Of a stretch of 64,000 nt of DNA, positions 1 to 64,000 are shown piece after piece. Origin of the DNA: Myroides marinus (GTDB lineage: Bacteria > Bacteroidota > Bacteroidia > Flavobacteriales > Flavobacteriaceae). The first letter of the stretch is position 1; each line of letters opens with the position of its first letter. Below the pieces are notes generated by a model, which was not told the origin of the DNA, did not search any database, and worked only from the letters and a program-made list of their open reading frames with translations. The translations under genes and the position numbers were made by a program. The DNA lies in contig NZ_FNYS01000001.1 of assembly GCF_900109075.1 (NCBI RefSeq), positions 124,001 to 188,000 on the forward strand, written 5' to 3'.

Positions 1-2046
1 CATAGTAATATGATCTACTTGTTCATTAGCCTCATCAATCAACTCTTGCTTACGCTCAGGAATCATAATATCACCTAAACTGAATGATAATCCTCCACGG
101 AATGCATAACCATAACCCATGTTTTTGATATCATCTAAGAAAGCAGCTGTAGTAGGTACATCAGTAATACTTAAAATACGACCGATAATATCTCTTAAAG
201 ACTTCTTAGTTAATACCTCATTGATATATCCAGCAACTTCAGGTACTACTTCATTAAATAAAATTCTACCAGCAGAAGTTTCAATAATTTGATATACTAA
301 TTCTCCTTCAGCATTATAATCTTTAGCTCTAACTCTAACATTAGCATTAAGATCAAGTTTACCTTCATTTAAAGCAATATGAACTTCCTCAACAGAATAG
401 AAAGTCAATCCTTCACCTTTAATCTCATGTTCTGGAGTAGACTTACGTGACTTAGTCATGTAGTATAATCCAAGTACCATATCCTGAGATGGTACAGTAA
501 TAGGAGCACCATTAGCAGGGTTTAAGATATTGTGAGAAGCTAACATTAATAATTGAGCTTCTAAGATTGCCTCAGGTCCTAGAGGTAAGTGAACTGCCAT
601 CTGGTCACCATCGAAATCGGCGTTGAAAGCCGTACACACTAATGGGTGTAATTGAATAGCTTTACCTTCGATTAACTTAGGTTGGAAAGCTTGAATACCC
701 AATCTGTGTAACGTAGGAGCACGGTTAAGTAAAACTGGGTGTCCTTTAATTACGTTTTCTAAGATATCCCAAACAACTGGTTCTTTTTTATCTATAATCT
801 TCTTAGCAGATTTAACTGTTTTAACGATACCTCTTTCAATCAACTTACGAATAACGAAAGGTTTGTATAGTTCAGCTGCCATATCTTTTGGCAATCCACA
901 TTCGAATAATTTTAATTCTGGTCCAACAACAATTACCGAACGAGCTGAATAGTCAACACGTTTACCAAGTAAGTTTTGACGGAAACGACCTTGTTTACCT
1001 TTTAATGAATCAGAAAGTGATTTTAATGGGCGGTTAGATTCAGTCTTAACAGCAGAAGATTTTCTAGTGTTATCGAACAATGAATCCACAGCTTCTTGAA
1101 GCATACGTTTCTCATTACGTAAGATTACTTCAGGAGCTTTAATCTCCATTAAACGTTTTAAACGGTTATTTCTGATGATTACACGACGGTATAAGTCATT
1201 TAAATCAGAAGTAGCAAAACGACCTCCATCTAGTGGTACTAATGGACGTAATTCTGGTGGAATAACTGGAATAACTTTCAAGATCATCCACTCAGGTCTA
1301 TTCTCACGATTCAAATTAGAATCACGGAAAGACTCTACTACTTGAAGACGTTTTAACGCCTCAGTTTTTCTTTGTTTAGATGTTTCGTTATTAGCAGCGT
1401 GACGTAGAGTATATGATAATTGATCTAAGTCAGTAGTAGCTAATAGATCCATAATACACTCCGCTCCCATTTTAGCAACGAATTTATTAGGATCATTATC
1501 ATCTAAATATTGATTTTCCATCGGAAGAGTATCACAGATGTTTAAGTACTCTTCTTCAGTTAAGAAATCTAATCTATTGATAGGTTCACCATCAACGTTT
1601 TTAGCAATACCAGCTTGGATAACTACATAACGCTCATAGTAGATGATCATATCTAATTTCTTAGAAGGAAGACCTAAGATATAACCAATTTTGTTTGGTA
1701 AAGAACGGAAGTACCAGATATGAGCAATTGGCACAACTAAATTGATGTGACCAACTCTATCTCTACGTACTTTCTTCTCAGTAACTTCAACACCACAACG
1801 GTCGCACACGATTCCTTTATAACGGATTCTCTTATACTTACCACAAGCACACTCGTAATCTTTTACAGGTCCAAAGATACGCTCACAGAAAAGACCATCA
1901 CGTTCAGGTTTATGAGTACGATAGTTGATTGTTTCTGGTTTTAAAACCTCACCTCTCGATTCTGCTAGAATAGACTCTGGCGATGCTAAACCAATTGAGA
2001 TTTTATTAAACCTTTTTACGGTATTTTTCTCTTTATTTTTATTCAT
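1..2046 (-). CDS. rpoC: RNA polymerase beta' subunit, 5' part (partial)
   Basis: Catalytic subunit of DNA-directed RNA polymerase. The frame is open from the ATG at 2046 to the window edge, so about 682 N-terminal residues are present. Translation gives the N-terminal zinc-binding segment ([20 protein letters not shown]), the clamp/lid region and the absolutely conserved [12 protein letters not shown] active-site loop with its three Mg-binding aspartates. It lies 70 nt behind rpoB in the same orientation and is surely co-transcribed. The C-terminal part lies outside the window, so nothing can be said about lineage-specific insertions there. Confidence 0.98.
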
Positions 2047-2079
2047 GGTAAACTTACTTGTTAAAGTGTATGATAAAGA

Positions 2080-2102
2080 GTAAGCAGCACATTACTGCTT
2101 AC
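2080..2102 (-). other. Hairpin in the rpoB-rpoC spacer
   Basis: An 8-bp perfect inverted repeat (GTAAGCAG / CTGCTTAC) with a 7-nt loop sits between the rpoB stop and the rpoC start. No U-tract follows on the minus strand, so it is not a terminator. It could be an RNA-processing or stability element; no function is shown. Confidence 0.4.
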
Positions 2103-2116
2103 CCTATAATCTTAGT

Positions 2117-5100
2117 TTATTCTTCTAATCTGATGTCTAGTCCAAGACCTTTTAATTCATGCATTAATACATTGAATGATTCAGGTAATCCTGGTTCTGG
2201 CATAGTTTCTCCTTTAACGATTGCTTCGTAAGTTTTAGCTCTACCAATAACGTCATCCGATTTTACCGTCAAGATTTCACGTAATGTACTAGATGCTCCA
2301 TAAGCCTCTAATGCCCAAACCTCCATCTCTCCAAAACGCTGACCTCCAAACTGAGCTTTACCTCCTAATGGTTGTTGCGTGATCAATGAGTAAGGACCAA
2401 TAGAACGTGCGTGCATCTTATCATCTACCATGTGACCAAGTTTCAGCATATAGATAACCCCAACAGTTGCACGTTGGTGGAATCTTTCTCCTGTACCTCC
2501 ATCATATAAGTAAGTGTGTCCAAAACGTGGTATACCTGCCTCATCTGTAAGAGCATTAATTTGATCTAATTCTGCACCATCGAAGATTGGAGTCGCATAC
2601 TTTTTACCAAGTTTTTGACCAGCCCATCCTAATACTGTTTCATAAATCTGTCCAATGTTCATACGAGAAGGTACCCCTAATGGGTTCAATACGATATCTA
2701 CTGGTGTTCCATCTTCTAAGAAAGGCATATCCTCATCTCTAACGATACGAGCTACAATACCTTTATTACCGTGACGTCCAGCCATCTTATCTCCTACACG
2801 TAATTTACGTTTTTTAGCAATATAAACTTTCGCTAATTTCAAAATTCCAGATGGTAACTCATCCCCTACTGTAATCATGAATTTCTCTCTTCTTAGAACT
2901 CCTTGAAGATCGTTTAACTTGATTTTGTAGTTGTGGATTAAATCAGTAATCATACTGTTTGTCTCCTCATCAGTTGTCCATTGACCTTTTGTTAAGTGTG
3001 CGAAATCTTCTACAGCAAATAACATTTTTTGAGTAAATTTCTTACCTTTTGGTAAAATCTCTTCTCCTAAATCATTCAATACACCTTGAGATGTTTTACC
3101 ATTCACGATGAAGAATAATTTCTCAACTAAACGCTCTTTTAACTCGTTGAATTTAACTTCAAATCTAGTTTCTAATAAAGCCAATTCGTCTTTATCTTTT
3201 GAACGTTTACGTTTATCTTTTACTGCTCTTGCGAACAATTTTTTATCTAATACAACACCTCTTAATGATGGTGAAGCTTTTAATGAAGCATCTTTAACGT
3301 CTCCTGCTTTATCACCAAAGATAGCGCGTAATAATTTTTCTTCTGGAGTAGGATCAGACTCTCCTTTAGGAGTGATCTTACCAATAAGAATATCACCAGG
3401 CTTAACTTCAGCTCCAATGCGGATCATACCGTTTTCATCTAAGTCTTTTGTTGCCTCTTCAGAAACGTTAGGGATATCGTTAGTTAACTCTTCGTTACCT
3501 AATTTAGTATCTCTCACTTCTAAAGTATAGTCATCAATGTGGATAGATGTAAAGATATCTTCACGTACTACTCTTTCACAAATTACGATAGCATCCTCGA
3601 AGTTGTATCCTTTCCATGGCATGAACGCCACTTTCAAGTTACGACCTAAAGCTAACTCTCCTTGTTGAGTAGCGTATCCTTCACAAAGTACTTGACCTTT
3701 AGTAACTCTATCACCTCTTCTTACGATTGGTTTCAAGTTGATACTTGTACTTTGATTCGTTTTTCTAAACTTAATTAAGTTGTATGTTTTCTCATCTGGA
3801 TCAAAGCTGATTAAACGCTCTTCATCAGTACGATCATATTTGATAATGATCTTCTGTGCATCAACATACTCAACAGTACCTTCACCTTCAGCATTAATTA
3901 AAACACGCGAATCTGAAGCTACTTGTCTTTCTAATCCAGTACCTACGATTGGAGATTCTGGACGTAATAATGGAACTGCTTGACGCATCATGTTAGATCC
4001 CATCAACGCACGGTTCGCATCATCGTGCTCTAAGAAAGGAATCAAAGAAGCAGAAATAGAAGCAATCTGGTTTGGAGCAACGTCAGTGAAGTGGATATCT
4101 TTTGGTTCCACTACAGGGAAATCTCCCTCTTCTTTAACAACTACTCTTTCTTCAGTAATGTTTCCTTCAGCATCTACAGGAACGTTTGCCTGAGCAATTA
4201 ACATTCCTTCTTCTTCCTCAGCACTTAAATAAATAGGATCATTAAAGATATCAACTTTACCTTCCACTACTGGACGATAAGGAGTCTCGATGAATCCCAT
4301 ATTATTAACTTTAGCATATACAGCTAAAGATGAAATCAAACCAATGTTTGGTCCCTCTGGAGTCTCAATAGGACATAAACGTCCGTAGTGAGTATAGTGA
4401 ACGTCACGTACCTCGAAACCTGCTCTCTCTCTAGATAAACCTCCAGGTCCTAAAGCTGATAAACGACGTTTGTGAGTAATCTCAGCTAATGGATTCGTTT
4501 GATCCATAAATTGAGACAACTGGTTCGTTCCAAAGAATGAATTAATAACTGAAGACAAAGTCTTAGCGTTAATCAAATCGATAGGAGTAAACACCTCGTT
4601 ATCACGTACGTTCATACGCTCACGAATTGTTCTAGCCATACGAGCTAAACCAACACCAAACTGAGCTGATAATTGCTCTCCTACAGTTCTAACACGACGG
4701 TTAGATAAGTGGTCGATATCATCGATCTCAGCTTTTGAGTTAATTAATTCAATCAAGTACTTAACAATAGTGATAATATCCTCTTTTGTTAAAACTTGTT
4801 TGTCAATTGGAGTATCAAGATTAAGTTTTTTGTTCATTCTATAACGACCAACTTCACCTAGATTGTAACGTTGATCAGAGAAGAACAATTTATCAATAAT
4901 ACCACGTGCAGTTTCCTCATCTGGCGGTTCTGCATTACGCAACTGACGGTAGATGTGCTCTACTGCCTCTTTTTCAGAGTTCGTAGGGTCCTTCTGTAAC
5001 GTATTATGTATGATGGCATAATCTGCCTGATTATTATCTTCTTTATGTAAAAGGATAGTTTTAACGTTAGCCTCAATGATTTCTTCGATATTATCTTTAT

Positions 5101-5929
5101 CTAGGACTGTATCACGGTCTAAGATAATCTCATTTCTCTCAATTGAAACAACCTCTCCTGTATCCTCATCTACGAAATCCTCATGCCAAGTGTTTAACAC
5201 ACGTGCAGCAAGACGTCTTCCGCTATATTTTTTTAGTCCTGTCTTTGATACTTTAACCTCTTCTGCTAAGTCGAAAATCTCTAGGATATCCTTGTCTCTT
5301 TCGAACCCGATAGCACGGAATAACGTTGTAACAGGTAACTTTTTCTTTCTATCGATATAAGCGTACATCACGCTATTAATATCGGTAGCAAACTCAATCC
5401 ATGATCCCTTAAAAGGAATTACTCTCGCCGAATATAACTTAGTTCCATTTGCATGGAATGACTGTCCAAAGAAAACACCAGGTGAACGGTGTAATTGTGA
5501 AACTACTACACGCTCTGCTCCATTGATTACGAATGTACCACTAGGCGCCATGTACGGAATTGTTCCTAAATAAACATCTTGAACTATAGTTTCAAAATCT
5601 TCATGTTCAGGATCAGTACAGTACAACTTCAAACGCGCTTTAAGCGGAACGCTATAAGTCAGTCCTCTATCAATACATTCTTCGATTGAATAACGAGGAG
5701 GATCAACAAAGTAATCAAGGAACTCCAACACGAACTGGTTTCTTGTATCAGTAATCGGGAAGTTCTCCATGAAGGTATTGTATAAACCTTCCTTACCTCT
5801 CTCTTCAGATTTCGTTTCTAATTGAAAGAAATCTTTAAAAGACTTTACCTGAATATCCAAGAAATCTGGATAAGCTGGAATGTTCTTTGTCGAGGCAAAA
5901 TTTAATCTTTCAGTCTGATTTGTGATCAT
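2117..5929 (-). CDS. rpoB: RNA polymerase beta subunit
   Basis: Beta subunit of RNA polymerase, 1270 residues from the ATG at 5929; an in-frame TTG one codon upstream is not needed. The rifampicin-pocket segment is wild-type in appearance ([19 protein letters not shown], then [21 protein letters not shown]). The C-terminal clamp ([22 protein letters not shown]) and the ending LRLEE-type tail are present. It is downstream of rplL (127 nt, containing a hairpin) and upstream of rpoC. Length and order match flavobacterial rplKAJL-rpoBC operons. Confidence 0.98.
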
Positions 5930-5996
5930 CAATGGACAAAAAATTTTGATTAGAATTTGAATTGTATTTTACGCAAAATCTCTTTATACGCAAAAT

Positions 5997-6033
5997 GGTT
6001 TAGGCCTGTGGGAAGCCTCCCAAGACCTAAACC
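5997..6033 (-). promoter_or_regulatory. rplL-rpoB intergenic hairpin, candidate attenuator
   Basis: An outer 8-bp stem (GGTTTAGG / CCTAAACC) encloses an inner TGGGA / TCCCA stem, in the spacer between rplL and rpoB. On the minus strand it is followed only by a short ATTTTG tract, so it would terminate weakly. In E. coli this same junction carries a partial terminator and an RNase III site that set the ribosomal protein to polymerase ratio. The analogy here is inference from position and structure. Confidence 0.5.
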
Positions 6034-6055
6034 TAAAATATTTTTTAGAAAAAAA

Positions 6056-6424
6056 CTATTTAAGCTCTACTACAGCTCCAGCTTCTTCTAATGCTTTTTT
6101 AAGACCTTCAGCCTCATCTTTAGAAACTCCTTCTTTGATGTTAGCTGGTGTAGAATCTACGATATCTTTAGCTTCTTTTAATCCTAAACCTGTTAATTCT
6201 TTAACAGCTTTAACTACAGCTAATTTAGAAGCTCCAGCTTCTTTTAATACTACAGTGAATTCAGTTTGCTCTTCAGCAGCTTCACCTGCAGCTCCACCTG
6301 CAACTACTACAGCAGCAGCAGCTGGTTCGATTCCGTACTCATCTTTTAATATAGTTGCTAATTCGTTAACTTCTTTTACAGTTAAGCTAACTAATTGTTC
6401 TGCGAATTGTTTCAAATCTGCCAT
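6056..6424 (-). CDS. rplL: 50S ribosomal protein bL12 (L7/L12)
   Basis: Acidic stalk protein of 122 residues. The N-terminal dimerisation helix ([34 protein letters not shown]), the Ala/Gly-rich hinge and the C-terminal factor-binding domain ([10 protein letters not shown].. [25 protein letters not shown]) are all recognisable. It follows rplJ, which encodes its anchor on the ribosome, in the usual order. Residue content and length are normal for the family. Confidence 0.98.
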
Positions 6425-6507
6425 TTTTCTATCTTTTAATGATTTGTAAAAATATAATTTATTAATGTGCGTTCTACTGAACTTTAAAAACTGGATCTAG
6501 TCGTAGA

Positions 6508-6996
6508 CTATTCTTCGTCTTTAAATTGGTTTTTAAGAGCTGAAATAACTCTTTGAGCTGGTGATTGAAGTAATCCAATGATTTCTCCAATAACTTCTTC
6601 TTTAGATTTAATAGCAACTAATGCATCTAAATTCTCATCTCCGATGTAGATTTCTTCATTGATATAAGCTCCTTTTAAAGCTGGAATCGTTGATTTTTTT
6701 CTGAAATCTTTGATGATTTTAGCAGGTCCATTTGCAACTTCTGCAAATAAAACAGCACTATTTCCTTTTAAAGTAGAAGGTAACTCTTCGTAATTTTTAT
6801 CTGAAGCTTCCATCGCTTTTGCAAGCAATGTATTCTTAACTACTTCAATTTTAATTCCAGCTTTGTTACAAGCTCTTCTTAAGTTTGAAGTAACTTCAGC
6901 ATTCAATCCTGATATATCTGCGATATAGAAGATATTAGCGTCAGCTAACTTAGCTTTTAAATCTTCTATCGCTACTGCTTTCTGTTCTCTAGTCAT
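6508..6996 (-). CDS. rplJ: 50S ribosomal protein uL10
   Basis: Stalk base protein, 162 residues, starting MTREQKAVAIEDLKAKL; its C-terminal helix binds bL12 dimers. It begins only 23 nt after rplA ends. There is therefore no room for a long intergenic L10-leader RNA of the E. coli type; any autoregulatory structure would have to lie inside the rplA reading frame. The rplL gene follows after 83 nt. Confidence 0.98.
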   Translation of the reverse strand: MTREQKAVAIEDLKAKLADANIFYIADISGLNAEVTSNLRRACNKAGIKIEVVKNTLLAKAMEASDKNYEELPSTLKGNSAVLFAEVANGPAKIIKDFRKKSTIPALKGAYINEEIYIGDENLDALVAIKSKEEVIGEIIGLLQSPAQRVISALKNQFKDEE

Positions 6997-7019
6997 ACGA
7001 ATAATTATTTATTTACCAA

Positions 7020-7709
7020 TTATACTGCTTTAGGATCTAAAGCAATAGCAGGGCTCATAGTACTAGATATATTAATAGACTTGATATAAGTACCTTTAGC
7101 TGCAGTTGGTTTTAATTTGATTAATGTTTGGATTAATTCAGCTGCATTCTCAGTAATTTTTTGAGCCTCGAAAGAAACTTTACCGATAGATGCGTGAACA
7201 ATACCAGTTTTATCAACTTTAAAATCGATTTTACCAGCTTTCACTTCTTGAACAGCTTTCGCTACGTCCATAGTTACAGTTCCTGTTTTAGGGTTTGGCA
7301 TTAAACCTCTTGGTCCTAAAATACGACCTAAAGGACCTAATTTACCCATAACAGCAGGCATAGTGATGATAACATCAACATCTGTCCAACCGTCTTTAAT
7401 CTTTTGTAAGTACTCATCTAGTCCAACATAGTCAGCCCCAGCAGCTAAAGCTTCAGCTTCTTTATCAGGAGTAACCAATGCTAACACTCTTACATCTTTA
7501 CCTGTTCCGTGAGGTAACGTAACCACACCACGAACCATTTGATTAGCTTTACGTGGGTCTACACCTAAACGTACAGCGATATCTACAGACTCGTCAAATT
7601 TTGCAGAAGCAACTTCTTTAATCAATGCAGATGCATCTTTCAAAGAATATAATCTATTCTTTTCAATTTTAGCAGCAGCCTCTTTTTGCTTTTTCGTTAA
7701 TTTTGCCAT
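7020..7709 (-). CDS. rplA: 50S ribosomal protein uL1
   Basis: Ribosomal protein L1, 229 residues, of the mobile L1 stalk. The signature [23 protein letters not shown] is present, and the length is standard for bacteria. It lies 18 nt behind rplK. In E. coli, L1 represses the rplK-rplA mRNA by binding its leader; a bulged hairpin just ahead of rplK here (8182-8208) is a possible counterpart. Confidence 0.98.
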
Positions 7710-7727
7710 TTCTTCTTTCTTTTACAA

Positions 7728-8165
7728 TTAAAAAGGAGCAGTTCCAGTTACTGAAATTCCCATAGATCTTGCAGTTCCTGCAATCATACTCATAGCTGCC
7801 TCAACAGTAAATGCATTTAAATCAGGCATTTTGTCTTCCGCAATAGCACGAACTTGTTCCCAAGTTACGCTAGCTACTTTTTTTCTATTAGGCTCACCAG
7901 ATCCAGATTTCACTTTCGCAGCCTCTAATAATTGAACAGCAGCAGGTGGCGTTTTAACAACAAAGTCAAATGATTTGTCTTTGTATACAGTAATTTGTAC
8001 TGGTAAAATTTTGCCAGGTTTATCTTGTGTTCTAGCGTTGAATTGCTTACAGAACTCCATGATATTAACTCCAGCAGCCCCCAAAGCAGGTCCAACCGGT
8101 GGCGATGGGTTCGCTGCACCTCCCTTAACTTGTAGTTTAACTACTTTACTAATTTCTTTTGCCAT
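7728..8165 (-). CDS. rplK: 50S ribosomal protein uL11
   Basis: Ribosomal protein L11, 145 residues ([44 protein letters not shown]...). The proline-rich N-terminal domain and the C-terminal RNA-binding domain ending in [10 protein letters not shown] are intact. It binds the GTPase-associated region of 23S rRNA. It is the first gene of the rplKAJL set, after nusG, with a 55-nt leader. Confidence 0.98.
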
Positions 8166-8181
8166 TTCTTAAAAAATTTGG

Positions 8182-8208
8182 CACATCTCATTTGGAAGCC
8201 AAGATGTG
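8182..8208 (-). promoter_or_regulatory. Bulged hairpin in the rplK leader, possible L1 target
   Basis: A 7-bp stem (CACATCT / AGATGTG) with a short inner TGG / CCA stem and an asymmetric unpaired AATG lies between nusG and rplK. It is not followed by a U-tract. Its position corresponds to the place where L1 represses rplK-rplA in other bacteria. I could not match a defined L1-binding consensus, so the role is inferred from position only. Confidence 0.35.
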
Positions 8209-8220
8209 ACTATTGTAACA

Positions 8221-8772
8221 TTATAATTTTTCTACTTGTGTGAAACTTAACTCTAATGGTGTTTTTCTTCCAAAAATCTTAACCATTACTTCTAGTTTAC
8301 GTTTCTCTTCATTAATGTTTTCGATTGTACCATCGAATCCATTGAATGGTCCATCGATAACTTTCACAGACTCCCCTACTTCGTAAGGAATAACACCTGT
8401 TTCAACTTTTACAGCTAGTTCATCGACTCTACCTAACATTCTGTTTACTTCAGACTCACGTAAAGGAAGTGGGTCTCCCCCTCTTTCTCCACCTAAGAAA
8501 CCAATAACACCTGTTATAGATTTAATAGCGTGAGGAACTTCACCTGTTAAGTTAGCTTCTATCATAACATAACCTGGGAAGTAAACACGTTCTGTAGTTT
8601 TCTTTTTACCATCTTTTACAGTCACTACTTTTTCAGTAGGTACTAATACTTGTGATAAGTAATCTGATAAACCTAAACGAGCAATTTCAGTTTCGATATA
8701 ATTCTTAACCTTATTCTCCTGTCCACTTACCGCACGAACCACATACCATTTTTTGACACTTGTATCAGCCAT
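8221..8772 (-). CDS. nusG: Transcription termination/antitermination factor NusG
   Basis: 183 residues: an N-terminal NGN domain (KKWYVVRAVSGQENKVKNYIETEI..., FPGYVMIEANL) that binds the RNA polymerase clamp, and a C-terminal KOW domain (YEVGESVKVIDGPFNGFDGTIENINEEKRKLEVMVKIFGRKTPLEL). It follows secE by 17 nt, as in most bacteria. The length is normal and no insertion is seen. Confidence 0.98.
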   Translation of the reverse strand: MADTSVKKWYVVRAVSGQENKVKNYIETEIARLGLSDYLSQVLVPTEKVVTVKDGKKKTTERVYFPGYVMIEANLTGEVPHAIKSITGVIGFLGGERGGDPLPLRESEVNRMLGRVDELAVKVETGVIPYEVGESVKVIDGPFNGFDGTIENINEEKRKLEVMVKIFGRKTPLELSFTQVEKL

Positions 8773-8789
8773 AATATCTTTTTTATTCC

Positions 8790-8987
8790 TTATGCTCTAG
8801 CCCAATTATAAAATACTCCTAACGCTCTTCCGAACACAGTGTCTACACCCCATGTTGCTAAAGAAAACAAAATTGCAAAAATAGCAACTATTATAGTGTA
8901 TCGTTGAACTTCTGACCACGGAGACCAAGTAACATTACTTTTTAACTCTGTGAAAGCATCTGATATGTAATTAAAAACCTTTGCCAT
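8790..8987 (-). CDS. secE: Preprotein translocase subunit SecE
   Basis: Short single-span SecE of 65 residues: an amphipathic N-terminal helix (YISDAFTELKSNVTWSPWSEVQRYTI) followed by one membrane segment (IIVAIFAILFSLATWGVDTVFGRAL). The motif VTWPxxxE of this family appears here as VTWSPWSEV. It sits between tRNA-Trp and nusG, the standard location. Confidence 0.95.
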   Translation of the reverse strand: MAKVFNYISDAFTELKSNVTWSPWSEVQRYTIIVAIFAILFSLATWGVDTVFGRALGVFYNWARA

Positions 8988-9003
8988 GTTAATATTGTTT
9001 TTG

Positions 9004-9074
9004 CACGGGTGGAGGGATTCGAACCCCCATCAACGGTTTTGGAGACCGCTATTCTACCCTTGAACTACACCCGT
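9004..9074 (-). tRNA. tRNA-Trp (CCA)
   Basis: 71-nt tRNA on the minus strand. The acceptor arms ACGGGTG / CACCCGT pair perfectly with discriminator G. The anticodon loop reads CTCCAAA (anticodon CCA) and the T-arm contains GGTTCGAATCC. It lies between tuf and secE and may be processed from the same transcript as secE-nusG. Confidence 0.97.
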
Positions 9075-9082
9075 TTGTTAAT

Positions 9083-9112
9083 AAAAGTCAGTGGCCTTAA
9101 CCACTGACTTTT
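9083..9112 (-). terminator. tuf terminator or attenuator ahead of tRNA-Trp/secE
   Basis: A 12-bp perfect stem (AAAAGTCAGTGG / CCACTGACTTTT) with a 6-nt loop lies 24 nt past the tuf stop. On the minus strand only four T's precede ATTA, so it may be leaky. It ends 8 nt before tRNA-Trp, leaving no visible room for a separate downstream promoter. Confidence 0.75.
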
Positions 9113-9136
9113 GTGATTTATTTATCCTAAAAAGAA

Positions 9137-10324
9137 TTAGTCTAAAATTTCAGTTACCTGACCAGCACCTACTGTTCTACCACCTTCACGGATAGCGAAA
9201 CGTAAACCTACTGATAAAGCGATTGGGCTTAATAACTCAACAGTGATAGTTAAGTTATCTCCAGGCATAACCATCTCAGTTCCTTCTGGTAATTGGATTG
9301 TTCCAGTTACGTCAGTTGTACGAACGTAGAATTGAGGACGGTAGTTGTTATGGAATGGAGTGTGACGTCCACCTTCTTCTTTTTTCAAGATATAAACCTC
9401 AGCTTTGAATCTAGCGTGTGGTTTTACTGAACCTGGTTTACAAATAACCATACCACGACGGATATCAGTTTTGTCAATACCTCTCAATAATAAACCTACG
9501 TTATCTCCAGCTTCTCCACGGTCTAAGATTTTACGGAACATCTCAACTCCTGTAATAGTAGAAGTTAATTTGTCAGCTCCCATACCGATGATTTCAACAG
9601 CATCTCCTGTATTAGCAACTCCAGTTTCGATACGTCCTGTAGCAACAGTTCCACGTCCTGTAATTGTAAATACGTCTTCTACTGGCATTAAGAATGGTTT
9701 CTCATTATCACGTACTGGCTCTTCGATCCAAGCATCAACTTCATCCATTAAGTGTAATAATGCATCAACCCATTTTTGCTCTCCGTTTAATGCTCCTAAA
9801 GCAGAACCTTGAACAACTGGTCCATTATCACCGTCGTATTGGTAGAAAGATAATAAATCTCTTACTTCCATTTCAACAAGCTCTAATAACTCAGCATCAT
9901 CAACTAAGTCAACTTTGTTTAAGAATACAACGATTCTTGGAATACCTACCTGACGTCCTAAAAGGATGTGCTCACGAGTTTGTGGCATTGGTCCATCAGT
10001 AGCAGCAACTACTAAGATAGCACCATCCATTTGTGCAGCACCAGTAACCATGTTTTTCACGTAATCCGCGTGACCTGGACAGTCAACGTGTGCATAGTGA
10101 CGGTTTTTAGTTTGGTACTCTACGTGAGAAGTGTTAATTGTAATACCACGCTCTTTCTCTTCTGGAGCATTATCAATTGAATCAAATGAACGAGCTTCTG
10201 AGAATCCTGCGTCAGCTAATACTTTAGTAATAGCAGCAGTAGTAGTAGTTTTACCGTGGTCAACGTGTCCGATAGTACCGATGTTTAAGTGCGGTTTCGA
10301 ACGGTCAAAAGTTTCCTTTGCCAT
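9137..10324 (-). CDS. tuf: Elongation factor Tu
   Basis: 395-residue EF-Tu, the GTPase that delivers aminoacyl-tRNA to the ribosome. It shows the P-loop GHVDHGKTT (about residues 19-27), the effector threonine region [25 protein letters not shown] (G3) and NKVD (G4), followed by beta-barrel domains 2 and 3. It is preceded by three tRNA genes, as in the E. coli tufB locus, and followed by a hairpin terminator. A TATATTTG box 37 nt ahead of the start may give it its own promoter. Confidence 0.98.
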
Positions 10325-10361
10325 GATTTAATAATTTAATCTTAGTTATATAATTAGTGTT

Positions 10362-10388
10362 CAAATATAATAAAAAAACCTGAGCCAA
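10362..10388 (-). promoter_or_regulatory. Candidate tuf promoter (TAnnTTTG type)
   Basis: On the minus strand a TATATTTG -7 box (10369-10362) is preceded, 16 nt upstream, by a TTG inside the 3' end of tRNA-Thr(GGT). This resembles the Bacteroidota TTG...TAnnTTTG promoter, with spacing at the short end. It would give tuf a transcript independent of the tRNAs. Confidence 0.45.
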
Positions 10389-10454
10389 TGACGGGATTTG
10401 AACCCGTGACCTCTTCCTTACCAAGGAAGCACTCTACCCCTGAGCTACACCGGC
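10383..10454 (-). tRNA. tRNA-Thr (GGT)
   Basis: 72-nt tRNA. The acceptor GCCGGTG pairs with CATTGGC (two G-U pairs). The anticodon stem CTTCC/GGAAG encloses loop TTGGTAA, giving anticodon GGT. The T-loop is GGTTCAAATCC. It is the last of three tRNAs ahead of tuf. Confidence 0.96.
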
Positions 10455-10473
10455 AGATGTCTCTTATTCTCTG

Positions 10474-10554
10474 TGGGGAGAGCAGGATTCGAACCTGCGA
10501 AGGTTACCCAACGGATTTACAGTCCGTCCTCGTTGGCCGCTTGAGTATCTCCCC
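10474..10554 (-). tRNA. tRNA-Tyr (GTA)
   Basis: 81-nt class II tRNA with a long variable arm. The acceptor GGGGAGA / TCTCCCC is perfect with discriminator A. The anticodon GTA is in GGACTGTAAATCC and the T-arm is GGTTCGAATCC. It lies between the two tRNA-Thr genes. Confidence 0.97.
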
Positions 10555-10585
10555 TCAAACATTTGTTTGATCTTACTTTTCTTTG

Positions 10586-10659
10586 AGCCGATGGAGGGAC
10601 TCGAACCCACGACCTGCTGATTACAAATCAGCTGCTCTAGCCAGCTGAGCTACACCGGC
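10586..10659 (-). tRNA. tRNA-Thr (TGT)
   Basis: 74-nt tRNA. The acceptor GCCGGTG pairs with CATCGGC. The anticodon stem GCTGA/TCAGC encloses loop TTTGTAA, giving anticodon TGT. The T-arm is GGTTCGAGTCC. It is the first gene of the tRNA-tuf unit, just after the overlapping terminator/promoter at 10674-10734. Confidence 0.97.
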
Positions 10660-10673
10660 AAATGACTCAATAG

Positions 10674-10699
10674 AAAAAGTCCGCTATTTCTAACGGACT
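10674..10699 (-). terminator. hpf terminator with GAAA tetraloop
   Basis: On the minus strand the hairpin AGTCCGTTA-GAAA-TAGCGGACT (9 bp, one G-U pair, GNRA tetraloop) is followed by TTTTTC. It stops transcripts coming from xerC/hpf before the tRNA cluster. Its 5' arm overlaps the predicted start site of the tRNA-tuf promoter. Confidence 0.8.
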
Positions 10700-10700
10700 G

Positions 10701-10734
10701 CAAATGTATATATTTTATTGATTAAAAAAAACAA
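10701..10734 (-). promoter_or_regulatory. Candidate promoter of the tRNA-Thr/Tyr/Thr-tuf unit
   Basis: The minus strand has TTG (10734-10732), a 23-nt spacer and TACATTTG (10708-10701), fitting the Bacteroidota -33/-7 consensus. A start site about 6-7 nt on would fall near 10694, inside the 5' arm of the hpf terminator. Such transcripts could not form the full terminator hairpin. Confidence 0.55.
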
Positions 10735-10752
10735 TTTACTTATTTTTTTAAA

Positions 10753-11052
10753 TTAATGAGCTTTCATTTTCTCTTTATGTTTTACCAATAATCTCTCTAA
10801 AGCATCAGCACCAGCGTCAACTCCTTCTTCAAAAGTTTTACATGTTTTTTTAACGATCATTTCGTCACCAGGAACCAATAATTTTAACTCCGTAATTTTA
10901 TTTTCTTTATCTGTTGTGTTTTCTAATTTAAAAAATACGTCTACTGAAACTATCTTATCATAAAACTTTTCAATTTTCGCCAAACGCTCATTTGCAAAAT
11001 CTACTAGCTTACGATCCACATTGAAATTAATAGCTTGAATGTTCACTTTCAT
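10753..11052 (-). CDS. hpf: Ribosome hibernation-promoting factor, short form
   Basis: 99-residue member of the HPF/RaiA (S30AE) family, which binds the decoding region of the 30S subunit and blocks translation in resting cells. It starts MKVNIQAINFNVDRKLVDFANERLAKIEKFYDKI and has the basic C-terminal helix ALERLLVKHKEKMKAH. It lacks the C-terminal dimerisation domain of long HPF. It lies 19 nt behind the recombinase gene, probably in one transcript, and ahead of a strong terminator. A pairing of HPF with a Xer recombinase recurs in Flavobacteria as far as I recall. Confidence 0.92.
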   Translation of the reverse strand: MKVNIQAINFNVDRKLVDFANERLAKIEKFYDKIVSVDVFFKLENTTDKENKITELKLLVPGDEMIVKKTCKTFEEGVDAGADALERLLVKHKEKMKAH

Positions 11053-11071
11053 AATTAACGGTTTTAAATGG

Positions 11072-11974
11072 TTATTTTTTATTATTTCTTCCCCTCGGAT
11101 GCGAACTCTGATACACCTTCTTTAACTCGCTTAAATTAATCTGTGCATAAGCTTGAGTTGTCGATAAGCTTTCATGTCCCATTAACTCCTTAATTGAGTT
11201 AATATCCGCACCTCCTTCTAAGAGATGCGTTGCAAACGAGTGACGCAACATATGAGGACTTTTCTTCTCCTTCGTTGTTGTATTACTAAAGTAACCATTT
11301 ATAATTCGATACACAAGCATTTCATCAATTTTCTTACCTGAATTATTTGTTAAAAGTGCCTTTATTTCTCCTTTATCAGCTAACACTATCCGCCTTACAT
11401 CTAAATACTTTTTAAGCAACTGCTCTAACTCAGACAACATTGGTACAATACGTTCTTTCGCTCCTTTACCATACACCCTAACCTGATGCAAATAAAAATC
11501 TACATCTTCGACTTCTAAAGCAACTAACTCCGCTCTACGCAAACCAAGACAGTATAACATCTCCACTACTACCAAATCCCTTAAGGAATCAAAATCATCC
11601 TTTCCTTCAAACATTGCTCTTACAGCATCTATCTCTTTTAGAGAAAATGGCAATTGCAATTTCTTCTCCACTTTTAGTGATTTATGTAGAAACAAAGGAT
11701 TAGTATCCACAACCTCGATTTTAAGTAGGAATTTATAAAACGAACTAAGAGCACTCGTTTTCCTATTAATAGATCTATTCGTTAAACCTTGCTCAGATAA
11801 TTCCACAATCCATAAACGTACACCATCATACCCTACCTTTAGATAATCTAAAGACAATCCTTCTAAAAAAGTAACAAAGTCAGAAATATCATTCTGATAA
11901 GCCTCTACTGTCTTATCAGAATACTTTCTCTCTTTCTCTATATACTCGATAAACTTTTCTAAATTTTCAAACAT
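11072..11974 (-). CDS. Tyrosine recombinase, XerC/XerD type
   Basis: 300-residue tyrosine recombinase: N-terminal SAM-like core-binding domain (FIEYIEKERKYSDKTVEAYQNDISDFVTFLE) and C-terminal catalytic domain. Catalytic residues are visible: Arg in LGLRRAEL, Lys in VYGKGAKERIVPM, His and Arg in HMLRHSFATHLLEGG, His in LMGHESLSTTQAY, and the nucleophile Tyr of the AYAQI motif. Length and context (hpf, tuf) point to the housekeeping Xer that resolves chromosome dimers at dif, not to a phage integrase. It could be xerC or xerD; the sequence alone does not decide. Its ATG touches the U-tract of the rpsU terminator. Confidence 0.9.
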   Translation of the reverse strand: MFENLEKFIEYIEKERKYSDKTVEAYQNDISDFVTFLEGLSLDYLKVGYDGVRLWIVELSEQGLTNRSINRKTSALSSFYKFLLKIEVVDTNPLFLHKSLKVEKKLQLPFSLKEIDAVRAMFEGKDDFDSLRDLVVVEMLYCLGLRRAELVALEVEDVDFYLHQVRVYGKGAKERIVPMLSELEQLLKKYLDVRRIVLADKGEIKALLTNNSGKKIDEMLVYRIINGYFSNTTTKEKKSPHMLRHSFATHLLEGGADINSIKELMGHESLSTTQAYAQINLSELKKVYQSSHPRGRNNKK

Positions 11975-12018
11975 AAAAAAAACCGTTGCAACAAAGTTAA
12001 TACTTTATTACAACGGTT
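11975..12018 (-). terminator. rpsU terminator abutting the recombinase start codon
   Basis: On the minus strand AACCGTTG...CAACGGTT forms an 8-bp outer stem that extends through TAATAAAGT / ACTTTGTTG (with G-U pairs) to about 17 bp. It is followed by eight T's that run directly into the ATG of the recombinase. It terminates rpsU and leaves the next gene no separate leader. Confidence 0.85.
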
Positions 12019-12040
12019 ATTTTATTTAAGACAATACTTC

Positions 12041-12235
12041 TTAGATTTCTACTGAATCTCTTAAGTGTTGTACATATGCAGCTTTTTGCATTTTGTCTCT
12101 TTTAAGAACAGATGGTTTCAAGAATGCCTGACGAGATCTTAACTGACGTAAAGTTCCAGTTCTGTCAAATTTTCTTTTATAGCGCTTTAGTGCTCTATCG
12201 ATATTTTCTCCGTCTTTAATTGGAATGATCAACAT
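12041..12235 (-). CDS. rpsU: 30S ribosomal protein bS21
   Basis: 64-residue bS21 (MLIIPIKDGENIDRALKRYKRKFDRTGTLRQLRSRQ...), basic and of typical flavobacterial length. I chose the ATG at 12235. A GTG at 12247 gives a 68-codon frame, but that GTG is part of the Shine-Dalgarno itself. The gene has a canonical TTG-19 nt-TACTTTTG promoter, a very short leader, and AGGAGGTG ahead of the start, which is exceptional in this phylum. It is monocistronic, ended by a strong terminator. Confidence 0.95.
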   Translation of the reverse strand: MLIIPIKDGENIDRALKRYKRKFDRTGTLRQLRSRQAFLKPSVLKRDKMQKAAYVQHLRDSVEI

Positions 12236-12255
12236 GTTTTCATACACCTCCTCTC
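12236..12255 (-). promoter_or_regulatory. Strong Shine-Dalgarno in the rpsU leader
   Basis: On the minus strand GAGAGGAGGTGTATG precedes AAAACATG. AGGAGGTG can pair over 8 nt with the 16S rRNA tail; an 11-nt spacer follows AGGAGG before the ATG at 12235. An out-of-frame ATG at 12243 opens a four-codon mini-ORF (M-K-T-C-stop) overlapping the start. In Flavobacterium johnsoniae the anti-SD is masked by bS21, bS18 and bS6, and rpsU is reported to be controlled through its strong SD. Confidence 0.8.
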
Positions 12256-12265
12256 ATTAGTGGTG

Positions 12266-12295
12266 CAAAAGTAAAACTTTTTTTATTCATAGCAA
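12266..12295 (-). promoter_or_regulatory. rpsU promoter
   Basis: Minus strand TTG (12295-12293), exactly 19 nt, then TACTTTTG (12273-12266). This is a very good match to the Bacteroidota -33/-7 promoter. The start site is expected near 12259, giving a leader of roughly 25 nt that contains the Shine-Dalgarno. Confidence 0.7.
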
Positions 12296-12358
12296 TAAAA
12301 AAATACTTTTTTTCAAACATTTAATTATTTCTCCACTAAGAGACTATATTCTTATCTC

Positions 12359-12712
12359 TTAGAAAAAAGCAGATATAAAAGATACACACATAGATATAAG
12401 AATGAAAAGGAAATAAGTCATCATTCCTTTAAATGCTACATCTATACTCGAATTATCTCTACCTTCTAAAGCGTGTTTCACTTTAGAAGAGAAAGTAAAC
12501 AATCCCAAAGCAGACATAAATTGAATTCCTAATAGCACTATTGATAGTACTCCTTTAATAATTCCCATTTTAAAACTTACAAAAACACTAAACAATGAGA
12601 ATAATGCTCCTATAAACCCTAAAACTGCTAAAAACAATCCCCAACTAGAAATAGTTTTTATATATCCTTGTGCATTTGCTGTAAATGCTAATTTTTTATT
12701 TTCAGTACTCAT
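12359..12712 (-). CDS. Small membrane protein, DUF5362-like
   Basis: 117-residue protein with four predicted membrane segments (about residues 21-48, 51-75 and 92-117, the first long enough for two) and a short hydrophilic N-terminus (MSTENKKLAFTANAQGYIKTISSWG). The segment FSSKVKHALEGRDNSSIDVAFKGMMTYF between helices recalls DUF5362 proteins of Flavobacteria, an assignment from memory. It follows a related membrane protein by 32 nt and is probably co-transcribed with it. No enzymatic motif is visible, and the function is unknown. Confidence 0.7.
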   Translation of the reverse strand: MSTENKKLAFTANAQGYIKTISSWGLFLAVLGFIGALFSLFSVFVSFKMGIIKGVLSIVLLGIQFMSALGLFTFSSKVKHALEGRDNSSIDVAFKGMMTYFLFILISMCVSFISAFF

Positions 12713-12744
12713 CTTTTATCAATTTTTAATTTTAAAACACTGGT

Positions 12745-13233
12745 TTAAAGTCCAAGTCCTCCACCTGCAAGCCCCATAATCATTCCGCCAAAAGCAATCA
12801 TACTAAGTATGAATGTAGCAATAAAAACTATAGCTAATATACCACTCACCACAAAATAAGTTTTCAATTCTTTAAGAGCTGCTTCTAATTCTTGATTGTC
12901 TTCTTTCATAATACTAGAAGCCGATAAAGTAGAGAAGCGCATTAATTTTACCATTAAGAAAATAAACACTGCTGTAAAAGCAAGCATTAATAATCCAATA
13001 AACATAAATATTCCACCTCCTAAAAGTCCTAAACCTCCCATACCAGGTATAGAACTTGCTACTGCAGATCCTCCGAATAAAACTCCTAAAGAAGCCAAAA
13101 CTAGAATAGCACCAAAAATAAATCCTACAATACTAAAAGCTTTAGTATAAGTACTAGTTTTTTCTAAATGAAATCTAGTTTCTGTTGGAACTACAATAAG
13201 TTCCCTGTCATCTACCATGTTATTAAAATCCAT
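12745..13233 (-). CDS. Membrane protein of unknown function, related to the next gene
   Basis: About 162 residues from the ATG at 13233; the reading frame also contains an upstream TTG and a downstream ATG at 13218. It has a soluble N-terminus (VDDRELIVVPTETRFHLEKTSTYTKAF) and four membrane segments, two of them very glycine-rich (LGVLFGGSAVASSIPGMGGLGLLGGG and IAFGGMIMGLAGGGLGL). The layout resembles the 117-residue neighbour: KLMRFSTLSASSIMKEDNQELEAALKELKTYFVVSG parallels its inter-helix segment. A TATGTTTG box at 13244-13237 lies so close to the ATG that the downstream ATG may be the true start. Confidence 0.65.
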   Translation of the reverse strand: MDFNNMVDDRELIVVPTETRFHLEKTSTYTKAFSIVGFIFGAILVLASLGVLFGGSAVASSIPGMGGLGLLGGGIFMFIGLLMLAFTAVFIFLMVKLMRFSTLSASSIMKEDNQELEAALKELKTYFVVSGILAIVFIATFILSMIAFGGMIMGLAGGGLGL

Positions 13234-13455
13234 TTTCAAACATATTTTTTAAAGTTATTACAGAATAAAGATACTTAATTTTATGTTAATTCAAATAGGC
13301 ACTACTAAAAAATATTTTTAGTTAATCAAAAAAGACAAGTAATATTAACGCCACTCTCTTAATACATAACTCTTAACAGTATTAAATAAAGCATTCTATT
13401 GTAAAATAGTCACTTTGATAACAGTTCTAAGTTCACATCACTTACTAAAACACAA

Positions 13456-13477
13456 AAGTTGGCTACTTAGCCAACTT
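13456..13477 (-). terminator. Terminator of the LytTR response regulator gene
   Basis: Inverted repeat AAGTTGGCTA / TAGCCAACTT with a minimal loop, followed by TTTTGTGTTT on the minus strand, 20 nt past the stop codon at 13498. Confidence 0.75.
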
Positions 13478-13497
13478 CTGTTATTACTTCTAAACAA

Positions 13498-14241
13498 CTA
13501 ATTACTCGCTAACCACATCTTAAACTCACTTACTCTCTCTCTACTAACGATAACCTCATCAGTATAATTCTTCATTACCAGTTTAAGGCGAGAAGTAGAT
13601 AACTGTACTATCTGTTCGATATAATCTATACACACCACCTGATAACGATTTACTCGATAAAACTTAGCAGGATCTACTATTTTAATCACTGCTTCTATCG
13701 AGCTCTCTTCTAAGAGATGTGATCTCCCATCTACTGTAGAGATATACACCCCCCTATCTTCTCTATAGAAACACACGACCTCATCTACCAACACCATTTT
13801 TATTTGCATTCCCACTTTTATCATCAGCCGTTTAGCATAGCTACTACCACCTATACTTTGTCTTAGAGTTTGTACAGTCTGTGTAGTATTGCGCTGTTGT
13901 GCTTTATATTTATTAATAGCTCCTACCAAGTCAGCAGGATCTATTGGTTTTAGTAAATAGTCAATACTATTTAGCTTAAAAGCCTTTATAGCGTAGTGAT
14001 CAAAGCTGGTCACAAAGATGATAGCACTCTTAATCTCTACTTGCTCGAATATTTCTAAAGACAATCCATCCGCTAATTGTATATCTGCAAATATTAAATC
14101 AGGATGTTCATGTTGCATAAACCAAGGGATAGCCTCACCTACAGAATACAGTGTTTCTTGTACTGTAAATCCTAACTTCTCCAATTCGCGTGTCAGCAAC
14201 CTTGCTGCAGGCTTTTCATCTTCTATAATTACTATATTCAT
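13498..14241 (-). CDS. LytTR-family response regulator
   Basis: 247 residues. The receiver domain (about 1-120) has the acidic pocket E7-D8, phosphoacceptor D53 in LIFADIQLADG, Thr in IIFVTSFDHYAIKAF and Lys in YLLKPI. The C-terminal LytTR DNA-binding domain (about 150-245) contains MVLVDEVVCFYREDRGVYISTVDG, FYRVNRYQVVCIDYIEQI and EVIVSRERVSEFKMWL. It is paired with the LytS-type kinase upstream, but a terminator separates the two, so it probably has its own promoter. Such pairs usually control a small number of nearby genes; the adjacent TonB receptor is a plausible target (inference). Confidence 0.92.
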   Translation of the reverse strand: MNIVIIEDEKPAARLLTRELEKLGFTVQETLYSVGEAIPWFMQHEHPDLIFADIQLADGLSLEIFEQVEIKSAIIFVTSFDHYAIKAFKLNSIDYLLKPIDPADLVGAINKYKAQQRNTTQTVQTLRQSIGGSSYAKRLMIKVGMQIKMVLVDEVVCFYREDRGVYISTVDGRSHLLEESSIEAVIKIVDPAKFYRVNRYQVVCIDYIEQIVQLSTSRLKLVMKNYTDEVIVSRERVSEFKMWLASN

Positions 14242-14323
14242 AACTTATCGTTTCTAAACAAACCCGGATTATGTGATAGACCAATTAACGAGAGTTAATT
14301 ATACAAAATAGCTCTGAACTTAT

Positions 14324-14351
14324 AAAAAAAGCATACTCGAGTATGGTTTTT
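14324..14351 (-). terminator. Terminator between the histidine kinase and response regulator genes
   Basis: Palindrome CATACTCGAGTATG flanked by A- and T-runs. On the minus strand it reads AAAAAC-hairpin-GCTTTTTTT. It lies between the two halves of the two-component system, so they are not a simple bicistronic unit. Confidence 0.75.
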
Positions 14352-14398
14352 AGAAAAAGTGATAGAGATATAAAGTAGAATTAGCTCGCAGTATTGGG

Positions 14399-15481
14399 CT
14401 AATGCGAAATCTGGGTTAATGGTATTCGTACACTAAAACTATCTTCGCTATCTCTTATTTCTATTTCTTGTTTAAACAGCAATTGACTGCGTTTAGACAA
14501 ATTCTGTAATCCTACTCCTGCAGAATCTACCTGCTTAGGTTTTGCACATCTCTCATTCCACAGTACTAATCCCCCCTCTTCTATTTTTAATAATACCTTA
14601 ATCTTTCCTTCAGAAGGAATAGTGTTGTGCTTAACTACATTCTCTATTAGAATCTGTAGACTTAAAGTAGGCAATAGAATATCTACATACTTCTCTACCT
14701 CATCCGATATCTCAAAGTCAATAGCATTGTCATACCTTACATTTAATAGATATACATAATCTTTAATAAAAGCTAACTCATCGCCTAAAGCACAAGAGGT
14801 ATGATCTAACTTCTCTAACACATATCTGTAAATCTTAGAGAAAGAACGAGCAAATTGTTCTGCCTTCACAGGATCCTCTTGTATAGTACTAATCAGCACA
14901 TTTAAATTATTAAATAAAAAGTGTGGTGACAACTGCTCTTTCATACTCTCTATCTGACTCTTCTGTAAGGCTATCTCCATCTCTTTATTCTTAATCTCCA
15001 ACAATCGCAATTGATCGTGATATGCAAATGTGAAAACAATCAATAAAATAAACACACTCAACAATACTATCCCTAAAAAGTTTCCAAACTGAAGGTGATT
15101 ACCACTAAAGAACTTACTAAAAGGAATATCATAGAACAAATTCAATAGCGTACCTAAGAATATATAATAAGAGAACACAGATGTAAGTACTCCATTAATA
15201 AAGAATACAATATTGCGGTACATCTTACTCATTGGTAAACTATTCTTAGCATCTCTTCTATCCATCAACATACAAACAAATGAACTCGTCAATACATTAG
15301 TTGCATAGATTAGTATTGACAATACAAACGAAAAGAAAGTATTCTTTATGAAACGATAATTAACCAACATCTCTCCAAATGTCATTCCTTTATCCTGAAA
15401 AGAGTAATAGGATATAGCTAAACTAGTAAGTATTCCTATAATACTCGCTAACACAATATGTCTTCGCCAATTGACCACCAT
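14399..15481 (-). CDS. LytS/YehU-type sensor histidine kinase
   Basis: 360-residue membrane kinase of the His_kinase (PF06580) type. It has four predicted N-terminal membrane helices (about 7-25, 44-70, 88-112, 132-154), a short coiled-coil linker (YHDQLRLLEIKNKEMEIALQKSQIESMKEQ), then the H-box LSPHFLFNNLNVLIS with phosphoacceptor H187, and an ATPase N-box (LSLQILIENVVKHN) and GVGLQNLSKR. There is no separate extracytoplasmic sensor domain, so the signal may be read in the membrane. It partners with the LytTR regulator downstream. Confidence 0.92.
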   Translation of the reverse strand: MVVNWRRHIVLASIIGILTSLAISYYSFQDKGMTFGEMLVNYRFIKNTFFSFVLSILIYATNVLTSSFVCMLMDRRDAKNSLPMSKMYRNIVFFINGVLTSVFSYYIFLGTLLNLFYDIPFSKFFSGNHLQFGNFLGIVLLSVFILLIVFTFAYHDQLRLLEIKNKEMEIALQKSQIESMKEQLSPHFLFNNLNVLISTIQEDPVKAEQFARSFSKIYRYVLEKLDHTSCALGDELAFIKDYVYLLNVRYDNAIDFEISDEVEKYVDILLPTLSLQILIENVVKHNTIPSEGKIKVLLKIEEGGLVLWNERCAKPKQVDSAGVGLQNLSKRSQLLFKQEIEIRDSEDSFSVRIPLTQISH

Positions 15482-15544
15482 AATTCCCTTTTTTATACAA
15501 TGTACAAATATCTCAAATACGATATATAACGCAAGCCGTTTTTA

Positions 15545-16165
15545 TTACTTGTTCTTACATATTTCTTGCGTCTTTACTGCCCAATCTTTTCCCCATGATG
15601 GATAGAATGGTACATCGCTTTTCTGCTGATCAAATAACACAATAGACTTCTCTAACATCTGGCAGTAGTATGGTATATCTACTTTCATAAACTTAGCACT
15701 GTTTAGATGAAAGCTTGCCAACGAATACACTGCTCTTGGGTTGTTAGGATTTAGTTTGACAGCCTGCTCATAAGCTTTGTTAATAATAGGGCTTTGAGTC
15801 ATTCCTTTATTCATAGGATCAGTTATTAATTCTAATGTTTCATTTAACCCTTTCAACACATACCACTCATCCCCTCCTACTGTTATCCATTGGTCTATCA
15901 ATATTCTATTTCTCTCTATGATATCCTCTACATCATCCCCTTGTGGGTTATTAAACCCTTGTGTAACCTCTATAAACACTTTATAATACACCGGAATCCA
16001 GTTCTCTTTGTCCATAGTTGCTACTCGATCTAAGATTGCGACAGCTTCTTTTGGATGTCCATCTTGCCATTGTTGTAATGCCTTTTGCATTCCTAACTCG
16101 TATTTAGATTGAGCAAATCCCATTAGGCTAAATACACTAAAAACTAAAGTAAATAATTTCTTCAT
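15545..16165 (-). CDS. Secreted TPR-like protein
   Basis: 206 residues with a cleavable signal peptide (MKKLFTLVFSVFSLMGFAQS, cleavage near AQ-S). The first helices (YELGMQKALQQWQDGHPKEAVAILDRVATMDKENWIPVYYKVF) and a later block (INKAYEQAVKLNPNNPRAVYSLASFHLNSAKFM) look like tetratricopeptide repeats, so a periplasmic scaffold role is likely. It sits 97 nt behind the TonB-dependent receptor and 63 nt ahead of the histidine kinase, all in one direction. No enzyme motif was seen and I know no named function. Confidence 0.7.
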   Translation of the reverse strand: MKKLFTLVFSVFSLMGFAQSKYELGMQKALQQWQDGHPKEAVAILDRVATMDKENWIPVYYKVFIEVTQGFNNPQGDDVEDIIERNRILIDQWITVGGDEWYVLKGLNETLELITDPMNKGMTQSPIINKAYEQAVKLNPNNPRAVYSLASFHLNSAKFMKVDIPYYCQMLEKSIVLFDQQKSDVPFYPSWGKDWAVKTQEICKNK

Positions 16166-16262
16166 TTGATTAATTGTTTGGTTATAGGATAAAATTACGC
16201 TGTTCTATACACGACGAGAAACTAAGTTGTGTGAACTGTTGTTTATCGCGCGCCAACCGTTA

Positions 16263-18395
16263 CTACAAATTATCTAATTGATTTGACTTCTTGTTTGAAC
16301 TGATTGTCCACATAAATCCAATATATACAAATCTCTTTGCTGTTGGATTTATCACATCTGGCTGTCCGCCTTGTTGAGTAAACTGATATGCATACACAGG
16401 ATTGCGACCTAACAGATTATCCACTGATGCATACAGTATCTTTTGTGCACTTAATAGATAAGCCCAACTCATACTTACATTGTGTATCTGACTACTTTTA
16501 TACACTACCTTATCTGTAGTGTCGGTATTATAGAAATGTCGAGGAGTAGTAAAGTTATACGTCATACTCACTTGTGACTTCCATTGCTCTATCCAGTACT
16601 TCGTCACTACAGAGAAGTTATGCTTAGCTACATAAGACGGTTGTACCCACTCATCCCAATACATCTCTTTTCGCTTAGAGTCAATGTAGGTATAAGTAAT
16701 CCAGTAATTAAAGTTCTTAAATGTGTTGCTATCTTTCCAGAACACATCAAATCCTTTTGCATATCCCCCTCCTAATTGAGAATACTGACTTGGTTTACCC
16801 ATTGGTGTCAACAGTAGTTTGCTATAGTCTTTATAGAATACCTCAGCTCTAAGCATTCTCTTTTTGAACTCATACGTATAGTTAAAAATATAGTGATCTG
16901 CCTGCATCCAATCTTCTTGCTTTAATGAAATAGCTTGTTCTAAATTTAAAGCTTGATTAAACACTCCATAAGACAGCGATACTTGTTGTTTTGTATCCAT
17001 CTGGTAAGTAAGCATGGTTCTTGGTTCTATTGTCCAATCAGAAATTGTTGAGTATTTATTCACTCTTACCCCTGCTCTTAATGATACCCCAGATCCAATA
17101 TTCCAATTGTTCTCAAAAAACAAGGCAAACCTCGTAGCATCTGTTTCATTATTAGTAGAATATTTTCCGATGCTGCGTGTCAAGTCTAACTGTGCTACTT
17201 GCACATCAGCACCAATAAAAGATTGCCACTTGCTGTTCCACTGATAAGACAATTTTACTTTCTGATTTAAATCCCAATTCTTTCTACCAATATGCTTTTC
17301 ATTACTATCTCCTTTATAGTCTGAGTATCCTAATCCTGTTCCTACATCTAATCGCATGTATGGAGATAGCTTTTTAAAGTAAAGGCTATTCATATACACA
17401 TTATTTGATTTAAAAGCTAATGTATCTACTCTGTTACTTGGTTCTATCTCTTGTTCATACTTGATAGAGGTAAAGTCTACTGCTGTATATAATTTATATC
17501 CCCCGTCTTTCACCTCTCTCTTATACACCACCTCTGCCGAAGCTGTATTAAAAGGCTTTTTACTATTATATCGCTGTTTTACCAGTGCTGTATATGCTCC
17601 TAAATTTAGATAGTTAAGACTGTATGACAGTGAATTCTTTCCCCATTGATGAGTCTGCCCAAAGCTAACGCCTACTGTAGAGATGGAGATATCCTTACGA
17701 GAAGGGTCTATATCATCAGATGTATCTAACTGTAATACTCCTGACAAGGCATCCCCAAACTCTGCGCTATATCCTCCTGCCGAAAAAGACATCCCTTTAA
17801 ACAAGAAAGGATTGAACTTAGAACGCACTGGTACATTACCTACTGATGCTGTATAAGGTTGAAACACCTTTATTCCATTCACATAGATACCACTCTCATC
17901 TGCCTTACCTCCTCTTATCAATAATCTTCCATCCTCACCATTAGTCTGTGCACCAGGCATCGTACTTAATACTCCTATAATATTCCCAGGGCTTCCAGCT
18001 GTACTTACTACATCCATAGCATTAAGTCCAATGCTCTCTGCTCTCTCTCTTTTATTTTTACTCTTAGCGATTACTACTATTTCGCCCAATAGATCGTCCT
18101 GTCCACTCATCACGAAACTATTGGTGTAATCTTCTTTTGTATCGATATACACATCCATATTTCCGTATTGTGGATGCATTAGCTTTAGTACATCTTTTAC
18201 TACAGTATCCTTTACAGTGAAGGTAAAGTATCCTTTAGCATCTGATAATGCTCCATCAAAGCTCTCTTCCAGATACACATTTACATTCTCTATTGGTTTA
18301 TTTCTTTCATTAACCACTGTTCCTGATATGGTGATTGTCTGAGCCTGTACTGCTCCTAAAAACAGGGTTAATAACATACATAATAGTGTTCTCAT
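16263..18395 (-). CDS. TonB-dependent receptor with CarboxypepD_reg-like N-terminus
   Basis: 710-residue outer-membrane receptor. It has a signal peptide (MRTLLCMLLTLFLGAVQAQ), a carboxypeptidase-regulatory-like domain (ITISGTVVNERNKPIENVNVYLEES...), a plug domain (about 115-230: PGNIIGVLSTMPGAQTNGEDGRLLIRGG...FSAGGYSAEFGDALSGVLQL) and a 22-strand-type barrel ending RFVYIGFMWTI plus an 11-residue tail. No SusD follows it, so it is a classical receptor and not a SusC. A TACGTTTG -7 box lies 26 nt ahead of the ATG. The substrate is unknown; it is clustered with a TPR-like protein and a LytS/LytTR pair. Confidence 0.88.
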   Translation of the reverse strand: MRTLLCMLLTLFLGAVQAQTITISGTVVNERNKPIENVNVYLEESFDGALSDAKGYFTFTVKDTVVKDVLKLMHPQYGNMDVYIDTKEDYTNSFVMSGQDDLLGEIVVIAKSKNKRERAESIGLNAMDVVSTAGSPGNIIGVLSTMPGAQTNGEDGRLLIRGGKADESGIYVNGIKVFQPYTASVGNVPVRSKFNPFLFKGMSFSAGGYSAEFGDALSGVLQLDTSDDIDPSRKDISISTVGVSFGQTHQWGKNSLSYSLNYLNLGAYTALVKQRYNSKKPFNTASAEVVYKREVKDGGYKLYTAVDFTSIKYEQEIEPSNRVDTLAFKSNNVYMNSLYFKKLSPYMRLDVGTGLGYSDYKGDSNEKHIGRKNWDLNQKVKLSYQWNSKWQSFIGADVQVAQLDLTRSIGKYSTNNETDATRFALFFENNWNIGSGVSLRAGVRVNKYSTISDWTIEPRTMLTYQMDTKQQVSLSYGVFNQALNLEQAISLKQEDWMQADHYIFNYTYEFKKRMLRAEVFYKDYSKLLLTPMGKPSQYSQLGGGYAKGFDVFWKDSNTFKNFNYWITYTYIDSKRKEMYWDEWVQPSYVAKHNFSVVTKYWIEQWKSQVSMTYNFTTPRHFYNTDTTDKVVYKSSQIHNVSMSWAYLLSAQKILYASVDNLLGRNPVYAYQFTQQGGQPDVINPTAKRFVYIGFMWTISSNKKSNQLDNL

Positions 18396-18421
18396 CGTTG
18401 TATAGGTTCTTAATTACCTTA

Positions 18422-18429
18422 CAAACGTA
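18422..18429 (-). promoter_or_regulatory. Candidate -7 box of the TonB receptor gene
   Basis: Minus strand TACGTTTG, an exact TAnnTTTG match, 26 nt before the ATG at 18395. No clear TTG is seen at the expected -33 distance. Confidence 0.45.
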
Positions 18430-18560
18430 GCTTAGCGGCTGTGCTTCTGAAAAACTGTGCGCGCGAACTGTAGAATACGATGCGTGAATGGGGGTTGGTT
18501 AACGGTTAATGGTGGACAGTTTTAAGTGTGCGGTTAACCTAATCTACAATCCACGTCAAA

Positions 18561-18586
18561 GTAGAGACGCAATACTTTGCGTCTAC
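18561..18586 (+). repeat. 26-nt quasi-palindromic repeat, copy 1
   Basis: Core GACGCAATACTTTGCGTC, flanked by GTAGA and TAC, is itself an imperfect palindrome and would fold into a hairpin. The exact reverse complement of the whole 26 nt occurs at 18810-18835. Similar GTAGAGACGC elements are, from memory, scattered in flavobacterial intergenic regions and behave like REP elements. Confidence 0.75.
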
Positions 18587-18696
18587 CTCACAGTTTTAAT
18601 AAACAATATCCAACACCCCATAAAATCAGTTAATACTCATTGTTATTTCAAAAGTAGCATACCTATAACAATAAGGTTTGTCTATTCTTCCTGATA

Positions 18697-18737
18697 TAAA
18701 AAAAACGGTTAATAGCTTTTTACACTATTAACCGTTT
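18697..18737 (-). terminator. Terminator of the GNAT gene
   Basis: A 13-bp perfect stem (AAACGGTTAATAG / CTATTAACCGTTT) with a 9-nt loop; on the minus strand it is followed by eight T's. It lies 133 nt past the GNAT stop and inside the span bounded by the two 26-nt repeats. Confidence 0.85.
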
Positions 18738-18809
18738 GCTATTTATCTTCTATGCTAACTACGAAGTAGGTTTTTTTGCAATCTGTAGTTGTATTGTGAT
18801 TGCTTTGTG

Positions 18810-18835
18810 GTAGACGCAAAGTATTGCGTCTCTAC
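18810..18835 (-). repeat. 26-nt quasi-palindromic repeat, copy 2 (inverted)
   Basis: Exact reverse complement of 18561-18586, 223 nt away. The two copies bound an intergenic segment holding the GNAT terminator and no gene, like a small non-autonomous element or a paired REP unit. Confidence 0.75.
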
Positions 18836-18869
18836 TGTATACATGGTGTATATCGTTCTCCACAAATAA

Positions 18870-19382
18870 TTACTCTAAATCTCTATCCCTACACACATAA
18901 ATAACACCTTCGTGTCCATCAAAGTCAAAAGCTTTGAGGTAAGTTAGTCCTATCTTTTCTAATACTCGTATAGATCCTATATTGTCTTTCATGGCTCTAC
19001 CGATAATAAGTGTTTGCCCTAAGTATTTAAATCCATATTCAATACATGCTTTGGCACTTTCTGTAGCGTAACCTTTGTTCCAATGCTCTTCAAAAAAGCG
19101 GAAGCCTATATCTGTTTCATCTAAGTCGTTGCTGTACTTCAATCCGCACCATCCCAAAAACACATTATCTGACTTGCGGATAACAGCCCATCTACCAAAA
19201 CCATTTTTCTTATAGTCATTATAGTTCTCTAAGAATAGTCTTGCTTCTTCTACATCCTTAAAGGCATCGTCTCCTGTATAACGTATCACATTAGGATTGA
19301 GATTCAATCGATAGAAATGCTCTGCATCATCTACTGTCAACTCTCGCAAGAATAATCGTTCTGTTTCTATAATATGGTTCAT
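18870..19382 (-). CDS. GNAT N-acetyltransferase, RimJ/RimL type
   Basis: 170-residue GNAT enzyme transferring acetyl from acetyl-CoA to an amine. It starts IIETERLFLRELTVDDAEHFYRLNLNPNVIRY, typical of the RimJ/RimL branch. The segment GFGRWAVIRKSDNVFLGWCGLKY and the helix WNKGYATESAKACIEYGFKYLG (CoA pyrophosphate-binding loop) are visible, followed by IGRAMKDNIGSIRVLEKIGLTYLKAF. It stands alone between a long AT-rich region and the repeat-bearing spacer. The substrate (ribosomal protein N-terminus or small amine) cannot be told. Confidence 0.88.
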   Translation of the reverse strand: MNHIIETERLFLRELTVDDAEHFYRLNLNPNVIRYTGDDAFKDVEEARLFLENYNDYKKNGFGRWAVIRKSDNVFLGWCGLKYSNDLDETDIGFRFFEEHWNKGYATESAKACIEYGFKYLGQTLIIGRAMKDNIGSIRVLEKIGLTYLKAFDFDGHEGVIYVCRDRDLE

Positions 19383-20011
19383 CTAAAAAATTACTATCTA
19401 ACTAAGATACATTATTTTTTATTACTATCTGACAACGATCCGAATACACTTTACTAATCTACAGTACTATCTTACAACGAGAATAAGACATGAGTAAAAC
19501 AAGATTTCTTCGAGAAAACAGGTTTGTACTCAATCATTCTCGGTGTATTGTCGTTGTATTGTCGAAGGAATTGACAACAACACTAGTGTATATAAGGGAT
19601 AAGACTAATACCATCCCTAAACATCACAAATAACAAAACAAATATAAATAACTAAAAACCAATCACTTAATTAAAAAATAAGTAATTAATCCCATAAAAA
19701 AAATGACTGCTTTTTTTTCAAAAACTACTTCTAAATACTGTTTATAGTTGTATTAATAGAAAAAAATGAAACTTATAAGTCAAAAATAGGCTCTAAAACA
19801 AACCAAAATAGGTTTTAAAACAAAAAAATAGTAGTTAATTCTATGCTATTGTATTTTTTACACTATACCTTAAATCAACGTAAATTGGGTAAAGCAACAA
19901 CAGAAGCTTTATATATACTTTTTACTAAACAACGTATAAAAACCTATTTACTGTTTTGATTATAAAATATCTAAGATGAAATAACACAATATACCCCTAC
20001 TACTATGCAAG

Positions 20012-20027
20012 TACCATATTTATGGTA
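20012..20027. promoter_or_regulatory. Candidate operator upstream of the dicarboxylate symporters
   Basis: Perfect 7-bp inverted repeat TACCATA / TATGGTA around TT. Its centre is about 60 nt upstream of the start site predicted from the TACCTTTG box, a position typical of activator sites. No regulator is assigned. Confidence 0.35.
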
Positions 20028-20065
20028 TATTCCCTAAAACACTAACAAAAAAAGATGGATATACA

Positions 20066-20073
20066 TACCTTTG
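20066..20073 (+). promoter_or_regulatory. Candidate -7 box of the first symporter gene
   Basis: TACCTTTG, an exact TAnnTTTG match, 45 nt before the ATG at 20119. The -33 TTG is not evident, consistent with a promoter needing an activator. Confidence 0.5.
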
Positions 20074-20118
20074 CTTTAGATAATTTAGTACTTTAAACAA
20101 ATATATAAGCATACGAAT

Positions 20119-21273
20119 ATGAAGCAATTATTTAGTAATACGATAGTAAAGCTTTTGCTAGGGGTAATAGTAGGTCTAATCATAGGACCTTATCTAACAG
20201 ATAGTTTACTACAAATCATCTTGTCTACTAGACATATATTAGGTCAGATCATTCTGTTCTTAGTACCACTAATCATTTTAGGATTTGTAGTATCCTCGAT
20301 TGCTAAACTAGACAAAGGACAAACTAGTATTATCGGGTTCTCTATCATTATCGCTTATATATCTAGTATTGGAGCAGGCTTCTTTAGTACTACATTAGGA
20401 TTTAATATTATACCTCATTTACAAATAGAGAACAATGTAGAATCACTTAAAGAATTGCCTGAGATGCTATTTAAGTTAGATATTCCTCCTGTATTTGGGG
20501 TGATGACTTCTCTAACACTTGCGCTAATGATTGGTATTGGTATTCTATGGACTGAATCTAAACCGTTAGAGCGAGCATTTGACTCCTTTAAAGACATCGT
20601 ACTGTTATTAGTAAACAGAGTGTTGGTACCTGTATTGCCTTTCTATATCATGGCTAACTTTGCGTTACTTAGTTACGAAGGCTCGATACAGTCTCAACTA
20701 CCTGTGTTCTTAACGGTAATACTTATCGTGATAGTGGCTCACTTCGTTTGGCTAGGTGTATTATATACTATAGCGGGAATATACTCTAAAAAGAACCCTT
20801 GGGAAGTAATTAAACACTATCCACCTGCTTATCTAACTGCAGTAGGGACTATGTCTAGTGCAGCATCTTTAGGGATGGCATTACAGTCTGCTCATAAGAG
20901 CAAAGTACTAAAACCTGAAATCACAAACTTCACAATACCTTTCTTCTCTAATATTCACTTATGTGGTTCGGTATTGACAGAAGTCTTCTTCGTGATGACC
21001 GTATCTCAGGTGTTATATGGTACTATCCCTACGGTTGGTACTATGATACTATTTGTACTGCTTTTAGGAATATTTGCTATCGGTGCACCTGGTGTACCTG
21101 GTGGTACGGTGATGGCTTCGTTAGGTATTATCGCTTCTGTACTAGGATTTGACGATGCTGGAATAGCTCTTACGCTAACAATATTCGCATTACAAGATAG
21201 TTTTGGTACAGCATGTAATATTACAGGGGATGGGGCACTAAGCCTTATGGTGACTAAATACAGTGAAAAATAA
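20119..21273 (+). CDS. Dicarboxylate/amino acid:cation symporter (DAACS family), copy 1
   Basis: 384-residue SDF-type (PF00375) membrane transporter, likely for C4-dicarboxylates or glutamate/aspartate with Na+ or H+. It has eight membrane helices and the two re-entrant hairpins: the region around GTMSSAASLGMALQ is the serine-rich HP1, GAPGVPGGTVMASLG is HP2, and DSFGTACNITGDGALSLMVTKY ends in the substrate/cation-binding helix 8. It is followed 48 nt on by a close paralogue, with a terminator-like hairpin between them. Substrate choice within DAACS cannot be fixed from sequence. Confidence 0.9.
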   Translation: MKQLFSNTIVKLLLGVIVGLIIGPYLTDSLLQIILSTRHILGQIILFLVPLIILGFVVSSIAKLDKGQTSIIGFSIIIAYISSIGAGFFSTTLGFNIIPHLQIENNVESLKELPEMLFKLDIPPVFGVMTSLTLALMIGIGILWTESKPLERAFDSFKDIVLLLVNRVLVPVLPFYIMANFALLSYEGSIQSQLPVFLTVILIVIVAHFVWLGVLYTIAGIYSKKNPWEVIKHYPPAYLTAVGTMSSAASLGMALQSAHKSKVLKPEITNFTIPFFSNIHLCGSVLTEVFFVMTVSQVLYGTIPTVGTMILFVLLLGIFAIGAPGVPGGTVMASLGIIASVLGFDDAGIALTLTIFALQDSFGTACNITGDGALSLMVTKYSEK

Positions 21274-21281
21274 ATACAATC

Positions 21282-21307
21282 AGGGGAGGCTTATGCCTTC
21301 CCTTTTT
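21282..21307 (+). terminator. Terminator between the two symporter genes
   Basis: AGGGGAGGC-TTAT-GCCTTCCCT (9 bp, one G-U pair) followed by TTTTT. It ends about 14 nt before the ATG of the second symporter, so that gene must rely on read-through or on a promoter hidden in the first gene. Confidence 0.75.
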
Positions 21308-21321
21308 TACATATACATACT

Positions 21322-22500
21322 ATGTTAAAAAGATTAGCAAACAATACTATAATTCGACTAGTATCTGGAGTAATCATTGGGTTATTAGTCGGACCATATC
21401 TAAACGATATCATACTACAAATAATCTTATCAACGAAACACATATTAGGCCAACTAATTTTGTTCTTGGTTCCACTGATTATTTTGGGGTTTATCGTATC
21501 ATCTATCGCTAAACTAGATCAGAAGTCTTCTGTTATCATCGGGTTCTCACTTGCTATAGCTTATATATCTAGTATTGGAGCAGGGTTCTTTAGTGGGTCT
21601 CTAGGATACTCTATACTACCGTGGTTAGATATACCATCTGCTGCAACTACTGGTAAAGCTTTACCTATTATGCTGTTTAAACTAGATATACCTCCTATAT
21701 TCGATGTTATGACTTCATTAGTCTTAGCGCTAATGATAGGGTTAGGTATTCTGTGGACACAGTCAAAACCGTTAGAAATTGCTTTTGATCACTTTAGAGA
21801 GATAGTTCTATTATTAGTAAATAGAGTACTAGTCCCTTTACTTCCACTATACATAGCATGTAACTTTGCGTTGCTTAGTTATGTAGGAACTATACAGTCT
21901 CAATTACCTATCTTTCTTATTGTAATACTAATTGTGATCTTAGCTCATATTATTTGGATAGGAGTACTATATACGATAGCGGGGATATACTCTAAAAAGA
22001 ACCCTTGGGAAGTATTAAAACACTATGGACCTACCTATCTGACTGCTCTAGGAACAATGTCATCTGCAGCTAGCTTAGGTGTAGCGTTACAGTCTGCTCA
22101 TAAAAGTAAGGTGCTAAAACCTGAGATAACGAATTTCACAATACCGTTTTTCTCTAATGTACATCTATGCGGAGCTATGATTACTGAGACATTCTTTGTG
22201 ATGACTGTCTCACTAGTACTCTATGGACATTTACCTGATATGGGTACACTTATCCTCTTCGTACTACTATTAGGTATATTTGCTTTAGGGGCTCCTGGTG
22301 TACCTGGTGGTGCACTAATGGCATCACTAGGGTTGATAACTTCTATGTTAGATTTCGACGATACAGGTATTGCATTGGTGTTAACTATATTCGCTTTACA
22401 AGATAGCTTTGGTACAGCGTGTAATATAGTGGGTGATGGTGCACTGAGCCTTATGGCTACAGCATTCAATGAAAGACAACAAAAAAGGGAAGCTCAATAG
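21322..22500 (+). CDS. Dicarboxylate/amino acid:cation symporter (DAACS family), copy 2
   Basis: 392-residue paralogue of the preceding symporter and alignable end to end. Most differences are conservative (for example VSSIAKLDQKSSVIIGFSLAIAYISSIGAGFF). The HP1 serines (GTMSSAASLGVALQ), HP2 (GAPGVPGGALMASLG) and helix 8 (DSFGTACNIVGDGALSLMATAF) are retained, so both copies look functional. It differs from copy 1 in the segment after GAGFFSGSLGYSILPWLD, which may alter substrate preference. The stop codon lies inside the stem of its terminator. Confidence 0.9.
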   Translation: MLKRLANNTIIRLVSGVIIGLLVGPYLNDIILQIILSTKHILGQLILFLVPLIILGFIVSSIAKLDQKSSVIIGFSLAIAYISSIGAGFFSGSLGYSILPWLDIPSAATTGKALPIMLFKLDIPPIFDVMTSLVLALMIGLGILWTQSKPLEIAFDHFREIVLLLVNRVLVPLLPLYIACNFALLSYVGTIQSQLPIFLIVILIVILAHIIWIGVLYTIAGIYSKKNPWEVLKHYGPTYLTALGTMSSAASLGVALQSAHKSKVLKPEITNFTIPFFSNVHLCGAMITETFFVMTVSLVLYGHLPDMGTLILFVLLLGIFALGAPGVPGGALMASLGLITSMLDFDDTGIALVLTIFALQDSFGTACNIVGDGALSLMATAFNERQQKREAQ

Positions 22501-22510
22501 CTTCCCTTTT
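22483..22510. terminator. Bidirectional terminator, symporter 2 and acyl-CoA dehydrogenase
   Basis: AAAAGGGAAGCT-CAAT-AGCTTCCCTTTT, 12-bp perfect stem. It includes the TAG stop of the plus-strand symporter. A- and T-runs on both sides suit the converging minus-strand dehydrogenase gene as well. Confidence 0.85.
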
Positions 22511-22528
22511 CTATATAGATCTATATAA

Positions 22529-23671
22529 TTAGTCTTTTAAGATATTACGAGAGATTACTAACTTCTGAATCTCTGTAGTTCCTTCTCCGATAGTACATAA
22601 CTTCGAATCACGGAAGAACTTCTCTACTGGGAAGTCTTTAGTATATCCGTATCCTCCATGGATCTGGATCGCTTCGGTAGATACTTTTACACATACCTCA
22701 GACGCATACATCTTAGCCATAGCTCCAATCTTAGTCATCGGCTTGTGATTATTCTTTAAGAAAGCAGCTTTGTGTAATAACAATTCTGAACATTCGATCT
22801 CAGTAGCCATATCAGCTAACTTAAATCCGATAGCTTGGAATTGGCTAATTGGTTTACCGAACTGTACTCTTTCCTTAGAATATTTTAATGCAGCTTCATA
22901 CGCTCCTTTAGCAATACCTAATGATAATGCACCAATAGAGATACGCCCTCCATCTAATACCTTCATCGCCTGAATGAACCCTTCTCCTACTTCCCCTAAA
23001 CGGTTAGCATCAGGTACACGACAGTTGTCAAAGATAAGTTCTGCTGTCTCAGAAGCACGCATTCCTAATTTATTTTCTTTTTTACCACTTGAGAATCCAG
23101 GTGTACCTTTCTCTACTACGAAAGCTGTCATTCCGTGAGAATCCCCTTTCTCTCCTGTACGAACGATAACTACTGCAACATTACCTGAGATAGCATGCGT
23201 GATAAAGTTCTTCGCTCCATTAAGAATCCAGTGGTCTCCATCCTTCACTGCTGTAGTACTCATACCTCCTGCGTCAGATCCAGTATTGTGCTCTGTCAAG
23301 CCCCATGCACCGATCCACTCAGCAGTAGCTAGTTTAGGTAACCATCTTTTCTTTTGTTCCTCATTAGCAAATGATAAGATATGATTAGTACATAATGAGT
23401 TATGTGCCGCTACTGATAAACCGATAGACGAATCTACTTTAGAGATTTCTTCTACGATAGTGATATATTCGTGGTAACCTAGTCCAGATCCTCCGTATTC
23501 TTCAGGAACTAAAACTCCCATATATCCCATCTCTCCTAGTTTCTTAAATAAATCTACTGGAAAGATTTGAGCTTCGTCCCATTCCATAATGTGCGGACGA
23601 ATATGTTGTTCTGCAAAGTCGCGAATTGATTGAGCAATCATTGCTTGAGTTTCGTTGTATTCAAAATTCAT
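22529..23671 (-). CDS. Acyl-CoA dehydrogenase
   Basis: 380-residue FAD enzyme introducing the alpha-beta double bond in acyl-CoA or branched-chain acyl-CoA breakdown. Visible are the FAD-binding WGLTEHNTGSDAGG, the RxQFGKPISQFQAIGFKLADM helix and QIHGGYGYTKDFPVEKFFRDSKLCTIGEGTTEIQ. The glutamate of EGT (E363) is at the catalytic base position of the short-chain branch. It lies 11 nt behind a helix-hairpin-helix protein. The exact chain-length specificity is not determinable; short/branched-chain is most likely. Confidence 0.93.
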   Translation of the reverse strand: MNFEYNETQAMIAQSIRDFAEQHIRPHIMEWDEAQIFPVDLFKKLGEMGYMGVLVPEEYGGSGLGYHEYITIVEEISKVDSSIGLSVAAHNSLCTNHILSFANEEQKKRWLPKLATAEWIGAWGLTEHNTGSDAGGMSTTAVKDGDHWILNGAKNFITHAISGNVAVVIVRTGEKGDSHGMTAFVVEKGTPGFSSGKKENKLGMRASETAELIFDNCRVPDANRLGEVGEGFIQAMKVLDGGRISIGALSLGIAKGAYEAALKYSKERVQFGKPISQFQAIGFKLADMATEIECSELLLHKAAFLKNNHKPMTKIGAMAKMYASEVCVKVSTEAIQIHGGYGYTKDFPVEKFFRDSKLCTIGEGTTEIQKLVISRNILKD

Positions 23672-23682
23672 GGTTGATAGTT

Positions 23683-24582
23683 TTAATTCGTAAATCTCAA
23701 ATATAAACTAATTATATCAATTTTGTCAATAGGGAATTTCTCAATTTGTAGTAATCCTTCTTTATTAACAAAATCTCCATTCATACTTCTATGCTTAACT
23801 ACTTCTCTTGCAATATAGTAATTCATATAGGGTATTTCTTTTAATTGATTTATAGATGCCTCATTGACATTAAGTTGCACAACTGATGGAGCATTGATAA
23901 CTTTAAAATACCTATACAACTCATTTACAACCTCTTCGGATATACCATATATAAACTTTAGCTGCTGAATAGACACAAAGCCTCCATATTTCTCTCTCTC
24001 TTTTATAATGCGTTCTGAATAATATGGCCCTATATCTCTTACTTTCTGTAAGTCATCTTGAGTTGCACTATTTATACATATTGGTACAATAGGTACTACC
24101 TCTTTAGGTTTATTATAGTCAATATACTCCTGCTTTGGTTTAGGGTTGGTCACCCAATCTGGGAACTTAAAATAAGGACTATACTGCGCTAACCATTCAT
24201 CTGATACTAGAGTAATACGTTGAAATTCCTTTGCTGAATTAACGTACTTATTCTCCTTTCGAAAGGCTAATAATCGGTCTATCTCTGCTGTAGACATACC
24301 TAATATAAATCCTCTGTAGTCAGTAATAAAATTGGGGTTAAATGGGTAGATAGTATCGCGTGTACTCTGTGTAATAGCTCGGATACTGTCTATCATGCGT
24401 ACTCTAGCGTAATACTCATCGGTAAATAAGGAGGGGTATCTATCTCGTATACTACTATCGCTATGTCTGGAATAGTAATAGACTAATAGCTGAACGGAGA
24501 TAACTATAAGGATCAAAAAGAACAATCCTCGCTTCTGTGACTTAGTGTAGTAATAAAACTTTTTCCTATAGTTTGAAAACAT
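23683..24582 (-). CDS. ComEA-like helix-hairpin-helix protein with membrane anchor
   Basis: 299 residues. One N-terminal membrane helix (GLFFLILIVISVQLLVYYYSR) is followed by three ComEA-type HhH segments: around INFITDYRGFILGMSTAEIDRLLAFRKENKYVNSAKEFQRI, ICINSATQDDLQKVRDIGPYYSERIIKEREKYGGFVSIQQLKFIYGI, and LNVNEASINQLKEIPYMNYYIAREVVKHRSMNGDFVNKEGLL. ComEA-type HhH units bind DNA non-specifically; in Flavobacteria such three-repeat proteins are common but uncharacterised. It is in one unit with the PspC-like gene upstream and the acyl-CoA dehydrogenase downstream. Confidence 0.85.
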   Translation of the reverse strand: MFSNYRKKFYYYTKSQKRGLFFLILIVISVQLLVYYYSRHSDSSIRDRYPSLFTDEYYARVRMIDSIRAITQSTRDTIYPFNPNFITDYRGFILGMSTAEIDRLLAFRKENKYVNSAKEFQRITLVSDEWLAQYSPYFKFPDWVTNPKPKQEYIDYNKPKEVVPIVPICINSATQDDLQKVRDIGPYYSERIIKEREKYGGFVSIQQLKFIYGISEEVVNELYRYFKVINAPSVVQLNVNEASINQLKEIPYMNYYIAREVVKHRSMNGDFVNKEGLLQIEKFPIDKIDIISLYLRFTN

Positions 24583-24645
24583 CGCTTAGTTTTCTAGGAA
24601 AATTACGAGAATAAGCGCAAGCTTACATATAGCAATCAAAGAATC

Positions 24646-24867
24646 TTATAGGTCAAAAACAGATGATCTCTTTGTATAGATTAAGTCTTTAATACGAGCT
24701 AAAAAAGCTAATGTGATATATAAGGCGAAGGCTAATCCTAGCGTAAAAAAAGATAGGTAAATAAAAAATAGGCGTACACTGGTAGCTCTTATACCCAGTC
24801 TGTCTGCTACTCGACTAGATACTCTAAAACCTCTGCGTTCAAAATAATGTCTTAATCCTGTAACCAT
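24646..24867 (-). CDS. Short PspC-domain protein
   Basis: 73-residue protein resembling the PspC domain: an N-terminal motif (RRGFRVSSRVADRLGIRATSVRLFFIYLSFF) running into a single membrane region (FTLGLAFALYITLAFLARI). PspC proteins sense membrane stress in enterobacteria; nothing here shows that role. A TACCTTTG -7 box stands 23 nt before its ATG, so it probably opens the PspC-HhH-acyl-CoA dehydrogenase transcript. Similar linkage to DUF2851 is, from memory, common in Flavobacteria. Confidence 0.75.
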   Translation of the reverse strand: MVTGLRHYFERRGFRVSSRVADRLGIRATSVRLFFIYLSFFTLGLAFALYITLAFLARIKDLIYTKRSSVFDL

Positions 24868-24890
24868 ATCTCCTAATAATTGATCTCTGA

Positions 24891-24898
24891 CAAAGGTA
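24891..24898 (-). promoter_or_regulatory. Candidate -7 box of the PspC/HhH/acyl-CoA dehydrogenase unit
   Basis: Minus strand TACCTTTG, an exact TAnnTTTG match, 23 nt before the ATG at 24867. Confidence 0.5.
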
Positions 24899-24954
24899 AT
24901 GATTATATCCTCTCACTTATCTTATCACTTTCAAATAATATACTAGCATTGGGG

Positions 24955-26238
24955 TTACTTCTGTTTTAGATACTGTTTCCCTAATTGACATTCTAGACAA
25001 CGTCCCTTATCACAATATTTCTTCTTTAGATGTACTAAGGCTTGGCTGTCCAAGGCAGAGTCCGCTCCAACCTTATATTGTTCAAATAAATTAATAATAC
25101 TATTCTTCTCTGACTTTATCTTCACTGCTAGGTCTATCACATCGCTTACATCATACTCGTCTATAGAGTTACTCTGCTTATAGGCTATCTGCATAGGGAG
25201 TATGACATTAATGATAACTAAGTCTATAAAGTCTCTAGATATACGCTTATTTTGTTTCTTACTCACTTTATTAAATACATAGTGGGTCTGCCAATATTCG
25301 CTTATTTGTACATCAAATAAAGTATAAAAATAGTCGAGATCACTAGTCGTGAGAATTGAGGTAACAGGCATCTGCTGATGATATAACCAACTGCTTAGTT
25401 GAGCTAAGCGGATAGTAGGAAAGTTAGGTGGACGAAGTTGAAAGAATCGCAAAGACGATACGGATTGTTCTTCTATATTATATTTATGTTTTAAGAATAT
25501 CCATTCTCTCTTAAGTTCTTTTACATAGTTATCTTCTATTTCGTCTTCTGTTTCTAATAATCCTGTAACACCAAATAATAAGGCTTCGATCTGTAGTAGA
25601 GAATGCGATTGTTTATAGATTGATAATATAGGGAGATTCTTCACTGCGTCAAAGAATGCTTCGCCATTGGCATTAAGTCCAAAACTCTTAGCTAAAAAGC
25701 AAAAGAACACATGTTCCCAATGGTTATTAGTTATCTTTAGCAAGTCTTGAATTGGTGTAATTTTCTCTTCTAATCGTTCTAAGAATGACTTCTCTTTCCA
25801 ATTTATCCAGATATGAGAGGGTACTGAACTAATGGTGTCTTCACAGTTAAAATGAGGTTTACGCAAGAAAAGTTGATTGCATCTCGATAATACATCTGCA
25901 TCCACATAGTTCTTCATAATAAATACAGTTACTTCTTTGCCATCTGCTCTAAATACAGGAGTATCGTTATCCCATACTACATGTAATATGATACTATCAT
26001 AACGTCTGTCTATCTCATGATGGTGGGCATACCAATCAGAGGCATTGATATGAATCTCTACATTACCAGCCCACTGCTGAGCTCCTATCTGTAAACGTGC
26101 ATTAAAAAAATCTGGCCCGTCTAATCCTGTGAAAGTTCCAGGGGAATGAATAATCAATTCTTCATTAGATGCAGTATATAATTGACTCGAATTAAATAAC
26201 TGATTAGCCCAAACGTAATGCAGGAATGCTTCTTTCAT
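24955..26238 (-). CDS. DUF2851 family protein
   Basis: 427-residue cytoplasmic protein. The N-terminal half has LIIHSPGTFTGLDGPDFFNARLQIGAQQWAGNVEIHINASDWYAHHH...DSIILHVVWDNDTPVF, the hallmark of DUF2851, a nuclease-fold-like family of unknown activity (the G-x-D and E-I-H pattern recalls metal-dependent nucleases, an inference). The C-terminus ends in a cysteine cluster (CDKGRCLECQLG) with three cysteines. It is divergent from the PNGase F-like gene across a 78-nt gap. Confidence 0.85.
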   Translation of the reverse strand: MKEAFLHYVWANQLFNSSQLYTASNEELIIHSPGTFTGLDGPDFFNARLQIGAQQWAGNVEIHINASDWYAHHHEIDRRYDSIILHVVWDNDTPVFRADGKEVTVFIMKNYVDADVLSRCNQLFLRKPHFNCEDTISSVPSHIWINWKEKSFLERLEEKITPIQDLLKITNNHWEHVFFCFLAKSFGLNANGEAFFDAVKNLPILSIYKQSHSLLQIEALLFGVTGLLETEDEIEDNYVKELKREWIFLKHKYNIEEQSVSSLRFFQLRPPNFPTIRLAQLSSWLYHQQMPVTSILTTSDLDYFYTLFDVQISEYWQTHYVFNKVSKKQNKRISRDFIDLVIINVILPMQIAYKQSNSIDEYDVSDVIDLAVKIKSEKNSIINLFEQYKVGADSALDSQALVHLKKKYCDKGRCLECQLGKQYLKQK

Positions 26239-26316
26239 AAAAGTGGTAGTGTGTTGGTTATATTCAAATGGTTTTCTCTATTTTTATAAAAAACTATAAT
26301 CATACCAACCAAAACT

Positions 26317-28002
26317 ATGAGAATACGATTCTACTTGATTTGTATTACTACGACTTTGTTTTCTAGTATTATATATGCACAAAAACCTAACCAAAACACT
26401 GTTATAGAATACATTACTTACTCTAATAATAAAATAGTTAACGCTGATGATCCTATAACACTGATAGCAAATGAAAACAATGCTTTTATAGCAAGGAAAA
26501 AACAATTAGATATAGGGTTAGAGAAGTTCCCTTATGAACAAACATTTATTGACTATAAGAACAAAGAACTATACAGTATAGCTCATCTGACAAAAAAGAA
26601 TAAGATCAGAATGTTGTTACCTGAGTCAAAACAAAACTTTACGCTACACAGTGAAACGAAGAATATACTGGGATACAACTGCAAAAAGGCTACGATATCT
26701 ATTAATTCTAATACCTTAACTCTATGGTATACGAATGAGCTTAAAGCTAAAGGTAGTCCCATGTCATTAGGGGCTAATCTAGGTCTAGTATTAGAAGTAG
26801 ATCGAAATGGTACTTATAAAACTGTAGCGAACAAAATACATAAGGACCTTAAAATAAATTTATATGATTATTTGAAACTAGAGGATAGTAAACTGGTAGA
26901 TACTAAAACATATAAAACTGAATTGTGGAATAGTAGATTCACAACAATCAAACTATTTGAAGAGGACTTAGTAAATTTCTCAGATTCTATTATTGAGAAA
27001 CCTAATTTAATGCGTTTTGCCAAAGGTACTGTGTTAGTAACTAAGGTAAAAATCCCCGCATTGAAGCCGACTGACCAACTATTTATAAACTTGACAGAAC
27101 AATCTAATGGTGATGCTTATGACCGAACAGGTAGTGTGTTCTTAATACCACATTATCACGAGATCTCATTTATGGATGCACTAGAACAAGGAGTTGGTGT
27201 ATTACCAATATATCAAAACCAAGATTCAACAGAGAAGTTTCAAGGTGTTATAGCAACTAATAATTATACTCCGCCTATAGAATTAATGCGTTTCTTTACT
27301 CCTTTTGGTGTAAAAGGGTTTAATCATATAGAAGTACTTGATTATAAATGGCAAGACAAGGCTTATTATAGACAAGAAATTACGGAGTTTCAACCACTAT
27401 TAAGTAATAGTGAGTGGTATGTGGGAGTTTATATTGGGAACTATGATAAAGGAGGGCATAAGATAAGTGCTGATATTACTATACATCCTGGTGGTAATGA
27501 TGTCGCAAGTAAAACGACTATGATGATGCCTCTATTTAATACAACAAACTTAATGGAAATGGCTGGACAGAATTACCCAATTATGTTTGCTTCACCTAAT
27601 GGTCTGAAGATAACTTTTACCACGACTACTGATATTAAAAATGCTAAATTGAGGTATATAACAACTGGTCACGGCGGATGGGAAAACGGTGACGAATTTA
27701 ATCCAAAGATAAATACAATCACATTAGATGATAATAAAGCCTTGGATTACTTCCCTTGGCGACAAGATTGTGGTTCTTATCGAGATTACAATCCAGCATC
27801 TGGAAACTTTGAGACAGGTTTATCTTCATCAGATCTTAGCCGTTCTAATTGGTGTCCAGGAACTGTAACAGCTCCAATATGGATTCCTCTAGGTGATATA
27901 AAAAAAGGTACTCATACTATAGAAGTAAAAATACCTCAAGGCAAGCGAGAAGGTAATAGCTTTAGCTATTGGAATGTGTCTGGTGTGCTATTCGGTGAAT
28001 AA
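26317..28002 (+). CDS. Secreted PNGase F-like peptide:N-glycosidase, two-domain type
   Basis: 561 residues with signal peptide (MRIRFYLICITTTLFSSIIYAQ). The N-terminal part (about 25-170) looks GLPGLI-like (ILGYNCKKATIS...LTLWYTNEL...GANLGLVLEVD). The C-terminal part matches PNGase F, which releases N-glycans from asparagine. D269 in NGDAYDRTGSVFL aligns with catalytic Asp60 of the Elizabethkingia enzyme (CDEWDRYANVYV); E460 in GWENGDEFNP lies where Glu206 is expected; W512-C-P-G is the conserved WCPG motif. Length and the extra N-terminal domain fit the PNGase F-II subtype with its bowl-like domain. Activity is predicted, not shown. It is divergent from DUF2851 and converges on the porin gene. 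Confidence 0.8.
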   Translation: MRIRFYLICITTTLFSSIIYAQKPNQNTVIEYITYSNNKIVNADDPITLIANENNAFIARKKQLDIGLEKFPYEQTFIDYKNKELYSIAHLTKKNKIRMLLPESKQNFTLHSETKNILGYNCKKATISINSNTLTLWYTNELKAKGSPMSLGANLGLVLEVDRNGTYKTVANKIHKDLKINLYDYLKLEDSKLVDTKTYKTELWNSRFTTIKLFEEDLVNFSDSIIEKPNLMRFAKGTVLVTKVKIPALKPTDQLFINLTEQSNGDAYDRTGSVFLIPHYHEISFMDALEQGVGVLPIYQNQDSTEKFQGVIATNNYTPPIELMRFFTPFGVKGFNHIEVLDYKWQDKAYYRQEITEFQPLLSNSEWYVGVYIGNYDKGGHKISADITIHPGGNDVASKTTMMMPLFNTTNLMEMAGQNYPIMFASPNGLKITFTTTTDIKNAKLRYITTGHGGWENGDEFNPKINTITLDDNKALDYFPWRQDCGSYRDYNPASGNFETGLSSSDLSRSNWCPGTVTAPIWIPLGDIKKGTHTIEVKIPQGKREGNSFSYWNVSGVLFGE

Positions 28003-28043
28003 AAAAAGAGCTGATTTAAATAAACTTTAAATCAGCTCTTTTT
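28003..28043. terminator. Bidirectional terminator, PNGase F-like gene and porin gene
   Basis: AAAGAGCTGATTTAAA / TTTAAATCAGCTCTTT with a 5-nt loop and outer A/T runs, immediately after the plus-strand stop and 18 nt past the minus-strand porin stop. Confidence 0.88.
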
Positions 28044-28061
28044 CTATTATCTAAGCTCTTC

Positions 28062-30044
28062 TTAAGAGAAGAAGTTCCAACTTATACCAAATCTAAACGT
28101 AAAGTCTTTATATGGATTATTAGGAGCAGAATAATACTTATATCCTGTCATACTAGAATTAAAATGTTCTAACATTAAATAAATTCTAGCAGTTCTAATC
28201 TTCATGTTAATAAAGAAGTCAAATACTGGGTAGTTACCAATCTTCACTTGGTCTTGAACAAAGAAGTCTCCTATTACTGGATTATAGTCATTACCATAAT
28301 ACTTTGTAAAATAACTAAGTGTTATACCTGTTTGGAACTTTAATGCTTTATCAAAAAATGCATCTGTGAAGTATAATGTATTTCTAGTTACAAACTCTGG
28401 TACATTTAAAATATTATCTTTTTGATCTACCTTTTGATATAAGAATGTATTATCTAAACCAAACTTCCCAAATCTAAAGTCCTTCTCTGCTTGAATAGAC
28501 AAGTAGTTGATTGTTCCTCCATATTGCTTAGGTGTAACTAACACTTGTGTAGGAATACCAAACTTGTCAAACTCTGTAGCATCATTAGAAAAGTACAACT
28601 TATCATCTAATACGGCATATGTTCCAGATAACTTAACCCAAGGAGTTGTAACTGATGCGTCAAACTGATTTACCTTTTCATTCTTAAACTCATTGTACCA
28701 GTTATAGTTCACATAATCACTCTGATATAAATAATAGTTTAGATTCCCCATTCTACTAAGATTTTGGTACCCTAGCTTTAATGCGATATTCTCAGAGTAT
28801 TTATAGTCAAGATTAGCTTCAACATTTCTAGTTTTATCATCTCCAAGAGAGGTACTCATTAATACATTAGCTTTCCAATTCTCCTTATGATAGATATATC
28901 TACCTCCTAGCATCGAAATGTTTTTCTCCATTTTATCTGGTACTAATGTCCCATTAACGTGAGCAATACTCTTATAATAATAACTGTACTTGTAAAAATC
29001 TACAAATCCTTCAAAACGCCCTACGATATCAGACTGATATGCAGCACCTACTCTATTAAAGATATTATAGTAGCGTGTTTTATTGTTTATATTATTTTTA
29101 AAAGCTTCGCCAAAGTGTGCTTTGTCATTATACTGGTTGTTAATGTCTCCTTGCTTATACTCAAAGAATTTATCCTCATAAGTAAACTCATGCGTCAATA
29201 AGATACCATTCTCAAATGAATTATTTAATTGGTATTGATGATTTAAGTATAGTCTCTTTCCTTTCAACATTGTCTCAACATCACGATAATATACATTAAG
29301 ACGTTCCCTCTTATTATAAGGTTTCACACTAGATTCGAATAAATCAAGGTCACGAATTCCTCCATTCTCTTTATTCATTATATCTTGAGCTGTAAAGTGA
29401 GCTCTCATTAAATACTTCTTGTCTTCAGATTGATAACTAGATCCAATTCTAAAATTACCTGTTGAAGACAATTGATTAATATATTTACCTAAAGAACGAA
29501 GTCCCTTATATCCAACAAAGAAATTAAGGTTTTTACTTGTATTTAAAGTGATAAAAGCATCAAGATTCTGTCCCTGTTTCATCACAGATCGATAATATAA
29601 ATCTGTATAAGGAGTAGGTGCAGAGTAATACTTAATATCTTCAACGTTCAAATAAGCAAATTGCTTAGCTTCAAAACCAAACCCTGGTAATACATTATTC
29701 GATTTATAATTATACTTAAGTACATTATAAGTCTGTCCTTCATTAGCAAATTGTAATAAACCAAAAGGATCCTTACGAAGGTAATTAAACTCGTAGTGCT
29801 TCTTTACTGATAAAGCTGTATCTACAGCAATAGTATCATTCTTAATTGATATAATCTTATAATCGATAATAGGTGCTACAGAGTCTTTTTTAGCTTTCTG
29901 TCTAAGACTTCCTATCTCTTTTTTCTCTTTCTTATTTGGATCTCCATCTGGTCGATAACTACTTTGCATATCTACAGTTTGAAACTGAGCTTGAACAGTT
30001 ACAACACAGAAGAATAATAGAAAAACACCTAAGTACTTTCGCAT
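28062..30044 (-). CDS. Putative porin, Porin_10 type outer-membrane protein
   Basis: 660-residue outer-membrane beta-barrel with signal peptide (MRKYLGVFLLFFCVVTVQAQ). The N-terminal segment (YEFNYLRKDPFGLLQFANEGQTYNVLKY) and the continuous alternating aromatic/polar strands ending FRFGISWNFFS are typical of the flavobacterial putative porin family (PF14121). There is no TonB plug domain. Substrate unknown. A TACCTTTG -7 box lies 16 nt ahead of the ATG, and the gene appears to be monocistronic. Confidence 0.82.
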   Translation of the reverse strand: MRKYLGVFLLFFCVVTVQAQFQTVDMQSSYRPDGDPNKKEKKEIGSLRQKAKKDSVAPIIDYKIISIKNDTIAVDTALSVKKHYEFNYLRKDPFGLLQFANEGQTYNVLKYNYKSNNVLPGFGFEAKQFAYLNVEDIKYYSAPTPYTDLYYRSVMKQGQNLDAFITLNTSKNLNFFVGYKGLRSLGKYINQLSSTGNFRIGSSYQSEDKKYLMRAHFTAQDIMNKENGGIRDLDLFESSVKPYNKRERLNVYYRDVETMLKGKRLYLNHQYQLNNSFENGILLTHEFTYEDKFFEYKQGDINNQYNDKAHFGEAFKNNINNKTRYYNIFNRVGAAYQSDIVGRFEGFVDFYKYSYYYKSIAHVNGTLVPDKMEKNISMLGGRYIYHKENWKANVLMSTSLGDDKTRNVEANLDYKYSENIALKLGYQNLSRMGNLNYYLYQSDYVNYNWYNEFKNEKVNQFDASVTTPWVKLSGTYAVLDDKLYFSNDATEFDKFGIPTQVLVTPKQYGGTINYLSIQAEKDFRFGKFGLDNTFLYQKVDQKDNILNVPEFVTRNTLYFTDAFFDKALKFQTGITLSYFTKYYGNDYNPVIGDFFVQDQVKIGNYPVFDFFINMKIRTARIYLMLEHFNSSMTGYKYYSAPNNPYKDFTFRFGISWNFFS

Positions 30045-30060
30045 AAAAATATAATTTGGA

Positions 30061-30068
30061 CAAAGGTA
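30061..30068 (-). promoter_or_regulatory. Candidate -7 box of the porin gene
   Basis: Minus strand TACCTTTG, an exact TAnnTTTG match, 16 nt before the ATG at 30044; no clear -33 element. Confidence 0.45.
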
Positions 30069-30090
30069 AATTTATTTTTGAATTAAATAA

Positions 30091-30114
30091 AAAAAGCCAT
30101 CCGAAGATGGCTTT
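30091..30114 (-). terminator. Terminator of SusCD pair 1
   Basis: AAAGCCATC-CGAA-GATGGCTTT (9 bp, tetraloop), followed on the minus strand by seven T's. It lies 25 nt past the stop of the SusD gene. Confidence 0.85.
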
Positions 30115-30138
30115 CTATTTTAATACTTACTGCACTAA

Positions 30139-31797
30139 TTATTTTTTAGCCCAAATAAGTTTTGTATCCATTTTGTCACCACCCATACGTTGAGCAGCAG
30201 CATCTTTATTTGCCTTATTAACAAGGTCCATATCTGATGGATATGTAATTCTCTCAGGTAAATCTTTTAGATCGACTTTTGGTACAAATGTATACTGTGT
30301 CTCTCCGTTTGGTCCAGGAGCCACTAAATCACGCGTTTCCCCAGGTAACAAGAATGTTTTAGGGAACTTCGTTCTTCTATATTCTGACCATGCCTCATAA
30401 GGTTGCATATATAATGCAATATACTTCTGAGTCATTACATTCTCTTCATTCGCTGAAGGCACCTCTTTTAGATACTCATCAACTTTTGTTTGAGTGATTC
30501 CCCAACTAAGCATAGATGCTTTAATTCCGTTTTTATAATTGGTGTCATTCCATCCATTTACTTCTGATAGAATAAACTCAACTTCGGCATATTCCATTAA
30601 AACTTCAACTTTATCTGCTTTATAAACAGCCGAACCAAATTGAGATACACTTCCAGTTTGAGATCCAGTAAAAGACCCTAAAATACCTATTGGCATTCCT
30701 ACATAAAAATCAGCTGTTCTATCAACATAATTTCCTTGTTCAATACTACCAACAGTTTTACTTGCACGAAAAGAAACCGTCGTTTCGATATCTTTATTAT
30801 TCTCGTCTTTAGTAATATTTGTTTTAGGTGCTACCATTTTAAACAAACGTGGGTCAACTATTCCTTTAAATGGATTCTTTTTACCCACCATCTTTTCTTC
30901 TCCTTTTAACAGCTCTACAAAAGTATTTGTCGGAGCAAAGTCATTACGGTTATCAATAAATGCTGCTCTGTATAATGGCGCTGGGTTTACTTTATCATTT
31001 TGAAACTTAAGTCCAACAGAATCATCATTTGAACTCATTACACCACTTTTTATAGCATCTGCTATATGCTCTTGAGCTTCAGGGATAACACCTTTCACAC
31101 GGTTTGCAATTTTTAATCTTAAAGAGTTTGCAAACTTCTTCATCTTACCTGCATTACCAAATAAAAAATCTCCTTGATTAAAAATACCCGAATCAAGTTC
31201 AATAGACTCAGAAGCTTCTTTTAACTCTTTCAACATATCTTTGAAGATCTTATCTTGTGGAGCAAACTTAGGAGTTCTCTTAGCTTCGGGTGTTCCTATT
31301 GTCATTGCTTCAAAATCTGGATCATCGCTACCATAAGAATAATATGGGATATCCCCATAAACCTCTAAAGCTTGTAATTGACTATATACCAACATAATAC
31401 GAGAAGCTGCTAGCATATTCCCTGGATGTCCATAAGTTTTAACCTTAACTTGATTATTAGGGTTTGTAACGATATCAATAATTTCTTTATACCCTTTTGC
31501 TGCTAAGAAAATATCTGTATATAAACTATTATTTACTCCTGTACGGAATAGATATAAATCTTCGTCAGTGTAATTTCTTTGTGCAGAGTATTGTACCCAT
31601 GGTAATGCCATACGACCAGAAGGGAACCCCCCTCTAGTATTTGTCATTAAATCCTTATTTGATTTATTAAATAAACCTCCTGTAGGAACCTCTAAAGGCT
31701 TATTAGGATTAACGTTAATATCTTCTAAGTCTTTATCACAACTAACTAAAGCCATGAAACACGCTAAAAGAGATATTTTATATATATACTTTTTCAT
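30139..31797 (-). CDS. SusD-like lipoprotein, pair 1 (SusD-like_2 type)
   Basis: 552-residue surface lipoprotein that caps the SusC barrel and captures substrate. The signal peptide ends in LVSC-DKD (Cys22 lipidation), with an acidic K-D patch after the cysteine suggesting export to the cell surface. The all-helical body (GRMALPWVQYSAQRNYTDEDLYLFRTG..., MLAASRIMLVYSQLQALEVYGDIPYY) matches the SusD-like_2 branch, distinct from the other three SusDs here. It starts 8 nt after its SusC partner. Substrate unknown. Confidence 0.9.
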   Translation of the reverse strand: MKKYIYKISLLACFMALVSCDKDLEDINVNPNKPLEVPTGGLFNKSNKDLMTNTRGGFPSGRMALPWVQYSAQRNYTDEDLYLFRTGVNNSLYTDIFLAAKGYKEIIDIVTNPNNQVKVKTYGHPGNMLAASRIMLVYSQLQALEVYGDIPYYSYGSDDPDFEAMTIGTPEAKRTPKFAPQDKIFKDMLKELKEASESIELDSGIFNQGDFLFGNAGKMKKFANSLRLKIANRVKGVIPEAQEHIADAIKSGVMSSNDDSVGLKFQNDKVNPAPLYRAAFIDNRNDFAPTNTFVELLKGEEKMVGKKNPFKGIVDPRLFKMVAPKTNITKDENNKDIETTVSFRASKTVGSIEQGNYVDRTADFYVGMPIGILGSFTGSQTGSVSQFGSAVYKADKVEVLMEYAEVEFILSEVNGWNDTNYKNGIKASMLSWGITQTKVDEYLKEVPSANEENVMTQKYIALYMQPYEAWSEYRRTKFPKTFLLPGETRDLVAPGPNGETQYTFVPKVDLKDLPERITYPSDMDLVNKANKDAAAQRMGGDKMDTKLIWAKK

Positions 31798-31805
31798 TTG
31801 AGTTT

Positions 31806-34800
31806 CTAGAATTTAAATTTAACATTCATACCATAAGTTCTTGTAGAAGGCAAAGATGCTCCTTCAATTGCTTGGATATTTCCACTTCCGTAAGACGCCA
31901 TTTCAGGATCCATACCTTTCCAGTCTAAGTTCCATGTGAACAAGTTTCTTCCGAAAGCAGAGATTGTAATTCCTTTAAATGGTCCGATCCACTTAGATGG
32001 TAAATCATATCCTAAAGAAATCTCACGTAACTTAATATAGTCTGAACTAAATACATTTAATGCATCAACACCACCATAATGTGATTGAGCCCATGCTTGA
32101 CCAGATACGACTTTATCATTCTTAGTCCCATCTTGTTTAACCCCATCTAAAATAATTCCATTTTCACGAATTCCATTTTCAGCTGATTTATCAAGCATAC
32201 CAGTATACATTCCGAACATATGAGAAGTAGAGAAGTAATTTCCTCCTTTTTGCATATCAATTAAAACCCCTAAGCTAAAATTTTTATACTTAAAACTATT
32301 TCTAAGTCCCATATTATAGTCAGGTAAATATGAACCTAAGGCTTGAATTCCTGTATTCAAATAAAGACCATTCTCTCCAACAACTTTATTACCATTATCA
32401 TCATAAACAAAGTCTGTTCCATAGATCTGACCATAAGCTTCTCCTACTTTTCCTTGTAAAGATACCTGGAATGGTGCTCTAGTTATTTCTACTGATTCAA
32501 CGCCATCAGCTAAACGTGTTAACTCATTTTTATTTTTAGAGAAGTTCCAAGTAACATCCCAAGAAAAATCTTTTGTACGAATAGGTGCTAAATTAACTGT
32601 TGCCTCAATACCTTTATTTTTCATATCTCCAGCATTTTGCCACTGATAAGCAAACCCTGTTGAAGCATCATATTGAACACGAGTAATTAAATCTTTTGTA
32701 TCAATCTGATAATAAGAAACTTCAAACCCTATTCTATTATTCAAGAAACCAGCTTCTAAACCAATTTCTTTAGTAGTCATCATCTCAGGTTTTAAATTAG
32801 GGTTATTAGCAGTAGCACTTAGAGAATATGTTGGATCACCATTGAATGGTCCATCTAAGTTATAATAGTCAGCTGTTCTATAAGCTTCTGTATCATTACC
32901 CACTTGAGCCCATCCTAGACGAACTTTACCAAATGATAACCAATCTACTTCAGGCATTAACTGAGAGAAAATGAATGTTCCTGTTACAGATGGATATGTC
33001 ACTGACTTTTTAACAGTCGAAAACCAATCTGTACGTGTTGTTCCTTCTAAGAATAAAAACTCTTTATAGTTCACACTAACAGACCCAAATACACTATTTG
33101 TTCTTGAATGAAATTTCTCATTACTTGCCTTTGGATCTGAAACACTATTACTTAGATTATATAAATTAGCAATATCTAATCCTCCTACTGTAGTTCCATA
33201 TACGTAATCTCTACGTTTTTCACTTCTATTAACTCCAACAAAAGCATTAATACCAAAGTCTCCAAAATGATCATCATAGTGAACACGTCCTTCATAGTTA
33301 TATTCAGAAACGTCACGCTTCATAATACTATACTTAGAAGTAGCTTGTGAACCTTTTGCCACTCTTTCTTCTACAGTAAAACTATAACGATCTCCGTACA
33401 CAGTTCCTACAGCATAGATCTTATCAGTAAAGTTATATGTTAATTTTACATTACCATAAGTTCTATTACGTACATCTTGAGATGTATTTTCATTAATTAC
33501 CCAATATGGGTTATCAGAGTAAGCAGGTGTACCGTCATCCCATGAATTTCTATTCCAAGAGCGCTGATCACCATTTGCTAACTTATAATCTTTTAATTTC
33601 TTAAAATCTACTTGACGCTGTCCCCATTGGAAAAACTTTTGTGCCACAGAGTTATCTCCGTACCCTACTTCAGGACGGTTAAATCCTTTTGTATACACAT
33701 AATTAAAATTAGTCTCAGCTTTTAATTTATCTGTCAATTGAGTAGAAGCACTTACAGCAAAATTATTACGCTGCAACTTAGAATTTGGAACAACCCCTTC
33801 AGTAACATTATTACTAAAAGACATTCTTACATTACTATCTTTATATGACTTTCCAATAGAAACAGATTGATTATGTGTAATTCCTGTGTTAAAGAAAGAT
33901 TTTACATCATTCTTTGATTTTTGCCAAGGCACTTCCTTCATATAATCACCAGCAAATTCAGGATCAAATGCATACCATGGTAAATACATTGTACCATCAA
34001 ACTTTGGTCCCCAACTTTCATCTACTTTATATTCTGCAATATTATAAGTTTTCCCACCTATTACAGCAGTTGGTAATTTACTAGCTGAACCTCCACCATA
34101 TAATGTTTGTAACCCAGGCATAACATTAATACTCTCAAAACTTAATCCAGTATTAACTTCGATATCTGTACGTCCATTTTTAGCAGACTTCGTTGTATAG
34201 ATAATAACTCCATTACCTCCTCTATTCCCATAAAGAGCAGACGCAGGTCCACCTTTTAACACAGTAACAGATTCTATATCATCTGGATTAATATCTGCAG
34301 AAGTATCCCCATAATCACGTCCTCCTGCACCACGTTGCATGTTTGAATCTGAGAAGTTGCTATTGTCTAATGGCACACCATCTACAACGATAAGTGGTTG
34401 GTTATTTCCTGTTACAGATTTAACACCTCGTAATACGATACGAGCAGACCCACCCATTGAAGAAGGAGAAGTAACTTGTAAACCAGCTACATTTCCTGAA
34501 AGAGCATTTACAGCATTTGTTTGACCAGCACCTGATAAATTATCTCCTTTCACTTCTTGTGAAGAGTATCCCAGTTTTTTCTTGTCACGTTTAATACCTA
34601 AAGCAGTAACAACTACTTCTTCAAGCATTTCTTCGTCTCCAGCCATAGTCACATTATAAGTAGCTTCTCCACCTACAGTGTGTCTAACATCTTTCATTCC
34701 AACAAAAGAATAGATGATCACATCTCCTTTTTTCACTTTTAATGTATACTTCCCGTCTAAATCAGTCTGAGTACCTTCTGAGGTACCAGAAATCGTCACG

Positions 34801-34925
34801 GAAACACCTGGAAGAGGAAGACCACCTTCGCTTACCACTCCATTAAAAGTCTTTTCTTGAGCAAAACCTACTTGCACTAAAAAGGCAAGAGACCCTACTA
34901 AGATCCATTTAAACTTTGATTTCAT
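31806..34925 (-). CDS. SusC-like TonB-dependent transporter, pair 1
   Basis: 1039-residue SusC/RagA-type outer-membrane transporter. It has a signal peptide (to VGFAQ), CarboxypepD_reg-like domain (FNGVVSEGGLPLPGVSVTISGTSEGTQTDLDGKYTLKVKKGD), TonB-box region (EEVVVTALGIKRDKKKLGYS), plug (ALSGNVAGLQVTSPSSMGGSARIVLRGVKSVTGNNQPLIVVDGVPLDN...GNRGGNGVIIYTTK) and barrel to the terminal NVKFKF. The TALGIKRDKKxLGYS box and SusD-like_2 partner place it in a different subfamily from pairs 2-4. The promoter box TAGATTTG lies 25 nt ahead of the ATG. Confidence 0.93.
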   Translation of the reverse strand: MKSKFKWILVGSLAFLVQVGFAQEKTFNGVVSEGGLPLPGVSVTISGTSEGTQTDLDGKYTLKVKKGDVIIYSFVGMKDVRHTVGGEATYNVTMAGDEEMLEEVVVTALGIKRDKKKLGYSSQEVKGDNLSGAGQTNAVNALSGNVAGLQVTSPSSMGGSARIVLRGVKSVTGNNQPLIVVDGVPLDNSNFSDSNMQRGAGGRDYGDTSADINPDDIESVTVLKGGPASALYGNRGGNGVIIYTTKSAKNGRTDIEVNTGLSFESINVMPGLQTLYGGGSASKLPTAVIGGKTYNIAEYKVDESWGPKFDGTMYLPWYAFDPEFAGDYMKEVPWQKSKNDVKSFFNTGITHNQSVSIGKSYKDSNVRMSFSNNVTEGVVPNSKLQRNNFAVSASTQLTDKLKAETNFNYVYTKGFNRPEVGYGDNSVAQKFFQWGQRQVDFKKLKDYKLANGDQRSWNRNSWDDGTPAYSDNPYWVINENTSQDVRNRTYGNVKLTYNFTDKIYAVGTVYGDRYSFTVEERVAKGSQATSKYSIMKRDVSEYNYEGRVHYDDHFGDFGINAFVGVNRSEKRRDYVYGTTVGGLDIANLYNLSNSVSDPKASNEKFHSRTNSVFGSVSVNYKEFLFLEGTTRTDWFSTVKKSVTYPSVTGTFIFSQLMPEVDWLSFGKVRLGWAQVGNDTEAYRTADYYNLDGPFNGDPTYSLSATANNPNLKPEMMTTKEIGLEAGFLNNRIGFEVSYYQIDTKDLITRVQYDASTGFAYQWQNAGDMKNKGIEATVNLAPIRTKDFSWDVTWNFSKNKNELTRLADGVESVEITRAPFQVSLQGKVGEAYGQIYGTDFVYDDNGNKVVGENGLYLNTGIQALGSYLPDYNMGLRNSFKYKNFSLGVLIDMQKGGNYFSTSHMFGMYTGMLDKSAENGIRENGIILDGVKQDGTKNDKVVSGQAWAQSHYGGVDALNVFSSDYIKLREISLGYDLPSKWIGPFKGITISAFGRNLFTWNLDWKGMDPEMASYGSGNIQAIEGASLPSTRTYGMNVKFKF

Positions 34926-34936
34926 TTTAATTATTG

Positions 34937-34958
34937 ATTAGTTAGTTTCACAAATCTA
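34937..34958 (-). promoter_or_regulatory. SusC promoter/leader signature, pair 1
   Basis: Minus strand TAGATTTG (34958-34951) followed by ACTAACTAAT (34946-34937); the box ends 25 nt before the ATG. The same two elements recur before all four SusC genes of the cluster. No convincing -33 TTG is present. Confidence 0.6.
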
Positions 34959-35142
34959 ACAAAATATTTTAAACTCATTAAGTTTATTTTAAGTTTTTTA
35001 AAAAACTTAAAATATTAAATTACATCAACAAAAAAACAATAAAACTAAAACAAACACATAAATAAAAGCCAAACAATAATATAAATTCAATTAATAATTA
35101 AAAAAGAGCATACACAACATCACTAATTTAACAATTAAGACA

Positions 35143-35183
35143 AAAAAAATAGACCACTATTAAATCTAATAGTGGTCTATTTC
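35143..35183 (-). terminator. Terminator of SusCD pair 2
   Basis: 16-bp perfect stem (AAATAGACCACTATTA / TAATAGTGGTCTATTT) with a 4-nt loop and a T-run on the minus strand, 30 nt past the SusD stop. Confidence 0.88.
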
Positions 35184-35213
35184 TAAACATAGTTTTGAGA
35201 TCATCTTTTATAA

Positions 35214-36719
35214 CTATTCATAATAAACAGTATTATTTAACAATTCACTTTGCGGTACCTTAAATGTTAAACGAGGATCATCAAACGGAAAAGTAGAACC
35301 AGGGTAGCTTAAGTGATTAGAACCATACTCATAAGTTCCTTTATTCCTTTTAATAGCTGCATATGCTTTTCCTTCTCCCCATAATTCAATTCTGGTTTGA
35401 AGAACAATCTCATCTAACAACCCTTTACCACTTAAACCATTTATATATGAGACATCAGGTCTACGTATTTCCATTAACTTCATTAGTGTACTTTTAGCAG
35501 CAGCTTCATTACCTGAACGAGCATTAACTTCAGCATTTAACAAATACATTTCTTCAATACGCATAAAGACATAATCCGATTCAACAAAACGTACACCATC
35601 CACAACTTTACCTGAAGCAGGATAAAATTTATTTACAGGGATAATAGCATAACTTCCAAAATCATACTTTGCTCCTGTATCATCTGTTACAATACCAACT
35701 ACAAACTGTTTCTTTCTAATATCGTTAGTAGGTATTTTATCATATAACTCTTTAGATAATCCCTTGGTATCACCTGACGAAGGATATCCATAAGTAAACA
35801 CATCCATCTGTCCATACCAAGAAATTAAATTTAATCTATTTTCCATTGTTAGTTGAGCACTCCACATCCAGTTTGGATTTCTCATCGTTTTGTTAAAGCC
35901 TCCTAATAATACATCTTTCGATGCTAACTGATATCCTCCTTCATTAATTATTGATTCCGTCAATTTCGCTGCTTCTACTAAAGCATCATTTGTACCTTTA
36001 GCCGCATATACATATGACAAGAACCCTTTTGTTACAAAATAATTAATATTTCCCCCTCTATTTACATTACCAATCTCTTCATACAATTTTAAAGATTCTG
36101 TCAAATCTTTAATCATCAATTCAAAAACTTCTTGAGTTTTCTTAGCTGGAGTATTATGTGCTACAGGAGCTGTATAAATAGGTAGTATCTTCTGATTTGC
36201 TTCATATCCTAAAGTATACATTGTCACAAGGTTGTAATACATATATGCGCGAAAAGATTTTGCTTCAGCTAATACTTTTTTCTGTGCAGTTGTAAGAGTA
36301 CTTGGATTACTAAAACCTGAAATAATATTATTAGTACCACGTATCATATAATAATAAAAACGCCAACCTTTATAGTTTTCAGTAGAAGTAAAGTTAGAGG
36401 TACCATTAAAATTATTTATATTTCCATACCAACCATATTTTAACTGATTAGCATTCATATCTCCGGTTAACATGTCTGTATAAATATCATATCCCTTTTG
36501 ACCGAAATCATCATGACCCGTTGTCCCTCCAGATCCAGCCTTAACATTATAGGCATACAACCCATTTAATGTAGCCTCACCTAAATGCGGAGAATACTTA
36601 GAGATTTTATCTATATTCGATTTTGACAGAGAACTAGTAGGACTCAATTCCAAATAATCTTTAGAACAAGCACTAAACAATAATCCAATTCCTGCTGCTA
36701 TAATTAATCCTTTTTTCAT
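35214..36719 (-). CDS. SusD/RagB-like lipoprotein, pair 2
   Basis: 501-residue SusD/RagB protein. The signal peptide is MKKGLIIAAGIGLLFSAC with lipid Cys18 followed by SKDYLELSPTSS, the typical RagB start. The central helices (KVLAEAKSFRAYMYYNLVTMYTLGYEANQKILPIYTAP) and the C-terminal segment RIEEMYLLNAEVNARSGNEAAAKSTLMKLMEIRRPDVSY, then RIELWGEGKAYAAIKRN, are SusD hallmarks. It starts 15 nt after its SusC. It resembles the SusD of pair 4 (both contain the SAMWS/WMW..A and R.ELWGEG segments). Substrate unknown. Confidence 0.92.
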   Translation of the reverse strand: MKKGLIIAAGIGLLFSACSKDYLELSPTSSLSKSNIDKISKYSPHLGEATLNGLYAYNVKAGSGGTTGHDDFGQKGYDIYTDMLTGDMNANQLKYGWYGNINNFNGTSNFTSTENYKGWRFYYYMIRGTNNIISGFSNPSTLTTAQKKVLAEAKSFRAYMYYNLVTMYTLGYEANQKILPIYTAPVAHNTPAKKTQEVFELMIKDLTESLKLYEEIGNVNRGGNINYFVTKGFLSYVYAAKGTNDALVEAAKLTESIINEGGYQLASKDVLLGGFNKTMRNPNWMWSAQLTMENRLNLISWYGQMDVFTYGYPSSGDTKGLSKELYDKIPTNDIRKKQFVVGIVTDDTGAKYDFGSYAIIPVNKFYPASGKVVDGVRFVESDYVFMRIEEMYLLNAEVNARSGNEAAAKSTLMKLMEIRRPDVSYINGLSGKGLLDEIVLQTRIELWGEGKAYAAIKRNKGTYEYGSNHLSYPGSTFPFDDPRLTFKVPQSELLNNTVYYE

Positions 36720-36734
36720 ATGATTATTTTTTTA

Positions 36735-39700
36735 TTAAAACTTAATTTTAACTCCTCCTGTAACAGTTGATAGTGGAGAATATTGATATGTTGATGATTG
36801 TCCAAACTCTGAAGCAGTAGGGTTAAATCCTTTTCTTTTTGTAAACAAGAATAAATTATCTCCAGAAACATAAAAACTTAATTCGCTTAACCCTAATTGT
36901 TTTACATATTTAGCAGGCAACCTATAACCTAATCTAATATTATTTACACTTAAGAAATCGCTCTTAGTTAAAAATCTAGTAGATACACTATTCACATTAG
37001 TATCAGCATTACTTGACAAACGTGGCACATCAGTAATATCACCTGGCTTTTGCCAACGTCCAGCTATATCATTATGCCAGTTATTACTTCCTATTTTACC
37101 ATTCCCCATTAATGAAGAGTATGCACCATCATAAGCATATCCACCTAGACTATAGATTAACTGTACACCTAATTCCCATCCTTTATAGCCAGCATTTAAA
37201 TTAATACCTCCTCTTAGTTTTGGAATAGCAGATTTACCAACATACTGTAAAGTTCCTTTAGCATACTCTGTTGTAACCTCTCTAGTTAACTGTCCTTGTT
37301 TATCAGGATTCTTAGCTAAGAAATCAGTTAAAGACTCTACATGTTGCTTTCTTCCATTATTATCTACATAAGTATAAGTATACCATTGAGCCTGTCCAGT
37401 TTCTGAATTAACACCAGCCCATTCTCTTATATAGAAATCGGCTAAAGAATGTCCTGAAGACCTACCATACAATCCATTAACATCTAATATTTTTTCTTTC
37501 CCTGTAGATGGATCCTTTGGCATTCTTACTAATTCATTCTTTAAATATTCTCCATTTAAAGATATATCTATATAGGCATCCTTAGTTTTTAACAAATGCC
37601 CCACCACATTAAATTCAATACCTTGATTACGAAGTTTACCATCATTAACGGTCATCGATTCATATCCTACAGAAGGCCCAATTCCCCTCTGAAAAATTAA
37701 ATCATCAGTATTCTTAACGTAGTAATCTATACTAACGTCTAAGAATTGTTTTAAGCTAAATTCAGCTCCAACTTGAAACATCTTAGCTTTCTCCCAAGTC
37801 AACGCTTCATTACCAACTGTTCCTTCAAATATTGCCAGCTGTCCACCGTAAGTAGATACATTCCATAAATTATCACCTGCATAATAACTTCCTACGCTTT
37901 GATCACCTATGGTTCCATAACTTCCTTTTAATTTTAAGTTTGAAAATAATGTTTGGTTCTGCATAAAATTCTCACGAGACATTACCCATGCCACACCAAC
38001 AGATGTAAACGTCCCCCATTTTTCCTCTTTAAATCTTGAAGACCCATCACGTCTTACAGAAGCAGTTAAGAAATATTTATTCGAAAAATCATAATTTAAT
38101 TGTCCAAAATAACTCTCTAAATTATAGCCTTCCACATATCCGCTACTAGGTAAAGTATTAGATCCATTATTCAACTCAAGACTATCTGGATCAGCAAGGT
38201 TAGTTTTACCCATAGAGTTTATACGAAACTCGTATGAACTATTTTCATGAGCTGCCAAAACTTCCAATCCATGAGCACCAAACGCTTTTTTATAACGTAA
38301 TAACTTCAGCCAGTTATAAGTAAAAACCTCACTTTTAGTTTTTGAAATAGACCCATTTGATGAAGCCATAGATCCATAAAATCTACTATTCAAAATATTA
38401 CGAGTATTATTATAATACTGCCCTCCTATAGTTGTTTCGAAAGTTAATCCATCATATAATGAAAAATTAAAAGCAGCACTAGCATTTATTTCATCACGTG
38501 TACCTTGATTTTTACCATAAGTAGCATCAGCTATTGCATTAGTCAAAGAACTAAAACCACGACCTCTACCATAATCATACTCTTTACCACCATAAATATC
38601 AGTAATAAAGTTTCCTTTTGCATCTCTTAAAAACAAAGGATATATAGATGGGATATTCTCAGTGAACCAGAATAAACTACCTGAATCATTACTTTGCCCG
38701 CTATTATTACTTTGTGTATGAGAATAACCAATATTCATCTTTGCATCTAACCAATCCTTAGGCTTATGCTGTAGATTTAAACGAGCTGTTAAACGTTCGA
38801 AATCTGATTTAATAGAATAACCTTCATCTTTCAGGTAACCAAGAGAAGTAAAATAAGACGTTTTATCTGTTCCTCCCCCCATATTTACATTAGCTTCAAC
38901 ACGTTTAGATGACTTAAAAGCATAGTCTTTCCAATTCTCCGGAGTATATCTTCTTGTTACATTTGGTCTAACTCTACCAGTTAATGGATCAATTAAATCA
39001 CCACCATTAGCAACATTCCACATATTATATTTAGAATCTATACCATATTGATCTTTAAACAAATTGCTATTTGCCCACGCAGTAGCTTGTGCATCAGTCA
39101 TCTTTCCTCTAATCTTCCCATAATTCTTTAAAGCCTCATAAGAGTACTCTATATAAGTTTCTGGCGATGTCACCACATCATACTGAGGCAAAGCTCTCCA
39201 ATTAACACCTGTCTTCGCATCTACTTCAATATAAGACTTAACACCTTTACCTGATTTGGTATTAATAATAACAACACCATTTGCTCCTCTTGATCCATAG
39301 ATTGCAGTTGCCGTAGCATCTTTCAGAACTGTCATTGAACCAATATCTGCAGGATTTATAGATGAAAGACTTGAACTGTATGGAATTCCATCTAATATTA
39401 TCAAAGGATCTCTATTACCATTAATAGAACCATAACCACGAACACGAATTGTTGGATCAGCACCTGGTTGACCAGTTGCATTAATAATTCTAACACCTGC
39501 TGCCTCTCCTGAAAGAGCCACTAAAGCATTAGACACACTTTTCTTTTCAATTTGTTGGGAACTAATCTGAGAAGCAGATCCCGAAAACGACTCTTTAGTT
39601 GTCGTTCCATATCCAACAACAATAACTTCATCCAAAATCTGTTCGTCATCAGATAATTCAACGTTATGTATATTAGCTACACCAACTTTATAAGTAACTT

Positions 39701-39938
39701 CATGCATCCCAATAAAACTAAAAACAAGAACATCTCCTTGTTTTACTTTAAGGGAATACTTACCATCTAGATCTGTTTGAGTTCCCTCACTGCTACCTTT
39801 TATGGAAACAGTAACTCCTGGGAGAGGCGCACCGCCTTCACTTACCAACCCAGTAAGTGTCTTGTTTTGTGCATATCCCACACTTACTGAAAGTAATAGT
39901 AGACTAGCATAAAACCAATTAAGTTTAGATTTCTTCAT
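36735..39938 (-). CDS. SusC-like TonB-dependent transporter, pair 2
   Basis: 1067-residue SusC/RagA transporter: signal peptide (to VGYAQ), CarboxypepD_reg-like domain (LTGLVSEGGAPLPGVTVSIKGSSEGTQTDLDGKYSLKVKQGD), TonB box (LDEVIVVGYGTTTKESFSGS), plug with the motifs GVRIINATGQPGADPTIRVRGYGSINGNRDPLIILDGIPY and GSRGANGVVIINTKSG, and a barrel ending GGVKIKF. It forms a two-gene unit with the SusD downstream. Its promoter box is at 39963-39970. Confidence 0.94.
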   Translation of the reverse strand: MKKSKLNWFYASLLLLSVSVGYAQNKTLTGLVSEGGAPLPGVTVSIKGSSEGTQTDLDGKYSLKVKQGDVLVFSFIGMHEVTYKVGVANIHNVELSDDEQILDEVIVVGYGTTTKESFSGSASQISSQQIEKKSVSNALVALSGEAAGVRIINATGQPGADPTIRVRGYGSINGNRDPLIILDGIPYSSSLSSINPADIGSMTVLKDATATAIYGSRGANGVVIINTKSGKGVKSYIEVDAKTGVNWRALPQYDVVTSPETYIEYSYEALKNYGKIRGKMTDAQATAWANSNLFKDQYGIDSKYNMWNVANGGDLIDPLTGRVRPNVTRRYTPENWKDYAFKSSKRVEANVNMGGGTDKTSYFTSLGYLKDEGYSIKSDFERLTARLNLQHKPKDWLDAKMNIGYSHTQSNNSGQSNDSGSLFWFTENIPSIYPLFLRDAKGNFITDIYGGKEYDYGRGRGFSSLTNAIADATYGKNQGTRDEINASAAFNFSLYDGLTFETTIGGQYYNNTRNILNSRFYGSMASSNGSISKTKSEVFTYNWLKLLRYKKAFGAHGLEVLAAHENSSYEFRINSMGKTNLADPDSLELNNGSNTLPSSGYVEGYNLESYFGQLNYDFSNKYFLTASVRRDGSSRFKEEKWGTFTSVGVAWVMSRENFMQNQTLFSNLKLKGSYGTIGDQSVGSYYAGDNLWNVSTYGGQLAIFEGTVGNEALTWEKAKMFQVGAEFSLKQFLDVSIDYYVKNTDDLIFQRGIGPSVGYESMTVNDGKLRNQGIEFNVVGHLLKTKDAYIDISLNGEYLKNELVRMPKDPSTGKEKILDVNGLYGRSSGHSLADFYIREWAGVNSETGQAQWYTYTYVDNNGRKQHVESLTDFLAKNPDKQGQLTREVTTEYAKGTLQYVGKSAIPKLRGGINLNAGYKGWELGVQLIYSLGGYAYDGAYSSLMGNGKIGSNNWHNDIAGRWQKPGDITDVPRLSSNADTNVNSVSTRFLTKSDFLSVNNIRLGYRLPAKYVKQLGLSELSFYVSGDNLFLFTKRKGFNPTASEFGQSSTYQYSPLSTVTGGVKIKF

Positions 39939-39948
39939 AAAAACATTG

Positions 39949-39970
39949 ATTAGTTAGTATAACAAATCTA
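39949..39970 (-). promoter_or_regulatory. SusC promoter/leader signature, pair 2
   Basis: Minus strand TAGATTTG (39970-39963) followed by ACTAACTAAT (39958-39949); the box ends 24 nt before the ATG at 39938. Confidence 0.6.
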
Positions 39971-40072
39971 CCTAGATCACTTAACATTAAATTAACATAA
40001 ACAAAGAACTCTATAGTATTGATGATAGTATTCAAATAATCATATAGTTCCAGTTAGGCTTAGTTTTAAACA

Positions 40073-40107
40073 AAAAAAAAGGGAAAGCTTTGAGGCTTTC
40101 CCTTTTT
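40073..40107 (-). terminator. Terminator of SusCD pair 3
   Basis: GGGAAAGC / GCTTTCCC extended by A/T pairs, 6-nt loop, nine-base T-run on the minus strand, 18 nt past the SusD stop. Confidence 0.88.
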
Positions 40108-40124
40108 ACATTAACATATTTAAA

Positions 40125-41615
40125 TTACTTATATGCTTGATTCTGTTCTATTTTACTAACATTAATCTCTACTTGAGGTATTGGAAATGCGGCATATTTA
40201 TCTCCAAAAACAACCTTCCCATTAGTTAAAAGCCTATTTACTTTACTTTTAGGATTTACAACCTCTCCTCCCCAACGCATAATATCTTCATAAGCAAACC
40301 CTTCAAACATTAATTCTCTAATTCTTTCCTTTTTATAATCCTCAAATGTTAATACATCATAGATCTTAGGCAACGCTGAAGGTTGTACTCCATTCGCATC
40401 TTTTGGTGCCTGTAAAGTAACACGTTGAGATACAATATTATTCAAGTAATTCAAAGCTTGACCGTTATCACCATTTGAAGCTCCTTTTAAAGTAGCTTCA
40501 ACGTAATTAAACATAATTTCCTCGATACGCATTACACGAACATTAGAAGTACGAACTGTATATTTACCCAAATTACGAAGAGCACTATCTACACCTTTAC
40601 CAATAATATAAAGACGAACATCATCAACCTTTTTATCTCCTTCAAATTCTGGAAACAACGATACTATAGCATCATTCATACAAACAAGATCACCATAACC
40701 AGGTTTAACATTGTAAATATTAAACAAACTATTTACACCTAAATTATCTACACCTGACTGTGCTAATTCAAAAAGAGAATTACTCATAATTCCATCACCT
40801 TTATAAGCATCTACAAATGATCCCCTAGCGATTACTGTAGTTCCAGTTGATGTTATCGCTTTCAAAGAACTCTCAACAACCACATCTAGCATACTAGTAT
40901 CATATTTACTAAAAAACAGAGCAATCCTTGATTTAAAGCCATTAGCACTAGCTACTGTTAAACGGATATTCTCTCCACGTCCTATAACTGCCTCGGCCTC
41001 AGTCATCATTTTAATACCCTTCTCCAAATCAGCTAAAATTGATTTTTGATTTTCTCTTACAGTTGGACGAGATACTTTTTCATCAATATCTAAAAAAGAA
41101 GTTTTATATGGCACTCCTAAGGCATTTAACCCAAATCCTCCTACATACTGTTCTCCATAAAGTCTAACCAAATCATAATGAGCAATAGCTCTCAAAACAT
41201 ATGCTTGACCTTTGTAATACTTAACAGCACCACTCTCTTCAATATTTGCTTCTATAACACGATTAGTATTCGAAATCACTTTATAAATTTGTTCCCATGT
41301 ATCAGCTGAATAAGCGTGTGTTGGAAGAATTGTAAATCCTGAAATAGACCCAAACCGTCCACTTCCATCAGTTGAATACATATATGATGATCTACTTTCT
41401 GAAAATGCTATAATATCTCGACCATAATATGTTTCAGCTGCCATACGTGCATAAGATCCATTTAAACTTGACTTCAACTCTTTTTCAGAGCTAATCGGTG
41501 ATTTTTCATTATCTTTTGTATTAGAATCAACAGAATCTAATGAGCATGCTGTAAAACTTGTACTTGCTAATCCTACGAATCCAGCAAGTAAAAAGACTTT
41601 AACTATATTTTTCAT
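40125..41615 (-). CDS. SusD/RagB-like lipoprotein, pair 3
   Basis: 496-residue SusD/RagB protein. The signal peptide runs to FTAC with lipid Cys24, followed by SLDSVDSNTKDNEKSPIS. Typical motifs are present: GQAYVLRAIAHYDLVRLYGEQYVGGFGLNALGVPY, VRVMRIEEIMFNYVEATLKGASNGDNGQALNYLNNIVSQRV, and RIRELMFEGFAYEDIMRWG near the C-terminus. It follows its SusC after 5 nt, the tightest of the four pairs. Substrate unknown. Confidence 0.92.
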   Translation of the reverse strand: MKNIVKVFLLAGFVGLASTSFTACSLDSVDSNTKDNEKSPISSEKELKSSLNGSYARMAAETYYGRDIIAFSESRSSYMYSTDGSGRFGSISGFTILPTHAYSADTWEQIYKVISNTNRVIEANIEESGAVKYYKGQAYVLRAIAHYDLVRLYGEQYVGGFGLNALGVPYKTSFLDIDEKVSRPTVRENQKSILADLEKGIKMMTEAEAVIGRGENIRLTVASANGFKSRIALFFSKYDTSMLDVVVESSLKAITSTGTTVIARGSFVDAYKGDGIMSNSLFELAQSGVDNLGVNSLFNIYNVKPGYGDLVCMNDAIVSLFPEFEGDKKVDDVRLYIIGKGVDSALRNLGKYTVRTSNVRVMRIEEIMFNYVEATLKGASNGDNGQALNYLNNIVSQRVTLQAPKDANGVQPSALPKIYDVLTFEDYKKERIRELMFEGFAYEDIMRWGGEVVNPKSKVNRLLTNGKVVFGDKYAAFPIPQVEINVSKIEQNQAYK

Positions 41616-41620
41616 TCTAC

Positions 41621-44600
41621 TTAAAATTTAACGTTTAACGTAAACACAAATGATTTCAATGGAGGTGTCGCCATTTCAATATACCCTGTCGCATCTACCT
41701 CTGGATCCCATTTCAATCTACTATCCTTTACCCATGTTAATGGATTACGTGCGGAAACGGATAAATTAACTGCATCTAATCCTAATGATTTCGCAACTTT
41801 AGGTCTCAAATTATAACCTAAAGTAATCTGTTTCAAACGGATATGATCCCCGTCATATAACCATCTTGTACTTGGGGAAGTATAAGTTGCTCCTCCACCA
41901 GTAGAGACCATTGGTACATCTGTAATGTCACCTGGTTTTTGCCACCTTTCTAATAATTCGGTTGTACCATTATAATTATACAATGATCTATTATTAATAG
42001 AGTTTGTATAAGATGACCAATAATCATAAACACTATATCCTGCTGCAAAACTAAATAAAGCATCTAAATAAAATCCTTTATAATCTATATGCGTAGTAAT
42101 ACCCCCTGTCAACTTAGGTAGTGCACTCTTATTTAAATATCTTGTTTCTGCTGCGTTATAATTTGATGTTTTAGTACCATCAGCCATATACCACTGTGCT
42201 AACCCTGTTTGAGGATCAACTCCTGCATACTCCTTTAATCTCCACTCTTCTAATATTTTCCCTTCTGCAGTTCCTTTAAAGCTTCCTAATACTTCTAATG
42301 GTTTCCCATCAACGATAGGCATAGTTACCATTTCGTTTTTAACTGTTCCTAAATTTCCGCCTATAGACCAATTAAAATCTTCTGAACGAATTACATCATA
42401 GTTTAATTCAATCTCAATACCACTATTCTTTAAATCTCCTAAATTCGTCCATTGAGATGAGAATCCTGAAGTACGTGATAATGGTCTTGCATATAATAAA
42501 TCCTTACTCTTACTAATAAAATAAGTGAACGACCCTGTTAAACGGTTGTCAAACATACCAAACTCAATACCAATATCTGTTTTTGTTTGCTTCTCCCAAC
42601 CTAACAATCCACCAAATTGAGTTGATATCATAGCTGATTCTTGATTATAGCTACCTGGACTTAAAAGTTGAGCATAAGTATTTGATGCAATCTCTGAGTT
42701 ACCTGTTGTTCCTACAGATCCTCTTAAACGCAATAAGTTAATAAATTTCACATCTTCCATAAATGCCTCAGAACTAATATTCCAAGCACCACCTACAGCA
42801 AAGAACGTTCCCCATCTTTTATTTTCAGAAAAACGAGAAGACCCTTCTCTACGCAAAGTTAAATCAACTAAATATCTATCATTGTAATTATAATTCAATA
42901 ATCCTAAGAATCCTAAGTTAGCCCAATCTGTATACCCCGCACTTGCTTGATAGTTTGCAGCAGATGCTCCTACACTAATCATTCCCGGAGGCAATACTTC
43001 TCCAGAGCCCATTAAATTATTAGCTTTATTCTTTTGATACTCCATTAATACTCTTGTATCAAACTTATGGTCATCCCCTATATAAAACTTATAATTCAAA
43101 CTGTTTTGCCATACATAATTAAATCTTTTACGATCAGTCTCACTAGCATTACCCCCATATGCTTCACCATCACCATGATCTGGATTTCGATACACTTTGT
43201 AATTTGCTAATAAATAATCCAATCCGATAGTTGACTCAAATCGTAAATTATCAAGAACTTTATATCCTAAAGTATTACTTGACATCACTCGTATAACATC
43301 ATTTCTTGAAATATTATTAGCAGTCACATGAAGTGGGTTGTGCAAGTTAGCAGGAATATCTAAATTATATGATCCATCTTCATTATATATAGGTGCCCAA
43401 GGAGAAATAAACATTCCGGATAAATTAGGATTAGAGAAATATGCTCCAGCCTCATTAATACCATTTTGAAGAATATTAGATACGTTTGCTCCTATTTTGA
43501 CATCCAATCTATCATTTAGCTTTCTGGTCATATTAAATGCTCCACTAACTTTCCTGAAATCAGTACCAATAACAACGCCATCAAATTTTTCATGAGCAAA
43601 ATTAGCATAATACGTCCCTTTTTCATCTCCTCCATTTACACCAAGAGAAACCGTAGATGTAATAGCATCTTTATTCAATACTGCATTTCTCCAGTCATAA
43701 TTTTGAGACCCATTAGCAACCCATTTAGAAAGAATATTATTCGGCCCATATCCTTTAGGTCCTATATACCATTCCCAAGCATTATCCATTGTAAAACCAT
43801 CTTCAGCTCCATAATCGTTAAAATTCGCTTCTAACCACAACTCTTTCTTCTGTTCACCAGTTAAGAATTTAGGACCTTTTCTAGCAAAATTTTGGAATCC
43901 TATAGAGGTTTTTAAACTATAACTTGGCTCACCTCTTTTACCTTTCTTAGTTGTAATAACGATAACTCCATTACCACCTCTTGCTCCATATGCAGCAGTT
44001 GCAGCAGCATCTTTCAATACAGTCATTGTTTCGATGTCTTCTGAATTTATTCCAGAAATAGAAGATAGGGAAGTCCCCACATCATTTCCCGATATATTTC
44101 CACTTGTTAAAGGTATTCCGTCTACTACAAATAAAGGCTCATTGTTAGCAGATAGCGAATTGCGTCCACGAATACGGATATTCTGGGTAGCTCCAGGCGA
44201 ACCTGAAGTTGTTGCCATTTGCAATCCCGCTACACGTCCTTGTAAAGCTTGATCAACAGAAACAGTAGGAGTCTTTCCAATAACATCACCTTGTACAGTT
44301 ACAACATTTCCAGTAATCTCATTCCTAGCCTTACTTTGTCCATATGCCAATACAACAACTTCTCCAAGTTGACTACCTTCAACAGATAAAGATGGGTTAT
44401 AAACCATTGCATCACCTACTTTATAAGTAACATCTTTCATCCCAATAAAACTAAACACTAGAACATCTCCAGGTTTAACATTTAAAGAATAGCTACCGTC
44501 CAAGTTTGTTTGTGTACCTTCATTTGAACCTTGAATAGCAACAGTTACTCCTGGAAGTGGTACCCCTCCTTCTGTAACTACCCCTTTCAGGGCTTTCTGT

Positions 44601-44668
44601 TGTGCTGAGATATTCTGCGATAGAAGCATTATACCTGCAGCTACAATCCATTTGTAGTTTAATTTCAT
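41621..44668 (-). CDS. SusC-like TonB-dependent transporter, pair 3
   Basis: 1015-residue SusC/RagA transporter: signal peptide (to ISAQ), CarboxypepD_reg-like domain (LKGVVTEGGVPLPGVTVAIQGSNEGTQTNLDGSYSLNVKPGD), TonB box (GEVVVLAYGQSKARNEITGN), plug (LQMATTSGSPGATQNIRIRGRNSLSANNEPLFVVDGIPL, ARGGNGVIVITTKKG) and barrel ending FTLNVKF. Its N-terminal 100 residues are very like those of pairs 2 and 4, while the barrels differ. The upstream box TAGATTTG is at 44692-44699. Confidence 0.94.
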   Translation of the reverse strand: MKLNYKWIVAAGIMLLSQNISAQQKALKGVVTEGGVPLPGVTVAIQGSNEGTQTNLDGSYSLNVKPGDVLVFSFIGMKDVTYKVGDAMVYNPSLSVEGSQLGEVVVLAYGQSKARNEITGNVVTVQGDVIGKTPTVSVDQALQGRVAGLQMATTSGSPGATQNIRIRGRNSLSANNEPLFVVDGIPLTSGNISGNDVGTSLSSISGINSEDIETMTVLKDAAATAAYGARGGNGVIVITTKKGKRGEPSYSLKTSIGFQNFARKGPKFLTGEQKKELWLEANFNDYGAEDGFTMDNAWEWYIGPKGYGPNNILSKWVANGSQNYDWRNAVLNKDAITSTVSLGVNGGDEKGTYYANFAHEKFDGVVIGTDFRKVSGAFNMTRKLNDRLDVKIGANVSNILQNGINEAGAYFSNPNLSGMFISPWAPIYNEDGSYNLDIPANLHNPLHVTANNISRNDVIRVMSSNTLGYKVLDNLRFESTIGLDYLLANYKVYRNPDHGDGEAYGGNASETDRKRFNYVWQNSLNYKFYIGDDHKFDTRVLMEYQKNKANNLMGSGEVLPPGMISVGASAANYQASAGYTDWANLGFLGLLNYNYNDRYLVDLTLRREGSSRFSENKRWGTFFAVGGAWNISSEAFMEDVKFINLLRLRGSVGTTGNSEIASNTYAQLLSPGSYNQESAMISTQFGGLLGWEKQTKTDIGIEFGMFDNRLTGSFTYFISKSKDLLYARPLSRTSGFSSQWTNLGDLKNSGIEIELNYDVIRSEDFNWSIGGNLGTVKNEMVTMPIVDGKPLEVLGSFKGTAEGKILEEWRLKEYAGVDPQTGLAQWYMADGTKTSNYNAAETRYLNKSALPKLTGGITTHIDYKGFYLDALFSFAAGYSVYDYWSSYTNSINNRSLYNYNGTTELLERWQKPGDITDVPMVSTGGGATYTSPSTRWLYDGDHIRLKQITLGYNLRPKVAKSLGLDAVNLSVSARNPLTWVKDSRLKWDPEVDATGYIEMATPPLKSFVFTLNVKF

Positions 44669-44676
44669 AATAATTC

Positions 44677-44699
44677 AATTAGTAATTGAAACAAATCTA
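44677..44699 (-). promoter_or_regulatory. SusC promoter/leader signature, pair 3
   Basis: Minus strand TAGATTTG (44699-44692) followed by a variant ATTACTAATTG; the box ends 23 nt before the ATG at 44668. It is the most divergent of the four leaders. Confidence 0.55.
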
Positions 44700-44871
44700 A
44701 CAAAATATTTGAATTATATTATAATAAAATTAACAAAATAAAAAATCAAATAAAAACATTAAACATATTTTTATTTAAAAAAAATATAATAATAATCAAT
44801 TTTAACATAAAACAAATAAAATCAACAAAAAAAATATATAAAATCCAAAAATTAAGATAAAAATAAATCAC

Positions 44872-44907
44872 AAAAAAAGCCCTGGAGTAAACTCCAGGGC
44901 TTTTTTT
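44872..44907 (-). terminator. Terminator of the 266-residue lipoprotein gene
   Basis: 17-bp complementary arms (A7-GCCCTGGAGT / ACTCCAGGGC-T7) closing on a minimal loop, 20 nt past the stop at 44928. It is the most symmetric terminator of the window. Confidence 0.9.
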
Positions 44908-44927
44908 GTGATTTATTTAATTTGTAA

Positions 44928-45728
44928 CTAAGATGGTCTACGCATAATAGCATTTGTAAACTTTACTAACACCTTAGACGATTTACCTTCAACTTCCATT
45001 CTAATAGGATACCCAAATTCATCTAACTTATATGTGAATTTAAATACTTCTCCTGTTTTTTCATTAACCGCAGACTTAACCTCATTCTTAGAACTCAAAA
45101 CAAAACGTACAAGATCTCCTCCTGGTACATAATCAAACAATAAATTATACTCACTATGCACAAAAGGATTGTATCCCACTCCATACTCATACGCAAATAA
45201 CTTTCCTGATTCATCAGATACAGAACTCAAATTACCACGATTATTGTATTCATAAGTATAAGTCTTACCTAATTGAGTAGCTTTAATAGTATTTGCATTT
45301 AAGAACTCATACTTGATATTCTTACTAGCATCTTTCCCTTCTAAAGTAGTCAACTTACCACCTTGATAATTTGCAATCAATTTATCTAGTTCTAACTCTC
45401 CATCCTTTTTAATCACTATAGAATTTAGCTCTTCCTCTTTTAAATAACTAAACTCATAACTTAAAGGTGCTATACTTGGTATAGCAGTAATATCAATATC
45501 ACTATACTCTTTTATTACTTTAGGCTTTAATATACTATTATAACTAATAGAATATAATTTTTTCACTAAATACTCTTTCTCTAAATCTAGGATGACTTCC
45601 ATACTTTCTACTTTCACATAATCACCTTTACTAGGTTCCGGCTTATATGGATCATTCTCACTACTGTTACAAGAAACAAGAGTAACACCAATAAAAGCTA
45701 ACACTGAAAATATTTTAAACTGTTTCAT
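44928..45728 (-). CDS. Lipoprotein of unknown function within the SusCD cluster
   Basis: 266-residue lipoprotein: MKQFKIFSVLAFIGVTLVSC with lipid Cys20, then NSSENDPYKPEPSKGDYVK. The body is beta-rich with YD-like repeats (YTYEYNNRGNLSSVSDESGKLFAYEYG...), reminiscent of DUF4595-type lipoproteins. It lies between the terminator of pair 4 and pair 3 and has its own terminator. It may work with pair 4 as an accessory substrate-binding protein, but only position suggests that. A near-match TTATTTTG lies upstream in place of a clean -7 box. Confidence 0.75.
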   Translation of the reverse strand: MKQFKIFSVLAFIGVTLVSCNSSENDPYKPEPSKGDYVKVESMEVILDLEKEYLVKKLYSISYNSILKPKVIKEYSDIDITAIPSIAPLSYEFSYLKEEELNSIVIKKDGELELDKLIANYQGGKLTTLEGKDASKNIKYEFLNANTIKATQLGKTYTYEYNNRGNLSSVSDESGKLFAYEYGVGYNPFVHSEYNLLFDYVPGGDLVRFVLSSKNEVKSAVNEKTGEVFKFTYKLDEFGYPIRMEVEGKSSKVLVKFTNAIMRRPS

Positions 45729-45770
45729 TTATTTTAATTTTAATGGTTGCAAAATAATAAATATATGGAT

Positions 45771-45802
45771 AAAAAAAAGGTTGTTTTTACAACAACCTTT
45801 TT
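45771..45802 (-). terminator. Terminator of SusCD pair 4
   Basis: AAAAGGTTGTT / AACAACCTTTT, 5-nt loop, eight-base A-run on the plus strand (T-run on the minus strand), just past the SusD stop at 45808. The lipoprotein gene downstream is thus a separate unit. Confidence 0.85.
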
Positions 45803-45807
45803 CTTTA

Positions 45808-47322
45808 TTATTCAATTGGATTCTGTGGTGATAACAATGGATTTGCATCACGTTCAGCTTTTGGCAATTGTAAAGTAAATTTAGCACTTGGTGCTATAAT
45901 ATCTTTAAGTTGTCCTTTAGCTATGTGGTTAGTTCCTTCATAGATTCTAACTAATGAAGTACCCCAACGTTTCATATCTATTAAACCAAAACCTTCACCC
46001 CAAAGTTCAATTCTCTTTTGTATCTTAAACTCTTCGAATAAAGATTTAGACGCTAATCTCTTATTGATATCATATCCTTTATCACGTGTAGACATATAAT
46101 CAACTAAAACTTTTTTAGCTTCTCCTTCTTCACCTAACTTAATTGCAGCTTCCATATAATTAAATAAGATTTCTGTCTTTCTCATATAACAGTAATCTCC
46201 TAAGAACTTAGTTTTATCAATGAACTTCGTATTAACATATAATGGTAATGCCGCATCTTCTTTCCAGTTTGGGCTACTATAAATACGTTTTCCATCAGCA
46301 AACCACTCAGTTTTACGTTTATCAGTACCATTCATTTCATCATATAAACGTTTATCAATAGATTTAGTTGTGTTACCAACACGTCCATATCCTACGTTAA
46401 ATGAATCCATATGAGAAAAGTATGATGCATAGAAAGTAGTACTACTTCCGTCAATAGCAGTACCCCACATCCAATCAGCATTAGCTATTGAACTAAAGTT
46501 TCCACTATTAACAACATCAAAGCTAGCAGCACCGATATTCCCACCTAAAGCTAACTTAGCATAGTCTTTCGCTTTAGCAAATTCTTCAGTGTATAAATAA
46601 TATCTAGATAAGATACCTGCTACAACAGATTGATTAATATAGTTCGCATTTGGGCGACTATATCCTTCTAGAATAGTATAAGCTCTAACTAAGTCATTCT
46701 CTATAAATTTCTTAACTTCACTAGCAGGAACTCTATTTAGTTTATAAATAAATTCTCCTTTAGGTCCTTGCTCACCTTTTTCATCAATACTCTCAATACT
46801 AATTCCATCTCCATTATATTCATATAAACGGATTAGGTTTAAGTTAGCAAATGCTCTAAGTGCTAATGCACGACCATAAATAGCATTTGACTCATACTTA
46901 GAGTCTGTACGTAACACAGATTGAATAACCTGATTAGCACTGTGAGCTAACTTATTATAATAATTATAAACCGTAGCTGTATTATAGCTTTCTAAACGAT
47001 CTTGGTAAGTATAATGGTATGAAAACCAGTTAATATTAGCATAAGCAACATCATTACTCATAGCATCTACAATAATATCAACAGCTTTCTGTCCAAAATC
47101 CTCATGTGAACCTACTTCCGCAACTCCACTCTTAAACATAAGGTTTAAACCACCACTTTCAAGTCCATTATTCAAAACCATTGCAGATTCTGGGAACTTA
47201 GCTAACGCGGCCATTTGATTATCAGAGAAATTTGAATTCAAATCATTCTCTGTAAAATCTTTCGAACAAGAACCTAAAACAATAGATCCTAGAACGAAAG
47301 TAGAATATATAATTTTTTTCAT
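45808..47322 (-). CDS. SusD/RagB-like lipoprotein, pair 4
   Basis: 504-residue SusD/RagB protein. The signal peptide is MKKIIYSTFVLGSIVLGSC with lipid Cys19, followed by SKDFTENDLNSNFS. Typical helices (YNKLAHSANQVIQSVLRTDSKYESNAIYGRALALRAFANLNLIRLYEYNG) and C-terminal RKTEILFNYMEAAIKLGEEGEAKKVLVDYMSTRDKGYD, RIELWGEGFGLIDMKRWG are present. It starts 15 nt after its SusC. The nearest relative in the window is the SusD of pair 2. Substrate unknown. Confidence 0.92.
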   Translation of the reverse strand: MKKIIYSTFVLGSIVLGSCSKDFTENDLNSNFSDNQMAALAKFPESAMVLNNGLESGGLNLMFKSGVAEVGSHEDFGQKAVDIIVDAMSNDVAYANINWFSYHYTYQDRLESYNTATVYNYYNKLAHSANQVIQSVLRTDSKYESNAIYGRALALRAFANLNLIRLYEYNGDGISIESIDEKGEQGPKGEFIYKLNRVPASEVKKFIENDLVRAYTILEGYSRPNANYINQSVVAGILSRYYLYTEEFAKAKDYAKLALGGNIGAASFDVVNSGNFSSIANADWMWGTAIDGSSTTFYASYFSHMDSFNVGYGRVGNTTKSIDKRLYDEMNGTDKRKTEWFADGKRIYSSPNWKEDAALPLYVNTKFIDKTKFLGDYCYMRKTEILFNYMEAAIKLGEEGEAKKVLVDYMSTRDKGYDINKRLASKSLFEEFKIQKRIELWGEGFGLIDMKRWGTSLVRIYEGTNHIAKGQLKDIIAPSAKFTLQLPKAERDANPLLSPQNPIE

Positions 47323-47337
47323 AATAAACTTCTAGAA

Positions 47338-50300
47338 TTAAAATTGGATATTAGCTCCGAATGCAAATGTTGTATATAAAGGATATCCTGTTCCAGATAA
47401 ACCTGTTAAGTTTAATCTTGGATCATAACCTTGACGTTTTGACCATAAAGCTGCATTATCAACTGTTGCATATAAACGTAATCTGCTTAATCCTATACTA
47501 CTTACAACATCTTTATTAAATGTATATCCTACAGTAACGTTCTGTAAGCTTAAGTAATCAGATTTGATTAACGCCATAGTCGAACCACTATATGCATTAG
47601 ATTTATCATCAACATCTACACGAGGCATAGATCCTTGTTTAGTAACAGGATTCCATGTTTTATCAAAGTCATTATGTAAATTCTGACCTGCTTTTAAAGC
47701 AAAGAAGTTAGTATATTTTGTATCATAACCATAGCCACCGAATTGGTAAGCAAAGTTTGCAGATAAATCAAATCCTTTATACTCAACATTTAAACCAAAT
47801 CCTCCATATAATTTTGGAAGTGGAGATTTATCAATTCTTTGGTAAGAAGCATCATTCCAGTTTTCAGTAATAGTACGCTCACCAGTTTTTTCATTAATTT
47901 TGATGAACTGAGCGTTACCATTCTCTTGGTTAACACCAACATACTCTTTTAAGTAGTACTCATAAATTGATCCTCCTTCTTCACGAATAAATTGACCAGA
48001 GATGATACTCTTTTGTCCATTTGGAAGCTTAGTAATTTCGTTCTTATAATGAGTACCGTTAACATTTAAGCTAACTTTTAAGTCATTAGTTCTAACGATA
48101 TCACCTGTTAAACTAACCTCAAAACCAGTATTTTTCATATTACCAGCATTATAAGGCATTGTCTTGAATCCAGTTACTACTGGTTGAGGAACGAAGAATA
48201 ACATATCGTCCACTTTTCTAACAAAGTACTCAGCATCAACAGCGATTCTACCATTTAAGAATGATCCTTCAAAACCTACGTTAAAGTTTTTATTAACCTC
48301 CCAAGTAATATCTTTATTTCCTTTTGATTCTCCAACAATCTTAATTGGTGCATCTGGATCAAAACTAGGAGTAATAGAATACTGATTTTGGAAAGGATTC
48401 ATAACTAACAAGTTATCATTCCCTTGCTCACCGTAACTAGATTTTATTTTTAATTGATCAATCCATGTGATATTCTTCATGAAGTTTTCAGAAGAGATAA
48501 CCCAAGCTCCACCAACTCCAAAGAAAGTTCCCCATTTATTATCTGGGTGGAAGTAAGAAGAAGCATCACGTCTAATACTTGCATTAACGAAGTATTTATT
48601 ATTATACCCATAGTTAAGTTTAGCGAAATACCCTTCTAAAGAATAAGTTTCGTTTCCACCATTTGCACTATTAATAACAGCAGCATGATCAATATAAGGA
48701 CTATCTGGGAATAACATATTAGTACGTTGTACATATAAGTTATCTTTCTTTCTATCCATTGTCTCGTGACCTACTAAAAAATCAACTGAATGTTGTCCAA
48801 ACCATTTGTTATAGTTTAATAACTGTTGGTTAGTCACAGCATACATCTTATTATCTTGTTGATTAGCACGTCCATTAACACCAGTACCTGAACCATAAAC
48901 TGGATTCATAGTGTAACGTAATATATCACTATTCATATCAGCAGATATAACATATTTAAATGTTAATCCTTCTGCTAATCTCATATCTAAATATGCTGAA
49001 GTAAACAATTGATCACCAACTGTCTTTCTGTAGTCATAAGTACCAGAAGCATATGGGTTAGCATTTTGTCCAAAAGGTCTTAAGTTAGGGCTAACACTTC
49101 CTGATCCATCATCATACATTACACTTCCATTATCATCTCTCATGATATTTCCACTAGCATCATAAGCGTGTACTGGATAGATAGGTGCGATTCTAGATGA
49201 CCAGAAGAAAGGGTTAGCATAAGCAGTATTATTACCTCTGATATAATCTCCTCCCATTGGATTTTCTCTTTCAATGTGAGCATAGTTTACACTACCTCCT
49301 ACTTTGAAAGTTTTATTAATACGAGAATCAATACTTAAACGTCCAGTAATTTTTTGGTAATCATTATTAGCTACGATACCTTCATTCTTCTCATGCCCTA
49401 AAGACATTAAGAATGTAGTATTATCAGTACCACCTGAAATACTTAAATTATTTTGAGTAAATAACCCATCTCTAAATAAATAATCATCATATAATTCATG
49501 ATACATTAATTGTGCATTTGGGTTCATTTTTCCAGTTGCTGGATCAATTAATTGATTATCTGGTACATTATAAATATTATATCCTAAACCTGATCCTAAT
49601 TTATCAGAATACTCTCTAATTAACCCTTTAGAAGCTAATTGTGAAGCATCTGCAAAACTTTTACCATTAGACATATAACTATTTCTTAAAGCACCATAGT
49701 AAGACTCATAGTACTTAGAAGGACTAGTCATTTTATCGTAATCTTGGAATTTAGAACTAGCAATACCTACTTTAGTATCAAAAGAAACATTAGTTTTTCC
49801 TGATTGTCCACGTTTAGTAGTAATAATGATAACACCATTAGCCCCTCTATTTCCATATAAAGCTGCAGCAGACGCATCTTTTAAGAAAGAGATAGTCTCA
49901 ATATCAGCATTATTAATAGAATTTAATGTTCCATTAAATGGTACACCATCCACTACTAGCAACGGCTCAGAACTAGCAGAGATAGACCCTACCCCTCTAA
50001 AACGGATAGTTGCGTTATCACCAGGTGAACCACTGTTATTCATAATCTGAACCCCAGCAACCTTACCTACTAAACCTTGAGTTACATCAGACGTAGTTAC
50101 ATCTCTAATTTGTTTGCTATCAACTACTGCTACAGAACCAGCAATAGAAGTTTTACTTTGAGTACCATATGCAGTTACTACTACCTCTTCTAACATAGAA
50201 TCTTCTGATTCTAAAGAAACGTTATAGTTGTTTGCTGTAGACACTTTGTACTCTTTATCATTCATCCCGATGAATGAGTATACTAATACATCACCAGGTT

Positions 50301-50493
50301 TTACTTTTAAAGAATACTTTCCGTCTAAATCTGTTTGAGTTCCTTCTTGAGTTCCTTTGATTACCACAGTTACCCCTGGTAATGGAAGACCTCCCTCAGA
50401 TACTACTCCAGATAGAGTCTTTTGTTGTGCAAAAGAAGTTTGCACAGCTAGCCCTGCTGCCAGAGCTAAAGTCCATCTTAACTTAGAAATCAT
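47338..50493 (-). CDS. SusC-like TonB-dependent transporter, pair 4
   Basis: 1051-residue SusC/RagA transporter: signal peptide (to TSFAQ), CarboxypepD_reg-like domain (LSGVVSEGGLPLPGVTVVIKGTQEGTQTDLDGKYSLKVKPGD), TonB box (LEEVVVTAYGTQSKTSIAGS), plug (VQIMNNSGSPGDNATIRFRGVGSISASSEPLLVVDGVPFN, NRGANGVIIITTKRG) and barrel ending FGANIQF. It is the first SusC met by transcription entering the cluster. The upstream box is at 50518-50525. Confidence 0.94.
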   Translation of the reverse strand: MISKLRWTLALAAGLAVQTSFAQQKTLSGVVSEGGLPLPGVTVVIKGTQEGTQTDLDGKYSLKVKPGDVLVYSFIGMNDKEYKVSTANNYNVSLESEDSMLEEVVVTAYGTQSKTSIAGSVAVVDSKQIRDVTTSDVTQGLVGKVAGVQIMNNSGSPGDNATIRFRGVGSISASSEPLLVVDGVPFNGTLNSINNADIETISFLKDASAAALYGNRGANGVIIITTKRGQSGKTNVSFDTKVGIASSKFQDYDKMTSPSKYYESYYGALRNSYMSNGKSFADASQLASKGLIREYSDKLGSGLGYNIYNVPDNQLIDPATGKMNPNAQLMYHELYDDYLFRDGLFTQNNLSISGGTDNTTFLMSLGHEKNEGIVANNDYQKITGRLSIDSRINKTFKVGGSVNYAHIERENPMGGDYIRGNNTAYANPFFWSSRIAPIYPVHAYDASGNIMRDDNGSVMYDDGSGSVSPNLRPFGQNANPYASGTYDYRKTVGDQLFTSAYLDMRLAEGLTFKYVISADMNSDILRYTMNPVYGSGTGVNGRANQQDNKMYAVTNQQLLNYNKWFGQHSVDFLVGHETMDRKKDNLYVQRTNMLFPDSPYIDHAAVINSANGGNETYSLEGYFAKLNYGYNNKYFVNASIRRDASSYFHPDNKWGTFFGVGGAWVISSENFMKNITWIDQLKIKSSYGEQGNDNLLVMNPFQNQYSITPSFDPDAPIKIVGESKGNKDITWEVNKNFNVGFEGSFLNGRIAVDAEYFVRKVDDMLFFVPQPVVTGFKTMPYNAGNMKNTGFEVSLTGDIVRTNDLKVSLNVNGTHYKNEITKLPNGQKSIISGQFIREEGGSIYEYYLKEYVGVNQENGNAQFIKINEKTGERTITENWNDASYQRIDKSPLPKLYGGFGLNVEYKGFDLSANFAYQFGGYGYDTKYTNFFALKAGQNLHNDFDKTWNPVTKQGSMPRVDVDDKSNAYSGSTMALIKSDYLSLQNVTVGYTFNKDVVSSIGLSRLRLYATVDNAALWSKRQGYDPRLNLTGLSGTGYPLYTTFAFGANIQF

Positions 50494-50504
50494 TATTAAA
50501 TTGA

Positions 50505-50525
50505 ATTAGTTAGTTCACAAATCTA
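50505..50525 (-). promoter_or_regulatory. SusC promoter/leader signature, pair 4
   Basis: Minus strand TAGATTTG (50525-50518) followed by ACTAACTAAT (50514-50505); the box ends 24 nt before the ATG at 50493. A TTG occurs 14 nt upstream of the box, shorter than the usual spacing. Confidence 0.6.
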
Positions 50526-50869
50526 AAAAAGTAATTACACAACCTAACCTTAATACCAATTATTAACAACAATAACCAAAACCAATCTTAACACTTTAAA
50601 TAATATTTATTATTTTAACAAATAAAAAACATTATAAACTATTATAAAATTCAAATATATGCATCTTAAATAATTTGATTTTTAACTTACTATTAAAAAA
50701 AACAAAACAAATGCATTTTTTTTAACAGTACAAAACTTGAATAGTATAATTACAATCAAGGTTTACAAAAATTAGTGCCAAAAAAAAGCACTTATTTTAA
50801 CAAAACATTGATTACCCTATATATCAAAATTATGATAACTCAAATAACACCATTAAGTAGATTAATACT

Positions 50870-50877
50870 TACTTTTG
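50870..50877 (+). promoter_or_regulatory. Candidate -7 box of rnhB
   Basis: TACTTTTG, an exact TAnnTTTG match, 24 nt before the ATG at 50902; no clear -33 element. Confidence 0.5.
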
Positions 50878-50901
50878 TCTTATACCTAAAGTATACATTT
50901 T

Positions 50902-51501
50902 ATGTTATTACAGAACTATTCACAGTCTTTATTAGAAGCAGGTACAGACGAGGCTGGTAGAGGATGTATAGCTGGCCCAGTAACTGCCGCTGCTGTTATC
51001 CTACCTCAGGATTTCTTAAACGAAGAAATAAACGACTCTAAAAAAATCACTTCCAAAATACGATATAAACTTAGAGAAATCATAGAAGAAAAAGCTCTTA
51101 CTTATAAAGTAACGCATCTCCATGAAGATACTATAGAAGAGTTAAACATATTACATGCTTCTATTAAAGCGATGACTTTATCTGTAGAAGCACTAGATCC
51201 TAAACCAGAATTCTTAATCATCGATGGTAATAGATTCACTCCTATTCCTAGTCTACCTCATCAGTGTATAGTTAAAGGCGATATGAAATATCTAAGTCTA
51301 GCTGCAGCCTCTATATTAGCCAAAACATATAGAGATGATTATATGGATATGATACACGAAGAGTTTCCAATGTACAATTGGAAAAAAAACAAAGGATACC
51401 CTACTAAAGAACACAGAGAAGCTATAGCTAAATATGGTCCCTGTAAGTATCACAGAATGTCTTTTAAGTTATTACCTGACCAATTAAAGCTAGAACTATA
51501 A
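50902..51501 (+). CDS. rnhB: Ribonuclease HII
   Basis: 199-residue RNase HII, which cuts RNA in RNA-DNA hybrids and single ribonucleotides in DNA. The catalytic carboxylates D16 and E17 (GTDEAGRG), D108 (FLIIDGN) and D145 (AKTYRDD) are all present, as is [10 protein letters not shown]. The C-terminal [25 protein letters not shown] substrate-binding element is intact. It is a single gene transcribed away from the SusCD cluster. Confidence 0.97.
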
Positions 51502-51581
51502 TTCTACTACTTAGAGATAATTAATTATTATCTTTCTTTTTACTATTTCTGTATTTAAGATTAGTTTTATCTTCCATAGTA

Positions 51582-51674
51582 GTTCCTTCGGGCACGACTT
51601 TGGTACGGTTCGGAAAACAGCTTCTTAACCCAAGTAAACACAGGGAGTTACCGAACAACATCAAAACAAACTAA
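51582..51674. repeat. Unexplained GC-richer element, possible dispersed repeat or small RNA
   Basis: The plus strand reads without stop as VPSGTTLVRFGKQLLNPSKH.. ending at TAA 51674; the minus strand also encodes KVVPEGTTMEDKT.. . GTTCGG (51608-51613) and CCGAAC (51651-51656) could close a stem around a 37-nt loop. Its composition is clearly unlike the flanks. I recall related blocks in other flavobacterial genomes but cannot confirm this. The nature is undecided. Confidence 0.35.
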
Positions 51675-51804
51675 GAACAAAAAATTACTACATATTGATT
51701 TACAATAACTTATACAAAAAATCTATATTCATAATTAGCCAAAAAGAGATAATTGAGTCAAAAACGCCAAACAAGGTCAAAAATATCAAATAGATAAATA
51801 TTTA

Positions 51805-51847
51805 AAAAAATAAAGGAGCTATTTCTATATCTAGAAATAGCTCCTTT
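51805..51847 (-). terminator. Terminator of the hemL operon
   Basis: 16-bp perfect stem (AAAGGAGCTATTTCTA / TAGAAATAGCTCCTTT) with a 4-nt loop. On the minus strand it is followed by ATTTTTTT. Confidence 0.9.
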
Positions 51848-51872
51848 AATATATAATAGATAGTACTACTGA

Positions 51873-53156
51873 CTAGCTAGCGAATATCTTATTCACAGCA
51901 TTAATAGTGTAATCTAAATCCTCGTATGTCAATGCATCTGTAATAAACCATGTCTCATATGATGAAGGTGCGATATACACGCCCTCTGCCAATAATCCAT
52001 GGAAGAATTTCTTAAACGTATCATTATTACCATATCCAGCTGTATCAAAATCTACTACCTCTCTCTCGTCAAAGAATACAGAGATCATAGATCCAACACG
52101 GTTGATAGTATAAGCTACTTTATTGTCATTTAACACTTTTCGCATTCCTCTCTCTAAGTAAGCAGTCTTCTCTTCTAATCGAGTGAATAATTCACTGTCT
52201 TTATTGATCTCTTGTAACATTGTCAATCCTGCTGCCATAGCCAATGGATTACCAGATAAAGTACCTGCCTGGTATACTGGTCCTACAGGAGCTAGATAAT
52301 TCATAATTTCATTACATGCTGCAAAAGCTCCTACTGGTAGTCCACCTCCGATAACTTTACCAAATGTAACGATATCAGCATTCACTCCAAATAACTCTTG
52401 CGCTCCACCCTTAGCAAGACGGAATCCTGTCATCACCTCATCAAAGATCAATAACGTACCATGTTTATCACATAGTGCTCTTAATCCTTCTAAAAACCCT
52501 TTAGCAGGAGGTACACATCCCATATTACCAGCTACTGGCTCTACGATGATAGCTGCTACTTCTCCTTTATTAGCATCTAAGATAGACTCTACATTCGCTA
52601 AGTCATTATACGTAGCTAATAATGTATCTTTAGCAGTACCTGAAGTTACTCCAGGGCTATTAGGTGATCCGAACGTAACAGCACCACTACCTGCAGAAAT
52701 CAAAAATGAATCTGAGTGTCCGTGATAACATCCTTTAAACTTAATTATCTTTTCTCTATCTGTAAATCCACGTGCTAGACGTATAGCACTCATACATGCT
52801 TCTGTACCTGAATTTACAAAACGTATTTTATCAATATTTGGAACCATAGAAACAGCTAACTCTGCTATCTTTGTTTCTATCTCTGTTGGCATACCAAAAG
52901 AAGTTCCTAATTTAGCTTTTTCGATTACAGCGTTAACTACAGGCTCATAAGCATGCCCTAATATCATAGGTCCCCATGAGTTAATGTAGTCTATAAGTTT
53001 ATTGCCATCTTCATCATATAAATATGCTCCTTTAGCTTCTTTTACGAAGATAGGAGTTCCTCCGACAGATTTAAAAGCACGTACAGGAGAGTTAACTCCT
53101 CCAGGTATTACTTTCTCAGCTTCTGCAAAAAGCTGACTGCTTCTTTGGTATAACAT
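51873..53156 (-). CDS. hemL: Glutamate-1-semialdehyde 2,1-aminomutase
   Basis: 427-residue PLP enzyme making 5-aminolevulinate, the second step of the C5 haem pathway. The motifs [53 protein letters not shown] and the PLP-binding K267 in [15 protein letters not shown] identify it as GSAM and not another class III aminotransferase. It starts 1 nt after the stop of the glucosaminidase gene and is the last gene of a four-gene minus-strand operon. Confidence 0.97.
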
Positions 53157-53157
53157 A

Positions 53158-54123
53158 TTATTTAATTTTTAAGGTTTGTCCGATTGAAATTGTGTTACTT
53201 GTCAGTTTATTCAACTTCTGTAGTTGTTCTACAGTTAGATTATATCTTTTAGATATATTGTATAATGTATCTCCCTTTACTACTGTGTGTGTACCACCCT
53301 TCTTCGTAGTAGAAGTCTGACTTGATTTAGATGTAGTCTTTGTGTTAGAAGCTACACTAGTACTATCTGTCGCTGTAGAGATAGTGCGAGGTCTAGGCCC
53401 AGTCACTTTCTTATTAAGCACTTCTGCATCGTACTTGTATAACTCATATCGTTCTATAAGACTAATAAGTTTATCAGCATATCGCGGATCTGTAGCATAC
53501 CCAGCTTTCTTAAGTCCTACTGCCCAACCTTCGTAATCATCTTTATCTAATAAGAAGAGATCATTATATCTCCCCCTTTTACTTAAGAACAGCGAATGGT
53601 CTGTATAAGAGTCTTTAGGATTATCATACTTTCTAAAGCATTCATCTGGCGCATCATCTGTATGACGTACAGACTCGCCTTCCCATCCTTGGTGACATTT
53701 AATTCCGAAGTGGTTATTGGCATTTCTACTAAGTGTACCTTGTCCTGATCCAGATTCTAAGACTCCTTGAGCTAACTTAATACTAGCAGGCACTCCATAA
53801 GTCTGCATATTTTCTTTAGCAGTCTCTTTATATGTATGGATATAGTCACGTATATTATCACTCGTCACACTTAATCTTGACGTAGCTTCTAACACCTCAC
53901 TATTACTTTTTTTCTTTTCTACTTTCTTTTTCTCCACTTCCTCTTTCTGAACTTGTGCTCTATACTCAGATTTAGATACTAGTTCTTTTTCTTTCACCTT
54001 CTTACCAGTTGGAGCAGGATACCTACTCGTTGTTAGGGGCTTACTCTTAGGCATTGGAGCTTTCTTGCTAGCACAGCCAACAAGAAATAGCATACAAATA
54101 AAAAAAATGACTCTTCTATACAT
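53158..54123 (-). CDS. Glucosaminidase-LysM lipoprotein
   Basis: 321-residue lipoprotein with lipid Cys17 ([10 protein letters not shown]). A basic Lys/Glu-rich linker (about 20-80) is followed by a glucosaminidase domain (about 85-230: [47 protein letters not shown], with the catalytic Glu in LESGSG), a Ser/Thr-rich linker, and a single C-terminal LysM ([29 protein letters not shown]). It likely cuts peptidoglycan glycan strands in the periplasm. It sits 12 nt behind the ACC-deaminase-like gene and directly ahead of hemL. Confidence 0.92.
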
Positions 54124-54135
54124 ACATTATTATTA

Positions 54136-55014
54136 CTAAATTTTAATCTTTTCATTCCATCCTTGTACTCCACCAGTGTGAATTACAAGTATTCTACTAT
54201 TATCCTTAAACTTCCCTTTTTTGATTTCCTCTAACACTCCATATATCATTTTCCCGTTATATATAGGATCAAATAAAATTCCTGTATCTTTATATAGCAG
54301 TCTCAAAAAAGAAAGCAATTCTTCGTTATACTTGGCATATCCACCGAAATGATAGTCTAAGACTAAATGCCAATTACTATTAGTGACAAACTTACGAATA
54401 TCCTCATATAGAAAATTACCTTTTAATGCCGGAAAGCCAATTATTGTCTGATTATCGCGTGAACTATTAATAATACCTGCTATTGTCCCCCCAGTCCCTA
54501 CTGCTGTACACACATAGTCAAAGGTGTAATCTTCTTCTTTTAATATTTCTTCAGTTCCCCTTATAGCCTCTTCATTCGTCCCTCCTTCTGGCACTAGATA
54601 AAACTCACCATATTTCTGTTTCAGTTTATCTATAATCACCTCATCTGCTTTCTGTCTATATTCTGTTCTAGTCATAAAGCCAAGCTGCATACCATCGGTT
54701 ACAGCCTTAGTCAGAGTAGCATTTCCTGTATAATTATCTTCTAGCTCTTCTCCTCTTATGATACCTATCGTCTCTATACCACAGATACGTCCTGCCGCTG
54801 CTGTAGCTGCAATATGATTAGAATATGCTCCTCCAAAAGTCAATAGCTTACTATATCCTAACTCTTTCGCTTTTAAAATATTGTACTTTAACTTTCTGAA
54901 TTTATTACCAGAAACCTCTTCATGTAACAAATCTTCTCTCTTGACAAAAATAGTAATACCACGAGGTAATTCTACATTTAACTGTTCATTATATACATTC
55001 TCTTTCTCAAACAT
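54136..55014 (-). CDS. ACC deaminase / D-cysteine desulfhydrase family PLP enzyme
   Basis: 292-residue fold-type II PLP enzyme. K38 in EVSGNKFRKLKYN is the Schiff-base lysine, GGAYSNHIAATAAAG the substrate loop, and VGTGGTIAGI the phosphate-binding loop. The protein is shorter than ACC deaminase (about 340), as is common in the flavobacterial members. D-cysteine desulfhydrase or another small amino acid lyase is as likely as ACC deaminase. It overlaps the upstream 108-residue gene by one base, which suggests coupled translation. Confidence 0.85.
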   Translation of the reverse strand: MFEKENVYNEQLNVELPRGITIFVKREDLLHEEVSGNKFRKLKYNILKAKELGYSKLLTFGGAYSNHIAATAAAGRICGIETIGIIRGEELEDNYTGNATLTKAVTDGMQLGFMTRTEYRQKADEVIIDKLKQKYGEFYLVPEGGTNEEAIRGTEEILKEEDYTFDYVCTAVGTGGTIAGIINSSRDNQTIIGFPALKGNFLYEDIRKFVTNSNWHLVLDYHFGGYAKYNEELLSFLRLLYKDTGILFDPIYNGKMIYGVLEEIKKGKFKDNSRILVIHTGGVQGWNEKIKI

Positions 55015-55340
55015 TATTTCTTATTTCTTAAGAATGAAAAATACTTTCTGTTTTTTAGATACTCTAGATTATGTTCATATTGATAAGCTTCTCGCTCAAA
55101 AATAATAGATCTATAAGCAGTCTTCACATCATTACTCTTAATGTAATGCATTATGAACTCTAGGATATACCAGATGTAAAAAAACACTACCAACAGCTCT
55201 AACTGTTGGCGTAGGTGAATACGCTCATGATTAATTAGATACGCATTATTCTTATCCTCAACTGACCTCAGAATGATAAAAGGAAACAATGTTACTCCTT
55301 GGTATCCCTTAGGCACTAAATTCTTACAGATTACTATCAT
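55014..55340 (-). CDS. HExxH-containing mini membrane protein
   Basis: 108 residues of no family I can name with certainty. It has H38-E-R-I-H42 in YLINHERIHLRQQLELL, a zinc-protease-type HExxH, then one membrane segment (VVFFYIWYILEFIMHYI), then FEREAYQYEHNLEYL, whose glutamate could be the third zinc ligand. It resembles a stripped-down M56/M48-like core. It is the first gene of the operon with the PLP enzyme, glucosaminidase and hemL, and its stop overlaps the next start. Confidence 0.7.
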   Translation of the reverse strand: MIVICKNLVPKGYQGVTLFPFIILRSVEDKNNAYLINHERIHLRQQLELLVVFFYIWYILEFIMHYIKSNDVKTAYRSIIFEREAYQYEHNLEYLKNRKYFSFLRNKK

Positions 55341-55441
55341 CTTCTTTTTAGAACTTTTTAATACTAGAGGTATTTATACTTTCCAACTTTATTACTATCT
55401 TCCCATCTGTTTATGACACTATCACATAATAGATAAACGAC

Positions 55442-55471
55442 TTAGCAAAAGTACTTAATGATTTTTGCTAA
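55442..55471. promoter_or_regulatory. Inverted repeat upstream of hutU, candidate operator
   Basis: TTAGCAAAA (55442-55450) and TTTTGCTAA (55463-55471) are perfect 9-nt arms 12 nt apart, about 50 nt ahead of the hutU ATG. This could bind a dimeric repressor. No HutC-like regulator is in the window. Confidence 0.4.
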
Positions 55472-55519
55472 TCCGTGTCTATTTAAGTAAAAATTAATAA
55501 CAAACTAAAAAATATAAAA

Positions 55520-57508
55520 ATGACTTTTCAAGAACATATTTTACAAGGAATACCTACTGTATTACCTCCTAAAAAAGAGTATGATCTTTCTATCAATCAC
55601 GCTCCTAAGAGAAAAGAAATCTTATCAGAGGATGAGAAAGTATTAGCTCTTAAGAATGCTTTGCGCTATTTCCCTAGCGAAAATCACAGTACCCTTATTC
55701 CTGAGTTCAAAGAAGAACTTGAAAAGTATGGAAGAATATATATGTATCGCTTACGCCCAGATTACAAGATGTATGCTAGACCAATCGATGAATATCCAGG
55801 TCAATGTCTACAGGCTAAGGCGATCATGCTAATGATTCAAAACAACTTAGACTATGCAGTGGCACAACATCCTCATGAACTAATCACTTATGGAGGTAAT
55901 GGAGCTGTATTCTCTAACTGGGCTCAGTACTTACTAACGATGAAATATCTAGGTGAAATGACTGACGAACAGACTTTAGTAATGTATTCTGGTCATCCGA
56001 TGGGATTATTCCCATCACATAAAAACGCTCCTAGAGTAGTTGTTACTAATGGTATGATGATTCCTAATTATTCTAAGCCAGATGATTGGGAAAAGTTTAA
56101 TGCACTAGGAGTGACACAGTATGGTCAGATGACCGCTGGTAGCTATATGTATATCGGACCACAAGGTATCGTACATGGTACTACTATCACGGTATTAAAT
56201 GGTGGTAGAAAAATCTCTAAAAATGGAGAAGGTCTAGCTGGTAAATTATTCGTTACTTCTGGATTAGGAGGAATGAGTGGTGCTCAGCCTAAGGCGGGTA
56301 ATATAGCGGGATGTATTACTGTATGTGCTGAAGTAAACCCTAAAGCAGTATACACTAGACACTCACAAGGTTGGGTAGATGAAGTAGTAACTGACATCAA
56401 TGCTTTAGTAGTTCGTGTTAAAAAGGCACAAGAGAATAAAGAAATAGTTTCTATCGCTTACCAAGGTAACGTAGTAGATATATGGGAAGAATTTGATAAA
56501 CAGAACTTATATATTGATTTAGGATCTGATCAGACTTCTCTACACAATCCATGGGCTGGTGGTTACTATCCTGTAGGAGTATCTTTTGAAGAGGCAAATG
56601 ATTTGATGGCTAATAACCCAATTAAATTTAAGGAATTAGTACAAGAGTCTCTTAGAAGACAGGCTACTGCTATAAATAAGCATACAGCTAAGGGGACGTA
56701 CTTCTTTGATTATGGGAATGCTTTCTTATTAGAAGCTTCTAGAGCTGGAGCTGATGTGATGGCTGCTAATAATATAGACTTTAGATATCCTAGTTATGTA
56801 CAGGATATTATGGGACCAATGTGTTTTGACTATGGATTTGGTCCTTTTAGATGGGTATGTACTTCGGGTAATCCTGAGGACTTAGCGAAAACAGATATGA
56901 TAGCATGTGAAGTATTAGAAGAGATGATTAAGAACTCTCCTATAGAAATACAACAACAGATGGCTGATAATATCCGTTGGATAAAAGGTGCTCAAGAGAA
57001 CAAACTTGTAGTAGGTTCTCAGGCTCGTATCTTATACGCAGATGCTGAAGGACGTATTAATATAGCTAGAGCATTTAATGATGCTATTAAAGCGGGTAAG
57101 ATAGGTCCTGTAGTGCTAGGTAGAGATCACCATGATGTATCTGGTACAGATTCTCCATACAGAGAAACATCTAATATCTATGATGGCTCTAAGTTTACAG
57201 CTGATATGGCTATCCACAATGTTATCGGCGATAGCTTTAGAGGAGCTACATGGGTATCTATCCACAATGGTGGTGGTGTAGGATGGGGTGAAGTAATCAA
57301 TGGTGGGTTTGGCATGTTACTTGATGGTACTATCGAAGCTCAAAAAAGATTAGAGTCTATGTTATTCTGGGATGTAAACAATGGTATCGCTAGAAGAAGC
57401 TGGGCTCGTAATGATGAAGCTATCTTCGCTATTAAAAGAGCTATGGAGGTAGAACCATTGTTAAAGGTAACTATACCTAATCTAGTAGACGAAAACTTAT
57501 TAAAATAA
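55520..57508 (+). CDS. hutU: Urocanate hydratase
   Basis: 662-residue urocanase converting urocanate to imidazolone propionate in histidine breakdown. Recognisable segments are ELITYGGNGAVFSNWAQYLLTMKYL, YSGHPMGLFPSHKNAPRVVVTNGMMIPNYS, VTSGLGGMSGAQPKAGNIAGC (NAD-binding), CFDYGFGPFRWVCTSGNPEDL and the C-terminal SIHNGGGVGWGEVINGGFGM. It is about 100 residues longer than the classical 555-residue enzyme, a long form seen in Bacteroidota. No other hut gene is adjacent. A DUF4136 lipoprotein follows after 10 nt. Confidence 0.95.
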   Translation: MTFQEHILQGIPTVLPPKKEYDLSINHAPKRKEILSEDEKVLALKNALRYFPSENHSTLIPEFKEELEKYGRIYMYRLRPDYKMYARPIDEYPGQCLQAKAIMLMIQNNLDYAVAQHPHELITYGGNGAVFSNWAQYLLTMKYLGEMTDEQTLVMYSGHPMGLFPSHKNAPRVVVTNGMMIPNYSKPDDWEKFNALGVTQYGQMTAGSYMYIGPQGIVHGTTITVLNGGRKISKNGEGLAGKLFVTSGLGGMSGAQPKAGNIAGCITVCAEVNPKAVYTRHSQGWVDEVVTDINALVVRVKKAQENKEIVSIAYQGNVVDIWEEFDKQNLYIDLGSDQTSLHNPWAGGYYPVGVSFEEANDLMANNPIKFKELVQESLRRQATAINKHTAKGTYFFDYGNAFLLEASRAGADVMAANNIDFRYPSYVQDIMGPMCFDYGFGPFRWVCTSGNPEDLAKTDMIACEVLEEMIKNSPIEIQQQMADNIRWIKGAQENKLVVGSQARILYADAEGRINIARAFNDAIKAGKIGPVVLGRDHHDVSGTDSPYRETSNIYDGSKFTADMAIHNVIGDSFRGATWVSIHNGGGVGWGEVINGGFGMLLDGTIEAQKRLESMLFWDVNNGIARRSWARNDEAIFAIKRAMEVEPLLKVTIPNLVDENLLK

Positions 57509-57518
57509 TTAATAAACA

Positions 57519-58085
57519 ATGAAACTCATGAAAGCTTTTAAATTATTACCACTAGCTCTACTGATGTTATTCGTAACTTCATGTAGTAGCGTAAAAGTTA
57601 CAGCTGACTATGACAAAGCTGTAGACTTCCAACAGTATAAAACATATGCTTTCTTTAAAGAAGGTATTGATCAAGCTAAGGTGAATGACTTAGACAAAAA
57701 AAGAATTCTTAATGCTATAGATGCTAATCTTGCTGCTAAAGGTCTTGTGAAAACAGATAAAAATCCTGATTTTGTTATTAATATCTTCACCAAAGCTCAA
57801 GAGCAAGTAAATGTTACTAATAACAGTCATTTTTACTCTCCTTATGGATACTATGGATGGGGATGGGGACCATACTGGGGACCTAATAATACAACTGTAA
57901 CTACGTCTATCGAAGGAACATTGTATATCGACATCCTAGACACGAATAAGAAAGCGTTAATCTGGCAGGGTATAGGAACTGGTTATTTAGATAAAGCTCC
58001 TAATCCTGAAAAGAAAGAACAACGTATCAATGATTTTATCGAAAAGATACTGACTAAGTTTCCTCCTGTTATAGAGAAGAAATAA
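57519..58085 (+). CDS. DUF4136 lipoprotein
   Basis: 188-residue lipoprotein: LLPLALLMLFVTSC with the lipid cysteine at about residue 22, then SSVKVTADYDKAVDFQQYKTYAFF, the hallmark DUF4136 opening. A Gly/Trp/Tyr-rich loop (YSPYGYYGWGWGPYWGPNN) and the C-terminal LYIDILDTNKKALIWQGIGTGYLDK complete the domain. It is 10 nt downstream of hutU and so probably shares its transcript, although no functional link is known. Confidence 0.9.
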   Translation: MKLMKAFKLLPLALLMLFVTSCSSVKVTADYDKAVDFQQYKTYAFFKEGIDQAKVNDLDKKRILNAIDANLAAKGLVKTDKNPDFVINIFTKAQEQVNVTNNSHFYSPYGYYGWGWGPYWGPNNTTVTTSIEGTLYIDILDTNKKALIWQGIGTGYLDKAPNPEKKEQRINDFIEKILTKFPPVIEKK

Positions 58086-58092
58086 AAGAATA

Positions 58093-58124
58093 AAAGAAAG
58101 GCTCTCCAATGGAGAGCCTTTTTC
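58093..58124. terminator. Bidirectional terminator, hutU unit and lipoprotein array
   Basis: AAGGCTCTCC-AAT-GGAGAGCCTT with T-runs on both strands, 12 nt past the DUF4136 stop and 23 nt past the stop of the last array gene. Confidence 0.88.
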
Positions 58125-58142
58125 GTTTAAGAGCTTATCAAG

Positions 58143-59267
58143 TTATCTATTCTTAATTTCTTTTTTTAGCTCCTCAAAAGAGAAACCTGTGTTTCGTCTT
58201 TCTATATCCAGACTTTTACCAGTATCTCCTGGATTTACATTGACAATACCTAAGCCATTGTACACTCCTTTATATTTAACTTCTAATGCATAATCAACAG
58301 ATATAAACTCATACTCTACTTCACCTTTCCCTTTTGATAACGAAGTCAAAGGTGATAACCATTTTGCATACGCCTTCTCTATATCCATAGAAAGTATTTC
58401 TGCTTCTATCTCTCTGTCTATCACTCCTAAACCTCCAAGTATCACAACCTTATTAGCAGGAACTTCATATGGCAATATAACTTTATCTGTATCATTTGGA
58501 ACAATAACCTTCATAATATACATAGCAAAAGTTCCTTCTACATTATCAGCAAACAATTTATAAACATAATATGCTTCTTTACCTTCCTTGTACAATATTG
58601 GTTTCTTGGTATTCTTATCAACATCAATAGTCAATTCAACATTCTTTATATCATACTTCACCCCATTAATAGTAAAAGTCTGATCTGTCACACTTGGTTT
58701 TAGTAAAACTTTCACTTCTAAAATATCACTGTTTGAATATCCTTCTTTAGTAGCCACAAATCTATATGTCCCAAACTTATCCATAACTAGAGTAGATGAT
58801 TCAAGAGTTCCTCCTTCTATGTATTGTATCTTAGCTCCTTCTACCTCTTTACCATCTGCCATCACACTAAACTTGACAGACTCTCCAAGATAAACAGTAT
58901 TCTTATCTACAGTTAACTTTAATTTATTGGCAATAACCTCGCCTCCATCTGAAACAAAAATAGAAACTGGGGCACTTGCTTTATATCCTATTTTCTTAGC
59001 GATTACATTATAAACTCCTTTCTTATCAAACTTAAAATCTTTAGAAATTTTCACTCCATTTAGATAAAAACTTGCATCCTCTACTTTATTATTGTCCTTA
59101 TCTATTGCTGTAAAGGCTACCAATTCACCAATAGCTACTTTGGTCTTATCTGGCTTAATAAACAACTCTTTCTTTCCAGAATCATCTATAGTGTCATCTT
59201 CTTTACTACACCCTACAGCTGCTACTATCAGTAACATTACTGTAAAATACTTTAATATATTTTTCAT
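58143..59267 (-). CDS. Ig-like surface lipoprotein, array copy A
   Basis: 374 residues. The signal peptide MKNILKYFTVMLLIVAAVGC has lipid Cys20 followed by SKEDDTIDD, an acidic patch like the Bacteroidota surface-export signal. There are two Ig-like (Big-type) units, about 30-108 (KTKVAIGELVAFTAIDKDNNKVEDASFYLNGVKISKDFKFDKKGVYNVIAKKIGY) and 113-190 (DKNTVYLGESVKFSVMADGKEVEGAKIQY). A conserved C-terminal domain follows (VKYDIKNVELTI...YYVYKLFADNVEGTFAMYIMKVIVP...). It is the last and most divergent of four tandem paralogues, 20 nt after copy B. No family name recognised. Confidence 0.8.
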   Translation of the reverse strand: MKNILKYFTVMLLIVAAVGCSKEDDTIDDSGKKELFIKPDKTKVAIGELVAFTAIDKDNNKVEDASFYLNGVKISKDFKFDKKGVYNVIAKKIGYKASAPVSIFVSDGGEVIANKLKLTVDKNTVYLGESVKFSVMADGKEVEGAKIQYIEGGTLESSTLVMDKFGTYRFVATKEGYSNSDILEVKVLLKPSVTDQTFTINGVKYDIKNVELTIDVDKNTKKPILYKEGKEAYYVYKLFADNVEGTFAMYIMKVIVPNDTDKVILPYEVPANKVVILGGLGVIDREIEAEILSMDIEKAYAKWLSPLTSLSKGKGEVEYEFISVDYALEVKYKGVYNGLGIVNVNPGDTGKSLDIERRNTGFSFEELKKEIKNR

Positions 59268-59287
59268 GTACTTTAATTGATTAATTA

Positions 59288-60385
59288 TTAAAAACTAATA
59301 GAGAAAGCTTGCTTTACACTTTTAGTCTCTTTTTTAATAGGAACAAAACTCAGCCCTTTGAACTCACCCTTATAAACTACTTGAAGTTTTTTATCTTTTG
59401 TAATTATGTTATAGTTAATTTCTCCTTTACTGGTTTTATCAGGATTCGTTGGGTCAAAAGGTGCTATAGGTTTTATCCAATCAATATTTACTTCCGCTAT
59501 ATCCTGGGCATTAAATGATACAGTAGTATTATTACCTACTACACCAACTCCTCCAATAGAAAATACGTCTGTTGGTTTTGCCGAGCTTGGATAAATAAAC
59601 TTAGTTTCATTATCTGCTACATAAACTCCTATCAAATAAGATGTTAATGCCTGTCTAACTCTATTAATTGAAACTAACTCATACACTTGAAATTTCTTTC
59701 CTGTAGCTTTATCAGTATAATGGTAAGGTTTAATATTCGCATCATCTTCAGCTTGTACATGTGCTGCAAACTGTACTTCTCCTATACCATACTTCTCATC
59801 AACTATTGAGAAGAATTGATTCTCATCAATAGGTTTATCTTTTACTTTTATGGTAACTACATTGCTATTTAAATACTCACCTTTAAAAGCATAAAGTTTA
59901 AACGTTCCTTCAGTAAGTGATGTCCAAGTATCACCTAACAATATCCCTCTTCCCATTACCTCTATATAATAATCAGTAACTGGTTCACCATTGGCAAGAA
60001 CTTGGAAAGTTACATTATCACCTGCTACAATTTCTGCTTTACTTGCTACAAGTTCTAATCTCTTATTTAATACTCTTCCTACCAATATCGTTTTTGGAGA
60101 ACTCATATTATAACCATTCTTTCTAGCAACGACATTATACGTACCACTCTTTACAAACTTATATGGGTTACTAACTTTCACGTTATTTATAAAGTAATCA
60201 GCTCCTTCAATTATCTTGTTATTAGAATCTACAGCACTAAATTTAACTACCTCGCCTTCCTCTACAGTCATCTTATCCACTTTGACTATGAGTTCTTTTA
60301 ATTCTGTACTTGCATCATCACTACTACAGCTTACAGCTACAATAGTTAATAGTAATACAGAGAAATATTTTAAAACCTGTTTCAT
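59288..60385 (-). CDS. Ig-like surface lipoprotein, array copy B
   Basis: 365 residues. MKQVLKYFSVLLLTIVAVSC with lipid Cys20, then SSDDASTE. The two Ig-like units are ELIVKVDKMTVEEGEVVKFSAVDSNNKIIEGADYFINNVKVSNPYKFVKSGTYNVVARKNGY and LVASKAEIVAGDNVTFQVLANGEPVTDYYIEVMGRGILLGDTWTSLTEGTFKLYAFKGEY. The C-terminal domain contains the array motif YHYTDKATGKKFQVYELV and ends with a beta-rich segment INYNIITKDKKLQVVYKGEFKGLSF. It is closest to copies C and D. Confidence 0.8.
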   Translation of the reverse strand: MKQVLKYFSVLLLTIVAVSCSSDDASTELKELIVKVDKMTVEEGEVVKFSAVDSNNKIIEGADYFINNVKVSNPYKFVKSGTYNVVARKNGYNMSSPKTILVGRVLNKRLELVASKAEIVAGDNVTFQVLANGEPVTDYYIEVMGRGILLGDTWTSLTEGTFKLYAFKGEYLNSNVVTIKVKDKPIDENQFFSIVDEKYGIGEVQFAAHVQAEDDANIKPYHYTDKATGKKFQVYELVSINRVRQALTSYLIGVYVADNETKFIYPSSAKPTDVFSIGGVGVVGNNTTVSFNAQDIAEVNIDWIKPIAPFDPTNPDKTSKGEINYNIITKDKKLQVVYKGEFKGLSFVPIKKETKSVKQAFSISF

Positions 60386-60477
60386 ATTTAATTCTTTAGT
60401 AATTGTTATTAATTATTTACCTAAACATTACTTTTATAAATTTCACTTTTAGGTATTTCTTTGTCCTATTAGACAGT

Positions 60478-61533
60478 TTATTTAGATTGCGGTACAATCT
60501 CATAATCATCTCTAAATCTAAGTCCGTTGTATTCTCCTTGATAGTTAATCTCAACTTTTTTATCTTTTGTAGTTATTTGATAACTGATTGTTCCAGGTTT
60601 CACATAAGAATGTTCAAATGGACTTATCCATTTAAAATTAACTGTCTCTAAATCCTTTAATGCATAAGCTCTTGATTTAGTTTGTGTAAAAAAATATACA
60701 AAAGACACTTTCGTATATTTTATATTCTCTTGGTTAGGTACAACAAAATTAGTTTCTGTAGATGCTACATAGACTCTAAGTTCGACTATGAATTCACTTT
60801 GTAGAAGAGGAGCACTACTATTCTTAGCGTACAAACGATACTTTTGATAAGTCCTATTAGTTACTTCGTCAGTATAGATATATGGAACTCTTTTTCCACT
60901 ATTAATATCATATGCTGTATATACTTCTAGATAAACATCATCTATTGAATATTCTTTTTCGTCAATAATAAAACGCTGATCTTCTTTAGGTTTCACATTA
61001 ATACTAATAATTTCACTATCATAAAAGCCTTCCTTTACAGCATAAAATTGATGAGTACCTATTTTATTAGCATACCACGTATTACCACTAAACAATCCAT
61101 TCCCAACATATTTTATAGAGAAATCAGATATAACACTTCCTTCTGCAGTTACATTAAAAAGCACATCCTCACCTATTGCAACTTCAGTACCACTAGCGAT
61201 AAGAGTTAGTTTCTTAATAACCCTATTAACAAGAATATCAATTGCTTTACTATTCTTATAGCCATTCTTTTTAGCAGTTACATTAAAAGTCCCTACTGTA
61301 TTGAACTTATAAGGATTACTAACCTTAATATTGTTTACATAATAATCTACCTCATTAATCACCTTATCATTAACATCTCTAGCACTAAAGAATATAGACT
61401 CTCCTTCATTTATAGTAGACTTATCTACTTTGATAATTAGTTCTTTTAATTCAGCATTAGCATCATCATTACTACAGCCTACACCAAAAAACATTAATAG
61501 TAATACAACAAAATATTTTAAAACCTGTTTCAT
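60478..61533 (-). CDS. Ig-like surface lipoprotein, array copy C
   Basis: 351 residues. MKQVLKYFVVLLLMFFGVGC with lipid Cys20, then SNDDANAE. The first 24 residues are nearly identical to copy B. Ig-like units: ELIIKVDKSTINEGESIFFSARDVNDKVINEVDYYVNNIKVSNPYKFNTVGTFNVTAKKNGY and LIASGTEVAIGEDVLFNVTAEGSVISDFSIKYVGNGLFSGNTWYANKIGTHQFYAVKEGF. The C-terminal domain has YIYTDEVTNRTYQKYRLY and ISYQITTKDKKVEINYQGEYNGLRF. The gap to copy B is 92 nt, the widest in the array. Confidence 0.8.
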   Translation of the reverse strand: MKQVLKYFVVLLLMFFGVGCSNDDANAELKELIIKVDKSTINEGESIFFSARDVNDKVINEVDYYVNNIKVSNPYKFNTVGTFNVTAKKNGYKNSKAIDILVNRVIKKLTLIASGTEVAIGEDVLFNVTAEGSVISDFSIKYVGNGLFSGNTWYANKIGTHQFYAVKEGFYDSEIISINVKPKEDQRFIIDEKEYSIDDVYLEVYTAYDINSGKRVPYIYTDEVTNRTYQKYRLYAKNSSAPLLQSEFIVELRVYVASTETNFVVPNQENIKYTKVSFVYFFTQTKSRAYALKDLETVNFKWISPFEHSYVKPGTISYQITTKDKKVEINYQGEYNGLRFRDDYEIVPQSK

Positions 61534-61578
61534 GTCTTTACATTTTATTTGATTAAAAAAGATTATTTATTACTCTAA

Positions 61579-62700
61579 TTACTTAAGACGAAGCTTACTA
61601 CTATCTTTTATTTTAGAATTAAACACTCTACCTACTTTTGTTGTCTTTTCTTTTACTTCACTACCATATATTCCTTCATATGTACCTTCATATTTAAGAT
61701 CTGCACTTTTATCCTTTAGAGATAAATAATAATTAATAGGCCCCTGTTCTTCTTTATTAGAATCATATACTCCTACCCATTCGATCGACATCTTATCTAT
61801 AGCATTAGCATCAGCTTTTAATTCTTCTTTGCCCTGTACCATACCGATAACACTTATCGGAAACACATTAGCTTTCTCTGCTTGTTCTGGAAATACAAAT
61901 CCTGTCTCATTAGCAGAAACATAAACTCCCATTAGATAAATGATACCACTTCTATCATCAGTATTCATAACCAACAATTCATACACTTGGTATTTCTTAC
62001 CTGTTTTTTCATCCGTATACATATAAGGCCTAGCCTCATCATTTTCATCTTTTAACTTATGGATCTGCACACTAAGTTGTGTAGCATCAATACCATATTT
62101 TTTATCTTTCAATACGAAGTATTGGTTTTCCTTTATCTCTTTAGGGCTAACCATAATCGTAATGACTTCACTATTAAAAAATCCTTCTTTAAAAGCATAG
62201 AAAGTATAAGTACCCACTTCGCTTGGATTCCAACTATTCCCACTAAATAGACCATATCCTTTATTCTCTATATAGTAATTTGAAACAGCTCTACCATCAG
62301 CAGTGACAGTAAACATAACTTTATCACCTATTCTCACATCATAAGAATCAGCCTCTAGAGTTAGTTTCTCAGCTATAGTCCCACCTACTAAAATAGCTAA
62401 AGCCGCACTATTCTTATATCCTGCTTTTTTAGCAATGATATTATATACTCCTCTTTTTTCGAACTTATATTCCTGGGTAGCCTTTACATTATCGACATAA
62501 AAGTCAACACCAGAGACTTCCTTTCTATCCCCATCATAAGCTTTAAAGGTTACAAGACCACCTTCATCTACAGCAATATCACTTGCTTCAACGAACAAGT
62601 CTTTTAACACAAAGTCACTAGGGGTATTGTCATCCTTACTACAACCGACTACACTAATAGTCAAGAGAGCTAAGGAGAAATAAAACAACAGTTTTTTCAT
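61579..62700 (-). CDS. Ig-like surface lipoprotein, array copy D (first gene)
   Basis: 373 residues. MKKLLFYFSLALLTISVVGC with lipid Cys20, then SKDDNTPSD. Ig-like units: DLFVEASDIAVDEGGLVTFKAYDGDRKEVSGVDFYVDNVKATQEYKFEKRGVYNIIAKKAGY and LEADSYDVRIGDKVMFTVTADGRAVSNYYIENKGYGLFSGNSWNPSEVGTYTFYAFKEGF. The C-terminal domain carries YMYTDEKTGKKYQVYELL and INYYLSLKDKSADLKYEGTYEGIYG plus a basic tail. It is the promoter-proximal gene of the array; no clean TAnnTTTG box was found in the 282 nt upstream. Confidence 0.8.
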   Translation of the reverse strand: MKKLLFYFSLALLTISVVGCSKDDNTPSDFVLKDLFVEASDIAVDEGGLVTFKAYDGDRKEVSGVDFYVDNVKATQEYKFEKRGVYNIIAKKAGYKNSAALAILVGGTIAEKLTLEADSYDVRIGDKVMFTVTADGRAVSNYYIENKGYGLFSGNSWNPSEVGTYTFYAFKEGFFNSEVITIMVSPKEIKENQYFVLKDKKYGIDATQLSVQIHKLKDENDEARPYMYTDEKTGKKYQVYELLVMNTDDRSGIIYLMGVYVSANETGFVFPEQAEKANVFPISVIGMVQGKEELKADANAIDKMSIEWVGVYDSNKEEQGPINYYLSLKDKSADLKYEGTYEGIYGSEVKEKTTKVGRVFNSKIKDSSKLRLK

Positions 62701-62982
62701 AATTTATTATTTAGGTTAATTAGTTGGTACTAAATAACAATAACACAAAAAACCTATCAAATTAATTACTATACCTATTCAAACATATTTATCTATTAAC
62801 AAAACAATTCAAACACTGAAGATTACATTGATTCAAAAAACACAAAAACGAAGTCTCAACCTCTTCTAAAAAAGCTCCTATCAAATCATTAAAAATTGGT
62901 TAAAACCTCATTACATCACATCTTTATCTAAAACAGTCATTGTTTTTATTATATTTACCACAAACAATAACAAATTTCATTT

Positions 62983-64000
62983 ATGAAAACACAAGAATAT
63001 GAAAGTAACGACTTGATCGAAAGATTACCACAGCATTTAAAACAATTTATCAAACCACAGAGTTATCAAGATTATACACCAATTAATCAAGCCGTGTGGA
63101 GATATGTTATGCGTAAAAATGTTGATTATCTATCTAAAGTTGCTCACGAATCATATCTTGACGGTCTAGCTAAAACAGGTATTTCTATAGAAAGTATCCC
63201 TAGTATGTATGGGATGAATAGAATATTAAAAGAAATAGGTTGGGCTGCTGTAGCAGTAGATGGCTTTATACCACCGAATGCCTTTATGGAGTTTCAGGCT
63301 TATAAAGTTCTTGTTATTGCATCAGATATTAGACAATTAGAAAATATAGAATACACACCTGCACCAGACATCATACACGAAGGTGCTGGACACGCTCCTA
63401 TTATCGCAAACCCAGAGTATGCTGAATACCTTAGACGCTTCGGCGAGATAGGTTGTAAAGCAATCTCTTCTGGTAGAGATTATGAGATATACGAAGCTAT
63501 TCGTCTATTATCTATTCTTAAAGAAGCAGAAGGTGTAGCGGAAGAAGAAATAGCTAAAGCAGAGGCACAAGTAGAACACCTACAAAGTATAGTAGAAGAA
63601 CCTTCTGAAATGGCACTTATCCGTAACCTTCACTGGTGGACTGTAGAGTATGGACTAATAGGTACTACTGACAACCCTAAGATATACGGAGCTGGTTTAC
63701 TATCTTCTATCGGGGAGAGTGCATGGTGTATGACTAACAATGTAAAGAAACTTCCTTATAGTATAGAAGCTGCATACCAAGGTTTTGACATTACTAAACC
63801 TCAACCTCAACTATATGTAACTCCTGACTTTGCTTACCTAAGTGAAGTATTAGAAGAGTTTGCGAATAAGATGGCCTTGAGAAAAGGAGGTTTAATGGGA
63901 GTTAGCAAACTTATAGACTCTAAAGCCTTAGGTACTATAGAGCTTAATACAGGACTTCAAATATCAGGTGTATTCACACGTGTTATCGAACATGAAGGTA
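62983..64000 (+). CDS. Aromatic amino acid (phenylalanine) hydroxylase, 5' part (partial)
   Basis: 339 residues visible, open to the window edge. Pterin-dependent monooxygenase, probably phenylalanine to tyrosine. Iron ligands H132 and H137 are in PDIIHEGAGHAP, and E222 in TVEYGLIG is the third ligand. The H137-E222 spacing (85) is about twice that of classical enzymes (about 40), because of an inserted charged helix (LLSILKEAEGVAEEEIAKAEAQVEHLQSIV). This is the long flavobacterial form. It is transcribed divergently from the lipoprotein array. Substrate could also be tryptophan. Confidence 0.88.
   Translation, partial: MKTQEYESNDLIERLPQHLKQFIKPQSYQDYTPINQAVWRYVMRKNVDYLSKVAHESYLDGLAKTGISIESIPSMYGMNRILKEIGWAAVAVDGFIPPNAFMEFQAYKVLVIASDIRQLENIEYTPAPDIIHEGAGHAPIIANPEYAEYLRRFGEIGCKAISSGRDYEIYEAIRLLSILKEAEGVAEEEIAKAEAQVEHLQSIVEEPSEMALIRNLHWWTVEYGLIGTTDNPKIYGAGLLSSIGESAWCMTNNVKKLPYSIEAAYQGFDITKPQPQLYVTPDFAYLSEVLEEFANKMALRKGGLMGVSKLIDSKALGTIELNTGLQISGVFTRVIEHEG

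Follow-up and report, generated by a model that had tools for sequence, protein, structure and literature searches.

A tandem array of four genes in a Myroides marinus genome encodes surface-type lipoproteins that, on the reading we favor at about even confidence, carry exchangeable C-terminal heads on an immunoglobulin (Ig)-like stalk at one locus across species. At the level of sequence, this reading draws on the shared protein architecture, the common locus, C-domains that differ between close relatives, identity breaks inside genes, and a leader that is constant in the M. odoratus group. The C-domain is probably a binding head, binding itself being what we infer. Coordinates in the window, meaning the whole 64,000-nucleotide stretch analyzed, are collected in Table 1.

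Table 1. Features of the array and its surroundings in the window
Feature	Coordinates	Strand	Basis or remark
Array, four co-oriented ORFs	58143..62700	-	
Gene D, first gene of array, 373 aa	61579..62700	-	ORF, alignment, predicted structure
Gene D signal peptide, lipobox Cys20, export patch C-S-K-D-D-N	62629..62700	-	read from sequence
Gene D Ig-like domain 1, ~residues 30-108	62377..62613	-	boundaries set by analyst
Gene D Ig-like domain 2, ~residues 109-186	62143..62376	-	boundaries set by analyst
Gene D variable C-domain, all-beta	61582..62142	-	predicted structure
Gene C, 351 aa	60478..61533	-	ORF, alignment
Gene C C-domain	60481..60987	-	
Gene B, 365 aa	59288..60385	-	ORF, alignment
Gene B C-domain	59291..59836	-	
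Gene A, last gene of array, 374 aa, degenerate motif	58143..59267	-	ORF, alignment
Gene A C-domain	58146..58700	-	
Terminator-like stem-loop, downstream of gene A	58097..58121	-	2 sites in region versus 1.5 expected (shuffles)
Upstream region, gene D to divergent phhA-type gene	62701..62982	-	TATGTTTG at 62787-62780, read by eye
DUF4136 lipoprotein, conserved neighbor	57519..58085	+	
hutU, urocanate hydratase, conserved neighbor	55520..57508	+	
phhA-type (aromatic amino acid hydroxylase), conserved neighbor	62983..63999	+	start only, runs off window

Each array protein consists of a signal peptide, a lipobox Cys, an export patch, two Ig-like domains, and an all-beta C-domain of ~170 residues. 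The initial annotation described four paralogs of one architecture, and the alignments agree: the products of the minus-strand ORFs A, B, and C align end to end with that of gene D at 32 to 40% identity, and Cys20 is invariant in all four (by alignment, the lipobox being read by eye). The C-terminal motif that it gave, Y-x-Y-T-D-x-x-T-x-[KR]-x-[FY]-Q-x-Y, is correct in B, C, and D and degenerate in A. The two Ig-like units proposed at the same time are backed, as tandem Ig-like beta-sandwich domains, by the predicted structure of gene D and by Foldseek, whose PDB matches at E ≤ 0.001 number 134, with Ig-like or multi-beta-domain proteins making up most of the best 50; Pfam Ig models stayed below cutoff against the four proteins. 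Because full-length Foldseek was dominated by Ig folds, the C-domain of gene D was modeled alone (residues 188 to 358). The predicted structure (pLDDT 88, pTM 0.83) is all-beta with no helix of at least 4 residues, and no confident fold relative emerged: Foldseek with the C-domain alone gave no PDB match at E ≤ 0.001, and BFVD gave no match at the same threshold.

The array had been assigned to no named family, which sequence searches bear out. No Pfam or NCBIfam match of the four proteins reached cutoff, and PADLOC and PHROGs gave nothing above cutoff or convincing for them. Against Pfam, 12 C-domains produced no more than scattered matches, the best at E 0.013, and a C-domain profile run against PDB sequences gave no E below 0.38. 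Of 299 genomes of the family searched with a single sequence, 10 gave matches at E ≤ 0.001: that of the window and nine from other genera, with eight of the nine matches confined to residues 1 to 186. Same-family Ig-stalk lipoproteins elsewhere in related genomes are alike in signal and Ig module by profile, but their C-domains match Pfam families (Lipocalin_4 and Omp28), unlike those of the window genes.

Lipoproteins that capture heme, a siderophore, or another small ligand might have heads that differ because their ligands differ, an explanation we consider improbable. The four highest rows in the structural comparison of the C-domain were Corynebacterium HtaA/ChtA heme-binding domains at Z 3.7 to 4.5 (for the best, Z 4.5 and rmsd 3.1 over 89 residues), and the Lipocalin_4 C-domains at other loci point the same way; however, a Z below 8 may reflect a common arrangement, the likeness to the HtaA/ChtA CR domains is one of weak overall beta arrangement, and Foldseek found no PDB counterpart at its threshold. 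Moreover, PMC12494546 places the heme-ligating tyrosine of ChtA and HtaA CR1 in helix alpha-1, and the helix bearing this residue is absent from the predicted C-domain, so that an HtaA/ChtA identity was dropped. Where both sides of the locus were seen, the hutU-phhA interval contained no transporter-sized ORF (among ORFs of at least 70 aa). Lipocalin- and streptavidin-like rows appeared at Z 2 to 3, among others, and the 12 C-domains gave no Pfam lipocalin match at E ≤ 1. A SusD-like nutrient lipoprotein is not supported: SusD does not appear among the families that the four proteins bring up at E ≤ 10, and the direct neighbors are DUF4136 and phhA genes, not SusC-type.

A short motif makes it likely that the array proteins are exported to the cell surface. 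In the lipoprotein export signal (LES) of Bacteroidota surface lipoproteins, according to PMC5080379, the lipid Cys opens the sequence C-x-K-(D/E)2; in the looser form, a positively charged or polar residue precedes two acidic ones close behind the Cys. The exact form is found in A (CSKEDD) and D (CSKDDN), and a looser polar-D-D form is found in B (CSSDDA, with S-D-D) and C (CSNDDA, with N-D-D), in keeping with the surface exposure first suggested. The array differs from LES-type surface lipoproteins in having no directly adjoining Sus-type gene, and its export is a prediction. Adhesin, receptor, and inhibitor roles, also raised for the four proteins, are guesses.

The locus was compared across 20 genomes, one per species and all chosen for a family gene beside phhA. 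The hutU side was also seen in 18 (it was not in M. pelagicus and M. indicus), and the M. albus locus is split over two contigs. Copy number varies between species: the locus has just one family ORF in 13 of the 20 genomes and two to six in the remainder. Several of those with a single locus ORF carry further family members elsewhere. In 16 genomes a single stretch includes both sides, and there the DUF4136-phhA interval holds only family ORFs, plus an ORF of 74 to 75 aa in two. The family ORFs number 37, and the 33 of their C-domains that were scored fall into 10 groups at a phmmer threshold of 1e-10, 8 at 1e-6, and 6 at 1e-4. Two observations run against turnover of the heads: one C-group takes in copies from both the window and G455, and a single C-type is kept by G516 and M. 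phaeus. Between the window's genome and M. albus, the hutU, phhA, and alaS proteins are 94 to 97% identical, yet no C-group at 1e-10 is common to the two. Immunity gene banks are typically tandem arrays with modular, variable C-domains, which would fit the array, but we give very little credence to immunity lipoproteins that act against competitors' toxins: at this locus the hutU-phhA interval has no toxin-sized ORF where both sides are seen, and JAB (0.039) is all that PADLOC gives for the four proteins at E ≤ 1.

Pairwise identity among the window copies is 50 to 70% over residues 1 to 20, 38 to 62% in Ig1, 30 to 52% in Ig2, and 24 to 38% in the C-domain, which is the most divergent module by a modest margin, in line with the strongly differing C-domains first noted. 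The signal peptides are thus not almost unchanged, as first described. Across species, leader and body differ far more sharply in conservation. In six M. odoratus-group genomes, the 140 bp around the start are 95 to 96% invariant and codons 21 to 60 only 16% (next lowest of 10 genes, 41%); over the 80 bp upstream the invariant share is 96%, against 75% in the next of 10 genes, and over the first 60 nt it is 95%, as it also is in alaS. In G058/G076, the locus narrowly ranks first of 32 when upstream and first-60 identity are taken together (1.99 versus 1.96) and shows the largest subsequent identity fall (0.53 versus at most 0.14). Leader conservation was compared with these 10 genes in the six genomes and, for the two-genome comparison, with 32 orthologue pairs, rather than with whole genomes. 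Synonymous change in the signal peptide was low in six of six pairs and significantly so at 0.05 in three.

Constant untranslated leaders and signal peptides ahead of bodies that vary recall the Vpma/Vsp lipoproteins of Mycoplasma agalactiae and M. bovis; there, according to PMC2268961, the genes form a multigene locus in which the 5' untranslated region and the signal peptide are conserved and the bodies vary. Antigenic switching within one genome is nevertheless very improbable here. The Vpma/Vsp feature is found in the six M. odoratus-group genomes, whereas the window copies have 50 to 70% signal identity; variation lies between species at one locus, which holds a single ORF in most genomes (though several have more elsewhere), and the bodies are an Ig stalk plus a C-domain. 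The initial annotation had suggested an antigenic-variation reservoir, and silent copies and a recombinase of the Vpma/Vsp type would be expected; instead, there are four co-oriented copies, and a gene D search of its own genome found just the four array genes at E ≤ 1e-49, with no further full copies. The next two matches, on another contig, cover the first 64 to 66 residues at E of about 0.02. Array repeats are short or at most 81% alike, inverted repeats of at least 16 nt are 70 to 94% complementary and at most 30 nt long, and where both sides are seen the hutU-phhA interval is free of recombinase-sized ORFs.

The case for exchange rests on replacement of the whole C-domain. Close pairs were defined as pairs of single-copy genomes with at least 88% phhA protein identity (actual values, 92 to 98%). 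Residues 1 to 20 are identical in all 17 such pairs, and the C-type differs in 13 and agrees in 4. By full global alignment, C-domain identity is 20 to 28% in the different-type pairs (over 161 to 178 residues) and 76 to 98% in the same-type pairs. Inside the gene, identity falls at about +300 in UBA1682/HSC61S13, at about +600 in G058/sp1354, and gradually, from +420 to +600, in WP1/NP2. The WP1 protein contains a third Ig unit. The best Ig tree joins G058 and sp1354 (support, 84/94), a grouping rejected by the C-domain data (p-AU 2.9e-41); the Ig data do not firmly reject the alternative grouping (p-AU 0.097).

Fewer synonymous codons changed in the C-domain than in the flanks in all four same-type pairs (12/157 versus 556/2732, p 2.9e-5; 37/138 versus 950/2649, p 0.035; 35/146 versus 984/2647, p 0.0011; and 4/170 versus 237/2749, p 0.0022), as would be expected after transfer; the first three pairs have genomes in common and hence are not independent. 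For two different-type pairs that were tested, synonymous change in the C-domain was no different from that of the flanks (p 0.23 and 0.16). In the comparison of dN/dS by domain, proposed at the outset, Ig2 has a higher value than the C-domain in two of the four same-type pairs. Ig identity is also the lower in all four (Ig/C, 75/85, 57/76, 57/80, and 94/98%), and for these two reasons the fastest evolution cannot simply be assigned to the C-domain. Just 8 type changes (minimum, 6) account for the 7 types among the 17 single-type genomes on a species tree that was made by a quick method and has four open forks.

Differential retention and loss from an ancestral long array with many C-types would need no interspecies exchange, an alternative we regard as rather unlikely. 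The uncultured genome Pcu381 does hold three C-groups in tandem, M. albus holds three at 1e-10, and short or broken copies are present in M. pelagicus, but the identity breaks lie inside genes, G058 and sp1354 have Ig but not C in common, same-type C-domains have fewer synonymous changes than their flanks in 4/4 pairs (three of them non-independent), and remnants of lost copies were detected in just 2 of 14 gaps, both in M. pelagicus.

Under the favored reading of exchangeable heads, the proteins would be lipid anchored and probably surface exported, with the two Ig-like domains forming a stalk that presents the C-terminal beta-domain. New heads may be supplied by interspecies recombination and by duplication and decay inside arrays; phages, predators, host immunity, or partner choice may select for difference on the heads, and selection on expression or repeated exchange may keep the leader constant. 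A more specific and rather doubtful proposal is that of a natural head-swapping locus, in which the constant leader/signal block at one end and conserved flanks at the other would act as recombination anchors for interspecies movement of C-domains without a dedicated locus recombinase, and whole C-terminal binding domains on a common Ig stalk would create surface-recognition diversity. If true, it would offer a concrete, easily sampled case of modular surface-protein head exchange in Bacteroidota, make the driver testable (phage, predators, host immunity, or kin recognition), and account for neighboring species that differ at a surface-protein locus amid conserved metabolic genes. Titles and abstract openings of the literature on Myroides/Bacteroidota surface lipoproteins, phage resistance, Vpma, and HtaA/ChtA mention no such locus.

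It is plausible that the four array genes lie on one transcript, given intergenic spacings of 45, 92, and 20 bp together with the terminator-like stem, which is weak alone because such sites are found at 2 versus 1.5 expected by shuffling. Upstream of gene D, TATGTTTG fits the Bacteroidota -7 consensus, TAnnTTTG. Rfam at gathering thresholds gave nothing in window positions 57000 to 63500 or in loci L043, L104, and L107. Between DUF4136 and phhA, the four array genes of the window are accompanied by an antisense ORF of 82 aa.

The locus between the hutU/DUF4136 side and the phhA-type (aromatic amino acid hydroxylase) side was compared in 20 genomes, one per species, all picked for carrying a gene of the lipoprotein family beside the phhA-type gene; 18 also show hutU. 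The hutU, aromatic amino acid hydroxylase, alaS, hemL, and DUF4136 neighbors were named via NCBIfam and Pfam, the DcyD neighbor by a family-level resemblance under the cutoff, and a further neighbor is provisionally labeled GSCFA. Where both sides lie on one stretch (16 genomes), the DUF4136-phhA interval holds nothing but family ORFs, apart from one 74- to 75-amino-acid ORF in two genomes; the sides lie on two contigs in M. albus, and only the phhA side is covered by the stretches from M. indicus and M. pelagicus. A single family ORF is present in 13/20 genomes. The C-terminal domain (C-domain) was scorable in 33 of the 37 family ORFs, and phmmer sorted these 33 into 10, 8, or 6 groups (C-types) at 1e-10, 1e-6, and 1e-4, respectively; one group unites the window's four copies with the three of the related genome G455.

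The 12 single-copy genomes gave 17 pairs in which phhA is at least 88% identical. Residues 1 to 20 are identical in all 17, and the C-type differs in 13 and agrees in 4. The different-type pairs are 92 to 98% identical in phhA and 94 to 99% in DUF4136, and their C-domains are 20 to 28% identical across 161 to 178 residues, versus 76 to 98% for same-type C-domains (full global alignments, excluding the third Ig unit of genome WP1). Identities in the four same-type pairs are 75, 57, 57, and 94% for the Ig part and 85, 76, 80, and 98% for the C-domain. Since the Ig part is the less conserved, the C-domain is not simply the part of the protein that evolves fastest; the striking point is that it is altogether different in the other pairs. 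Nucleotide identity drops to ∼35 to 55%, a figure read without an unrelated-sequence baseline, near +300 in UBA1682/HSC61S13 and near +600 in G058/sp1354, and declines gradually from +420 to +600 in WP1/NP2. G058 and sp1354 are joined in the Ig tree (support, 84/94), a grouping rejected by the C-domain data (p-AU 2.9e-41); the Ig data did not firmly reject the alternative grouping (p-AU 0.097). On the species tree, 8 type changes suffice and the minimum is 6 (17 single-type genomes; 7 types assigned by hand from the phmmer groups; no shuffled control).

In the M. odoratus group (six genomes), invariance is 96% over the 80 bp upstream of the gene and 95% over its first 60 nucleotides, falling to 16% over codons 21 to 60. 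Among 10 locus genes, the upstream value ranked highest (next, 75%), the first-60 value was level with that of alaS, and the subsequent drop was the largest. Between G058 and G076, the family gene had the highest leader identity among 32 orthologue pairs, though narrowly (sum of 1.99 versus 1.96), and showed by far the largest drop past the leader (0.53; next, 0.14). A leader search of 17 genomes gave at least 17 matches at E<1e-9, those listed comprising 16 at annotated family genes and 1 unannotated at a contig edge; weaker matches were short.

Synonymous change was scored at codons whose amino acid is shared by the two genomes of a pair and compared with six flanking genes (Fisher test). 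Same-type C-domains had changed codons at 12/157 (flanks, 0.20; p 2.9e-5), 37/138 (0.36; p 0.035), and 35/146 (0.37; p 0.0011), in three non-independent pairs drawn from three genomes, and at 4/170 (0.09; p 0.0022) in the fourth. Silent changes below the flanks are the trace that recent transfer would be expected to leave; unusual codon constraint in these C-domains may instead account for them. In the two different-type pairs examined, the C-domain was no different from the flanks. Ig domains equaled the flanks in three same-type pairs and exceeded them in G516/M. phaeus, and the signal peptide had 0 or 1 change per 18 codons in 6/6 pairs (significantly low in 3). At the protein level, the G076/odoratus C-domains change fast (dN/dS 0.65; flanks, 0.02 to 0.11), and those of the other three same-type pairs gave 0.21 to 0.27.

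In the window, the four array ORFs encode products of 351 to 374 residues; the proteins are 32 to 40% identical to that of gene D, the first of the array, and alignable over their length. A genome search found no further close copy of gene D. Its predicted structure (four input sequences; mean pLDDT, 76.7) is well modeled past a disordered signal region, the remaining four models scoring 55 to 65, and upholds the Ig-like units proposed in the initial annotation: Foldseek returned 134 matches in the PDB (E≤0.001), and Ig-like or multi-beta-domain proteins are the majority among the 50 listed. Pfam Ig-type models matched the four proteins below cutoff only. Modeled alone (12 sequences), the C-domain is all-beta (pLDDT, 88; pTM, 0.83). 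The signal peptides, initially described as almost unchanged within the window, proved to be 50 to 70% identical, and the C-domains 24 to 38%. The nearest pair is B/C for Ig1 (62%), D/C for Ig2 (52%), and D/B for the C-domain (38%), and the 5' ends of B and C have a common 135-nucleotide stretch at 81% identity. These module-by-module differences and the B/C stretch hint at past exchange inside the array, and uneven rates may also account for them.

The export patch, which in A and D has the exact form published for surface lipoproteins (PMC5080379), suggests that the array proteins would be moved to the cell surface. The Ig pair would keep the C-domain at a distance from the membrane, and the C-domain, because it is replaced as a unit, would be the likeliest contact with something extracellular. 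At other loci of related genomes, the N-terminal module bears Lipocalin_4 or Omp28 C-domains, which fits a general display stalk. A lead to a heme-binding CR domain was set aside; the structural match was weak, and the key helix is absent from the predicted C-domain.

The locus is best called a constant leader with a variable, probably surface-exposed body, differing between species at a fixed Bacteroidota site. Its closest anatomical counterpart among the systems compared is the mycoplasma Vpma/Vsp family, which combines conserved untranslated leaders and signal peptides with variable bodies (PMC2268961). The likeness is anatomical; the switching machinery that defines Vpma/Vsp was sought at the locus and not found.

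Coordinates of the array and of related or neighboring features (L-numbers, stretches from genomes)
Stretch	Positions	Feature
Window	58143-62700 (minus)	Lipoprotein array, genes D to A
Window	40125-50493	Two or more SusC/SusD-type pairs, with TonB plug and SusD domains, ∼8 to 18 kb from the array
L044 (G058)	7999-9381, 9888-10481	Ig-stalk lipoprotein genes adjoining a tyrosine recombinase gene
L044 (G058)	10891-12279	Tyrosine recombinase gene (Phage_integrase)
L045	8007-8753	Family member, Lipocalin_4 C-domain (both of two examined at this locus, presumably gltX-type/SPFH-type); Ig unit number varies between genomes
L049	8879-9844	As L045
L053	8467-9213	Family gene, same presumed locus; Ig unit number varies
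L047	7875-9032	Family member, Omp28 C-domain (PF11551)
L054 (window's genome)	8697-10190	Two short tandem lipoproteins, related to the array through the N-terminal region only; Pfam gave no match at E≤0.001
L076 (M. pelagicus)	63-9113	Array of intact family copies alongside short or broken ones; possible assembly error
L108	2267-3058	Bacteroidales gene opening with a signal-like sequence near-identical to that of Myroides lipoproteins; we take it to resemble MotA/TolQ-type proteins
L109	7001-7795	As L108

A genus search matched 23/101 genomes at E≤0.001, the window's own included, and a wider profile 66/398 at E≤1e-6, many of these matches being weak or confined to the N-terminal part. A family-level single-sequence search matched 10/299 genomes, nine of which belong to other genera and matched weakly; the tenth is the window's own. 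The rows of one listing were selected for bearing the common signal peptide and so give no measure of its conservation. A scan of named genomes with a profile centered on that peptide, whose outcome would place the window in Myroides or a close relative, gave 18 loci: the family is present at 13 (9 titled Myroides, 2 Flavobacterium sp., and 2 uncultured Flavobacteriaceae), and at 5, from Bacteroidales or Bacteroidia genomes, only the first 30 to 48 residues matched.
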